Source: Bacillota bacterium
GTDB taxonomy: Bacteria > Bacillota > Limnochordia > DTU087
Direction: 5' to 3'
Length of the DNA stretch: 46,132 bases
Assembly (NCBI GenBank): GCA_012798955.1
Contig: JAAZMF010000177.1
Span: forward strand, 1 to 46,132
Shown here: piece after piece, positions 1-46,132 of the stretch
Layout of the letters: the number at the start of each line of letters is the position of its first letter
How positions within the stretch are numbered: the first letter of the stretch is position 1
The notes under the pieces: model-generated
What the model was told of the DNA's origin: nothing
What the model saw: only the letters and a program-made list of their open reading frames with translations
Databases searched by the model: none
Made by a program: the position numbers and the translations under genes

Positions 1-490
1 GGGAGCGATCTAGATCATCACTCGTAAATCCTAGCCCGTAAATCACCTGTTTCATCTTGACATCATACGAGTAGCCACCAGCATGATGAAATTCATTCTG
101 AACGCGACTATAGCGACGCATGATGTCCTCTAACTTAATCGGATCCTGGAACACCTCCGGTGATGCCATCAGGGTCTCTAGCTGACGCATACTGTCGGCC
201 ATTTCCACAATCTCCGTCAATTCTTGCATCAATAGCTGCCTGAAAGTCGTCTCCTGGGCCCTCACTGGCCTCTGGGGCAAATACCCCATCCGGCACCGAT
301 TTGGCTTATTGACCATTCCCCCATCAGGCAGAATCTCCTGGGTGATCAGGGAAAGCATCGTTGTTTTGCCAGCACCATTAGGCCCCACTAGCCCAATTTT
401 GTCGCCGGGCTGAATGGCAGCGGTAACTTCGGCCAAAATCTGTCGATTGCCAAAGTACTTGCTCACTTCGTCAAGGAAAATAAGGCTCAA
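1..490 (-). CDS. ABC-F family ATP-binding protein, N-terminal part (cut by window edge)
   Basis: The N-terminal ~163 residues of an ABC-F ATPase are present; the rest lies beyond base 1. ABC-F proteins are soluble twin-ATPase proteins that act on the ribosome (translation factors or antibiotic-resistance proteins). Visible: an N-terminal strand region LIFLDEVSKYFGNRQIL, the Walker A motif GPNGAGKTT at about residue 35, and the Q-loop region GYLPQ. There is no membrane segment, which separates it from an ABC exporter. The start is TTG at 490, preceded by GGGGGAG about 9 bases upstream. The signature and Walker B motifs and the second ATPase domain are not in the window, so the subfamily cannot be named. 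Confidence 0.85.
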   Translation of the reverse strand, partial: MSLIFLDEVSKYFGNRQILAEVTAAIQPGDKIGLVGPNGAGKTTMLSLITQEILPDGGMVNKPNRCRMGYLPQRPVRAQETTFRQLLMQELTEIVEMADSMRQLETLMASPEVFQDPIKLEDIMRRYSRVQNEFHHAGGYSYDVKMKQVIYGLGFTSDDLDRS

Positions 491-535
491 GTGAAACGAC
501 TCCCCCGTGGATTATCACATATATCATATCATGTT

Positions 536-832
536 TCAGCCCACCTGCCTCTGGCGATTACCTTCCCGAGATGCAGAGGTCCCTGGAGAACGTGATAGCA
601 CAAATCCCGCCCACCAAACCACCAGAAGACCGCCCCCCACCGCCAGATACCTTCCCAGAAGCGCCCTTATGGCCGCCAAATATGGTTCTGGTGATCCGAA
701 AGCAGGGATCGCCACTTGCCAAACGTGTTTATAGAAAAACCAAGCCCAGCCGACAAAACCTAAAGATGTGGCACCTACCAAAAGCCGTCCCCAAAACCTC
801 ACCCGTGGTTCCTTGCCATTGGGTCTCCACAT
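536..832 (-). CDS. Small two-helix membrane protein of unknown function
   Basis: A 98-residue protein with a basic N-terminus and two hydrophobic stretches: one around LLVGATSLGFVGWAWFFY, and one around YLAVGGGLLVVWWAGFVL. The tail is polar and basic. I do not recognise a family. The frame stays open upstream to a TTG at 913, which would overlap the end of ddl by 23 bases. That TTG has no Shine-Dalgarno sequence, whereas ATG 832 is preceded by AGAAAGGA about 9 bases upstream, so I prefer 832. It lies directly downstream of ddl and may be cotranscribed with it. Reality is supported by the clean membrane topology and the ribosome site, not by homology. Confidence 0.55.
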   Translation of the reverse strand: MWRPNGKEPRVRFWGRLLVGATSLGFVGWAWFFYKHVWQVAIPAFGSPEPYLAAIRALLGRYLAVGGGLLVVWWAGFVLSRSPGTSASREGNRQRQVG

Positions 833-890
833 TGGTCTCGGTCCTTTCTGCCCCGTAGGCTGGTTACTCTTAGAGCTTTCTCGGTTAAAC

Positions 891-2039
891 CTATCTTGCC
901 TCCCCTGGTGCAAAGGAGGTCATATTGCGACCCTTGTCCTGGTGGCGCTCTATTGCCAACTCGATGAGCCGATCGATGAGTCTTGCATAGGGAATCCCAC
1001 TAGCCTCCCATAGCTTGGGATACATGCTAATAGGCGTAAAGCCAGGTATGCTATTGATCTCGTTGATATAGATGCGCTCTGTGTTTTTGTCCACAAAAAA
1101 ATCCACCCGGGCCATACCCGCCAAGTCCAACGCTCTAAAAGCCTGAACGGCTAGCTCCTGAATCTTTTCAGTGGTCTTGGCGGTAATCCTCGCCGGAATA
1201 ATCAGCTCCGAGGCACTATCATGATACTTAGCAACGTAATCATAAAACTCCCGGGATGGGACAATCTCCCCCGGTATCGACGGGATGGGTTCATCATTGC
1301 CTAGTACACTGCATTCAACTTCCCGAGCATTGCCGGCATCTTTTTCGATAACGAATTTGCGGTCATAAATGGCCGCCTCATTCAGTGCCTCCTGCAACTC
1401 CCCGGGCTCCCGCACCTTGGAAATACCCACACTCGATCCCAAAGAAGCAGGTTTCACAAAACACGGGTAACCGATCTTTCCCACGGCCTCTTCCGCTACC
1501 TTAGGGTTCTCCTCCCACTCAGAGCGAAATAGCGTCACATAGGGCAGTTGAGGCAACCCCTCCGCTGCAAATACAGCCTTGGCCATCGCTTTATCCATGG
1601 CTACCGCTGAACCAGTGATACCAGCCCCCACGTAGGGCAAATCTGCTAATTCCAACAGCCCTTGTATGGCACCATCTTCCCCATAGGTACCATGAAGAAC
1701 CGGGAACACCACATCTATATGCCCAATGGCTTGGCCCTTGTTGCCGACGCCTTCCTTGGGGTCTATGGAAATAAGGTTTCCTCCCCTAGGTGTCGGTAAT
1801 AGTGACACAGGGGTTGGACTATCTTGAATGGCTTTTCCCTCTTCTGTAGCCTGGGAGGAGAGCAACTCAAGCACATTATCCCCCACCAACCACTTTCCCT
1901 TTTTCGTAATGCCAATAGGTACCACATCATATTTTGATCTATCTATGGCCTCTAGCACACAAGAGGCCGATGTAAGTGAAACCTCATGCTCACTAGAGCG
2001 TCCACCAAAAATAACACCGACTCGAATCTTCTTTGTCAC
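891..2039 (-). CDS. ddl: D-alanine--D-alanine ligase
   Basis: ATP-dependent ligase joining two D-alanines for the peptidoglycan pentapeptide stem; cytoplasmic. The N-terminal motif [15 protein letters not shown], the segment [15 protein letters not shown] and the ATP-grasp core ([17 protein letters not shown], then ARVDFFVD and [17 protein letters not shown]) are all typical of Ddl. With the GTG at 2039 the protein has 382 residues. That start has AGAGG 9 bases upstream and begins just before the conserved [11 protein letters not shown]. The frame is open to 2114, but those extra 25 residues are not family-like and have a poorly spaced ribosome site. The gene is read away from the divergent pair starting at 2249. 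The C-terminal 14 or so residues past the core are variable. Confidence 0.95.
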
Positions 2040-2248
2040 CTTACCAGACCTCTGCTGATGCAGGGTCTTTTCTCTCCCTTCGCCAACCATGATTATTTCT
2101 AGGAATCCTTTCAATACTATATGTACTCCACTATCGCCTTATTACCTTGCGTCAATTATAGGGCAGGTCAACTCTATAGTTATGTAGAATATATTCCTAA
2201 CAGCTGGCGGGGCAACATCCGCCAAGGGAAGTAGGAGGCATTATTACC

Positions 2249-2452
2249 TTGGAGGCCCAATGGCAAGCAATCGTGGACACCCAACGGGAACTAAATCAGC
2301 AACTAGGGGCGCTTTTGAAGGCAGTAGAGATTAACCTCTTCGATGAAGAACTAGTGCGGCAGTTTAAAGAAGAGATCACTGAACTCCTCGTGCAGACCCA
2401 GCGTCAGGGCAACCATATCTGCCGCCAGTATCTTGAATCCATAGATTACTAA
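2249..2452 (+). CDS. Small acidic helical protein of unknown function
   Basis: A 67-residue, strongly helical, charged protein without Cys-pair motifs, signal peptide or membrane segment. The heptad-like spacing of leucine, isoleucine and valine (for example LGALLKAVEINLF and EEITELLVQTQRQ) suggests a short coiled coil. The start is TTG at 2249, with a very good ribosome site, GTAGGAGG, 10 bases upstream. It is the first gene of an apparent two-gene plus-strand unit with the 254-residue protein that begins 31 bases after its stop, and is divergent from ddl. I do not recognise the family. The good ribosome site and tight spacing argue that it is translated. Confidence 0.6.
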   Translation: MEAQWQAIVDTQRELNQQLGALLKAVEINLFDEELVRQFKEEITELLVQTQRQGNHICRQYLESIDY

Positions 2453-2483
2453 TTCTACCTGTTTCAGGGAAAGGAGAATAATA

Positions 2484-3248
2484 TTGACTGCAAACACTCG
2501 GCAGGTAAAGGCTTTATTCTCCCTTACAGTGGCTGAAGGGAAACGTCTCATCGGCAAAGCCGTGGCAGCCCTACCAATAGTGCAACACGCCCGGGCTAGA
2601 GGACGTCTTATAATCGCCACCGGTACAACCAACGGTTATGTTGCCGAAGAGATCCTAGGGCAGCCTGTGGCTATCCCACGCTACACGGCAGGCATTGTCA
2701 CCGGTGGCAAATACACTGTCACCGATAGCGAAACTAGACTTACACCCATCTGCTTTGAAAATGGACAACAAAGCTTCCGTGCTTGGCCTGAGATTTTAGA
2801 GGACTTCACCGGTGATGATGTGTTTATCAAAGGGGCTAATGCCATTGATCTATCTGGTATGGCAGGAGTGCTAGTGGGATCGCCCAATGGTGGAACCTGT
2901 GGGGTAGCCTTCGGGGCTCTTTATGCCCGGGGTAGTCACCTTATCGTGCCCGCATCTAGGGAGAAATTGGTCCCATGCGTAAATGCCGCCATTCAGGCCC
3001 TCGGTATTCATGCTTTTGATGAAAGTCTTGGTATGCCCTGTGGCATGATCCCTGCCGTCGGAGCGAAAGTGATTAGTGAGGTTGAGGCCCTCTCCATTCT
3101 TTGCGATGTAGAGGCGGTGCAAGTCTCTGCAGGCGGCGTGGGTGGCAGTGAGGGTAGTGTGGGCTTAGTAATCAATGGTACTGAGGCAAAGGTAACCGCA
3201 GCCATGGAACTTATTCGAGGAATCAAAGGGGAACCCCCCATTAGCTAA
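2484..3248 (+). CDS. Conserved-looking soluble protein of unknown function (254 aa)
   Basis: A glycine-rich soluble alpha/beta protein whose function I cannot name. Visible features: an N-terminal FSLTVAEGKRLIGKAVAALP; the segment LIIATGTTNGYVAEEI, which looks like a nucleotide- or sugar-phosphate-binding loop; VFIKGANAID; a GSPNGGTCG loop; and a C-terminal glycine-rich SAGGVGGSEGSVG followed by a small alpha/beta module. No signal peptide or membrane segment is seen. The start is TTG at 2484, with GAAAGGAG 7 bases upstream. It probably forms a unit with the 67-residue gene before it. Its 3' end overlaps that of aroE by 8 bases in a shared palindrome. The TGTTNGYVAEE and IKGANAID segments recall the ISOCOT/DeoR-effector fold, but this is only a resemblance by eye. 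Confidence 0.75.
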   Translation: MTANTRQVKALFSLTVAEGKRLIGKAVAALPIVQHARARGRLIIATGTTNGYVAEEILGQPVAIPRYTAGIVTGGKYTVTDSETRLTPICFENGQQSFRAWPEILEDFTGDDVFIKGANAIDLSGMAGVLVGSPNGGTCGVAFGALYARGSHLIVPASREKLVPCVNAAIQALGIHAFDESLGMPCGMIPAVGAKVISEVEALSILCDVEAVQVSAGGVGGSEGSVGLVINGTEAKVTAAMELIRGIKGEPPIS

Positions 3249-4119
3249 TCCCCAGCTGCTTGATTAGAGCAGTCTTCATGGCAGTCACCGGCGCTTGGAC
3301 TCCTAGCCATATCTCCAAAGCAGCCGCCCCCTGATAGGCCAACATGCCTAAGCCAGGTAAAGTGGCAAGACCCGCTTCCTTGGCCTTCCGCAAAAAGACG
3401 GTCTCTCCGGGGTTATAAACAATGTCACATACCAACGCAGTAGAAGGCAGCAATTCCTCTTCCACCGGCGGGGCCGAGGCCACATTGGGGTACATACCCA
3501 AGGGAGTTGTATTGATCAGAATATCAGTGGCGGGAAGGTAAGCCCGTAGACCATCAAACCCAGTTGCTATGGTCTTGCATCCCGTCTCGACCTGGATTTC
3601 ACCAGCTAGGGCCTGGGCCCTGTTTTTGTTGCGATTGGCTATAACCATACATTTGGGGCTAGATAGTGCCAACTGAAAGCCTATGGCTCTAGCCGCACCG
3701 CCAGCACCTAGGACTGTAACCAACTGGCCCCGAGGGTGCCTACCTGCCTCCTCTGTTAGAGATCGTAGAAACCCGATCCCATCAGTGTTATATCCTATCA
3801 GACGGCCATCGATATTGCTGATGGTGTTGATAGCCCCAACTAGCTTCGCCACTGGATCGATCTCATCGATATACTTCATAACCTCGATCTTGTGAGGTAT
3901 GGTAACATTTATGCCTCGAATTCCCAGGGCCCGCACTCCCCCAATAGCTTCCCTTAGCTGTCTCGGGCCAACTTGAAATGGCACATAGATACTGTCCCTT
4001 GCCAATGCCTCTAGCGCAGCATTTTGCATGGCCGGTGATAGACTATGACCTATGGGATCGCCGATTACACCTAGAACAAGCGTGGTGCCGGTTAGACCAC
4101 GGCTTGAGCAATTGGGCAA
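3241..4119 (-). CDS. aroE: Shikimate 5-dehydrogenase
   Basis: Reduces 3-dehydroshikimate to shikimate with NADPH in aromatic amino acid synthesis. The substrate-binding domain shows GDPIGHSLSPAMQNAAL and the catalytic-lysine motif NVTIPHKIEVM, followed by GAINTI and YNTDGIGF. The Rossmann domain has GAGGAARAI and ANRNKNRA. The C-terminal QGAAALEIW is also typical. At 292 residues it is of usual length. The start is TTG at 4119 with AAGGAGG 9 bases upstream, 18 bases after the lonC stop, so it is probably the last gene of the yybS-rplI-lonC unit. The 3' end overlaps the convergent 254-residue gene by 8 bases. Confidence 0.97.
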   Translation of the reverse strand: MPNCSSRGLTGTTLVLGVIGDPIGHSLSPAMQNAALEALARDSIYVPFQVGPRQLREAIGGVRALGIRGINVTIPHKIEVMKYIDEIDPVAKLVGAINTISNIDGRLIGYNTDGIGFLRSLTEEAGRHPRGQLVTVLGAGGAARAIGFQLALSSPKCMVIANRNKNRAQALAGEIQVETGCKTIATGFDGLRAYLPATDILINTTPLGMYPNVASAPPVEEELLPSTALVCDIVYNPGETVFLRKAKEAGLATLPGLGMLAYQGAAALEIWLGVQAPVTAMKTALIKQLGIS

Positions 4120-4137
4120 TTGCCTCTTCCTCCTTGA

Positions 4138-6144
4138 TCAGCCGCTGATTCTGTGGTTGTTCTGTTTGCGGGATAAGTATGGCGGTTCATCCTCATACCT
4201 AGTAGCCGCGACTAATTCCTCGGGAGCAAAGGCTAGCTCCCACGCATCCCAAACGGCCTCTACTGCTATAACCTCTATACCGTCGATATCCTTAGGAATC
4301 TCCCGTTCATTCTCTTTAGGTACAAGTACCCTTTGTACCCTAGCTTGGCGGGCACCATAGATTTTCTCTTGGATACCACCCACCGGCCGGATCTTTCCTT
4401 GTAAGGAGATCTCACCGGTAACTGCAATATCTTGACGAATAGGTATACGCTCCACAGCAGAAACCAGGGCAAGCACCATAGCTAAGCCCGCCGAAGGACC
4501 GTCTATATTGCCGCCTCCGATAACATTAATGTGGACATCATAGTTGGAGATCTCCTTGCCGGTTATCTGTCTTACTACCGAAGCGGCGTTAAAAACTGAG
4601 TCCTTGGCCATGGAGCCCGCGGTTTCGTTAAATCTGATAGTGCCCTTATCTTTAGTCTTAGCCGGGAAAGCAACGGCCTCTATTTCCAAGATAGATCCGA
4701 GAAATCCTCTCACGCCCAGCCCCAATATCTTACCTATTTCGGCACCCTTGCCCACCTGAGCAGTAACAAAGGGAATCAGTCGACTACTCTGGATAACCTC
4801 TTCAAGATCATCCCGGGTAATTGCCACAGTTCCTTCCCCATTCTCGCCACTTCCGTAGCGCTGTAAGGCAATACCATAGCAATCAGCCAGCAAATTGATG
4901 GCTTTTCTGCCTTCAATAGTGTATTCACTAACCACGTCCACTACCGACGGTTCCACTTGAACATCCAAACGTTCGGCGGCGGCTGTCACTATCCCCTGAA
5001 TGTCCTTGCGGGTCAAAGGCTCGAAGAAGACTTCCGCACAACGGGAGCGCAAGGCGGGATTAATCTCACTGGGATCCCGGGTGGTAGCCCCGATCAGGAT
5101 AAAATCCGCTGGAGCCCCTTCTTCAAAGAGCTTTTTGATGTACTTAGGTACATTGGGATCCGTTGGATCATAATACGATGAATCAAATCTTACTCGCTTA
5201 TCCTCCAGTACCTTAAGAAGTTTGTTTTGTAACATCAGATCCAATTCGCCTATCTCATCAATAAACAAGATACCGCCGTGGGCCTCCGTGACTAAGCCCG
5301 GCTTTGGCTCTGGTACTGCACCTTCCGCTAAATCCCGCTTGGCTCCTTGGTAGATAGGGTCATGCACTGATCCAAGCAAAGGGTTAGTCACTTCCCGGGG
5401 ATCCCAGCGGAGCGTAGTCCCATCGACCTCCACAAAACGGGCCTCTGGCCCAAAGGGAGTGTGAGGTAGCTGCTTAGCTGCTTCTAGCATAAGCCTAGCA
5501 ACAGTCGTCTTGCCCACACCAGGAGGCCCATACAAAATCACATGCTGGGGATAGGGGGAGGCGATTTTAGCAAACATAGCCTTAATAGCCTTCTCTTGAC
5601 CAATCACTTCCGACAGATGGCTAGGTCTTAAGAATTCACCGATGGAGGCAGATAGTTTTCTTTGCTCAAGTTTCTCCAACTCGGCGTACTTTTTCAGGGT
5701 AGAAGGGTTGTCTGGACCTTTTTCCTCTTTTAGGATCTCCAATCGAACTTCCCGAAGATATTCCTCGTGGCGCTCTTGCATGCGCTCCGCAACTTTCTTT
5801 TCGATGGACTCCTCCACCGTGCGGCGGGCCAATAGATCAGCCAACGCATCTTCGATTTCCTCTAGCGCAGCGGGGATCTCTTCTAGCCGGGGTGCAGCAT
5901 CCAGAGTAGGATCCTCCAACACGATTTTTTGCAGGGCCAAAACTCGTTCTGGCAATTGCTCAGAACGCATCAAATGCAGAGCATCAAGCTTGCCTGCCCG
6001 CATTACCAGTCTATCTGAGCCCATCAGATTAGCTAGCATCCCAAAAATAGCAGTAACCTGCCTTTTGAGCTGCTCCTCACCTGATGGCTTAAAGTCAAGC
6101 TTGCGCCTGCCCCCTGGCATGAGTCTCCCAATTAGATTTTTCAC
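4138..6144 (-). CDS. lonC: LonC-type ATP-dependent protease (spore-former Lon family)
   Basis: An AAA+ ATPase fused to a Lon serine-protease domain, matching the LonC group found in spore formers rather than house-keeping LonA. Visible in order: a charged helical N-terminal region, Walker A (YGPPGVGKTT), Walker B (ILFIDEIGELD), the sensor segment IGATTRDPSEINPALRSR, then the protease domain with the catalytic serine in GPSAGLAMVLA and the catalytic lysine in VGGIQEKIYGARQ. There is no membrane segment, so it is not LonB. GTG at 6144 is preferred because AAGGGG lies just upstream (668 residues). The frame is open to a TTG at 6171 close to the rplI stop. It is tightly placed between rplI and aroE. 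Confidence 0.9.
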   Translation of the reverse strand: MKNLIGRLMPGGRRKLDFKPSGEEQLKRQVTAIFGMLANLMGSDRLVMRAGKLDALHLMRSEQLPERVLALQKIVLEDPTLDAAPRLEEIPAALEEIEDALADLLARRTVEESIEKKVAERMQERHEEYLREVRLEILKEEKGPDNPSTLKKYAELEKLEQRKLSASIGEFLRPSHLSEVIGQEKAIKAMFAKIASPYPQHVILYGPPGVGKTTVARLMLEAAKQLPHTPFGPEARFVEVDGTTLRWDPREVTNPLLGSVHDPIYQGAKRDLAEGAVPEPKPGLVTEAHGGILFIDEIGELDLMLQNKLLKVLEDKRVRFDSSYYDPTDPNVPKYIKKLFEEGAPADFILIGATTRDPSEINPALRSRCAEVFFEPLTRKDIQGIVTAAAERLDVQVEPSVVDVVSEYTIEGRKAINLLADCYGIALQRYGSGENGEGTVAITRDDLEEVIQSSRLIPFVTAQVGKGAEIGKILGLGVRGFLGSILEIEAVAFPAKTKDKGTIRFNETAGSMAKDSVFNAASVVRQITGKEISNYDVHINVIGGGNIDGPSAGLAMVLALVSAVERIPIRQDIAVTGEISLQGKIRPVGGIQEKIYGARQARVQRVLVPKENEREIPKDIDGIEVIAVEAVWDAWELAFAPEELVAATRYEDEPPYLSRKQNNHRISG

Positions 6145-6182
6145 AGCGATCCCCTTCCCCACTGACAACAAAATGATCTAGA

Positions 6183-6629
6183 TTACTCCGCTTCAACCTT
6201 AACAGTCAGATTCGCAGTAACTCCCGCCAACAGCCTGATGACTAGCTGATGGTTGCCCACACTTCTGATCGGCTCCTGCAGTTCTAGTCTGCGCTTGTCC
6301 AATTCAATACCGGTTTTTTTCTTAATAATAGCTACCAAATCGGTGTTAGTTACTGAGCCAAACAACCGGCCACCTTCGCCACTCTTGGCCTTCACAACTA
6401 ATTCCATTCCATCTAGCACTGCTTTTGTGCGCTCAGCATCGCCCTGCTCTCGGATCTCTCGTTCTTCGTCCAGAGCACGCTGATGCTCCAACGCCCTTAG
6501 ATTGCTCTTAGTAGCCTCAATGGCGAGCCCTCGGGGAATCAAAAAGTTGCGGCCATAACCCTCGGCCACTTTGACTGTTTCGCCCCGCTTCCCCAGATTC
6601 TTGACATCTTGCTGCAAAATAACTTCCAT
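6183..6629 (-). CDS. rplI: 50S ribosomal protein L9
   Basis: Binds 23S rRNA near the base of the L1 stalk and affects reading-frame fidelity. The N-terminal domain [19 protein letters not shown] with [16 protein letters not shown] is diagnostic, followed by the long connecting helix and a C-terminal domain with [12 protein letters not shown]. The protein is 148 residues, the usual length. ATG 6629 is preferred because AAAGGAG lies 8 bases upstream and the protein then begins in the family manner; GTG 6638 is also in frame. It follows yybS and precedes lonC. Confidence 0.97.
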
Positions 6630-6655
6630 GTCCTCCACTCCTTTGCTGCTTGATT

Positions 6656-7606
6656 CTACACAGGTTCATCCTCACCAAGCTTACGGAAGTTAAACCATGT
6701 GTCCAAAACTCCTGCCCACACAATGATCGTGGTGATCATGGGGTTAAACAGAAATACAATGACTATCCAACGTACCAACTTAGGTACACGGGCCTTTTCG
6801 AAAAAGAACCATAAAATTGCCAATCCCTGGAGCAAGAATACATAATTGAACAAGATTTGCAGGTTTAGACCTAGGGCAAACCAAACATTTGTCTCGGTCA
6901 TGCCCCGGCTAGCCAATAACAAACCATGCCCCAGAATGTAACCCCATGCAAGGTACCAGGGAAAACGCCAGGAACGAAAGGGTTTGATCCACGGCAATTT
7001 TGCCCCTACGCGATTGAGGATCAGCCGTGCCAACCAATAGTTGACAAAGGTCATCATAGTGGCAGTGGTCAACAATGCCGCCGGTAATGCCAGTTTGAGC
7101 AATCGCACGAACTCATCAATAGCGTTGGGCTTTAGGAAGGGGTGCTCCTCTACTCCAAACCTTTCGTACATGCGCAAGGCTTGTTCCAAAGATTGACGCA
7201 AGGCTTCAAAAGATGTCTCCAACACACTAATATCGAGCACTAGCGTAGTTACGGCTACCATTAATATCAAAGCGATCACGGAAGTAGCCGTGCCAATCAG
7301 CAAGATACGATGGGGGGGAAACCCCTCCCGCAGCCCACCTCCCATGGCAATGCCCACCAATCCCAAGATGAGCAAAAAGATCATGGTAGGGACCATGCTA
7401 ATTACGATACCCGCTAGTAGCGCCGATGTTACGGCTACTAGAATCCCAGGTCTCATGCCATGGCGATAGACCAAGATGATTAGAGGCACCGGGGTAACAA
7501 AAAAAAGATAAGGCATAAAATAGGCTCCCAAGAGAGAGAGCAACACCGTAATGGCAGCCAGCATAGCCCCCTCTGTTAGCGAGCGGGTAGTATTCGGTTT
7601 TCGCAT
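6656..7606 (-). CDS. yybS: YybS-like multispanning membrane protein (DUF2232)
   Basis: About 316 residues with roughly eight hydrophobic segments, beginning [19 protein letters not shown]. The N-terminal half resembles ECF-transporter substrate-binding membrane proteins. The position next to rplI is the usual one for YybS/DUF2232 in Firmicutes. A polar region between the third and fourth helices (about residues 130-165) carries [20 protein letters not shown] 7606 is chosen because AGAGGTGA lies 5 bases upstream; an in-frame GTG at 7615 would overlap the preceding gene by 4 bases. The transported or sensed substrate is unknown. Confidence 0.85.
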
Positions 7607-7611
7607 CCCCT

Positions 7612-7929
7612 TCACCTCTTGTTATCCTGTAGGTACCGCAACAGAGCCGAAAAATCTCCATACCACTGCTCAATCTCGTGGTCTTGTTCGATATTGGCTT
7701 TGATCCTATTTTCAATCTTGATATCAAGTCTAGAAAAACTAATTCCTAGCCGATTGCCTAAGATAAAACAGGTGATTACTATGTTTGCAAGCCCATCAAT
7801 AATTGTTTCCTCGGTGTTCTTAACTAGCCCCCGGAAGAACACCGCAACACCCGATACCAACTCAGCCTTCAGCCACTCAATGGTTTTGATATTGCGGGCA
7901 ATGCCGATATCCGACTTCGGCATAGACAT
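7612..7929 (-). CDS. MazG-like family protein
   Basis: A 105-residue helical protein resembling the MazG-like family that commonly sits beside yybS in clostridia. The all-alpha MazG fold usually holds acidic metal ligands in EExxE/D patterns. Here NTEETIIDGLANIVITCFILGNR fits the core helix pair. Catalytic activity (nucleotide pyrophosphohydrolase) is not established for this short group. The ribosome site is AGGAGGGG before ATG 7929. It starts the unit continuing into yybS, rplI, lonC and aroE, and is separated from rpsR by a strong terminator. Confidence 0.75.
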   Translation of the reverse strand: MSMPKSDIGIARNIKTIEWLKAELVSGVAVFFRGLVKNTEETIIDGLANIVITCFILGNRLGISFSRLDIKIENRIKANIEQDHEIEQWYGDFSALLRYLQDNKR

Positions 7930-7990
7930 GCCTGACCCCTCCTGGCAAATTTATGTGTCTTCCCTTCCTTAGTGGAAACTAGCCTGAATG

Positions 7991-8026
7991 TTTAAAAGGG
8001 GGTAACCGCCTAGCAGTTAACCCCTT
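7991..8026 (-). terminator. Rho-independent terminator after rpsR
   Basis: On the minus strand a 14-bp stem (one mismatch, one G-U pair) with a 3-base loop is followed by TTTTAAA. Stem arms are 8013-8026 and 7996-8009. It ends the rpsF-ssb-rpsR transcript before the MazG-like gene. Confidence 0.85.
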
Positions 8027-8049
8027 GCTGCGTCTAGATTAAATTGTGG

Positions 8050-8286
8050 TTACTCTGCAGTGTACGGCAACAGGGCAACCTGCCGGGCACGCTTGATGGC
8101 AACAGTCATCTGTCTCTGGTGACGGGCACAGTTGCCAGAAATTCGCCGGGGGAGAATCTTTCCCCGCTCTGACAGATAGCGCCGCAACCGACCTACTTCT
8201 TTATAGTCAACTTGGGTCACTTTATCAATACAAAAGTTACAGACCTTGCGTCTGCCCCTGCGACCTCTTCGCCTTTCCCTAGCCAA
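8050..8286 (-). CDS. rpsR: 30S ribosomal protein S18, zinc-type
   Basis: S18 binds the 16S platform as a heterodimer with S6. The 78-residue protein has the family core [22 protein letters not shown]. It keeps a CNFC pair and a later CARH, the cysteine/histidine set of zinc-binding (C+) S18. B. subtilis S18 lacks these residues. TTG 8286 is preferred: GAAGGAG lies 8 bases upstream and the protein then starts MARERR. The ribosome site lies within the last codons of ssb, so the two are probably translationally coupled. Third gene of the rpsF operon. Confidence 0.95.
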
Positions 8287-8291
8287 ATATA

Positions 8292-8696
8292 TCACTCCTT
8301 CAGAAAGGGAACATCGTCAAAATTATCATGGGACGGAGTGACAGTCCTGTGAGCGTCATCGCCTTGATCCGATTGTCGCCCCCAATCGAGAAATCGCACA
8401 TCCTGGGCCACTACCTCGGTCACCCAGCGACGGGAACCATCTTGGGCATCATAGGAGCGTACCTGTAGACGACCGTCTACCGCTACGAGCCTTCCCTTAT
8501 TCAAGTAATTGGCACAGGTTTCGGCCTGCTTGTCCCAGACTACTATGGGAACAAAATCCGCTTCCCTTTCTCCACTTTGGTTCGTGAATGGTCGATCAAC
8601 GGCTAAACGGAAATTAGTAACCGCGGTCCCACTTTGCGTGTATCTCAGTTCTGGGTCAGCTACTAAACGGCCGATCAATATAACTCGATTGAGCAT
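8292..8696 (-). CDS. ssb: Single-stranded DNA-binding protein
   Basis: OB-fold protein that coats single-stranded DNA. The N-terminus [20 protein letters not shown] and the later [12 protein letters not shown] and [15 protein letters not shown] are typical. After the OB fold (about residues 1-105) the linker is unusually short, and the acidic tip DNFDDVPF is followed by three further residues, LKE. In most SSBs the terminal Pro-Phe carboxylate is itself what partner proteins bind. The ribosome site is AAGGGGGAG before ATG 8696. The gene lies between rpsF and rpsR, the standard order. Confidence 0.96.
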
Positions 8697-8776
8697 TTGT
8701 GCTCCCCCTTATCTATGTCTCGGAGCGGAGCTGTCACTGGAAATCGTGAATCTACCAGTTGGTCATCTTAATCTGT

Positions 8777-9067
8777 TTAATCTTCGTCTTTACGAATTAA
8801 CATATGGCGAATGACCCCATTGGCGATCTTCACAATCCGCTCCAGCTCACTGGCTGTCGCGGGCTCCGCTTGAAAATCGATCACCACATAGAAGCCTTCG
8901 GTGAACCCGTTAATCTCGTATGCCAGCCGTCTTTTTCCCCATCGATCGACATTGTCTAAAGTCCCACCCTCACTGGTAACAACCCCAGTAAGACGCTCTA
9001 GCAATGCATCGGTGGCTTCTTCCTCCAAACTTGGCTGCAAGACGAGTAACATCTCATATGGTCGCAC
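8777..9067 (-). CDS. rpsF: 30S ribosomal protein S6
   Basis: 96 residues beginning MRPYEMLLVLQPSLEEE, with WGKRRLAYEINGFTEGFYVVIDF, the classic S6 core. It pairs with S18 on the 30S platform. The start is GTG 9067 with GGAGGTGG about 7 bases upstream. First gene of the rpsF-ssb-rpsR operon, driven by the promoter at 9134-9162. Its short leader can fold (see 9083-9124), which fits the known autoregulation of this operon by the S6:S18 pair in other bacteria, though the conserved motif was not found. Confidence 0.97.
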   Translation of the reverse strand: MRPYEMLLVLQPSLEEEATDALLERLTGVVTSEGGTLDNVDRWGKRRLAYEINGFTEGFYVVIDFQAEPATASELERIVKIANGVIRHMLIRKDED

Positions 9068-9082
9068 CGTAGCTCCACCTCC

Positions 9083-9124
9083 TCCCTATGGACATGGCCC
9101 CAGGTCGTGCCTGGAGCAGGGATA
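9083..9124 (-). promoter_or_regulatory. Foldable leader of the rpsF operon
   Basis: The predicted 5' leader (about 9127 to 9068) is almost fully structured on the minus strand: an 8-bp stem (9117-9110 with 9104-9097, loop CACGA). It is flanked by UCCCU near the 5' end, which can pair with AGGGA at the start of the rpsF ribosome site. It is a candidate autoregulatory site. I could not see the CCG-bulge consensus of known S6:S18 sites. Confidence 0.4.
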
Positions 9125-9133
9125 ACCAGTGTC

Positions 9134-9162
9134 ATTATACCATTCGCCTATCGTGCATGCAA
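9134..9162 (-). promoter_or_regulatory. Sigma-A-type promoter of rpsF-ssb-rpsR
   Basis: Minus strand: -35 TTGCAT (9162-9157), 17-base spacer, -10 TATAAT (9139-9134). Start of transcription is expected near 9127, about 60 bases before rpsF. Confidence 0.8.
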
Positions 9163-9173
9163 CAAAGTGCGAT

Positions 9174-10295
9174 TCAAACGTTGAATCTTATTAACATGAC
9201 ATCTCCGTCCTGCACCTCATAGTCCTTGCCCTCGGATCGCAAAACGCCTTCCTCCCTAGCCTTGCTAAAGGAGCCCAGATCAATTAGGCGATTGGCTTCC
9301 AACACTTCAGCCCGGATAAAACCTCTTTCCATGTCGCTGTGAATCTTACCGGCAGCTTGGGGCGCCTTCGTTCCCCTTGGAATAATCCATGCCCTTGTCT
9401 CGGGGCCCTTAATTGTATAGAACGTAATCAGATCCAATTGCCTGTAGGCGGCTTGTACTAATCGGTCTAGCCCAGAACTTGGAATGCCCAGCTCTACCAG
9501 GAACTCCTGTCTCTCTATGTCATCTAGTTCCTGCAATTCAGCCTCCAACTGAGCGGCAATAGCTATACAGCTAGCTCCTTCGGCTTTGGCCAAAGCATGT
9601 AATTGGCCGTAAGGTGAATCAGAAGATACATGATTGCCCGAGATCATAATATCGGTAAACTGCTCGGGACTCACGTTGGCACAGTAAAGCATGGGCAGGG
9701 AAGTGAGCAATAGCCAACTTTTCACCAGCTTCTGTTGATTTTCATCAAGGGGGATATTGCGAGCTGGCCGGCCCCCATCCAATTGCTCGATTACATATTC
9801 GACCACTTGCAGTTCCTCTTTATATCTATCTTCACCAGTCTTCAAAAAGCGCATCGCTTTCTCCTTGATCTTCTCTAGCCTTTGGATGTCCGCCAAGAGC
9901 AATTCTGTCTGGATAATCTCCAGATCCCGAAGAGGATCAAGGGCGCTACCTTCCACATGACTTACATTATCATCTGCAAAACATCGAATCACATGAACTA
10001 ACGCGTCGGCTTCCCGAATGTGACCAAGGAATTGGTTACCAAGCCCCTCCCCCTGGCTAGCACCTCGCACTAAGCCTGCTATATCAACAAACCGAATAGT
10101 CGCGGGAGTAAGCTTTTCAGGCTGCACCACTGCCCCCACTTGATTAAGTCGTTCATCAGGAATAGGCACAATACCAATATTAGGTTCTATGGTACAAAAT
10201 GGGTAATTGGCAGCGGCAGCGGCAGCCTGGGTCAATGCATTAAAAAGTGTCGATTTACCTACATTGGGAAGCCCGATAATCCCCATGGAATACAT
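9174..10295 (-). CDS. ychF: YchF/OLA1-type P-loop ATPase
   Basis: TRAFAC-class ribosome-associated nucleotidase that prefers ATP. Motifs: G1 in GLPNVGKSTLFNAL, G3 in DIAGLVRGASQGEGLGNQF, and an atypical G4 region (CANVSPEQF) rather than NKxD, as in this family. The helical insert (residues about 130-200) and C-terminal TGS domain (TFYTIKGPETRAWIIPRGTKAP...) are complete. ATG 10295 overlaps the stop of the DUF951 gene as TAATG, with GGGAGGG just upstream; this gives 373 residues. The longer open frame upstream of it is the DUF951 gene in another frame. Confidence 0.95.
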   Translation of the reverse strand: MYSMGIIGLPNVGKSTLFNALTQAAAAAANYPFCTIEPNIGIVPIPDERLNQVGAVVQPEKLTPATIRFVDIAGLVRGASQGEGLGNQFLGHIREADALVHVIRCFADDNVSHVEGSALDPLRDLEIIQTELLLADIQRLEKIKEKAMRFLKTGEDRYKEELQVVEYVIEQLDGGRPARNIPLDENQQKLVKSWLLLTSLPMLYCANVSPEQFTDIMISGNHVSSDSPYGQLHALAKAEGASCIAIAAQLEAELQELDDIERQEFLVELGIPSSGLDRLVQAAYRQLDLITFYTIKGPETRAWIIPRGTKAPQAAGKIHSDMERGFIRAEVLEANRLIDLGSFSKAREEGVLRSEGKDYEVQDGDVMLIRFNV

Positions 10296-10486
10296 TAAAC
10301 ACCCTCCCGCAATACCGCTTTCACTGAACGCTCGAATCTCCGCCTGGGTACCATCACAACACGACCACAATTGAGACATTTGATACGAAAATCCATGCCT
10401 ATCCGCAAAACTTCCCATTGATCTCCCCCACAGACGTGGGGTTTTCTCATACGCACAACATCACCTATGTGATATACAGGTATCAT
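10295..10486 (-). CDS. DUF951 family small protein
   Basis: A 63-residue basic protein starting [17 protein letters not shown]. It has a cysteine (VCGG) and a CLNCG pair, suggesting a zinc-bound SH3-like fold. It ends [12 protein letters not shown], typical of DUF951, which is usually encoded beside ychF in Firmicutes. The ribosome site TTGGAGATAG precedes ATG 10486. It overlaps ychF by the TAATG junction, so the two are coupled. Nucleic-acid binding is plausible from charge and fold, but no function is established. Confidence 0.9.
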
Positions 10487-10523
10487 AAGCTATCTCCAAT
10501 AATTCTTATCATGGTCTTCACCA

Positions 10524-11420
10524 TCAGCTTCCAAAGTCACCCTGGTCTTCATGCCAGCGGGGATAGGAACCTAGTAGGCGAAAGAAACTACTGTTTTGAC
10601 GTACATGGTCTAGCGCCTCGCAAACCTCCGGCATTTGGCGATGGCCGGCTACATCGAGGAAAAACAAATATTCGCCCAAAATGCGCTTTGCCGGGCGGGA
10701 TTCGATTCTAGTCAAATCAATATTCCGACTTGCGAAGACATACAGCTGTTCATACAAAACCCCGGCCCGATTCTCTCTTGGAGAAAACACAATAGAGGTC
10801 TTATCATCACCGGTGGGTTCTCTATCATTTTGAGCTAACACACAAAACCGCGTAGCATTGGCATGATTATCCTGGATGTCCCGGGCTAGAATGGAAAGCC
10901 CGTATACGCCTGCAGCAACCTCTGTACCAATGGCAACTCTCACTCCATCCATTGAGGCCACAAGACGAGCGGCCTCCGCTGTAGAGCTCGCAGTAACAAG
11001 CCTCGCCTTTGGCAGACAACGGCGCAGGAAGGCACTGCATTGGCCCAATGCCTGGGGGTGAGAGATCACCTCAGTGATCTCCTCCGCCGCCACGCCCTCC
11101 CTTCCTAGAAGATTATGACGCACGGGCACGATAATCTCACCGGCTATCTGCAAGTCTACCTCGTGAGCCATCATATCTAGAGTCAGGGCTACAGAGCCTT
11201 CCAGTGAATTTTCCAAAGGAACGACAGCGACATCTACTGCCCCCTCATCTGTTTTCAGAATCAGTGAGAGGATACTATCAAAGGACCGAAGCTCCGCAAT
11301 CCGCACATCGGTCCCCACCGCAAGCTGGTTTTTATATACTAGAGCTGCCTGCTCCGAAAAAGTCCCTCGGGGACCTAGATACCCTACCACTACTTGCCGA
11401 CTAGAGCTACTCATCACCAT
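10524..11420 (-). CDS. pheA: Prephenate dehydratase
   Basis: Converts prephenate to phenylpyruvate in phenylalanine synthesis. Periplasmic-binding-like catalytic domain: [15 protein letters not shown] near the start, then [16 protein letters not shown], and TRFCVLA at the end of the domain. A C-terminal ACT domain for phenylalanine feedback follows, with [20 protein letters not shown], the ESRP motif of the effector site. There is no chorismate mutase domain (298 residues). The start ATG 11420 overlaps the gcvPB end by 14 bases; ATG 11414 is also possible. It lies between gcvPB and the DUF951/ychF pair in one apparent transcript, an odd metabolic mix. Confidence 0.95.
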
Positions 11421-12912
11421 TCAAACTCTCTGCATCGGAGTTAGGGGCATGCCACCGTACTATTGGGTGCCGAGCCGCCTGGGTCTCATCTAATCGTCCT
11501 ACTACAGTATGGTGTGGTGCTGTGCGCAATTGCTCAGGTGATTCCGTGACCTCCCGGGCTATAGCTACCATCACATCAATGAACCTGTCGAGCTCCGCCT
11601 TTGATTCCGTTTCCGTCGGCTCGATCATGAGGGCCTCTTCCACAATCAGAGGGAAGTAGACGGTAGGAGCATGGATATTGTAATCTAGCAGTCGTTTAGC
11701 AATATCCTGAGCGGTAACCCCCTGCTTCTTCTGGTTTGTGGCAGATAACACAAATTCATGCTTACACACCCGATCATAGGGGAGATGATAGATGTCCTTT
11801 AGCTGCTCCATCAGATAGTTTGCAGATAAAACTGCATCTTCACTAGCCTGCCTTAGGCCATCTGAGCCCATGCTCCGAATATAACCATAAGCTCGGACCA
11901 ATACCAAAAAGTTCCCATAGAAACCCTTGACTTGGCCGATGGATTGGGGTCGGTCGTAATGCAGGAAGAACTCCTTTTCATCACTACCACCCACTTCAAC
12001 TGTAGGGGTCGGTAGGAAGGGCACCAAAATGTCCCGCACTGCTATAGGACCTGAGCCAGGTCCACCTCCTCCGTGGGGAGTGGAAAACGTCTTGTGTATG
12101 TTAAAATGCACAACGTCGAAACCCATATCACCAGGCCGGCATTTACCCAAGATGGCGTTGGCATTAGCCCCGTCGTAGTAGAGTAATCCCCCTGCAGCAT
12201 GTACCAATTCGCTAATTGTCAGAATTTCTTCTTCAAATAGCCCCAGGGTGTTGGGATTGGTCAGCATTAGGCCCGCAGTCTTGGGCCCTATAAGTCCTTT
12301 TAGATGTTCAACACTAACTCCACCCCTGTCATTGGATGGCACTTCCACTATCTTGTATCCGCACATGGCGGCACTCGCGGGATTAGTACCATGGGCAGCA
12401 TCTGGTACAACTATCTCGTTCCTGTGGCCTTCACCCCCGGCTTCGTGGTAAGCCTTGATAAGCATCAGACCCGTTAGCTCACCATGGGCCCCAGCGGCTG
12501 GGCTCAGCGTAGCGCGATCTAGACCCGCAATCTCACAAAGGGCCTGCTCCAATTGGTACATTAGCTGAAGCGCCCCTTGGACGGTCTCCTCCGGCTGATA
12601 GGGATGGATGCTAGCAAAACCCGGTAAAAAAGCCAAATCCTCGTTAACCTTAGGATTATACTTCATGGTACAGGAACCTAAGGGATAGAAACCTACATCA
12701 ACCCCGTGATTACGCCGGGATAAACCAGTGTAATGCCTTACGACCTCTAGCTCACTTAACTCAGGCAATGAAGCAGGGTCTTGACGCAAGAAATCCCGGG
12801 GGATCATATCTTCAATGGGCCTCGATGGCACATCCAATTTTGGTAAGCTGTAGGCCCGCCTCCCTGGAGAGCCTAATTCCATCAATAACGGAAACTGCTG
12901 ATTGATCCCCAT
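11407..12912 (-). CDS. gcvPB: Glycine dehydrogenase (decarboxylating) subunit 2
   Basis: The PLP-binding half of the split P-protein of the glycine cleavage system, which decarboxylates glycine and passes aminomethyl to GcvH. The PLP lysine is in [37 protein letters not shown] and [12 protein letters not shown] are also characteristic. 501 residues. It shares one base with gcvPA (TAATG), so the subunits are coupled. The GGGG loop after the lysine motif contacts the cofactor phosphate in the family. Confidence 0.97.
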
Positions 12913-14267
12913 TATTTTACCTCCCTTAGCACCTGGAGGAGGTGCTCAATCTCCCGGGCAGTTCGGGCTTCTGTCACGCAAAACAGCATGGCATTTTCCC
13001 AATCCTTCCTCTCAGGATACATCCTGGAAAGGGGAAGCCCACCAATAATCCCTTCTTTACGCAAGGCGGCATTAACTTCAGAGCTAGGTATCGGTGCCTT
13101 TACTGCAAATTCATGGAAGAACGGCCCATCAAAGAGCATATCCCACCCAGGAATGCTACAAATCTGCTCAGCGGTATAATGAGCTTTTTGGGCACATTGA
13201 GTGGCTACATCAACTAGACCTGCCTTGCCCAACATAGCCAAATATATGGCACCAATCAGTGCCGAATGAGCAGCATTTGTGCAGATGTTCGACGTAGCAC
13301 GATGTCTACGAATATGCTGTTCCCTAGTCTGGAGAGTTAGAACGAAGCCCCGGTTTCCATCTTCATCTTTGGTCTGACCCACAATACGTCCGGGCATACG
13401 ACGGATATATTTATCCCTGGTTGCCATAAACCCGAAGCTTGGACCGCCAAAGGCCAGGGGGTTCCCCAAAGGTTGCCCATCACCGACTACGATATCAGCC
13501 CCATATGCCGCCGGTGGCTGCAAGATACCTAAAGATATAGGATTGACACAAGCAACTAACAAAGTAGAAGTGCCCTGCACTAAAGCACCGATTTCCCCCA
13601 CCGATTCCAGCAAGCCAAAGAAATTGGGCTGCTGCACCAAAACTGCCGCCGTCTCTGTTCCAAGTAGTGGCTCTAGCGCAGCCAAGTCAGCCAACCCATT
13701 CTTCGTCGGGATCACTATTAACTCAGCATCTATGGCTTTGAGGTACGTCTCGACCACAGTGCGGTAATCCGGATGTAGGCTACCAAAGGTAACGACACGA
13801 TTGCCGCCGGTCACCGATACTGCCATCAGAGCGGCCTCGGCTAGTCCAGTGGCACCATCATACAAAGAGGCATTGGCCACATCCATGTCAGTAAGCTGAC
13901 AGATAAGTGTTTGGTACTCGAAAACCGCCTGTAGAACACCCTGGCTTATTTCCGCCTGATAAGGCGTATAGGCCGTAACGAATTCTGCCCGATTAGCCAC
14001 ATGATGCACCGCGGTAGGCACAAGATGTTGATATATTCCTGCCCCCAAAAAAGATGGATGATTCTCCAAGGACATGTTGCGATTTGCCAATTCCTTCACG
14101 TGGGTCAGGAGTTCACTCTCACTGAGGGCTTCTGGCAAATCCAGATCCTTCTGAAGCAGTATTTCCCGGGGAATATCGGCAAAAAGTTCATCTATAGACC
14201 CCACACCTATCGCGGAAAGCATTTTCTCTCTTTCACTGCAGGTTAGGGGCAGATACGGATAACCCAT
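12912..14267 (-). CDS. gcvPA: Glycine dehydrogenase (decarboxylating) subunit 1
   Basis: The non-PLP half of the split P-protein; it forms the alpha2beta2 enzyme with GcvPB. It begins [17 protein letters not shown], with family segments [35 protein letters not shown] and [17 protein letters not shown]. At 451 residues it has usual length. AAGGAG is about 11 bases before ATG 14267. The coding sequence includes a 13/14 match to the Noc-binding palindrome at 14161-14174. Confidence 0.97.
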
Positions 14268-14339
14268 GGGCTCTTTCGCTCCTTACTGGCGTATTGATCC
14301 GCTTATTGGCATTACAACGACTGCCTAGTTCGAGCCAAC

Positions 14340-14720
14340 TTACGCTTCGATTTGATCCTTGTATTCCGCGGCGGTCAATAACGTCTCTAGTTCCCCTTGG
14401 TTAGAAGGAGCTATTTTTACTAGCCAACCGTCACCGTAGCAATCCTCATTGATAAGCTCCGGGCTATCATTGAGTGCTTCATTGACCTCTACGATAGTAC
14501 CGCCTACCGGTGCATAAATGTCGGAAACTGCTTTAACCGACTCGATTACCGCCATGCTTTCGCCTTTCTTATATTCGGAGCCAATTGCAGGCAAATCCGC
14601 AAAAACGATGTCACCCATTTCATCTTGGGCATATTCACTTACACCCACAACGATTACGTCCTCATCTACTTTAGCCCACTCATGAGTTTCCGCATAATGC
14701 AAATTGGTTGGTGTTTTCAT
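14340..14720 (-). CDS. gcvH: Glycine cleavage system H protein
   Basis: The lipoyl carrier that shuttles the aminomethyl group between P-, T- and L-proteins. The lipoyl lysine is in GESMAVIESVKAVSDIYAPV, and the N-terminus LHYAETHEWAKVDED is typical. AAGGAGG sits 8 bases before ATG 14720, giving 126 residues. The frame remains open to 14747 but without a ribosome site. It lies between gcvT and gcvPA, with a 72-base gap before gcvPA. Confidence 0.97.
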   Translation of the reverse strand: MKTPTNLHYAETHEWAKVDEDVIVVGVSEYAQDEMGDIVFADLPAIGSEYKKGESMAVIESVKAVSDIYAPVGGTIVEVNEALNDSPELINEDCYGDGWLVKIAPSNQGELETLLTAAEYKDQIEA

Positions 14721-14775
14721 AATAACAACCTCCTTGTGTATTTTCACATGTTTTCTTGATTACACAGGGATCTTG

Positions 14776-15885
14776 CTATCCCTTCACTATGTCCTTAACC
14801 CGTGATGGCACAAAAGGGGTGGCTGTAACCCTTGCCGATACCGATTTACCCCTAATTACCACATCCACCAAATCTCCCACTTGGCCAATACCGGCCTTAA
14901 GGTAAGCTAGCCCTATACCCACATTGAGTGAAGGAGAGATGGAGCCACTAGTGACTTCCCCTTTAGATATACCATCAACCATCACTGGATAACCGCTCCG
15001 GGCTATCCCCCTACCCTCCATCTTGAAACCTACTAGGTGCCGTTGGGTAGAGGGTTCTAGTCGAACCAAGGCTTCTTTACCAACAAACTCTTTGTTTAGC
15101 TTTACCGCCCAGCCAATCCCAGCCTCCCATGGATTGGTGGCTTCATCAATATCATTGCCATAAAGAGTATATCCCATTTCCAAGCGCAAGGTGTCCCTAG
15201 CCCCAAGACCTACCGGCTGTATGCCAAGATTTTCCTGAAGGGCCAGAAACCTATCCCACCAGAAAACCCCTTGACATGCGGGCATATAAAGCTCATAGCC
15301 CACTTCCCCAGTATACCCGGTACGGGAAATCATGATCTCTCCGTGTTGCCCCATAAGTCTGAATGCCATATATGGAAGGTCAAGCACATCAAGCCCCACT
15401 GCTTGCATGGCCTTGGGGGCAAGGGGTCCCTGGATAGCTAGAATTGCCCTATCCTTACCCACATTCACAATCTCAACCTGTCCTTTGTAGGGTGCCTCTT
15501 GGGCCAGTGAATGTAACCAATCAAGATCCTTATCAGTATTAGATGCATTTACCGCTAAAGTCACATAATCTGTATGGCGATATACCAAAAGGTCATCAAG
15601 AATGCCACCATCTGTGTTACACAATAGGCTGTACTGAACCCGCCCCGGGGCCAACTTGAGAACATCATTGGTCATCACCCACTGAACAAAATCCAGTGCC
15701 TTTGGTCCTCTAATCTCTACCTCACCCATATGGGACAGATCAAACAGTCCACAAGCTTGCCGTACCGCCAAATGCTCCCGAGGGACGCCCGTGTATTGAA
15801 CGGGCATTTCCCAACCTCCAAATTCAGTGAAGCGCGCCCCTAAAGCCTTATGACTCGCGGCGAGGGGCGTTACATTACCCGCCAT
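14776..15885 (-). CDS. gcvT: Aminomethyltransferase (glycine cleavage T protein)
   Basis: Transfers the methylene from H-protein-bound aminomethyl to tetrahydrofolate, releasing ammonia. Motifs: FGGWEMPVQYTG, FDLSHMGEVEIRG, YSLLCNTDGGILDDLLVYR (with the catalytic aspartate in the DDLLVYR segment) and SRTGYTGEVGYE. ATG 15885 is preferred, with a G-run ending 8 bases upstream, giving 369 residues. The frame is open about 33 codons further, but that extension is not family-like. First gene of gcvT-H-PA-PB-pheA; a long structured leader lies upstream. Confidence 0.96.
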   Translation of the reverse strand: MAGNVTPLAASHKALGARFTEFGGWEMPVQYTGVPREHLAVRQACGLFDLSHMGEVEIRGPKALDFVQWVMTNDVLKLAPGRVQYSLLCNTDGGILDDLLVYRHTDYVTLAVNASNTDKDLDWLHSLAQEAPYKGQVEIVNVGKDRAILAIQGPLAPKAMQAVGLDVLDLPYMAFRLMGQHGEIMISRTGYTGEVGYELYMPACQGVFWWDRFLALQENLGIQPVGLGARDTLRLEMGYTLYGNDIDEATNPWEAGIGWAVKLNKEFVGKEALVRLEPSTQRHLVGFKMEGRGIARSGYPVMVDGISKGEVTSGSISPSLNVGIGLAYLKAGIGQVGDLVDVVIRGKSVSARVTATPFVPSRVKDIVKG

Positions 15886-16031
15886 GTTCAAAACCCCCCG
15901 GTGGTTTTTCGTTCTGGCACACCCTAGAGCTCCCACCCATATCCTATACACGAAAAGAACTATGTCATACCCGCACCTTACCAATCACGCTTACCATAGA
16001 AAGAAGGATGGGCATATGTGCCGCGTAATAC

Positions 16032-16079
16032 AGATATTGTTAAACCCGTTGCTCAAAAGAAAGCAACGCACGGTTATCT
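16032..16079 (-). other. Stem-loop in the gcvT upstream region
   Basis: A 7-bp stem (16047-16053 with 16062-16068) is extended by AACC/GGTT and AGATA/TATCT pairing around unpaired bases, about 150 bases upstream of gcvT. It has no U-tract in either direction, so it is not a simple terminator. Confidence 0.4.
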
Positions 16080-16089
16080 TGGTGTGGAA

Positions 16090-16160
16090 ACGCCGAGGCC
16101 CCTAACAGGCCATACAAAAGCCTTGTTCCGGCATAGGGGCCTAGCTTAACATTGCGGCGT
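16090..16160 (-). other. Compact nested RNA-like structure upstream of gcvT
   Basis: Three nested helices: outer ACGCCG/CGGCGT (16090-16095 with 16155-16160), middle AGGCCCCT/AGGGGCCT (16096-16103 with 16135-16142), and an inner stem AACAGGC (16104-16110) with 16120-16127. The unpaired bases are concentrated on one side (7 and 12 bases). It follows the ilvE terminator directly. It does not carry the glycine riboswitch consensus. The transcribed strand is not certain; minus is assumed from gcvT. Confidence 0.4.
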
Positions 16161-16187
16161 AAAATAAGCCGGCCCCTCCTGGGCCGG
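16161..16187 (-). terminator. Rho-independent terminator after ilvE
   Basis: Minus strand: CCGGCCC (16187-16181), loop AGGAG, GGGCCGG (16175-16169), then CTTATTTT. It begins 10 bases beyond the ilvE stop. Confidence 0.85.
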
Positions 16188-16196
16188 ATGTCCCAG

Positions 16197-17117
16197 CTAC
16201 ACATATACTTGCGCACACCAATCTCGATATTTGCCCACTTTGCCCTTTACCACATCAAAATAGTAAGTCTGGATCCGACGACTAATCGGGCCGATGGCAC
16301 CATCACCAACTTGGCGATGATCAATCTCACTAACGGGACAGACCTGAGCCCCTGTGCCGACAAAGAAGGCTTCGTCGGCCACATATAGCTCTGTCCGATC
16401 AATGGCCCGCTCTACCACAGGAATCCCTAAGTCCTCACGGGCGATTTGAATTACAGTGTTACGGGTGATTCCTTCGAGGATATCTGTTGTGACGGTACTT
16501 GTAATCAGTTTACCATCTCTTACGATGAATAGATTTTCAGCACTGCCTTCTGATACATGACCATCGGATGCTAGGAAAATGGCCTCATCGTAACCATCCT
16601 GTAGGGCTTCATCTTTGGCTAAGGCGGCATTCACGTAGGCCCCATTTATCTTAGCCCGCATAGGAATCATGTTATCTTCAAGGTGGCGCCAAGAAGAAAC
16701 CCGAGCTCGCAAACCCCGGTTCATGTCTAGGTAATCGCCGAAGGGGATAGAGAAAACCAAAAAGGAATCATCGAGGCCACTAAGTCGAACCCCTATGGCG
16801 TGGGTGGATTTGTAGAATACAGGCCTAATATAAACATCTTGGCGATCCCCATTACGGCGTAGTAACTCAAGGGTAATCTGGCAAAGCTCGTCCACAGTAT
16901 AACCCGGGCTGATGCGGAGGATCCTACATGAATTCATGATCCGTTCATAGTGCTCCCGCATGCGGAACACCAAAAGCTGATTTTCATCTTCGGACCAGTA
17001 TGCCCTAATCCCTTCAAAACAGGCAGTCCCATAGAGGAAAGCATGGGTCATAACGTTGATCTTGGCATCCTCGAGTGGAACGAAGTCTTTTTCGAAATAC
17101 GCGTATCTCATCATCAT
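16197..17117 (-). CDS. ilvE: Branched-chain-amino-acid aminotransferase
   Basis: PLP-dependent class IV transaminase for the last step of leucine, isoleucine and valine synthesis. Typical segments: THAFLYGTACFEGIRAYW, the catalytic-lysine segment RAKINGAYVNAALAK, GHVSEGSAENLFIV with the PLP-contacting glutamate region, TTDILEGITRNTVI and EAFFVGTGAQVCPV. 306 residues. AGGAGG lies 7 bases before ATG 17117. It appears monocistronic: there is a terminator downstream and a 117-base gap upstream. Neither a T-box nor a leader peptide was seen in that gap. Confidence 0.96.
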   Translation of the reverse strand: MMMRYAYFEKDFVPLEDAKINVMTHAFLYGTACFEGIRAYWSEDENQLLVFRMREHYERIMNSCRILRISPGYTVDELCQITLELLRRNGDRQDVYIRPVFYKSTHAIGVRLSGLDDSFLVFSIPFGDYLDMNRGLRARVSSWRHLEDNMIPMRAKINGAYVNAALAKDEALQDGYDEAIFLASDGHVSEGSAENLFIVRDGKLITSTVTTDILEGITRNTVIQIAREDLGIPVVERAIDRTELYVADEAFFVGTGAQVCPVSEIDHRQVGDGAIGPISRRIQTYYFDVVKGKVGKYRDWCAQVYV

Positions 17118-17234
17118 CTAATCGCCTCCTATTAGGCACCAACTGTCGCTTACATTAGCTCTTTTTGTGCTCAGTTAATTCTTTCCTTAGTTCTCCTTTT
17201 TTATGGGGAAACCCTCTTTCGGACAGCACTTCAC

Positions 17235-18611
17235 CTAGTTATCTGCGGACTCCGGCGTCATCCCCTGGCGAATCAATCTATCTTGCGGCTTGTATATGCT
17301 CTTTTCAACTAACTCTCGATGAACCACTTTGTCACCGATTTTGATAATACGCCACAGCTGGACTTCATAGCCTTGCCTTCCCTTTCTGTCTTCTATCACT
17401 GTGCCAGGAAGCAAGGAGGGATCTAGATGGCGAATCACTCCCGGCTCCAGCACTCGCACAATATTGGAATCTAACTCAATCGAGCGCTCCAAAGGTGCAT
17501 CGGAAAAGACCTTGATTATAAGGCGATCATGCTCGACTCGGGTGCTAAGTATCAGTCCATAGGGGGAATTATTGCGGAAAACCAGATCCAGATAATCGTA
17601 AGCAACGGCTGCATCTCGGCCCAAGGGTACATAACCGATGGGAAGTGAATGGGGAGAACGGGTAATCACATCTAGCCCTGCCAGTAACACAGCATTGTAC
17701 AAAGTAGTTGATACTTGACATACGCCACCGCCAATTCCCGGCAACAACTGTCCATCAAAAATAACTGGTGCAGCTTTATATCCTTCGGAATCTACCCGAG
17801 GGCCAACCCATTGGTTAAAACTAAATATCTCGCCGGACCTTAACAGCACTCCGTCTAGCTCCTGGGCTGCTAAGCGAATATTACCAACGCGATTTCCATC
17901 TTTGGGATCAAAGATTGTTGCGAATTGGGCTATGGGGCGCCGGATCTGAAGAGCATAGGCATCCTCTGTAGAGAAATCCGGCATGACAATCTGAGGAATT
18001 ACTGTCACCGTCCGGTCACCTTGTCTAGTTGAAGCCGTGATCACTTCGTTAACCAGTTGGTTGAGCTCCACTTTTTGGCCAAGGCTACCGGGGATGATCT
18101 CGACTTGATCATCGGAAGTAATGCGAATACTAGCATCAATGGGAGGGACATTAGCTGTGAGAGCTATTTTGCGAAGGGCGGAAGTCAATTTCTCATGATC
18201 AACGGAGACGATATGAGGCACATCCCATCCCTGGGCATGACTTTGCACATGATCAGAAAGCCGCCGCAATAAGTGGCCCTGCCTTCCCACTTGAAAGGCA
18301 GAGATCAAAATGTTGTCTAGGTCAGTGGTAATCCCTATTTGGGAGGGAATGACCTCCCATCGCGCATTACCATAGACAATAGTCACAGGGCTGTCTGTGA
18401 TAGCACGGAGGTAGTTGCCTAGATAGGCCGAGGCTTCCCTAGCGCTCAAGCCCCCTACGTTCACCGATGCCACACTAACGCCTAAGGCGATAGTATCTGA
18501 CGCCAGATATGAAGTCACGAAGGCATAACCCACAGTAGAAAGGCAGCCGATCATAAAAGCCGCCATGGTTAGCAACAAAACGGAGCGGCGCAAACGGATC
18601 ACTAGATACAT
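17235..18611 (-). CDS. VanW-family secreted/anchored cell-wall protein
   Basis: 458 residues with an N-terminal membrane anchor (VLLLTMAAFMIGCLSTVGYAF, preceded by RLRR). Two peptidoglycan-binding-like (YoaR type) modules follow (about residues 40-215), then the VanW domain with GGGVCQVSTTLYNAVLLAGLD and RSPHSLPIGYVPLGRDAAV. A C-terminal G5-like strand region ends the protein. The protein is probably displayed outside the membrane and acts on or near peptidoglycan; the activity of VanW is not known. AGGAGGGGG precedes ATG 18611. There is no link to vancomycin resistance genes here. Confidence 0.9.
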   Translation of the reverse strand: MYLVIRLRRSVLLLTMAAFMIGCLSTVGYAFVTSYLASDTIALGVSVASVNVGGLSAREASAYLGNYLRAITDSPVTIVYGNARWEVIPSQIGITTDLDNILISAFQVGRQGHLLRRLSDHVQSHAQGWDVPHIVSVDHEKLTSALRKIALTANVPPIDASIRITSDDQVEIIPGSLGQKVELNQLVNEVITASTRQGDRTVTVIPQIVMPDFSTEDAYALQIRRPIAQFATIFDPKDGNRVGNIRLAAQELDGVLLRSGEIFSFNQWVGPRVDSEGYKAAPVIFDGQLLPGIGGGVCQVSTTLYNAVLLAGLDVITRSPHSLPIGYVPLGRDAAVAYDYLDLVFRNNSPYGLILSTRVEHDRLIIKVFSDAPLERSIELDSNIVRVLEPGVIRHLDPSLLPGTVIEDRKGRQGYEVQLWRIIKIGDKVVHRELVEKSIYKPQDRLIRQGMTPESADN

Positions 18612-18646
18612 GTGATTCCCCCTCCTTTAAGGGCAAAAGCTGTTAT

Positions 18647-18670
18647 TGCACCCTACATAGCCAGGGTGCA
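18647..18670 (-). terminator. Probable terminator hairpin after the TPR gene
   Basis: An 8-bp perfect stem TGCACCCT/AGGGTGCA with an 8-base loop lies 65 bases past the TPR stop. On the minus strand it is followed by AATAACAGCTTTT, a weak U-tract, so termination is only probable. Confidence 0.45.
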
Positions 18671-18734
18671 CCACCGCGCTAATTTAGGATCGGCAAGTAT
18701 GAGACATGAATTATCTATCTATTACATCTGGGGA

Positions 18735-19265
18735 TTAACGGCGTATGAAATAAATAAGAGCAGCGATGGAGAAAGCTATTATGACCACCCAAGCTATAGG
18801 CATCTTTTTCCCCATGGAAGACTCCGCCAATTCCCGGCGGGCCATTACCCTTTGCAGCTTTGTCCCCTGCTTCAAGTGTTCAACAGCTTTCTGGAAATCC
18901 CCTTTCTGTCGATAAACAACACCCAAATTATGGTAGGCTGTGGCATAATCCGGATCACAGTCTATCGCCCTTTGGTAACAGGCGATGGCCTGATCTAGAT
19001 TATCTAACTCTCTATAGATGTTGCCCAGATTGCTGTGGGCTTGTGCCAAGCGAGGATCAAGGGCCAATGCTTTTTCAAAATGGGCCTTGGCATCACCGAT
19101 ATTCCCTCGGCGGGCAAAGATGATCCCCTGTTTGTTGTAGTAAAAAGCTGACTCTCCGTCTATCGCTACCAATGCTTCCAAGGCAACTAGGGCTTCCTCT
19201 AGATCGCCAATTTCTGTCAAACGATTGATATTCCGCCTAAGTTCCGCCGTCTTGTGCTCAGTCAT
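18735..19265 (-). CDS. Tail-anchored TPR-repeat protein
   Basis: A 176-residue protein with about three to four tetratricopeptide repeats: residues about 41-74 (FYYNKQGIIFARRGNIGDAKAHF...), 75-108 (AHSNLGNIYRELDNLDQAI...) and 109-142 (AYHNLGVVYRQKGDFQKAV...). A single C-terminal membrane helix IAWVVIIAFSIAALIYFI ends in RR. This predicts a cytoplasmic protein-binding scaffold anchored by its tail. The ribosome site before ATG 19265 is weak, but a good promoter lies at 19324-19352. Its partner is unknown; neighbours are a VanW protein and a YkvI transporter. Confidence 0.85.
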   Translation of the reverse strand: MTEHKTAELRRNINRLTEIGDLEEALVALEALVAIDGESAFYYNKQGIIFARRGNIGDAKAHFEKALALDPRLAQAHSNLGNIYRELDNLDQAIACYQRAIDCDPDYATAYHNLGVVYRQKGDFQKAVEHLKQGTKLQRVMARRELAESSMGKKMPIAWVVIIAFSIAALIYFIRR

Positions 19266-19323
19266 CGATTGCGTGGGCCCTAATAATTTCTAACTGGGCC
19301 AGCACCTCCCCATTTTTGACCCT

Positions 19324-19352
19324 ATTATATCGCACCAGAAGCACGTTATCCA
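19324..19352 (-). promoter_or_regulatory. Sigma-A-type promoter of the TPR gene
   Basis: Minus strand: -35 TGGATA (19352-19347), 17-base spacer, -10 TATAAT (19329-19324). It lies about 60 bases before the start codon. Confidence 0.6.
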
Positions 19353-19385
19353 GACAGAAGAACCCTATTCTGGGAGGAACACTGC

Positions 19386-20456
19386 TCATCGATCCTTCCC
19401 CAAGACTTGGAACCACCACCTGCGGCCGAAATATAGCAACGTCTGGGCCACGTACAGCCCCCCCAAATAGCCAAAAAAGGGGTATAGCAACCCTATTAGG
19501 CTACTAAAACCCATTAGCGAAAGGATAAAGGCTATCGCCAGCAATCCACCTGTAGCCAACCCAGGAGTAGTGCCTAGGCGCTTAGTGACAGCAAACAGAT
19601 TCGTCGCAGCAGTAGTAATCATCGCCGACCAGATAATAATGCCGTAGAGACTACCCATAAGGGGGTGCGCTCTGGTAGCAATCATAGCCATGGGTAATGG
19701 AGATTCGGTAGCTGCTAGGCCCTCACCCCAGATGGCAAAGCTACTAGCTAGCAGGAGTATTCCCAAGACTACCCCCCCCACTATCCCACCTAGTAAGGCA
19801 TGGCGTCTGGTTGGCAAGCCTGCAGCGAGAGGTATACAAGCGGCTATACCTAGCATGGAGTTATAGGCTAGATAGACAATCCCTGCCAGCCACCAATTGG
19901 GAACTAAAGGTGTAGGATAGGTTCCCCATAGGACATTGGCTTCACTATATTGTATCATTGTCCACAGCTGGGCGAGACCACGTATCCCAAGGCCCACAGT
20001 AGATATGAAGATACCCGGGACAAGCAACGCGTTTACCCAAAATACCCCCTTGATGCCTCCCATGGAACTAAAACCGGCCACACATGCCGTAAATACTACA
20101 CCGAAGAAGGGAGGCAATCCCCACTGCTGAAAAACCAAGGACCCAGCACCTGCCAACATAACACCGACTCCGGCCAAGAGAAAACACGTGATGACAATAT
20201 CGTAGTACTTTGCCCAGCTAGCTCCGCAGGTGATCTCCAAGATCCTCCCGTAAGAACCGTCGGCAAGCTCTTGAGCCAGGGCAAAATTCAGGGCTCCCAT
20301 TGCCACAAAGCCCACTATAGTAATGAGGATTCCCAGACAGCCTCTAGCACCATAGGTGATAAAGAAAGTCAAGGCCTCCTGCCCCGATGCAAAGCCTGCC
20401 CCCACCACAGCCCCCACGTATGTAGCTGCCATATACCATTGGACACCTAGCATCAT
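19386..20456 (-). CDS. YkvI-family multispanning membrane transporter
   Basis: 356 residues with about ten hydrophobic helices, belonging to the YkvI group of LeuT-fold secondary transporters. The first helix region YVGAVVGAGFASGQEALTFF has the glycine-rich break expected for the unwound substrate-binding helix of this fold. Other features are GFSSMGGIKGVFWVNALLVPG and PLLGSLYG-type loops. Its substrate is unknown. It begins ATG-ATG after GGGAGGTGG, so 20456 or 20453 are both possible. Divergent from yyaC. Confidence 0.85.
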   Translation of the reverse strand: MMLGVQWYMAATYVGAVVGAGFASGQEALTFFITYGARGCLGILITIVGFVAMGALNFALAQELADGSYGRILEITCGASWAKYYDIVITCFLLAGVGVMLAGAGSLVFQQWGLPPFFGVVFTACVAGFSSMGGIKGVFWVNALLVPGIFISTVGLGIRGLAQLWTMIQYSEANVLWGTYPTPLVPNWWLAGIVYLAYNSMLGIAACIPLAAGLPTRRHALLGGIVGGVVLGILLLASSFAIWGEGLAATESPLPMAMIATRAHPLMGSLYGIIIWSAMITTAATNLFAVTKRLGTTPGLATGGLLAIAFILSLMGFSSLIGLLYPFFGYLGGLYVAQTLLYFGRRWWFQVLGKDR

Positions 20457-20521
20457 CCACCTCCCATGTTAATGCTTTGGGTTGCCAATAGGCCACGGAC
20501 TGCCAACTACACCCCCTACAT

Positions 20522-20550
20522 GTATAGACAGACATGATCCATCATATACT
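20522..20550 (+). promoter_or_regulatory. Candidate sporulation-type promoter of yyaC
   Basis: GTATA (20522-20526), 16 bases, then CATATACT (20543-20550), which fits the -10 of sporulation sigma factors (CATANANT, sigma-E type) better than sigma-A. It lies about 40 bases before yyaC. Confidence 0.35.
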
Positions 20551-20588
20551 TCACTATGAATAATTAGATATGAGGAGTGAAGGTTTCG

Positions 20589-21275
20589 ATGAAGGCCCCC
20601 AGGGTGATGAAAGGCCTAGAATATGTATCTCGGATCCACGTAGATGATACCAATGGGCCAGGGAGTCTTGCCAAGGACCTCTGGGCATTCATAGGGCCTA
20701 TTTTATATCCCCAGCAAACGCCACTTGTGATTTTGTGTATAGGTACTGATCGGTCCACTGGTGATTGTCTAGGGCCTTTGGTTGGCTCAAAACTAGTGAC
20801 TTTGGGGGCTTTACCGCCCACGGTTCAGCTTTTTGGCACCCTAGACGAACCGGTCCACGCGGGGAACCTAGATGACTATTTGGGGATGCTGAGGCGGGAT
20901 TATCAGCAATCATATGTTCTGGCACTAGATGCATGCCTGGGCAAGTGTGAAAACGTTGGCTACATCACAATTAAGGATGGGCCTCTTAAGCCTGGCACCG
21001 GGGTCAATAAGAACCTTACTGAGGTCGGCGCTAGCCATATAGTTGGGGTCGTCAATGTCGGGGGGTTCATGGAGTACTTTGTTCTGCAAAACACTAGACT
21101 GAGTCTAGTGATGCGCATGGCCGATGCTATTGCCGAGGCCATAGCCGAGATGCTAGGGTCTTACCAAAGTGTCTTCCATTCTGGCATGGGAAAAAGCAGA
21201 CCCATGAATGGGGGGACCTCGCTTGCAAACAGAGGATGGACTGCAGCTCCTGTAGCACCTTCTGCCAGCGAGTAA
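20589..21275 (+). CDS. yyaC: Spore protease YyaC
   Basis: A member of the YyaC family, related to the GPR/hydrogenase-maturation protease fold and found in spore formers. Diagnostic segments: VILCIGTDRSTGDCLGPLVG, LFGTLDEPVHAGNLDDYL, VLALDACLGKCENVGYI and VGVVNVGGFMEYFVLQNTRL. The acidic residues in TDRSTGD and LDAC match the putative metal/catalytic positions of the fold. ATG 20589 (228 residues) is preferred, with GGAG-TGAAGG upstream; GTG 20577 is also in frame. The last 40 or so residues after MLGSY are low-complexity and not conserved. Only plus-strand gene between 3.2 and 35.8 kb. Confidence 0.93.
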   Translation: MKAPRVMKGLEYVSRIHVDDTNGPGSLAKDLWAFIGPILYPQQTPLVILCIGTDRSTGDCLGPLVGSKLVTLGALPPTVQLFGTLDEPVHAGNLDDYLGMLRRDYQQSYVLALDACLGKCENVGYITIKDGPLKPGTGVNKNLTEVGASHIVGVVNVGGFMEYFVLQNTRLSLVMRMADAIAEAIAEMLGSYQSVFHSGMGKSRPMNGGTSLANRGWTAAPVAPSASE

Positions 21276-21324
21276 AAGGAAAGCTTCCCCAATTTCTGTT
21301 TCCATGTTATATGATCACGCAAGA

Positions 21325-21345
21325 AGCGAACCCAAAGGGTCCGCT
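21325..21345. terminator. Hairpin between convergent yyaC and ykuS
   Basis: A 9-bp stem with one A/C mismatch (21325-21333 with 21337-21345) and a 3-base loop. On the minus strand it is followed by TCTTGCGT and on the plus strand by CTCTAAT, so it is a modest, possibly bidirectional terminator. Confidence 0.4.
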
Positions 21346-21385
21346 CTCTAATATGGATTACCATAAACAAGAATAGGTTATGATC

Positions 21386-21634
21386 TTAGCGCTGCAAACC
21401 CACAATCCGATTTACATCTGCAAGAATCTGCGCAAGATCCCTGCCCGTTGCTTCGATTACTGGCGCCCGGGCAACTATATCATGCCGACCTAGGAAATTC
21501 TCGTCCATACCACTAACTACAATAGCTGATGCATTATCCCATCCCTGACTGAGATCCTGCACATGGTATCCGCTATCGGCAAGGGCCTTTTTGATGTGGG
21601 CAACCTTGTCGTCGACAACAACTAAAGGTCGCAT
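21386..21634 (-). CDS. YkuS family protein (UPF0180)
   Basis: An 82-residue protein beginning MRPLVVVDDKVAHIKKALADSGYHV, with AIVVSGMDENFLGRHD and a C-terminal helix, matching UPF0180/YkuS. Its function is unknown; the fold looks like a small receiver-type alpha/beta domain. ATG 21634 is chosen because GGGAGGTGA lies 8 bases upstream; the in-frame GTG 21646 overlaps that ribosome site. It stands alone between yyaC and larC. Confidence 0.85.
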   Translation of the reverse strand: MRPLVVVDDKVAHIKKALADSGYHVQDLSQGWDNASAIVVSGMDENFLGRHDIVARAPVIEATGRDLAQILADVNRIVGLQR

Positions 21635-21799
21635 CTCCCGTGTCACCTCCCATTGGACAACTATAGTATTTCCCTTGGGCGGCGACTATACACAAGGCGG
21701 TATTAGCCAATGGCAAGCTCTAGGCACCTTCAGAGCCATTCTAGTCCAAAGAAAGCAGTTATTTTCAGAGGCCCAAACCACCACACTAATACTGGTCTG

Positions 21800-23005
21800 C
21801 TAGACGGCTTGAGCAGTCCCGTTATCTAGGTGCAAGGTTTGCCGGGCGGCCATCTTAGCCTGATCATACACTTCCTTTATAGGAAGGCCCGTTTTCTGGG
21901 CAACTTGGTGGCAATCCCGATACTCCGGTGCTACTGTTACGGTTTGTTCCCCCAATTTGCCGACCTTGACTCGTACATCCTCATCTGCCACTTTGACTGG
22001 TACTATTTCCCGAGGCAGCACATAACGCCGCCTACGATCCAGACGAATCCCTAGGGTAGTCGTTTCTCGGAAAATCACCGTAGCGAGGGCATCCTGGTCA
22101 TCCGGATGACACAAAACTGTAAGCGTAAGCCCCGCTCGACCGCCTTTCATTATGGCATTTTGCACGTACACATCTAGCGCGCCCCTATCCAATAGCCCTT
22201 GAGTTAAAGGCGGCACTAGCTCGGGGTTATGATCATCAATATTGCATTCCAAAACGGCTATTTCATCCATATCCCAAAGGGTTTTCCCGCTAGGTACCGG
22301 CTCCAACAACACCAGTCTGAGCAGATTAGGAATGGGTAGATCCTTGGTACCTGCGCCATAGCCAACCTTAAGCAGGCGCCCAGCAGGCAACGCACCATAG
22401 GAACCAGCTAACTCCGTAAGTAACGCCGCTCCAGTTGGTGTTACTAGCTCACCAACCACACCTCTAGAGTAAGTTGGAACTCCTGTTAGTAGGTTCATCG
22501 TTGCTGGAACAGGCACTGGCATAGTCCCGTGGGCGACCTCAATAAACCCAGTGCCTAGATGAACAGGAGAGGAACGCACGCTCTCCACTCTAAGATGATA
22601 AAACCCTGCTACAGTGCAGACCACATCCACAATGGCATCAATAGCTCCCACTTCATGGAAATGGACTTCTTCGACAGTGGTCCCATGGGCCTTAGCTTCT
22701 GCTACAGCTAACCTGCGAAACACCTGGATTGCTCGGCGCCCCACAGTAGGTTCCAGATTAGCCCCCTCAATAATCTCGACAACATCTTGTAGATGACGAT
22801 GCACATGCTGCTCCGGGTGATGTACTACTACATGGCGGGCAGCTATTCCATGTTTCATCACTTTGGTAACTTCGATATGTACGTCTTCAAGCCCCAAAGT
22901 TGCGATTGTATCTTTGAACAGTGTTTCGGGCACTCCCACATCCAACAATGCCCCCAGGAACATGTTACCACTAGCACCCGAAAAGCAATCGATATAGGCA
23001 TTCAC
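21800..23005 (-). CDS. larC: LarC, nickel-insertion enzyme for the nickel-pincer cofactor
   Basis: CTP-dependent cyclometallase that inserts nickel into pyridinium-3,5-bisthiocarboxylic acid mononucleotide, the cofactor of lactate racemase and related enzymes. Begins MNAYIDCFSGASGNMFLGALLD. Has the histidine-rich stretch HHPEQHVHRHLQDV (about residues 61-74), EEVHFHEVGAIDAIVD and the C-terminal domain ALDVYVQNAIMKGGRAGLTL. All 401 residues are in one frame, unlike species with a programmed frameshift. GTG 23005 follows AAAGGGGG by about 12 bases. LarE is not in the window. Confidence 0.93.
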   Translation of the reverse strand: MNAYIDCFSGASGNMFLGALLDVGVPETLFKDTIATLGLEDVHIEVTKVMKHGIAARHVVVHHPEQHVHRHLQDVVEIIEGANLEPTVGRRAIQVFRRLAVAEAKAHGTTVEEVHFHEVGAIDAIVDVVCTVAGFYHLRVESVRSSPVHLGTGFIEVAHGTMPVPVPATMNLLTGVPTYSRGVVGELVTPTGAALLTELAGSYGALPAGRLLKVGYGAGTKDLPIPNLLRLVLLEPVPSGKTLWDMDEIAVLECNIDDHNPELVPPLTQGLLDRGALDVYVQNAIMKGGRAGLTLTVLCHPDDQDALATVIFRETTTLGIRLDRRRRYVLPREIVPVKVADEDVRVKVGKLGEQTVTVAPEYRDCHQVAQKTGLPIKEVYDQAKMAARQTLHLDNGTAQAV

Positions 23006-23052
23006 TGAACAGGTGACCCCCTTTTCTTAAGTTCCCACACATCAACGCTTCA

Positions 23053-23068
23053 TGTTCCACGTGGAACA
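23053..23068. promoter_or_regulatory. parS: parS site 1
   Basis: TGTTCCACGTGGAACA, a perfect 16-bp palindrome of the parS consensus (TGTTNCACGTGNAACA). The symmetry extends to 18 bp (23052-23069). It lies about 1.2 kb from parB. ParB binds it and spreads, loading SMC/condensin near the origin. Confidence 0.93.
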
Positions 23069-23267
23069 TAGAGTTTTATGAGTTCCATATGCACTCTCTA
23101 ACGATAGTTCTTGAGACAGAGCTAAGCTACTATTGCCAAGTTGATATGGCACTAACATGTCGCCAATTGTGAAAAGGCAGGACTCCCATCAAGCCATGTA
23201 CGCCCAAACCATGTTTTGCAGCCGACGCCAGTCCCCTATATTTCCGCTCCATAGGAAAACTTATCGG

Positions 23268-23283
23268 TGTTCCACGTGGAACA
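23268..23283. promoter_or_regulatory. parS: parS site 2
   Basis: The same perfect 16-bp core as site 1; here the symmetry extends to 22 bp (23265-23286). The core is identical at both sites while flanks differ, consistent with selection on the ParB recognition core. Confidence 0.93.
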
Positions 23284-23425
23284 CCGCCGAAATTGATAGT
23301 CCGGGCAACAACCTAAACGCTATTAACCCAATCGGTGCCCAGTGAAGATGATTACTTGGTGAGTAGAGCAATTCATCCCCCGGCTAAGGCCGATAGGCCT
23401 TCTTGTCACATGATCTTTTCGTAAC

Positions 23426-24184
23426 CTAACCCTGGGCCTGCCGAGCGATCAAGTGCGCTGTAAATCCAGCACCGAAGCCATTATCGATATTCACTACCGA
23501 AACACCTGAGGCGCAGCTGTTGAGCATGCCTAAAAGGGCTGCTAGCCCGCCAAAGGCGGCCCCATAGCCAACGCTAGTGGGTACGGCGATAATCGGCTTG
23601 TCGAGCAACCCTCCGACCACGCTGGCTAAAGCGCCTTCCATCCCTGCTACCACGATGATAGCTTTGGCGTCCTGGAAGCGATGTAGTTCTCCCAACAGCC
23701 TGTGGAGTCCCGCAACGCCAACATCGTATACCCTTGTAACTGTGCTACCCATTACTTCCGCGGTGATAGCAGCCTCCTCTGCCACAGGTAGATCGGACGT
23801 GCCGGCACTGATTACAGCCACATCCCCCACAATACCTTGGGCAGTCTGCTTCCATCCTAATGTGATCAGCTGACCCACGCTGTGATATTCAGCTCCATGA
23901 ACCTGTTTCTGAACGCCCCGTCCCATGGTTGGGTTAGCTCTAGTGGCTAACACCCTGTCTGCTCGTTCTGCTAGCCGCCTAAATATTTCTACCACTTGCT
24001 CTTCCGTTTTACCAGCACAGTAGATCACCTCGGGAAAACCCTTGCGTGCTGTTCTGTGGTGGTCTATCTTAGCAAAGCCCAGGTCTTCATAAGACAGCTC
24101 TTGAAGATATTGGACCACAACGTCTTTGTCAATGGCACCATCTTTGAACCTCTCCAGCAACAGGTCCAAGTTCCCGTCTCTCAA
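23426..24184 (-). CDS. larB: LarB, pyridinium-3,5-biscarboxylic acid mononucleotide synthase
   Basis: Carboxylates and hydrolyses nicotinate adenine dinucleotide, the first step of nickel-pincer cofactor synthesis. It contains an AIR-carboxylase-like domain. Segments: LSYEDLGFAKIDHHRTARKGFPEVIYCAGKT, ISAGTSDLPVAEEA, VYDVGVAGLHRLL, VVAGMEGALASVVGGL and PTSVGYGAAFGG. TTG 24184 is chosen: AAGGTGA lies 5 bases upstream and the protein begins like other LarBs (252 residues); the frame runs open to 24229. It directly follows parB in the same direction, separated from larC by the parS gap. Confidence 0.93.
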   Translation of the reverse strand: MRDGNLDLLLERFKDGAIDKDVVVQYLQELSYEDLGFAKIDHHRTARKGFPEVIYCAGKTEEQVVEIFRRLAERADRVLATRANPTMGRGVQKQVHGAEYHSVGQLITLGWKQTAQGIVGDVAVISAGTSDLPVAEEAAITAEVMGSTVTRVYDVGVAGLHRLLGELHRFQDAKAIIVVAGMEGALASVVGGLLDKPIIAVPTSVGYGAAFGGLAALLGMLNSCASGVSVVNIDNGFGAGFTAHLIARQAQG

Positions 24185-24256
24185 TCCGTTCACCTTCCAC
24201 ATCAGACTATCGCCAAGTGCCAATATCAAAGGGCTTCAGGTCAATAGGGTTATTGA

Positions 24257-25117
24257 CTATTCCCAGGATCCACCGGCGATAACCTCCAAGATGCGATTTA
24301 GCTCCTCTGTAGAATAGTACTCAACCTCAATCTTACCTTTACCCTTTTTGTCTTGAACTTTAACCTTAGTCCCCAACATCCCCCGCAATCGGTCTTCAAT
24401 CTCCCTAATAAATGGACTCTGCGTAGCCTTGGCTGGCACCGCGTCCCGTTTTTTGACACCTTTTGCGTCTCCGGATGCCAGATGATCCTCCAATTGCCGT
24501 ACCGACCATGATTCCTCCACACAGCGGCGCCCTAGGCCAATAGCCCGTTCTTCTCCCAGCATCACCAGGATTTTGCCATGGCCGGGACTCAACTCGCCAC
24601 CTGCTATCCAATCCTGCACTTCACTAGGCAAACGCAGCAATCGTAGTCGATTGGCCACTGTAGGACGTCCCTTGCCGACTGCCTGGGCTACATCCTCCTG
24701 GGTGAGCTGGAATTCCCTGATCAACACACCATATGCCTTTGCTTCTTCGATGGGATTGAGATCCTCCCTTTGCAGGTTCTCAATTAGTGCGATCTCCATG
24801 ACCTGGCGATCTGTGAGTTCCCTAACCAGTGCCGGTATCTCCACTAACCCAGCAATACTAGAGGCTCTCCAGCGTCGCTCCCCAGCCACTAACTGATAAC
24901 CCGAACCGTGGGCTCGCACAGTGATAGGCTGCAAGACACCTTTTTCCTTGATGGAATCGGCCAACTCTTGTAGCCCCTCTTCGCTGAAGCTACTTCTAGG
25001 CTGGTATGGGTTAGGTTCTATAGACTCTACAGGAATCTGCTTGACAGCACTACCGTGGGTTTCTTCGATCTGCGGCATCAAGGCTTTTAAGCCTCTACCT
25101 AGCGCTTGTCTAGTCAC
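24257..25117 (-). CDS. parB: Chromosome-partitioning protein ParB (Spo0J)
   Basis: CTP-dependent DNA clamp that loads at parS and recruits SMC. N-terminal RGLKALMPQ (ParA-stimulating segment), QPRSSF, the CTP-binding motifs GERRWRASS and ENLQREDLNPIEEA, the helix-turn-helix LTQEDVAQAVGKGRPTVANRLRLLRLP, and a C-terminal dimerisation domain. 286 residues. The GTG 25117 overlaps the parA stop by four bases (GTGA). Distinguished from the Noc paralogue by the parA overlap and RGLKAL terminus. Confidence 0.96.
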   Translation of the reverse strand: MTRQALGRGLKALMPQIEETHGSAVKQIPVESIEPNPYQPRSSFSEEGLQELADSIKEKGVLQPITVRAHGSGYQLVAGERRWRASSIAGLVEIPALVRELTDRQVMEIALIENLQREDLNPIEEAKAYGVLIREFQLTQEDVAQAVGKGRPTVANRLRLLRLPSEVQDWIAGGELSPGHGKILVMLGEERAIGLGRRCVEESWSVRQLEDHLASGDAKGVKKRDAVPAKATQSPFIREIEDRLRGMLGTKVKVQDKKGKGKIEVEYYSTEELNRILEVIAGGSWE

Positions 25118-25872
25118 GCCCCAATCAACTCCCTAGCCAAGTCCCTGTAAGCTTGGGCGCCACGGCAATGCTGATCATACAAAGTGATGGGTTCCCCATG
25201 ACTAGGCGCTTCACTCAATCGCACATTTCTAGGTATGACGGTATTGAAGACCCTATCTCCAAAAAAGCGCCGTACTTCGTCCACTACCTGTTGAGACAAA
25301 TTGGTACGAGCATCAAACATAGTCATTAGGACCCCGCCTATTTCCAGAGCAGGATTCAAGTGTTCCCTTACTAGCCCCACAGTCCCCATAAGTTGGCTTA
25401 CCCCTTCCAAAGCATAATACTCGCATTGAATGGGAATCAGTGCTGCTGTAGCAGCACTTAGAGCATTAATAGTCAACAACCCCAAGGAAGGTGGAGCATC
25501 AATAAGGATATATTCGTACCTATCATGGATGGAGTTCAAAGCATCCTTTAGTCTGTACTCCCTTGACATGGTTGAAACCAATTCAATCTCTGCGCCGGCC
25601 AACTCTAAAGTAGCCGCTGCCACATCTAACCCAGGGATAGCTGTTGACTGAATGACCTCCTCAATAGGCCTACCCTCAATGAGGACATCATACATACAGC
25701 CTTCCACTTGGTTTTTCAACACCCCAACTCCACTACTAGCATTTCCTTGGGGATCGATATCTACCAGAAGTACCCGCTTACCTAACTCCGCCATACAGGC
25801 ACCCAGGTTCACTGCCGTAGTGCTTTTGCCAACACCGCCTTTTTGATTCACTATCGCTAGACATGTGGCCAA
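25114..25872 (-). CDS. parA: Chromosome-partitioning ATPase ParA (Soj)
   Basis: Deviant Walker A ATPase that binds DNA as a dimer, partners ParB, and in Bacillus regulates DnaA. NQKGGVGKSTTAVNLGA at residue 9 has the signature lysine, with LLVDIDPQGNASSGVG (Walker A'), YILIDAPPSLGLLTINAL (Walker B) and IPRNVRLSEAPSHGEPI. 252 residues. Start TTG 25872 after GGGGTGA. It follows noc by 45 bases. Confidence 0.97.
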   Translation of the reverse strand: MATCLAIVNQKGGVGKSTTAVNLGACMAELGKRVLLVDIDPQGNASSGVGVLKNQVEGCMYDVLIEGRPIEEVIQSTAIPGLDVAAATLELAGAEIELVSTMSREYRLKDALNSIHDRYEYILIDAPPSLGLLTINALSAATAALIPIQCEYYALEGVSQLMGTVGLVREHLNPALEIGGVLMTMFDARTNLSQQVVDEVRRFFGDRVFNTVIPRNVRLSEAPSHGEPITLYDQHCRGAQAYRDLARELIGA

Positions 25873-25917
25873 CTCTATTCACCCCACCCTCGGCCTTTTA
25901 CCCCCTACGGTCAATGC

Positions 25918-26778
25918 CTAAATATTGTTAGTGGTTCTTCTAATCCTGATCTGCATCTCCAATATGTCCTCGGTCTTTGACTCTTCCAGCTCCACTTCCG
26001 CCCCACCAGCACGCATCTCTTTAACCAATTGTCTAACACTGTTTTGAAGGAGTCGGGCATCACGCCAAAGCTTTGTGACTTTCTGCTGGGGTGATCGCCG
26101 CTCCGTGCCCTCCCGTATACGCTTCACCAACTCTTCTGTTTCTCGAACTGAAAGCTGTCCTTCCCGTACTGCATCAACCACCTGCAACTGCTGGGCTTCT
26201 GAATCTAGGCTCAACAAGGCGCGGCAGTGACGTTCGGTCATTATTTCCCGGGAAATACGTTCCCTCACCTGTGGGCTCAAACGTAGGAGCCTTAGCTTGT
26301 TGGCAATAGCCGATTGGCTTCTTCCAATGCTCTGGGCTAGCTCTTCCTGGGTCATCCCAAATTCCTGAAGCAAGCGCTGGTATGCAATGGCCTCTTCCCA
26401 GTAATCTAGATCCTCCCTCTGCAAATTTTCAATGAGGGCAATCTGTGCACTAGTGGCATCATCTAGTTCTCTAACCACGGCAGGGATAGCATCCCAGCCA
26501 AGATATCGAGCGGCTCTAACTCGCCTCTCACCGGCCACTAACTGGTACCCACCGGGACAGGTACGCACAATAATAGGCTGAATCAGACCGTGCTCATCCA
26601 AAGATTGAGCCAACTCCTCTATATCCTCTTCCGTAAAAGTAGAGCGTGGCTGAAAGGGGTTCGCCTCGATCTTTGCCAAAGGGATTTGTCGAATTGCATC
26701 CGCTTCCTTGGTCATATGGGTGTCCTGTATCTGCTCAACGTTCTTAACTCGCGCCTTAAGGACATCACCTAAGCGCAT
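25918..26778 (-). CDS. noc: Nucleoid occlusion protein Noc (ParB paralogue)
   Basis: ParB-like CTPase that binds Noc-binding sites and blocks division over the nucleoid. It has ENLQREDLDYWEEAIAYQRLL, GERRVRAARYLG and the helix-turn-helix MTQEELAQSIGRSQSAIANKLRLLRL. The order rsmG-noc-parA-parB is the canonical one. Its C-terminal half (RRSPQQKVTKLWRD...) differs from ParB. The N-terminus MRLGDVLKARVKNVEQI could form an amphipathic helix, as needed for membrane binding, but differs from the B. subtilis one. 286 residues, ATG 26778 after GGGGAGG. A perfect Noc-binding palindrome lies inside the gene at 26242-26257. Confidence 0.9.
   Translation of the reverse strand: MRLGDVLKARVKNVEQIQDTHMTKEADAIRQIPLAKIEANPFQPRSTFTEEDIEELAQSLDEHGLIQPIIVRTCPGGYQLVAGERRVRAARYLGWDAIPAVVRELDDATSAQIALIENLQREDLDYWEEAIAYQRLLQEFGMTQEELAQSIGRSQSAIANKLRLLRLSPQVRERISREIMTERHCRALLSLDSEAQQLQVVDAVREGQLSVRETEELVKRIREGTERRSPQQKVTKLWRDARLLQNSVRQLVKEMRAGGAEVELEESKTEDILEMQIRIRRTTNNI
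26242..26257. promoter_or_regulatory. Noc-binding site (NBS) inside noc
   Basis: The 16 bases TATTTCCCGGGAAATA contain the complete B. subtilis NBS consensus ATTTCCCGGGAAAT (14/14). The site codes for part of ERISREIM within noc itself. Confidence 0.85.
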
Positions 26779-26890
26779 CTTCCTCCCCCCCTTTGGAATA
26801 AATAGCTTCTATATAGTGCCTCTAGTCCCTTTCGCTTCTACCTAGCACCTTTCCTGCCCAAAGCTCAGTAGAGAGCCCAAGCTTTGCCAC

Positions 26891-26930
26891 AAATCAAAAG
26901 AGCCCCCTACCGTTGGCGGTGGGCGCCCTC
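26891..26930 (-). terminator. Terminator between rsmG and noc
   Basis: A G+C-rich imperfect stem around ACCG-CCAA-CGGT with outer GGGC/GCTC-type pairs, followed on the minus strand by TTTTGATTTG. It separates the mnmE-mnmG-rsmG transcript from noc-parA-parB. Confidence 0.7.
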
Positions 26931-26985
26931 GCAACCAAATACCCATCTTCCCTTGTGACAAAATGAATGGGAGTCTCAGGTTCTG

Positions 26986-27702
26986 CTAAATCAAAGGGTT
27001 CCTTTTGGCCATCCCCGGCCTTCTGGGATATTGAGCAGGAGTACCCTTTACCTTTTCTATGACTATCAGTTGCCGCACATCACCACTAGGCAATCGTGTG
27101 TCGATGACATTCTGGACACGCCCTCCTAGCAAGGTCAGCGCCCTTTGAGCTTCTGGTATCTCCTCTCGCCCGCTTGGCCCCTTCATAGCCACCATGACGC
27201 CGCCGACTCTAACTAGAGGTAGCAGATATTCCGAGAGCGACACCAAGGGGGCAACATCCCTGGCCAAGGCCACATCATATTGCTCTCTATGCTCCTTGTC
27301 TTGGCCAATTTCCTCTGCTCGGCGATGATAACAGCTAACTCCATGCAAATTTAGACTCTTTATGACACTATCCAAGAATTTCACCCGTTTGCCTAAAGAA
27401 TCCACCAATGTAATCGTGAGCTCGGGTCTAGCGATCTTGAGTGGAATACCAGGGAAACCGGCACCACTGCCAACGTCAATAACAGTATGGGCCCTTTCCA
27501 CCTCTGGCACCAATAGCAAAGTCAGGGAATCCACGAAATGCTTTTCAGCCATCTCCTCCTCTGGAATACGAGTGAGGTTCAGTCGCTGATTCCACTCTAT
27601 GACCATAGACCCATGGATCTCAAATTGTGATTCGATCCCGGACGGTATGCATATGCCGAGAGTCTTGGCTCTTTCTCGAATCTCCAAACCGGAAACAGTC
27701 AA
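26986..27702 (-). CDS. rsmG: 16S rRNA (guanine527-N7)-methyltransferase
   Basis: SAM-dependent methyltransferase. The SAM site is in VIDVGSGAGFPGIPLKIARP, with VDSLGKRVKFLDSVI, YDVALARDVAPL and GGVMVAMKGPSGREEI typical of RsmG (GidB). N-terminal WNQRLNLTRI and HFVDSL are also characteristic. 238 residues. Start TTG 27702 with AGGAGG 8 bases upstream. Last gene of the mnmE transcript. Confidence 0.97.
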   Translation of the reverse strand: MTVSGLEIRERAKTLGICIPSGIESQFEIHGSMVIEWNQRLNLTRIPEEEMAEKHFVDSLTLLLVPEVERAHTVIDVGSGAGFPGIPLKIARPELTITLVDSLGKRVKFLDSVIKSLNLHGVSCYHRRAEEIGQDKEHREQYDVALARDVAPLVSLSEYLLPLVRVGGVMVAMKGPSGREEIPEAQRALTLLGGRVQNVIDTRLPSGDVRQLIVIEKVKGTPAQYPRRPGMAKRNPLI

Positions 27703-27733
27703 ATTCCTGCCTCCTACCTATCCTATTTATGAA

Positions 27734-29614
27734 TTACTCCGTATGCCCATCTCTTCTGCTCCTACCCCGACGCTCCAAGAAAATCATTAGCACCGAGATG
27801 TCTGCCGGTGACACACCTGCAATGCGTGATGCTTGACCTAGAGAATCTGGCCTTACCTCTGTAAGCTTTTCCTCCGCCTCTTTGGAGAGACCTACTACTT
27901 TGGAATAATCGATCCATTCCGGTAAAGCCCTAGCTTCCATGGATTTGAATCGCTCCACCGACCGCCGCTCCTTGCGGATGTATCCTGCGTATTTGATCTC
28001 AACCTCCACCAGATCCTGTAGCTCCCCATCAAGACCACTATCCCACCCAAGAGTGGCTAGTTGCTGGTAGCGTATCTCGGGCCGCCGAAGCAACTCTTCC
28101 CCTGTTACCACCTGATTAGTAGGTGTACTGCCTATGGCCTGCAAAGTAGAATTCACGTCCTCTGATGGCGTTAGCCTCCAACTGGCAAGATCCCTGATCT
28201 CCCTCTCCACAGCCTCCCATCTTCGCTGCATCTGCTCATATCGTTCTTCTGACAAAAGGCCAACCCTTTTGCCATAATCGCCTAAGCGCCGGTCTGCATT
28301 ATCTTGTCTCAGCAACAGTCTGTACTCAGCCAATGAAGTCATCATACGATAAGGCTCGTGGATGGCCTTTGTCACAAGATCATCGATCAGCACACCGATA
28401 TAGGCTTCGTCACGGCCCAAGATCAAAGGCTCCTCTCCTCTAAGGCTGAGACCACAATTAATTCCCGCCATAATGCCTTGGGCGGCAGCTTCTTCGTAAC
28501 CGGAACTACCGTTAATCTGGCCGGCAAAATACAATCCCGGAATCTCTTTAGATTCTAAATTGAGCTTTAGCTGGTGAGGTCCTAAGCAATCATATTCAAT
28601 TGCATAAGCTAGCCGCAGAATTTCTACATCCTCAAGCCCAGGAATACTCCGCACCACTTCCATCTGGACATCTGCAGGTAGACTAGTTGAGACCCCACTA
28701 AGGTAGACTTCCTGTGTATCCCAGCCCTCCGGTTCAACAAATACTTGATGAGATTGCTTATCCGGAAACTGCACTATCTTACTTTCGATTGATGGACAAT
28801 ATCTAGGCCCGATGCCTTCGATGGCTCCTCCATATAGTGCAGTGCGATTTAGGTTTCGAGAAATAATCTCGTGGGTCTGGGGTGTTGTATACGTAAGCCA
28901 GCACGGTACCTGCTCCTTTGGCTCCAGTACCTTGGCAAAGGAAAAGCCCCGCAAAAGATGCTGACCCGGCATCGGTGTCATTTTATCATAGTTAAGAGAA
29001 CGACTATTAGCCCGGGGTGGGGTGCCCGTCTTGAACCGAATTAGCTCAAATCCCAGTTCTTCCAAGCTATTGCTCAATCCATAGGTGGTTTGCTGTGCCT
29101 GGGGTCCTGACTCATAGTGAATTTCACCTACATGGATCATAGACCGCATGAAGGTACCATTGGCCACAATCACGCATTGACCCTGTACTTTTTCACCTGT
29201 ACGAAGGGCTACACCCCACACTCTCCCCCCTTTAACAATGATGGTCTCCACACAAGCCTCCCGAAGGAATAGCCCTGGTTGTCTCTCCAGCAGTTGCCTC
29301 ATGCTCCACGAGTATAACTTCCGATCTGTTTGGGCTCGCAAAGCCCGCACCGCCGGCCCCTTTTTAGTATTTAGGAGGCGCAAATGCATATATGCCCGAT
29401 CTGTATTACGCCCGATCTCGCCGCCTAAGGCATCTATCTCCCTTACAATATGGGCTTTACCCGGTCCTCCAATAGATGGATTACATGGCATCATAGCCAC
29501 ACTATCTAAGGCCAAAGTATAAACAGCCGTGCGAAATCCCATACGGGCAGTTGCCAGAGCGGCTTCACATCCCGCATGCCCAGCACCCACAACAATCACA
29601 TCGAATTTCTCCAC
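27734..29614 (-). CDS. mnmG: MnmG-type tRNA wobble-modification protein, copy 1 (canonical-like)
   Basis: FAD-dependent partner of MnmE that installs the cmnm5 group on U34 of certain tRNAs. The FAD-binding [17 protein letters not shown] begins at residue 11. It retains the conserved cysteines in PCNPSIGG and RYCPSIES, the KTGTPPR motif, and the C-terminal [20 protein letters not shown]. 626 residues, full length including the MnmE-binding C-terminal domain. GTG 29614 follows GGGTGA. It sits between a second MnmG-type gene and rsmG. Its sequence around [16 protein letters not shown] and [12 protein letters not shown] looks like the Bacillus-type enzyme. Not TrmFO, which is about 440 residues. 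Confidence 0.92.
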
Positions 29615-29657
29615 TGCTCACCCTACCCTATAATAATCATCCAGCTTTCATTGACCC

Positions 29658-31532
29658 CTACTGCATCTTTGTTTGCTTGAGCCAAATCTGTAATGCCGCA
29701 ATATCACTTCTGCTAATTCCTGGTATCCGGGCCGCCTGCCCTATAGATGTCGGGTGCACCTTCTCAAGCAAATCAACGGCTTTACCGTCAAGGCCCCTTA
29801 TCTGCCCGTATTCTATATCCGAAGGTATTGCTTGCCTTTCTAACTTCTCCATACCCTCCATCTGTCTACGCTCTCTTGCTAGGTACCCCGCAAACTTGAC
29901 CTCGATCTCAACCTGCTGTTTGATCTGCCTGTCCAACTCGGGGATTTCAACACCCACCATAGTCAAATCGTCATAGGCTAACTCAGGCCTTTGCAAAATC
30001 TCGGCAGCACTCACTGCCTTAGCAAGATCGCCACTACCCAAAGCGATTAATGCTTTTCTCACCGCTTCCACCGGAGTCACCATGATATTTTCTAGTCGGG
30101 CAATCTCCTGCTTAATCAAGTCCCGCTTTCTTTGAAAGCGATTGTAATCGGCTGCACTTAAGAGCCCCAGATTGAAGCCATATTCCGCGAGCCGCAAGTC
30201 AGCGTTATCTTGTCGAAGACTCACACGATATTCAGCTCGGGATGTCATCATCCGATATGGTTCATCGACACCCTTAGTTACGAGATCATCAATAAGAACA
30301 CCTATATATGCATCCCGGCGACTGGGGACAAAAGGTGCTAATCCCTTAACCATACGGGCAGCATTAATGCCAGCCACTATTCCCTGGGCGGCGGCTTCCT
30401 CATATCCGGAAGTACCATTGATCTGACCTGCTGTAAACAACCCCTTGAGTCGCTTACTCTCCAGGGAAGATTGAGTCTGCCAGGGATCAATAAAATCGTA
30501 TTCAACAGCATAGGCCGGCCGCATGATTTTTGCATTCTCCAATCCGGGAATAGTATGCAATAGCGCTACCTGAACATCTTCTGGCATGCTCGTTGTTAGA
30601 CCTAACATATAGAGCTCGGTGGTAGCGCGCCCCTCTGGTTCCAGAAAAATCTGATGATCGGTCTTATCGGGGAAACGCATGACCTTGCGATCAATCGATG
30701 GGCAAAAACGCGGCCCCTTCGTAGACACCAGACCTGTTTGAATGGGTGAACGATGTAGATTTGCCCTGACAACTTCAATGGTATCTTCATTGGTGCTCGT
30801 CAAATAGCAGGGCAATTGCGGGTGCTCAACCCTAGGCTCCCAGAAGGAAAACTGCAGAGGCTCCTCAGCACCTTGTTGCTCGGTTAATTTGGTCAAATCA
30901 ACGCTACGGGCATCGAGCCTGGGGGGTGTCGCGCTTTGAAAACGACGCAGTGAAAAACCGGCATCCAAAAGGCTCTCCGATAGCTCTGTAGCGCTAGGCT
31001 CACCTTGTCTGCCACCCGGATACTGGATTTCGCCTACAACAATATAACCATTGAGGAAAGTACCAGTACACAAGACTACCGCCACAGCCTCCATGACGGT
31101 ACCCATTTTGGTCTTAATCCCACAGACTCGGCCATCGCGCCTAAGTATCTCGGTGACTATACCTTGCTTGACATCTAATCCCGGCTGATTCTCTAGGGTT
31201 TCAATCATGACATTTTGATAGCGGCGCTTATCGGCTTGAGCCCGCAGGGCGTGGACTGAAGGTCCTCTGGAAAGATTTAGCATGCGAATATTAAGGTACG
31301 CAGCATCGATTACCCGACCCATCACCCCGCCCAGAGCATCTATTTCCCGAACCAGATGACCCTTGGCGGCTGGCCCCCCTATAGCCGGATTACACGAGAG
31401 TTGAGCGATGGTATCTAGCTGCATAGTGACCAGAGCGGTACTACAGCCTAGGCGGGCAGCTGCCAAAGCTGCCTCACACCCTGCATGCCCTCCCCCCACA
31501 ACAATCACATCATACTTATATAAAGCCTCCAC
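29658..31532 (-). CDS. mnmG: MnmG-type tRNA wobble-modification protein, copy 2 (divergent)
   Basis: A second full-length MnmG-type protein (624 residues), homologous to but clearly different from copy 1. [17 protein letters not shown] is the FAD site; the essential cysteines in SCNPAIGG and PRFCPSID are kept. It differs in conserved places: an extra alanine in [10 protein letters not shown] and QSATPPR where KTGTPPR is nearly universal. The DNA confirms both changes are in frame. Segments such as [18 protein letters not shown] resemble the proteobacterial pattern more than copy 1. GTG 31532 begins 10 bases after the mnmE stop. It may form a heterodimer with copy 1, or have a separate tRNA set; inference. 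Confidence 0.9.
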
Positions 31533-31541
31533 CCGAAACCC

Positions 31542-32939
31542 CTACTTCCCTATACAGAAATCAGCGAAAATCCGGTCGATGACCTCACTTTGTAGTGTAT
31601 CTCCGGTGATTTCGCCCAAACTTTCTGCCGCGCCCCTAATATCTATTGCCACAAGATCCATAGGTAACCCACTTAGGGACGTTTCTTTGGCAGCTACCAA
31701 GCTTTCCAAAGCGTCCATAAGTGCCTGTTTATGGCGGGTGCGGGTTACAACCAAAGCTTCACCAGACAAATCTATCTGACCCTTCGTCACTTCCGACACT
31801 ACAGTTTCCTCAAGCTGTTTCAGTCCCAATTTTTCCGTAGAGGAAACCCTAACTACAGCGGTGTCAGGCAGCAACTGCTTACATGCATCTAGAGATACAA
31901 CGGTACCCAAATCTAACTTGTTCAGGACAACCACGGCCCTTCGGCCACGAAGTTGCTCCAGTAGCTCAATGTCCTCGTCCTGCAGTGGCACAGAACCATC
32001 AATCACATAGAGAATCAAATCAGCGCCTTCCATTAGCGCCTTGGCACGCTCCACCCCGATTTTCTCAATAACATCCTCAGTGTGGCGAATACCAGCAGTA
32101 TCTCTAATCACAAAGGGAAATCCTCCGATGTTAACCACCTCTTCTATAACATCTCTAGTGGTTCCCGGTATCTCCGTAACAATAGCTCTGTTTTCCCTAA
32201 CAAGCATATTCAGTAGGCTAGATTTCCCCACATTGGGCCGACCAATGATAGCAGTGTCAATTCCCTCTCTGATGATTTTGCCCGAATCCGCCGTCGCCAA
32301 CAAAGCCTTAAGATCTTCCTCCAAATCTTGGCAAAGCGCAACCACTTCCTCGGCTTCCATATCACCGACTTCCTCAGGAAAGTCAATACCTGCCTCTATA
32401 GCAGCCAAAAGCCCTACAAGATCGTGGCGCATGACTTTAACGGCTTTAGACAAATCACCCTCTAGCTGACGCATAGCTAGACGGTGGCCTTTATCAGTCT
32501 TTGCACGAATAATGTCAATAACGGCCTCGGCTTGACTTAAGTCCAATCGACCATGCAAGAAAGCACGTTTTGTGAACTCCCCCGGTTCCGCCAGCCGAGC
32601 GCCAAGCTCTAACATGCGCTGTAAGATATTTTGCAGGGGCACAAGTCCACTATGGCAGTTGATCTCAACTACATCTTCCCTTGTATAGCTATGGGGAGCC
32701 CGCATGACACTCACTACGACTTCATCGAGCTTTTCACCTGTGGCACTGACAATCCAGCCATAGCTCAGACTCCAATTATTGGCACTAGCTAAGCTACGAC
32801 CCTTAGGGGACAAAAATGCCTGATCCACCGTGGAAATAGCTGCGGCTCCGCTGACCCGTACTATGCCTATTCCACCTTCCCCAATAGGAGTAGCTATCGC
32901 GACGATAGTGTCCTCTACCCAACCTTGATCTTGCACCAT
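31542..32939 (-). CDS. mnmE: tRNA modification GTPase MnmE
   Basis: K+-dependent GTPase partner of MnmG. N-terminal tetrahydrofolate-binding domain starting DTIVAIATPIGEGGIGIVRVSG. The G domain has GRPNVGKSSLLN, TTRDVIEE, DTAGI and LNKLD, and the C-terminus ends in FCIGK, the catalytic cysteine motif. 465 residues. ATG 32939 has AAGGAG 7 bases upstream. First in the mnmE-mnmG-mnmG-rsmG unit. Confidence 0.98.
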   Translation of the reverse strand: MVQDQGWVEDTIVAIATPIGEGGIGIVRVSGAAAISTVDQAFLSPKGRSLASANNWSLSYGWIVSATGEKLDEVVVSVMRAPHSYTREDVVEINCHSGLVPLQNILQRMLELGARLAEPGEFTKRAFLHGRLDLSQAEAVIDIIRAKTDKGHRLAMRQLEGDLSKAVKVMRHDLVGLLAAIEAGIDFPEEVGDMEAEEVVALCQDLEEDLKALLATADSGKIIREGIDTAIIGRPNVGKSSLLNMLVRENRAIVTEIPGTTRDVIEEVVNIGGFPFVIRDTAGIRHTEDVIEKIGVERAKALMEGADLILYVIDGSVPLQDEDIELLEQLRGRRAVVVLNKLDLGTVVSLDACKQLLPDTAVVRVSSTEKLGLKQLEETVVSEVTKGQIDLSGEALVVTRTRHKQALMDALESLVAAKETSLSGLPMDLVAIDIRGAAESLGEITGDTLQSEVIDRIFADFCIGK

Positions 32940-33002
32940 CTTGCCACTCCTTCTCCATCACTATTTCATGGGATTACCTCCACCAAACGGCATGAGAAGC
33001 GC

Positions 33003-33036
33003 AAAAGAGGAACGCGTCAATCTAGACACGCTCCTC
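33003..33036 (-). terminator. Rho-independent terminator after jag
   Basis: A 12-bp stem (two G-U pairs; arms 33036-33025 and 33018-33007) with a 6-base loop, then TTTT. It ends the rpmH-rnpA-yidD-yidC-jag transcript. Confidence 0.85.
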
Positions 33037-33078
33037 CCCATTTGTGGGTATTTACCAAGCCCTAGAGCAGCTCTCTCT

Positions 33079-33714
33079 TCACCGGTTGCGTCGAGGAGCA
33101 ATTACCACCCTGCGGAAAGGGGCCTCCCCCTCACTATGGGTGTGAACGGCTCTATCGTCCTCCAACGTCAAGTGGATAATCCTCCGCTCCATGGCGTTCA
33201 TGGGATCGAGCACCGCCCGTCGCCCAGTTCGTTTTACACGATCCGCTAACCGCAAGGCGAGATTCTCTAGGGTCTTAGCCCGTCTATCTCGATACCCCTC
33301 AGCATCTAGTATTACCCGAATCCATTCATTGTTGCGATTCATGGCCAAACTGACTACATACTGAAGGGCGTCGAGGGTCTCGCCTCTTCGACCAATCACA
33401 AGGCCCAATTCATTACCATCAATACAGATCTTAAGTACATTGTCAGGTTCCCATTCGTAACCCACAGTACATACTAATCCCATGCGTTCCAGTATCCCCT
33501 GCAAAAACTCAACGGCGGCTTTGGCCCTCTCTTCTTTCTCGTCCCGAACTGTTACCCGCACCCTGGCCTGCTTGCCACCAATCAAGCCCAAAAAGGCTTT
33601 GGCTCCCTCTTCGAGCACTTCTATTTCAACATTGTCCCGAGAAGTCTGCAGTTCCTCGAGTGCCTCGGCTATAGCATCTTCCACAGACTTCGCCGAGCGC
33701 TCAATGCTCTTCAT
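33079..33714 (-). CDS. jag: RNA-binding protein Jag (KhpB/EloR)
   Basis: Domains: an N-terminal Jag domain (residues about 1-52, beginning MKSIERSAKSVEDAIAEAL and ending GLIGGKQARVRV), a type II KH domain with LVIGRRGETLDALQYVVSL, and an R3H domain ending in MERRIIHLTLEDDRAVHTHSEGEAPFRRVVIAP. It binds RNA and is linked to cell elongation. 211 residues. It starts 2 bases after the yidC stop, the usual arrangement. Confidence 0.96.
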   Translation of the reverse strand: MKSIERSAKSVEDAIAEALEELQTSRDNVEIEVLEEGAKAFLGLIGGKQARVRVTVRDEKEERAKAAVEFLQGILERMGLVCTVGYEWEPDNVLKICIDGNELGLVIGRRGETLDALQYVVSLAMNRNNEWIRVILDAEGYRDRRAKTLENLALRLADRVKRTGRRAVLDPMNAMERRIIHLTLEDDRAVHTHSEGEAPFRRVVIAPRRNR

Positions 33715-33716
33715 GT

Positions 33717-34334
33717 CTATGCATTCCCTCCTTCTTGAGGGTTCATTCTCTGAGCAATCACATATTGCTGACCCATGGAAAACAGATTACTTACAACCCA
33801 ATAGATAACTAATCCCGCAGGGAAATTTATGCTGATATAACCGATAAACGCTGGCATAATATACATCATGGATTTCTGAGATGCATCCGCACTGGTCATA
33901 ATCATTTGAAAATACGTCGTCAAAGCGGAAAGCACCGGTAAGATATAGAGTGGATCTGGCGTGCTGAGGCTCGTCAGCCAAAGAAACCCGGTACCAAATT
34001 CGAACCCTCTTAATACCGCAAACAAGGCCCAAAGAAAAGGAAGCTGCACCAACATAGGTAGACAACCCCCTAGCGGATTCACCTTGTTTTCTTTATATAA
34101 CTCCATGACCTTACGCTGGTATTCCTCGGGTTTATCCTTGTATCTCTCCTGTAAAGCCTGCATTTCAGGTTGCATGCGCTTCATAGCTTCCATAGACTTG
34201 CTTTGGCTAAAAGTCAGTGGAGCTAGAAGCAACCGAATAGCCAGCGTAAGCAAGATGATAGCTATACCATAGCTACCACTCAAATCATAAAAAAACCTTA
34301 ACAGCCATTCAAGTGCGGTATTCAATACTCCCAA
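33717..34334 (-). CDS. yidC: Membrane protein insertase YidC/SpoIIIJ
   Basis: Oxa1-family insertase of 205 residues. Helices: SYGIAIILLTLAIRLLLAPLTF (with the conserved arginine in the groove), then MQPEMQALQERYKDKPEEYQRKVMELYKENKVNPLGGCLPMLVQLPFLWALF, and two later helices. It starts without an obvious lipoprotein signal, unlike B. subtilis SpoIIIJ. Start TTG 34334 with GGAGG 8 bases upstream. In spore formers it is also required for forespore development. Confidence 0.96.
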   Translation of the reverse strand: MGVLNTALEWLLRFFYDLSGSYGIAIILLTLAIRLLLAPLTFSQSKSMEAMKRMQPEMQALQERYKDKPEEYQRKVMELYKENKVNPLGGCLPMLVQLPFLWALFAVLRGFEFGTGFLWLTSLSTPDPLYILPVLSALTTYFQMIMTSADASQKSMMYIMPAFIGYISINFPAGLVIYWVVSNLFSMGQQYVIAQRMNPQEGGNA

Positions 34335-34362
34335 ACAGTCCGCCTCCGATCCGCCATCTCCA

Positions 34363-34575
34363 TCATTTTACAGGGTCATAGCCACCTGACCCCCAAGGGT
34401 GACAGTGTAAGATCCTCTTTCCCAGCATTCCGAGCCCCCGCCAGACCCCGTACTTCTCCACGGCTAAGAGTCCGTATTCCGAACAGGATGGATAGAATCG
34501 GCACCTAGGCGGTAATAGTGGGGAAATACACAATTGATATATTCGAATGGAGCCCATCACTATCGCCTTAATCAT
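34363..34575 (-). CDS. yidD: Membrane protein insertion efficiency factor YidD
   Basis: A 70-residue basic protein with the conserved YQLCISPLLPPRCRFYPSCSEYGLLAVEKYG, and HPWGSGGYDPVK at the end. It helps membrane protein insertion together with YidC. ATG 34575 is preferred because it begins MIKAIVMGSIRIYQ as in the family; the frame is open to 34617. It lies between rnpA and yidC, the canonical order. Confidence 0.95.
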   Translation of the reverse strand: MIKAIVMGSIRIYQLCISPLLPPRCRFYPSCSEYGLLAVEKYGVWRGLGMLGKRILHCHPWGSGGYDPVK

Positions 34576-34618
34576 CCCGACTTCCACCACCCACCTCGTG
34601 TAGATGCTACATTTCAAA

Positions 34619-34963
34619 TCAGCACGATATCAAATCGGCACGATCTAAGACCTCGCTAAGGGCCCGTACTATGTCCTGGTATGTAGCATCCCGGCACTGA
34701 ACCCGGGCAGATACAACCAAGTCATAACCAACTTTCAAGTCCGACGCCTTGGTGCGCATAGCTTCCCGTAGTCGCCGCTTTGTGCGGTTTCGAACAACCG
34801 CATTACCGATCTTCTTGCTTACCGAGAAACCTACTCGGCTCATGTCTTCGCCATTGGCTAGATAGTGTAAGACAACTAGCCGATGCTTTACTACACCACC
34901 TTGGGCATAGACCCGCCGAAAGTCAGCTGGGAGTGCCAATCGCTCCACTAGCTTCACCCTCAT
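34619..34963 (-). CDS. rnpA: Ribonuclease P protein component
   Basis: Binds the RNase P RNA and helps process tRNA 5' ends. Segments: ADFRRVYAQGG, RVGFSVSKKIGNAVVRNRTKRRLREAMR (the RNR motif), and DLVVSARVQC. 114 residues from ATG 34963, which has a poor ribosome site. GTG 34948 has GAGGGTGA upstream and gives 109 residues, also plausible. It follows rpmH by 25 bases. Confidence 0.96.
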   Translation of the reverse strand: MRVKLVERLALPADFRRVYAQGGVVKHRLVVLHYLANGEDMSRVGFSVSKKIGNAVVRNRTKRRLREAMRTKASDLKVGYDLVVSARVQCRDATYQDIVRALSEVLDRADLISC

Positions 34964-34988
34964 TTATTAGGTAACCCAGGCAGTAAAC

Positions 34989-35123
34989 CTAGGCAGACAA
35001 AGTCCGTCTTCCCTTTCTCATCCGACGCTTCAATACGTTGCGACCGGCTTTAGTCTGCATCCTGGCCCGAAAACCGTGGTTCTTTTTCCTCCGTCGCCGA
35101 TTAGGTTGATAAGTGCGCTTCAT
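34989..35123 (-). CDS. rpmH: 50S ribosomal protein L34
   Basis: A 44-residue highly basic protein starting [18 protein letters not shown] and ending [13 protein letters not shown] 35123 has GGAGGTGG upstream. A canonical origin-proximal gene, driven by the promoter at 35237-35266 and heading the rpmH-rnpA-yidD-yidC-jag unit. Confidence 0.98.
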
Positions 35124-35236
35124 ACCTTCGCCACCTCCCACCAACACCCTTCAATGTACTGATTGTTTTTTGCTGGCAATAAACAACTCTAGCAATGGCT
35201 GATAATAAGGGCACAATCCGACCACATATCATAACG

Positions 35237-35266
35237 ATTATAGCAAGGCCCACTTTAACCTGTCAA
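35237..35266 (-). promoter_or_regulatory. Strong sigma-A-type promoter of rpmH
   Basis: Minus strand: -35 TTGACA (35266-35261), 18-base spacer, -10 TATAAT (35242-35237). Both hexamers are perfect, the strongest promoter seen in the window. Confidence 0.9.
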
Positions 35267-35375
35267 CCCTAGCACTTTCGCCCTATTATGCCCCCTTTGT
35301 GCATTCCTTCACCCTCCCTAACCGATTATATCCCCAGCTGCGGATTGCCGTTAAATAAAGCTTTTCAAAAGGGCC

Positions 35376-35569
35376 TGTGGATAACCTTTCCTTCCAGCTA
35401 GAAGAGCTGCCTCTTCAGTGTTCCACAAGAAAATCCCAGCTAAAAACACTTTACTCCTCGGGGACCCTTGTGGATATCCTGTGGAACCTGAGGATAACTT
35501 CTGGGGAGAAGTAGTGAGTTTTCAATTCACAGGCCCAACCTGTGGAAAACCTGTTGATACTGTGGATAA
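35376..35569. other. oriC: oriC part 1: DnaA-box cluster between rpmH and the ATPase gene
   Basis: In the TGTGGATAA orientation (reverse of TTATCCACA), exact boxes are at 35376-35384 and 35561-35569. One-mismatch boxes are at 35469-35477, 35489-35497 and 35541-35549; weaker ones lie around 35552-35560. All point the same way. From 35570 to 35790 only weak boxes are seen (35601, 35651) and no convincing sigma-A promoter. Confidence 0.85.
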
Positions 35570-35806
35570 CATCCCTGGTTTTCGGCCTCGATTCCTAAAC
35601 AAATCCACACCATACAAGGATTTTCCGAAAACCCGTCGAAATCATTTCTCTGTGGTAAACTCTGGGGAATTGCTGTGATCATGGCGTTTTGCCACTCCAC
35701 AAGGAAGAAAAGCAATCTGGCACATGTTGCCTTGAACTGACCTTTTCATTTTTCATTTTCCAAGAACGGGATAGTCTCATGGGGGTGAAAAAGGAGGTGA
35801 CAACCT

Positions 35807-36781
35807 ATGTTAAGGTTTATAAAAAAACGCCAAAAGCCGACATCTACGTCTCAGAATCGCATTTTTCAAGGCCTTATCGCTTATGAAGTCACAAAAGGCG
35901 AATTGCCCAAGATCATAGCTGTTAATGATATGCTACCCCAAGGATTTGTGGAAAAAATGATAAGCACCACGTGTCAGATACTACAAGAAAAGGATTCGCC
36001 TATTCCCGGCCTAATCGTAGAGGAATTGGTCACAAATTTGGCCCACGGGGAATTTGCCCATCCGGTCATTACCATTAGCTATGATGGCCGCCAAATGACT
36101 GTTAGTGATCAGGGACCGGGAATCCCTAGCAAAGAAAACGCAGTGAAGCTAGGCTACTATGGTAAACCACCTAAGTTCACTCCTTCCCAGATGCGGGGTG
36201 TAGGAGTAGGATTGCCAATGGTCCGTAAGATGCTGACGTCCATAGAAGGTAAGCTCTTGATCTCAGATAACCTTGGAGGCGGAACAGTCGTAAGAATTTG
36301 GATTCCTCCAGAGATGGTTGACGATACCCGGGAGTCCGAGGAGCTACAAGGGCCCAAAGCCCCGGTAGAACAAGGGTTTCCTCCGCTTTTTGAGCCCGAA
36401 AATGCTCCTACAGAGGAAGGAGATTCTCCTAGGAGGACAGAATCATATATCGAGCGAACCTCGGACGAACGGGGACTAAGCCGAAGTAGTAAAGATGAGT
36501 ATGAGCCCAGTTTGCTGGGCACAGAAGGGCCCGCTGTGGCAGAGGCCCTATCTGATCTACAGACAAAGCTGTCGCGGCGACAGCGTAGAGTTCTGTTCCT
36601 CGTGGCCGATCTTGGGGAGGTAGGACCCTCGACGGCATCGACTGAATTGGACATGTCACTAAGCACGGCTTTCCGAGATCTCGTTACCTTAGAAGAGATG
36701 GATCTAGTTCAATCCGATGAGAATGGTAAGCGGAGCCTTACGCCACTTGGCGCTCGCGTTATAGCTGCGTTGACTGCATAA
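35807..36781 (+). CDS. GHKL-type ATPase fused to a winged helix, between the two origin halves
   Basis: 324 residues. N-terminal ~30 basic residues, then a histidine-kinase-type ATPase fold (about 30-168) with the N box (VEELVTNLAHGE, residues 71-82), G1 box (VSDQGPGI, 99-106) and G2 box (RGVGVGLPMVR, 130-140). There is no phospho-acceptor histidine domain and no transmembrane segment, so it resembles anti-sigma kinases or an isolated ATPase rather than a sensor kinase. Residues 170-250 are a disordered, acidic, Pro/Ser-rich linker. Residues 252-324 form a winged helix (RRQRRVLFLV...STASTELDMSLSTAFRDLVTLEEMDLVQ). ATG 35807 has the perfect site AAGGAGGTGA, 6 bases upstream. It ends 58 bases before dnaA and is probably cotranscribed. 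I do not know its function. Confidence 0.85.
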   Translation: MLRFIKKRQKPTSTSQNRIFQGLIAYEVTKGELPKIIAVNDMLPQGFVEKMISTTCQILQEKDSPIPGLIVEELVTNLAHGEFAHPVITISYDGRQMTVSDQGPGIPSKENAVKLGYYGKPPKFTPSQMRGVGVGLPMVRKMLTSIEGKLLISDNLGGGTVVRIWIPPEMVDDTRESEELQGPKAPVEQGFPPLFEPENAPTEEGDSPRRTESYIERTSDERGLSRSSKDEYEPSLLGTEGPAVAEALSDLQTKLSRRQRRVLFLVADLGEVGPSTASTELDMSLSTAFRDLVTLEEMDLVQSDENGKRSLTPLGARVIAALTA

Positions 36782-36839
36782 TGCAAACGCAAGCAAAAGG
36801 ATAGCTCCGCTAGTTTCTTACTGTCAGGAGGAGTCTGGC

Positions 36840-38276
36840 ATGCAAGAAAGTTTGGCTTCTATATGGGAGGAAACACTTGCCCGCATAGAACCATTGATGC
36901 CTCAATCTAGCTTTAGCACCTGGTTAAAAGGTACTCGTCCTATAACCCTTAATCAAAATGTGCTGTATATCCATATTACTAATGAATTTGCTAAGGATTG
37001 GGTGGATTCTCGCTACAAGGAGCCGATGCAACAGGCCCTGCAAAAGATGGTGGGTCAGAAATGGCAATTGGAATTCGTTCTTCCGGGAGCACCAGTTCCG
37101 GAAAGTCCGCAAAATGGAGGACAAGCCAAACCCGAGCTAAGCAATTTCATCACCAACACACAGGCGGGTAACCCACCCGTTAATCAAAGACCAGGGCAAG
37201 AGGCTACCTTGGAAGTACCGTTTACTAACGTTGTCACTGACGAGATAGTTCCCGGAATCCTTAACCCCAGATATACCTTTGATACCTTTGTGGTTGGCAA
37301 CAGCAATCGATTTGCCCATGCCGCCTCCTTAGCAGTAGCCGAAGCCCCAGCCCGTGCCTATAACCCTTTGTTCGTATATGGCGGGGTGGGCCTTGGCAAA
37401 ACCCACCTAATGCAGGCTATAGGACATTACGCTCTAGAGCATAATCCCCAGTCAAAAGTGGTTTATGTCTCTTCAGAGAAATTTACCAATGACCTAATTA
37501 ATGCCATAGGCAAGAAAGCCATGGTGGAATTCCGTGCCCGCTACCGCAACGTAGATGTGCTTTTGATTGACGATATCCAGTTCGTAGCCGGCAAGGAGAG
37601 TACCCAGGAAGAATTTTTTCATACGTTTAACGCACTCTATGAAGCGAATAAGCAGATAGTCATGACTAGTGATCGCCCTCCAAAAGAGATTCCGACCTTA
37701 GAAGATAGACTCCGTTCAAGATTCGAATGGGGATTAACCACGGATATTCAGCCACCGGATTTGGAGACCAGGATCGCTATCTTGCGCAAAAAGGCGGCCA
37801 CAGACAATCTGGAGATTCCCGAAGAGGTACTAAGCTATATCGCCAACCGGGTACACTCCAATATTCGAGAACTTGAAGGTGCCCTAAATCGCGTGATGGC
37901 GGTAGGATCCTTAAGCCGCCGAGATATTACTATAGAAGTGGCAGAGGAAGGCTTAAAGGATATTGTCAGCTCGGCTAGGCAAAAGCAGATCACCATTGAT
38001 GCAATCCAAAACGTTGTAGCCAGCCATTATTCCATCAAGGTGGCCGATATGCGTAGCAAGAAACGCACACGGGTTGTAACTTTCCCCCGTCAAGTTGCCA
38101 TGTATTTGGCCCGAGATCTCACCGACGCTTCTTTACCTCGGATTGGGGACGAGTTTGGTGGTCGCGATCATACAACAGTTATCCATGCGTGCGACAAGAT
38201 TCAGCGGGCCCTACAAAAAGACCCAAGCCTCCAGAGAGAGGTTAATCAGATTATTCAGCAGCTTCGGAATCCGTAG
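36840..38276 (+). CDS. dnaA: Chromosomal replication initiator DnaA
   Basis: AAA+ initiator that binds DnaA boxes and opens the origin. Domain I: residues 1-85 (MQESLASIWEETLARIEPLM). A variable domain II follows (about 86-135). Domain III has Walker A GGVGLGKTHL at 181-190 and VDVLLIDDIQFVAGKE. Domain IV has the DNA-binding signature GGRDHTTVIHACDKI. 478 residues. ATG 36840 has CAGGAGGAG upstream. A box cluster lies on either side of it and its upstream ATPase gene. Confidence 0.98.
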   Translation: MQESLASIWEETLARIEPLMPQSSFSTWLKGTRPITLNQNVLYIHITNEFAKDWVDSRYKEPMQQALQKMVGQKWQLEFVLPGAPVPESPQNGGQAKPELSNFITNTQAGNPPVNQRPGQEATLEVPFTNVVTDEIVPGILNPRYTFDTFVVGNSNRFAHAASLAVAEAPARAYNPLFVYGGVGLGKTHLMQAIGHYALEHNPQSKVVYVSSEKFTNDLINAIGKKAMVEFRARYRNVDVLLIDDIQFVAGKESTQEEFFHTFNALYEANKQIVMTSDRPPKEIPTLEDRLRSRFEWGLTTDIQPPDLETRIAILRKKAATDNLEIPEEVLSYIANRVHSNIRELEGALNRVMAVGSLSRRDITIEVAEEGLKDIVSSARQKQITIDAIQNVVASHYSIKVADMRSKKRTRVVTFPRQVAMYLARDLTDASLPRIGDEFGGRDHTTVIHACDKIQRALQKDPSLQREVNQIIQQLRNP

Positions 38277-38326
38277 GCGCCGGGCTTAATTTTCCCAACG
38301 AATTTTCTGTGCCTGTGGAGGATTAT

Positions 38327-38413
38327 CTAGATTTACTGATTCAGATCTATATAGATCTAAATATAGTAGTCGTAGTAGTAGGGCCTGTGGAAATGTGGAA
38401 AGCGTGTTATAAT
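38327..38413 (+). other. oriC: oriC part 2: candidate basal unwinding system (AT-rich, DnaA-trios, DnaA boxes)
   Basis: AT-rich DNA at 38327-38363 includes the perfect 16-bp palindrome AGATCTATATAGATCT (38343-38358). Six trinucleotides TAG TAG TCG TAG TAG TAG follow at 38364-38381, then GGCC (38382-38385), then boxes TGTGGAAAT (38386-38394) and TGTGGAAAG (38394-38402). This is the order AT-rich, DnaA-trio, GC, DnaA box described for Bacillus. Further boxes: TTTTCCACA at 38468-38476 and TTATCCAGA at 38516-38524 (each 8/9). Confidence 0.75.
38385..38413 (+). promoter_or_regulatory. Candidate dnaN promoter overlapping DnaA boxes
   Basis: -10 TATAAT (38408-38413) with a weak -35 CTGTGG (38385-38390) at 17-base spacing. 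The -35 lies on the DnaA box 38386-38394, so DnaA binding could repress it. The weak -35 keeps confidence low. Confidence 0.45.
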
Positions 38414-38561
38414 CCAGCAAGACAAGGGCAAGTCAGTGTGGGTAAGCTGTGGAAGGTTGAGTTCAAGTTTTCCACATATACACACAGGATGTGAGGGAGA
38501 GAAAGAGTACACAGTTTATCCAGATGCCATGCACATCTTTTTCAACAGGGGGCATTGAGTG

Positions 38562-39665
38562 ATGCAATTTATTGGCATGCAAGGTGAATTATTGCGATGC
38601 CTACAGACGGTGGAGAAAGCAGTGGCAACTCGAGATACTTCACCAGCACTGACAGGTGTCTATATGGAGTGTGAAGACGGACGACTTGTGGTGAGGGCTT
38701 CAGATTCTGAGTTGACTATAGAAGCCCACGCACAAGTTGAAGTAGCTCGGGAAGGCAACGTCATATTAGAGGCGAAATTTTTCATACCTCTAATCAGACG
38801 TTTACCGGCGGGGGAGGTAATAGTTAAGTTTCTCCCAGAACAACAGATGCTTGAGATTGCCGCCGGCAACGGAAACTTTAGGTTGCAGACAATGGTTGCC
38901 GAAGAGTTTCCCAAATTGGATATTAGTGGGCGGGAGCCGCTTGCTAACTTACCGAGTCATTTATTGGCCAAGATGATTAAGCAAACTGTCTATGCTACTA
39001 GGAAAGAACAAGGACACAGTGCTTTCACGGGGATTCTAATGGAGTGCTCGTCCAACGAGATTAGGCTCGTGGCCACCGATAGTAGTCGTTTGTGTTTTAA
39101 TCGTCAGGGAATTCCCCAGGGGAATGACTTCAGATTCATTGTGCCTGCCAGAACATGTAGTGAATTGTTGCGCATCTTACCAAGTGAAGAGGAAGCTTTC
39201 GTCGAGATCTCTCTTCTGGGAAACCAAGTGGTTTTTTCCCTAGATGATGCAATAGTTGTCTCGCGACTACTAGAGGGGCAATATCCAGATTATAATCGGG
39301 TGATTCCAAAGGGTACGGATGTGGAGATTGTCGCCCTTTGCTCAGAGCTTGCTGCCGCTTTAGAGCGGGCTAATCTTATGGGCAAGAAAGGTCCTGCTAT
39401 TGTTACTTTTGATCTAGAAGAGGGGCTATTGAATCTACGATCTCGGGATCCTGATCTTGGGGAATCGAAAGAAATTCTTAATGTAGAGCACACAGGAGAC
39501 GGGGTAAAAAGCTCTTTTCAGGCTAGGTTTGTGCTGGAGATGTTAAGGACGGTAGAGAGTGATAAGGTCACCATTGGACTTAGCAATGGACTAAATCCTG
39601 GGATTATTCGGCCTGAGGATAGTGAAGACTACTTGTATGTAATCATGCCGGTACGGACAGTTTGA
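38562..39665 (+). CDS. dnaN: DNA polymerase III beta subunit (sliding clamp)
   Basis: Ring-forming processivity factor; three repeated domains of about 120 residues each. MQFIGMQGELLRCLQTVEKAV, ILMECSSNEIRLVATDSSRL, EGQYPDYNRVIPK and the C-terminal YVIMPVRTV are typical. 367 residues from ATG 38562; GTG 38559 is the alternative. AGGGGG lies about 9 bases upstream. Confidence 0.97.
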   Translation: MQFIGMQGELLRCLQTVEKAVATRDTSPALTGVYMECEDGRLVVRASDSELTIEAHAQVEVAREGNVILEAKFFIPLIRRLPAGEVIVKFLPEQQMLEIAAGNGNFRLQTMVAEEFPKLDISGREPLANLPSHLLAKMIKQTVYATRKEQGHSAFTGILMECSSNEIRLVATDSSRLCFNRQGIPQGNDFRFIVPARTCSELLRILPSEEEAFVEISLLGNQVVFSLDDAIVVSRLLEGQYPDYNRVIPKGTDVEIVALCSELAAALERANLMGKKGPAIVTFDLEEGLLNLRSRDPDLGESKEILNVEHTGDGVKSSFQARFVLEMLRTVESDKVTIGLSNGLNPGIIRPEDSEDYLYVIMPVRTV

Positions 39666-39682
39666 CAGATCGAGGGTGTTGT

Positions 39683-39913
39683 ATGAGAATGGAAGAGTAC
39701 ACTGATGTCAGGATAATCACTGACACTATAAAGCTTGAGCAACTACTGAAGCTAGCAGGCATTACCGCTACTGGCGGTGAGGCTAAGCTGATTATTCAGG
39801 GTGGCGGGGTATCGGTAAATGGGGACGAAGAACGGCGCCGAGGTAAACAGCTTCGGGCCGGTGATATGGTGGATATAGAAGGCCGGGGGCGGCTACGGGT
39901 TGTTCAGGGCTAG
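39683..39913 (+). CDS. yaaA: S4-domain protein YaaA (RlbA-type)
   Basis: 76 residues with an S4 RNA-binding fold: TIKLEQLLKLAGITATGGEAK, GGGVSVNGDEERRRGKQLRAGDMV. The gene sits in the conserved dnaN-yaaA-recF order. ATG 39683 follows GAGGGTG by 4 bases; ATG 39689 is also possible, and TTG 39662 overlaps the dnaN stop by 4 bases. Its role (ribosome-associated in Bacillus) is not tested here. Confidence 0.93.
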   Translation: MRMEEYTDVRIITDTIKLEQLLKLAGITATGGEAKLIIQGGGVSVNGDEERRRGKQLRAGDMVDIEGRGRLRVVQG

Positions 39914-39930
39914 AGTTGGGAGTGCCAAAT

Positions 39931-41061
39931 GTGCATGTAAGAGCCTTGGAATTAAGCCATTACAGGAATTACCGGCATTTGGTCGTAAATCTAGATCCTT
40001 GTCTTAATATTTTTGTAGGTGATAACGCTCAAGGCAAGACCAATCTAATGGAATCAGTCTATCTTCTGGCTACCGGTCGATCCCATCGGACATTTCGGGA
40101 TACGGATTTAATTAGTTGGGACGGAGAAGAGGCGCAGATTAAGGCCCAGGTTGAATCAGGCATGGGCAGTTTTACCATGCGGGTGATTCTAGCCCGCAAT
40201 CATCGGAAGCGCTTCTGGGTGGGTGGAGAGGAGCTTCGTCGGCAATCAGAGTTGCTTGGATATGTGAACGTTGTTTTATTTTGCCCCGATGACTTGCAGT
40301 TAGTTAAGGGTAGTCCAAGCCTCCGGCGGCATTTTATCGATCTATGTTTGGCTCAAGTGAGCAAGGTATATCGCCATGATCTAGTGAGCTATAATAAGGT
40401 GCTACAGCAAAGAAATAACTTGCTCAAAGATACCGTTGGGGACAGAGGACGGGCTGATCTTTTATCGATTTGGGATGAACAGCTAATCCAGTATGGTAGT
40501 CAGGTAATGCATCGTCGAGCACTAGCCATAGAGTTGATGGCTAAATTCGCTGCCGCTAGTCATAGCAGAATTAGTGGCGGTGATGAGATATTAGGTATGT
40601 GTTACCAGCCATTCTATGGTAATATGAGAAAAGTCACCAGCTCCATATCGCAGGAGGAGATTGCCCAGGAGTTTGCCAAGGCACTAGATAGGAATAGACC
40701 CCAGGAACTGAGACGGGGAACTACTCTGGTAGGCCCCCAAAGGGATGATATTGTCTTTGAGATAGATGGCAAAGATGCCCGCCAATTCGCTTCCCAGGGA
40801 CAGCAGCGGACAGTAGTTCTGGCCACTAAACTCGCCGAGCTAGAATTCATGCGTGAAGAGGTGGGTGAATACCCGATTTTGCTGTTGGATGATGTGCTGT
40901 CGGAATTGGATTTTTCCCGTCGCTCGGCGTTTCTTGAAACCATTGGTAACAAGGTGCAGACATTGCTGACCACAACTGATAGAGGTAGTTTCCGATCCAC
41001 TGATCTGATGCGATCCCAGGAATATACCATTAGTGAAGGTCAGCTAATCTCGGAAGGGTGA
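39931..41061 (+). CDS. recF: DNA replication and repair protein RecF
   Basis: SMC-like ABC ATPase acting in gap repair. Walker A GDNAQGKTNL, GRSHRTFRDTDLI, the signature region RQFASQGQQRTVVLATKLAELE and Walker B ILLLDDVLSELD are all present. GTG 39931 is preferred because GGGAG lies 8 bases upstream and the protein starts VHVRALELSHYRNY (376 residues). TTG 39916 is in frame but has no ribosome site. Confidence 0.97.
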   Translation: MHVRALELSHYRNYRHLVVNLDPCLNIFVGDNAQGKTNLMESVYLLATGRSHRTFRDTDLISWDGEEAQIKAQVESGMGSFTMRVILARNHRKRFWVGGEELRRQSELLGYVNVVLFCPDDLQLVKGSPSLRRHFIDLCLAQVSKVYRHDLVSYNKVLQQRNNLLKDTVGDRGRADLLSIWDEQLIQYGSQVMHRRALAIELMAKFAAASHSRISGGDEILGMCYQPFYGNMRKVTSSISQEEIAQEFAKALDRNRPQELRRGTTLVGPQRDDIVFEIDGKDARQFASQGQQRTVVLATKLAELEFMREEVGEYPILLLDDVLSELDFSRRSAFLETIGNKVQTLLTTTDRGSFRSTDLMRSQEYTISEGQLISEG

Positions 41062-41066
41062 TCAAT

Positions 41067-41324
41067 TTGTTTGTTCATCTTGGGAAAAACGCTGTAGTGC
41101 GTTCTAACCAGATAGTGGCCATTATTGATTGGCAGACCTTGCAGGATTCTGAGGTCAATCAGGCTTACATGGAGCGGGTTAACCAAGGCCAAAAGATTAA
41201 GGATGTCTCTGGTGGTCGCCCAAATTCTATGGTTATCACCGGTGATGATATATACCTGTCAACTATTTCCAGCACGACCCTGAAGAAGCGGGCTGAAAAC
41301 CCGCAATACCTAGCCTGCGACTAA
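41067..41324 (+). CDS. remB: RemB/DUF370-family extracellular-matrix regulator homologue
   Basis: 85 residues in the usual place between recF and gyrB. TTG 41067 is preferred: the product then begins FVHLGKNAVVRSNQIVAIID, matching RemB (which starts MYIHLG), and GGAAGG is 8 bases upstream. GTG 41058 overlaps recF by 4 bases. The RemA/RemB fold (DUF370) is DNA-binding in Bacillus. The C-terminus ITGDDIYLSTISSTTLKKRAE is of RemA/RemB type. Confidence 0.9.
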   Translation: MFVHLGKNAVVRSNQIVAIIDWQTLQDSEVNQAYMERVNQGQKIKDVSGGRPNSMVITGDDIYLSTISSTTLKKRAENPQYLACD

Positions 41325-43289
<1,965 letters not shown>

Positions 43290-43322
43290 AGGGCCCAGCC
43301 GCAAAGAGGTGAAAAACAAGAC

Positions 43323-45752
43323 ATGGATCTTTTTAATCATAAAATAATTCCAGTTGGTATTAAAGAACAGATGAAGACATCTTACTTGCGCTATGCCATG
43401 TCAGTTATAGTCGATCGGGCCCTACCTGATGTGCGAGATGGTCTAAAACCAGTTCAACGACGAATCTTGTACAGTATGAGTGAGTTGGGCATGCGCCCCG
43501 ATCGCCCCCATAGGAAGTCAGCCCGTATCGTGGGAGAAGTAATCGGTAAGTATCATCCCCACGGTGAGTCGGCCATCTATGATGCTATGGTGCGCATGGC
43601 CCAAGATTTCTCCTTTCGATATATGTTGGTGGATGGCCATGGAAACTTCGGTTCCGTTGATGGTGACCCGGCCGCGGCCATGCGTTATACGGAAGCAAGA
43701 ATGTCGAAGCTAGCCGAAGAAATGTTGCGGGATCTAGATAAGGATACCGTAGACTTTATGCCGAACTTCGATGATAGCCTAGAACAACCGCAAGTACTTC
43801 CCTCGCGGTTTCCCAATATGCTCGTCAATGGTGCCTCTGGTATAGCAGTAGGTATGGCGACAAATATACCACCCCACAATCTGGGTGAGGTGATTGACGG
43901 CCTTGTCATGTTAATAGACAACCCGGATCTACCAGTTAAAGCCCTACAGAAGGCTGTTAAAGGGCCGGATTTTCCCACTGGTGGGATTATTCTTGGCAGA
44001 GAAGCCATTGATGAGGCTTATGCCACCGGCCGAGGTCGTATTCGGATGCGGGCCCGAGTTCAATTAGAGCAGCTATCAAATGGGAGAACCCGTATAGTTG
44101 TCACAGAACTCCCTTATATGGTGAATAAGGCTAATCTCATTGAGAAAATAGCCCATCTAGTTAGGGACAAGCGGATCGAGGGTATCACTGATCTCAGAGA
44201 TGAATCTGATCGAACAGGCATGAGGATCACCATAGAAATTCGTCGGGACACAAATCCCCATGTGGTGCTCAATCAGTTATACAAACATACCCAGCTTCAG
44301 GAGACCTTTGGTGTGATTATGCTTGCCCTAGTAGATGGTCAACCTCAAGTATTGACCCTCAAAGAGGCTATGCAGTACTATCTAGATCATCAGAGAGAAG
44401 TTGTAACTCGTCGCACTCGTTTTGAGTTGCGCAGAGCTGAAGAGCGGGCACATATCCTGGAAGGCTATCGTATTGCCCTTGATCATATTGATGAGATTAT
44501 CCGGTTGATAAGAGGCTCTTCCAGTGATCGTGAGGCTAGGGAAGGGCTAATTAGTCGCTTCGGCCTTACCGAAAAGCAAGCCGTGGCCATCTTGGATATG
44601 CAGCTGCGGCGTTTGACGGGTCTAGAAAGAGAAAAAATCGAAAGTGAATATGCGGAACTACTCACTAAGATTGCTCGCTATAGGGAGATCCTGGCAGATG
44701 TCAAGGAAGTTTATGGGATTGTTCGAGAAGAGCTGCTAGAGATCAAAAGTAAATACAGTGATCCCAGGAGAACTGAGATTACCGGCCACTCCGGTGATAT
44801 CCAGATTGAGGACTTGATTGCCGACGAAGACATAGTCGTCACCTTGACCCATCAAGGCTATATCAAGCGAATCCCAGTTAACGCCTATAGAAGTCAGAGG
44901 CGAGGTGGGAGAGGTGTTACGGCCCTTACTATGAAGGAAGAGGATTTTGTCGAGCACCTCTTCGTTACTTCGACCCATGCTCATATCGTCTTTTTCACCA
45001 ATAAGGGAAGGATGTATAGGCTCAAAGGCTATGAGATTCCTGAGGCGGGTCGACAGGCTAGAGGTGTGGCCATAATTAACTTGATTCAGATTGAACCAGG
45101 AGAAAAAGTGCAGGCAGCCATTGTCATCAGTGAATATGGTGACAGTGAATATCTGTTGATGGGAACCAAACAGGGTCGTGTAAAAAAGACGGCTCTTCAG
45201 GAATTTGACAGCCCCAGGGTAGGACTGATTGGTATCGTTTTGGAGGAGGGGGACGAACTCATTGGAGTGAAGATTACCGGAGGCGATGAGGAGATCCTCC
45301 TGGTAACGAGTGAGGGTATGTCCATTCGCTTCAGTGAAAAAGAGATCCGGCCAATGGGCAGAGCTACCATGGGGGTTAAAGGTATCACCCTAGATGAAGG
45401 CGATGAAGTTGTTGGTATGAATGTGGTTGAGCCCGATGCCAAATTACTGGTTGTAACCGAGAAAGGCTATGGGAAGCGTACAGATCTAGCCGAGTACCGC
45501 TCCCAGGGCCGCGGTGGTAAGGGCATTAAGACTATTAATCAGACTGAGAAAACTGGCAGTATTGCTGGGGCTAAGGTGGTAAGGGAAGGCGAAGAACTCA
45601 TGATCATCAATTCCCAGGGATTGATGATTCGCCAGCCGGTATCAGATATATCTGTTTATGGACGTAATACCCAGGGTGTCAAGCTAATGCGAGTTGAGGA
45701 CGACGATGTGGTTGTGGCCATTGCCTTAATGGCTGGTCAGGAAGATGAATAG
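43323..45752 (+). CDS. gyrA: DNA gyrase subunit A
   Basis: Breakage-rejoining subunit. Active-site tyrosine in [11 protein letters not shown]. The quinolone region [17 protein letters not shown] has serine and aspartate at the resistance positions 83 and 87 (E. coli numbering), so no sign of the common resistance changes. The C-terminal pinwheel contains the GyrA box QRRGGRG, which marks gyrase rather than topoisomerase IV. 809 residues; AGAGGTGA upstream of ATG 43323. Confidence 0.98.
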
Positions 45753-45781
45753 CTTTAGGTGAGAAATGCCAAGATGGGTGG

Positions 45782-45813
45782 ACAAAGGCTGGGTCTATTG
45801 ATCCAGCCTTTGT
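45782..45813 (+). terminator. Hairpin after gyrA
   Basis: An 11-bp perfect stem (ACAAAGGCTGG with CCAGCCTTTGT) and a 10-base loop, 29 bases past the gyrA stop. It lacks a following T-run, so it may act as a pause, stabilising or weak-termination hairpin. Confidence 0.45.
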
Positions 45814-45909
45814 GGAAGGGGAGTAGGGATTGTCGAAAACTCATCCCAGCAAGTAGTATTACCGTAATAGGTCTTTCTTGTCTAGTATGTTCTGGAAGTT
45901 GGCGACCTA

Positions 45910-45938
45910 TTGCTTCCTCCCATAGACTGTGGTAGAAT
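45910..45938 (+). promoter_or_regulatory. rRNA operon promoter
   Basis: -35 TTGCTT (45910-45915), 17-base spacer, -10 TAGAAT (45933-45938). It is about 140 bases upstream of the 16S gene, as expected. The inverted GCGACC/GGTCGC (45902-45907, 45955-45960) flanks it. Confidence 0.7.
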
Positions 45939-45982
45939 AGACACTACCAACGGGGGTCGCTAGGCCTCTAGATTGACTTGAA

Positions 45983-45998
45983 CCTTGAAAACTGAACA
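45983..45998 (+). other. Conserved rRNA leader segment
   Basis: CCTTGAAAACTGAACA, a motif widely seen in Firmicute rRNA leaders and spacers, where it contributes to pre-rRNA pairing and processing. It supports the rrn assignment. Confidence 0.65.
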
Positions 45999-46077
45999 GC
46001 GTAATAAAAAGAAAGCTTGTGCAGCCAAAGTTTGAAAGCAAGCCAGAATCATGTACCGGTAGGGATATAGATAAATC

Positions 46078-46132
46078 TTTAACGGAGAGTTTGATCCTGG
46101 CTCAGGACGAACGCTGGCGGCGTGCCTAATAC
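46078..46132 (+). rRNA. rrs: 16S ribosomal RNA, 5' end (cut by window edge)
   Basis: The universal 5' sequence including AGAGTTTGATCCTGGCTCAG (the 8-27 region) begins at 46086, followed by GACGAACGCTGGCGGCGTGC. Mature start is estimated at about 46078. Only 55 bases are in the window, too few for taxonomy. Confidence 0.97.

Follow-up and report, generated by a model that had tools for sequence, protein, structure and literature searches.

A GHKL ATPase-winged-helix protein encoded between rpmH and dnaA is a candidate regulator of DnaA or the replication origin across several Bacillota lineages

In the window (the whole stretch of 46,132 nucleotides that was analysed, from a Bacillota bacterium), the interval between rpmH and dnaA holds a gene whose product joins a GHKL ATPase to a C-terminal winged helix. 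Full-length orthologues of this gene, here called ATPwH, were found in 53 genomes belonging to 14 families, one per genome. ATPwH is likely to be an unrecognised control protein for the start of replication or for the production of DnaA. The locus is laid out as follows.

34989 to 35123, minus strand: rpmH, the divergent neighbour on the other flank (from its translation)
35784 to 35806, plus strand: Shine-Dalgarno region AAGGAGGTGA, 5' of the ATPwH start (from the sequence)
35807 to 36781, plus strand: ATPwH, 324 aa (open reading frame, Shine-Dalgarno, orthologues and dN/dS)
36782 to 36839, plus strand: gap of 58 bp between ATPwH and dnaA, holding the dnaA Shine-Dalgarno, with no terminator on the plus strand
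36840 to 38276, plus strand: dnaA (NCBIfam TIGR00362, 602 bits)

The open reading frame of 324 codons begins with an ATG preceded by AAGGAGGTGA; its Shine-Dalgarno is a perfect match, and the region is kept as GAAAAGGAGGT among relatives. A frame of this length, a ribosome site before it and a stop 58 bases ahead of dnaA had been described in an earlier sequence-only reading of this DNA, and all three were found as claimed, the gap to dnaA being exactly 58 bp. Across carriers this gap has a median of about 54 nt and is at most 100 nt in 33 of 37, with one overlap; it is longer in one family of the class (f6) and in one other case. With so short a gap in almost every carrier, and no terminator predicted on the plus strand between the two genes, co-transcription of ATPwH and dnaA is likely, and ATPwH is the probable first gene of the dnaA operon. 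On the other flank, the rpmH promoter (TTGACA-18-TATAAT, 35237-35266, minus strand) is consensus-perfect with an extended -10 and is kept in carrier lineages. An Rfam search of 33000-46132 returned no match.

Orthologues were sought by single-sequence and profile searches, in six frames over whole genomes, in 73 genomes of the window's class, probably Limnochordia, and in 399 genomes sampled evenly across the phylum, mostly MAGs. Within the class ATPwH is carried by 18 of the 73 genomes, comprising all 11 of the window's family (f1), all three of f3 and all four of f6. The phylum sample added 35 genomes from 11 further families; other matches there at the same threshold, which either had stops or were restricted to the GHKL region, were left out of the count. 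The window genome holds one copy, its sole other match being a weak one to the GHKL region, and viral relatives are limited to a GHKL-region match at 27% identity. In 53 of 53 carriers, each locus having been inspected, the gene has dnaA, rpmH or both as neighbours, and the order is rpmH (divergent), ATPwH, dnaA, dnaN. One contig (G010) stops after ATPwH, with dnaA beyond its end, in another genome (G046) the gene is divided between one contig that carries rpmH and a second that carries dnaA, and a few draft contigs are truncated, so that rpmH or the 5' part of ATPwH is missing. No copy away from the rpmH/dnaA locus was found by six-frame search of the whole genomes of the 53 carriers, so the expectation that orthologues would stand beside dnaA across Bacillota rather than scattered was upheld. 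This strict linkage argues that the function of ATPwH is tied to dnaA or oriC. Linkage alone could also mean co-expression with dnaA and not action on it.

ATPwH is absent from 55 of the 73 class genomes, sister family included. In 20 class genomes that lack it, the rpmH-dnaA interval spans 405-871 bp where measurable, bears DnaA boxes and contains no credible gene. Since non-carriers keep a box-rich interval of the same size, roughly 600 bp, that is geneless, ATPwH can be placed after the upstream half of the origin and ahead of dnaA. On the DnaA tree, the carriers group strongly together, but their distribution needs four changes, at least two of them forced by well-supported branches. On the ATPwH tree, each of f1, f3 and f6 forms a monophyletic group, and one clade uniting the class sequences is not rejected (p-AU 0.34). 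The two trees fit a gene of old age that was passed on largely by vertical descent and lost in places; transfer is also possible.

The product can be divided into three parts.

35867 to 36313, plus strand: GHKL ATPase domain, residues 21-169 (Pfam PF02518, invariant columns)
36314 to 36520, plus strand: acidic low-complexity linker, residues 170-238, fast-evolving and differing in length between families
36521 to 36778, plus strand: C-terminal winged helix, residues 239-324 (Pfam HVO_A0261_N, HTH_IclR and TrmB-type matches)

HATPase_c (PF02518) matches residues 68-169 at 8.4e-12, with 46 bits against a gathering cut-off of 26.4, and it was matched in 36 of 36 orthologues, whose alignment was used to read residue conservation. 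The N box comprises E73, N77 and H80, the G1 box D101, G103 and G105, and the G2 box G131, G133 and G135. Invariant across the alignment are N77, D101, G103, G105, G131, G133 and G135; the catalytic Glu, E73, four residues before the N-box Asn, is kept in at least 90% of members and is missing in f6. By its N, G1 and G2 boxes and catalytic Glu, ATPwH is assigned to the GHKL superfamily, and the same motifs suggest that it would bind ATP. The linker carries 18 D/E against 8 K/R, and a structure model is of low confidence at residues 169-251. Pfam matches to the winged helix, at residues 256-322, lie below cut-off (HVO_A0261_N 2.2e-6; HTH_IclR 6e-4) and are consistent in 31 of the 36 orthologues; R258, Q259, S284, R290, K308 and R309 are invariant, and the domain is 89-99% identical within the window's family. 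The architecture proposed earlier, with intact boxes and an acidic linker joining the ATPase to a winged helix, is thus recovered, the boxes being invariant or nearly so and the winged-helix matches falling just under cut-off. Structure prediction from a two-sequence alignment gave a pLDDT of 49 for the full-length protein and 38 for the GHKL domain alone, and a fold search returned no match at E <= 0.001. No NCBIfam model exceeded its cut-off for ATPwH. PHROGs and PADLOC gave only partial-domain matches, with CARF-wH/CasR winged helices making up those from PADLOC, and no model in Pfam, NCBIfam, PHROG or PADLOC covers the fusion.

Within f1, the winged helix has a dN/dS of 0.02-0.07 and the GHKL domain one of 0.07-0.13, against 0.5-1.6 in the linker. 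By these ratios strong purifying selection maintains both domains and leaves the linker free. It could be supposed that ATPwH is a degenerate histidine kinase remnant or a passenger gene, unimportant for dnaA and kept by chance, since its GHKL domain is near kinase catalytic domains and its presence is patchy within the class. Such an origin is scarcely credible for a protein with low dN/dS and invariant motifs whose two domains are conserved together in 14 families and which keeps the same position in 53 genomes. Silent-site divergence is lowered over ATPwH codons ~198-324 and dnaA codons 1-40 (pS 0.20-0.35 vs 0.44-0.71 elsewhere). This stretch of lower divergence, 36400-36960, belongs essentially to one genus of the window's family. 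An overlapping cis element at the 3' end of ATPwH and the start of dnaA was considered and set aside, as the signal did not recur in other lineages.

Profile matches of the GHKL domain to PDB structures span kinases (1.8e-7), SpoIIAB (1.8e-5) and MutL (6.7e-5), and point to no single subfamily. The histidine kinase catalytic domain (PF02518) is the best Pfam match, but ATPwH differs from histidine kinases in lacking a DHp domain, a sensor and a membrane segment, and no His is conserved ahead of its N box. The earliest His of the protein, residue 80, falls in the N box itself, which leaves no phospho-acceptor His upstream of it, and its highest 19-residue hydropathy is 0.88, so it has no membrane span; both features agree with the earlier reading. 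Pfam detected no HisKA (DHp) match in ATPwH, and no DHp domain was found hidden in the N-terminus. Assignment as a histidine kinase was therefore rejected.

A second possibility is that ATPwH is a partner-switching protein like SpoIIAB or RsbW, whose GHKL domain would chiefly bind or phosphorylate a protein (e.g. DnaA, or an anti-sigma or anti-anti-sigma factor), with the winged helix making a secondary contact to DNA or protein. Over its full length the GHKL domain aligns with SpoIIAB of the class (hhalign probability 97.6%, E 1.6e-11, with a small SpoIIAB alignment), the ATPwH profile matches the solved SpoIIAB structure, and the two share a Bergerat-fold ATP site, a Glu at N-4 and the lack of a DHp domain or phospho-His. 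However, histidine kinase structures match as well or better, the N-box His of ATPwH is at N+3 and not N+4, and HATPase_c_2 (PF13581) is matched in only 6 of the 36 members. The curated spIIAB model is not among the NCBIfam matches over cut-off for ATPwH. ATPwH also adds a linker and a winged helix, and it lies at dnaA and not in a sigma operon; its neighbours are rpmH and dnaA, with no SpoIIAA-like (STAS) or sigma gene beside it. Moreover, the winged helix is the most conserved domain of the protein, which points to DNA. Partner switching is thus unlikely, though not negligibly so. Spo0A scores over its cut-off in 69 of the 73 class genomes, with or without ATPwH, which gives no sign of a role devoted to sporulation. 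The window genome encodes a separate full-length SpoIIAB elsewhere, and the suggestion of a role in a sporulation sigma/anti-sigma cascade is accordingly unsupported. A link between Spo0A boxes (TGTCGAA) and ATPwH was not consistent.

It has also to be considered that ATPwH serves origin architecture or segregation, with the winged helix holding DNA, a MutL/GyrB-like GHKL domain acting as an ATP clamp and an N-terminal amphipathic segment as a membrane tether in some lineages. Its N box, E-[LIV]-x-[ET]-N-L, resembles that of MutL, whose PDB matches lie at residues 73-133, and many orthologues outside the window's family have hydrophobic-cationic N-termini, e.g. MFGLIAKLFRK and MAGVFSRLFRKG, which could form an amphipathic membrane or docking helix. 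The window's family has only a degenerate form of that segment and f6 lacks it, the helical moment of the window protein (0.52) is within background (90th percentile 0.62), and ParAB/Noc are already encoded in the same region, which leaves this role improbable. An N-terminal amphipathic helix in the window protein itself, a weak candidate with a helical moment of that size, was not retained. Hydrophobic-cationic N-termini occur in L115, L117, L118, L123-L127 and others, e.g. MFGLIAKLFRKSKE and MTSLFSRLFGKR.

Around ATPwH and dnaA, the following origin elements were recognised.

35376 to 35569, no strand assigned: oriC1-like DnaA-box cluster, with exact boxes at 35376, 35541 and 35561, all on the minus strand
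38343 to 38402, no strand assigned: oriC2-like unwinding site, with a palindrome, a DnaA-trio-like run and two DnaA-box-like sites
38343 to 38358: perfect 16-bp palindrome AGATCTATATAGATCT, beside the DnaA-trio-like run
38364 to 38381: DnaA-trio-like run TAGTAGTCGTAGTAGTAG, beside DnaA-box-like sites in the dnaA-dnaN gap

Box spacing in the oriC1-like cluster is kept within the window's family. The interval upstream of ATPwH holds 8 DnaA-box-like sites with at most one mismatch (11.7/kb over a background of 1.6/kb), a further 7 fall in the dnaA-dnaN gap (24.8/kb), and one exact box (35947-35955) lies inside ATPwH itself. The cumulative GC-skew minimum is at 35650, 157 bp before the ATPwH start. 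The origin order rnpA-rpmH-oriC1-dnaA-oriC2-dnaN is conserved in Firmicutes, with bipartite origins in B. subtilis and C. difficile (PMC7561715). The window resembles these in having DnaA-box clusters on both sides of dnaA and a DnaA-trio in the dnaA-dnaN gap; given its box-rich upstream interval and its box-rich gap with a DnaA-trio-like run, its origin is of the bipartite Firmicute kind, but with an extra conserved gene between oriC1 and dnaA (PMC7561715). ATPwH does lie between two box clusters, as had been stated, but so does dnaA, as in an ordinary bipartite origin; the new point is the added gene between the upstream cluster and dnaA.

Other features were observed nearby. Origin-proximal soj/spo0J-type ParA and ParB genes and a second ParB-like gene passing the Noc model lie at 24257-26778 (minus strand). 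Downstream of parA/parB, identical perfect palindromes TGTTCCACGTGGAACA are found at 23053-23068 and 23268-23283, differing from the parS consensus by one mismatch. Two full-length mnmG (gidA) genes in tandem at 27734-29614 and 29658-31532 (minus strand) share 48% identity and both score over the TIGR00136 cut-off. In two f3 genomes (L039 and L042), the gyrB match is broken at residue 517 by ~930 bp extra, possibly an intein or insertion.

Altogether, ATPwH seems somewhat more probably than otherwise to be a one-component, ATP-responsive, DNA-binding regulator of the dnaA operon or oriC. The layout of a sensor with a winged helix argues for a DNA-binding one-component regulator, and the ATP site suggests gating by a nucleotide or a partner. 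The GHKL domain would bind ATP, with hydrolysis probable in lineages that have the catalytic Glu; nucleotide or partner state would be relayed via the flexible linker to the winged helix, which would bind DNA at the rpmH-dnaA locus. As probable first operon gene, ATPwH would feed back on its own transcription and that of dnaA; alternatively or also, it may act on DnaA loading at the adjacent DnaA-box cluster. The gene, its domains and motifs, its strict linkage, the short gap to dnaA and purifying selection are the observed basis of this proposal, from which we infer co-transcription, ATP binding, DNA binding, a target (operon promoter or oriC) and a direction of control. As a counterpoint, ATPwH has been dispensable over evolution, and f6 does without the catalytic Glu.

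Across families, no word or palindrome upstream of ATPwH or in the dnaA-dnaN gap emerged as an operator common to carriers, and upstream footprinting recovered only the rpmH-promoter-like GCTATAAT and DnaA-box words. The palindrome AGATCTATATAGATCT was rejected as a general winged-helix target because it is confined to the window's family, where most members have it. At four loci of f76 (L116, L127, L129 and L134) a different palindrome, GTACATATGTAC, is present or approached in a similar place. The earlier idea of an ATP-dependent switch acting on the origin or on DnaA expression is compatible with the linkage to dnaA in every carrier, but has gained no conserved operator. Linkage and operon structure are silent on the site of action, and with no operator found at the locus ATPwH might be a general transcription regulator of unrelated genes, merely co-expressed with dnaA. 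Against this, it is never found away from dnaA and divergent members keep its position, and we regard such a role as very unlikely.

Among known regulators, CARF-wH Csa3, TrmB and IclR likewise combine a sensor domain with a related winged helix in one chain, and the Csa3 winged helix is among the best NCBIfam/PADLOC matches to ATPwH. In contrast to these, the sensor of ATPwH is a GHKL ATPase beyond a long linker, and the gene is fixed at the origin. Regulators of DnaA in Bacillus include YabA, Soj, DnaD, CcrZ and SirA (PMC13220808). ATPwH would share with them the control of DnaA or oriC, but none is described in that source as a GHKL-winged-helix protein or as encoded between rpmH and dnaA (PMC13220808). 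YabA (PF06156) was found in none of the 73 class genomes, although the control search picks it up in B. subtilis and L. lactis; the class thus does without the known YabA brake. ATPwH itself has no PF06156 match. No description of ATPwH was found in the literature outside subscription sources; its parts are of known kinds, and their fusion and fixed position appear to be undescribed.

What is known of how DnaA is restrained in Firmicutes comes largely from the Bacillus and Lactococcus models. For origin annotation, ATPwH breaks the textbook adjacency of rpmH and dnaA on which it relies. Tentatively, and at somewhat under even chances, this undescribed ATP-sensing DNA-binding family may be a dedicated initiation regulator in several Bacillota lineages, encoded at the origin, co-expressed with DnaA and conveying the state of its nucleotide or partner to oriC or to the dnaA promoter, in hosts that lack YabA. 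In this YabA-less class, ATPwH is a concrete candidate, open to test, for a protein that would couple chromosome initiation to energy state or to a protein signal.
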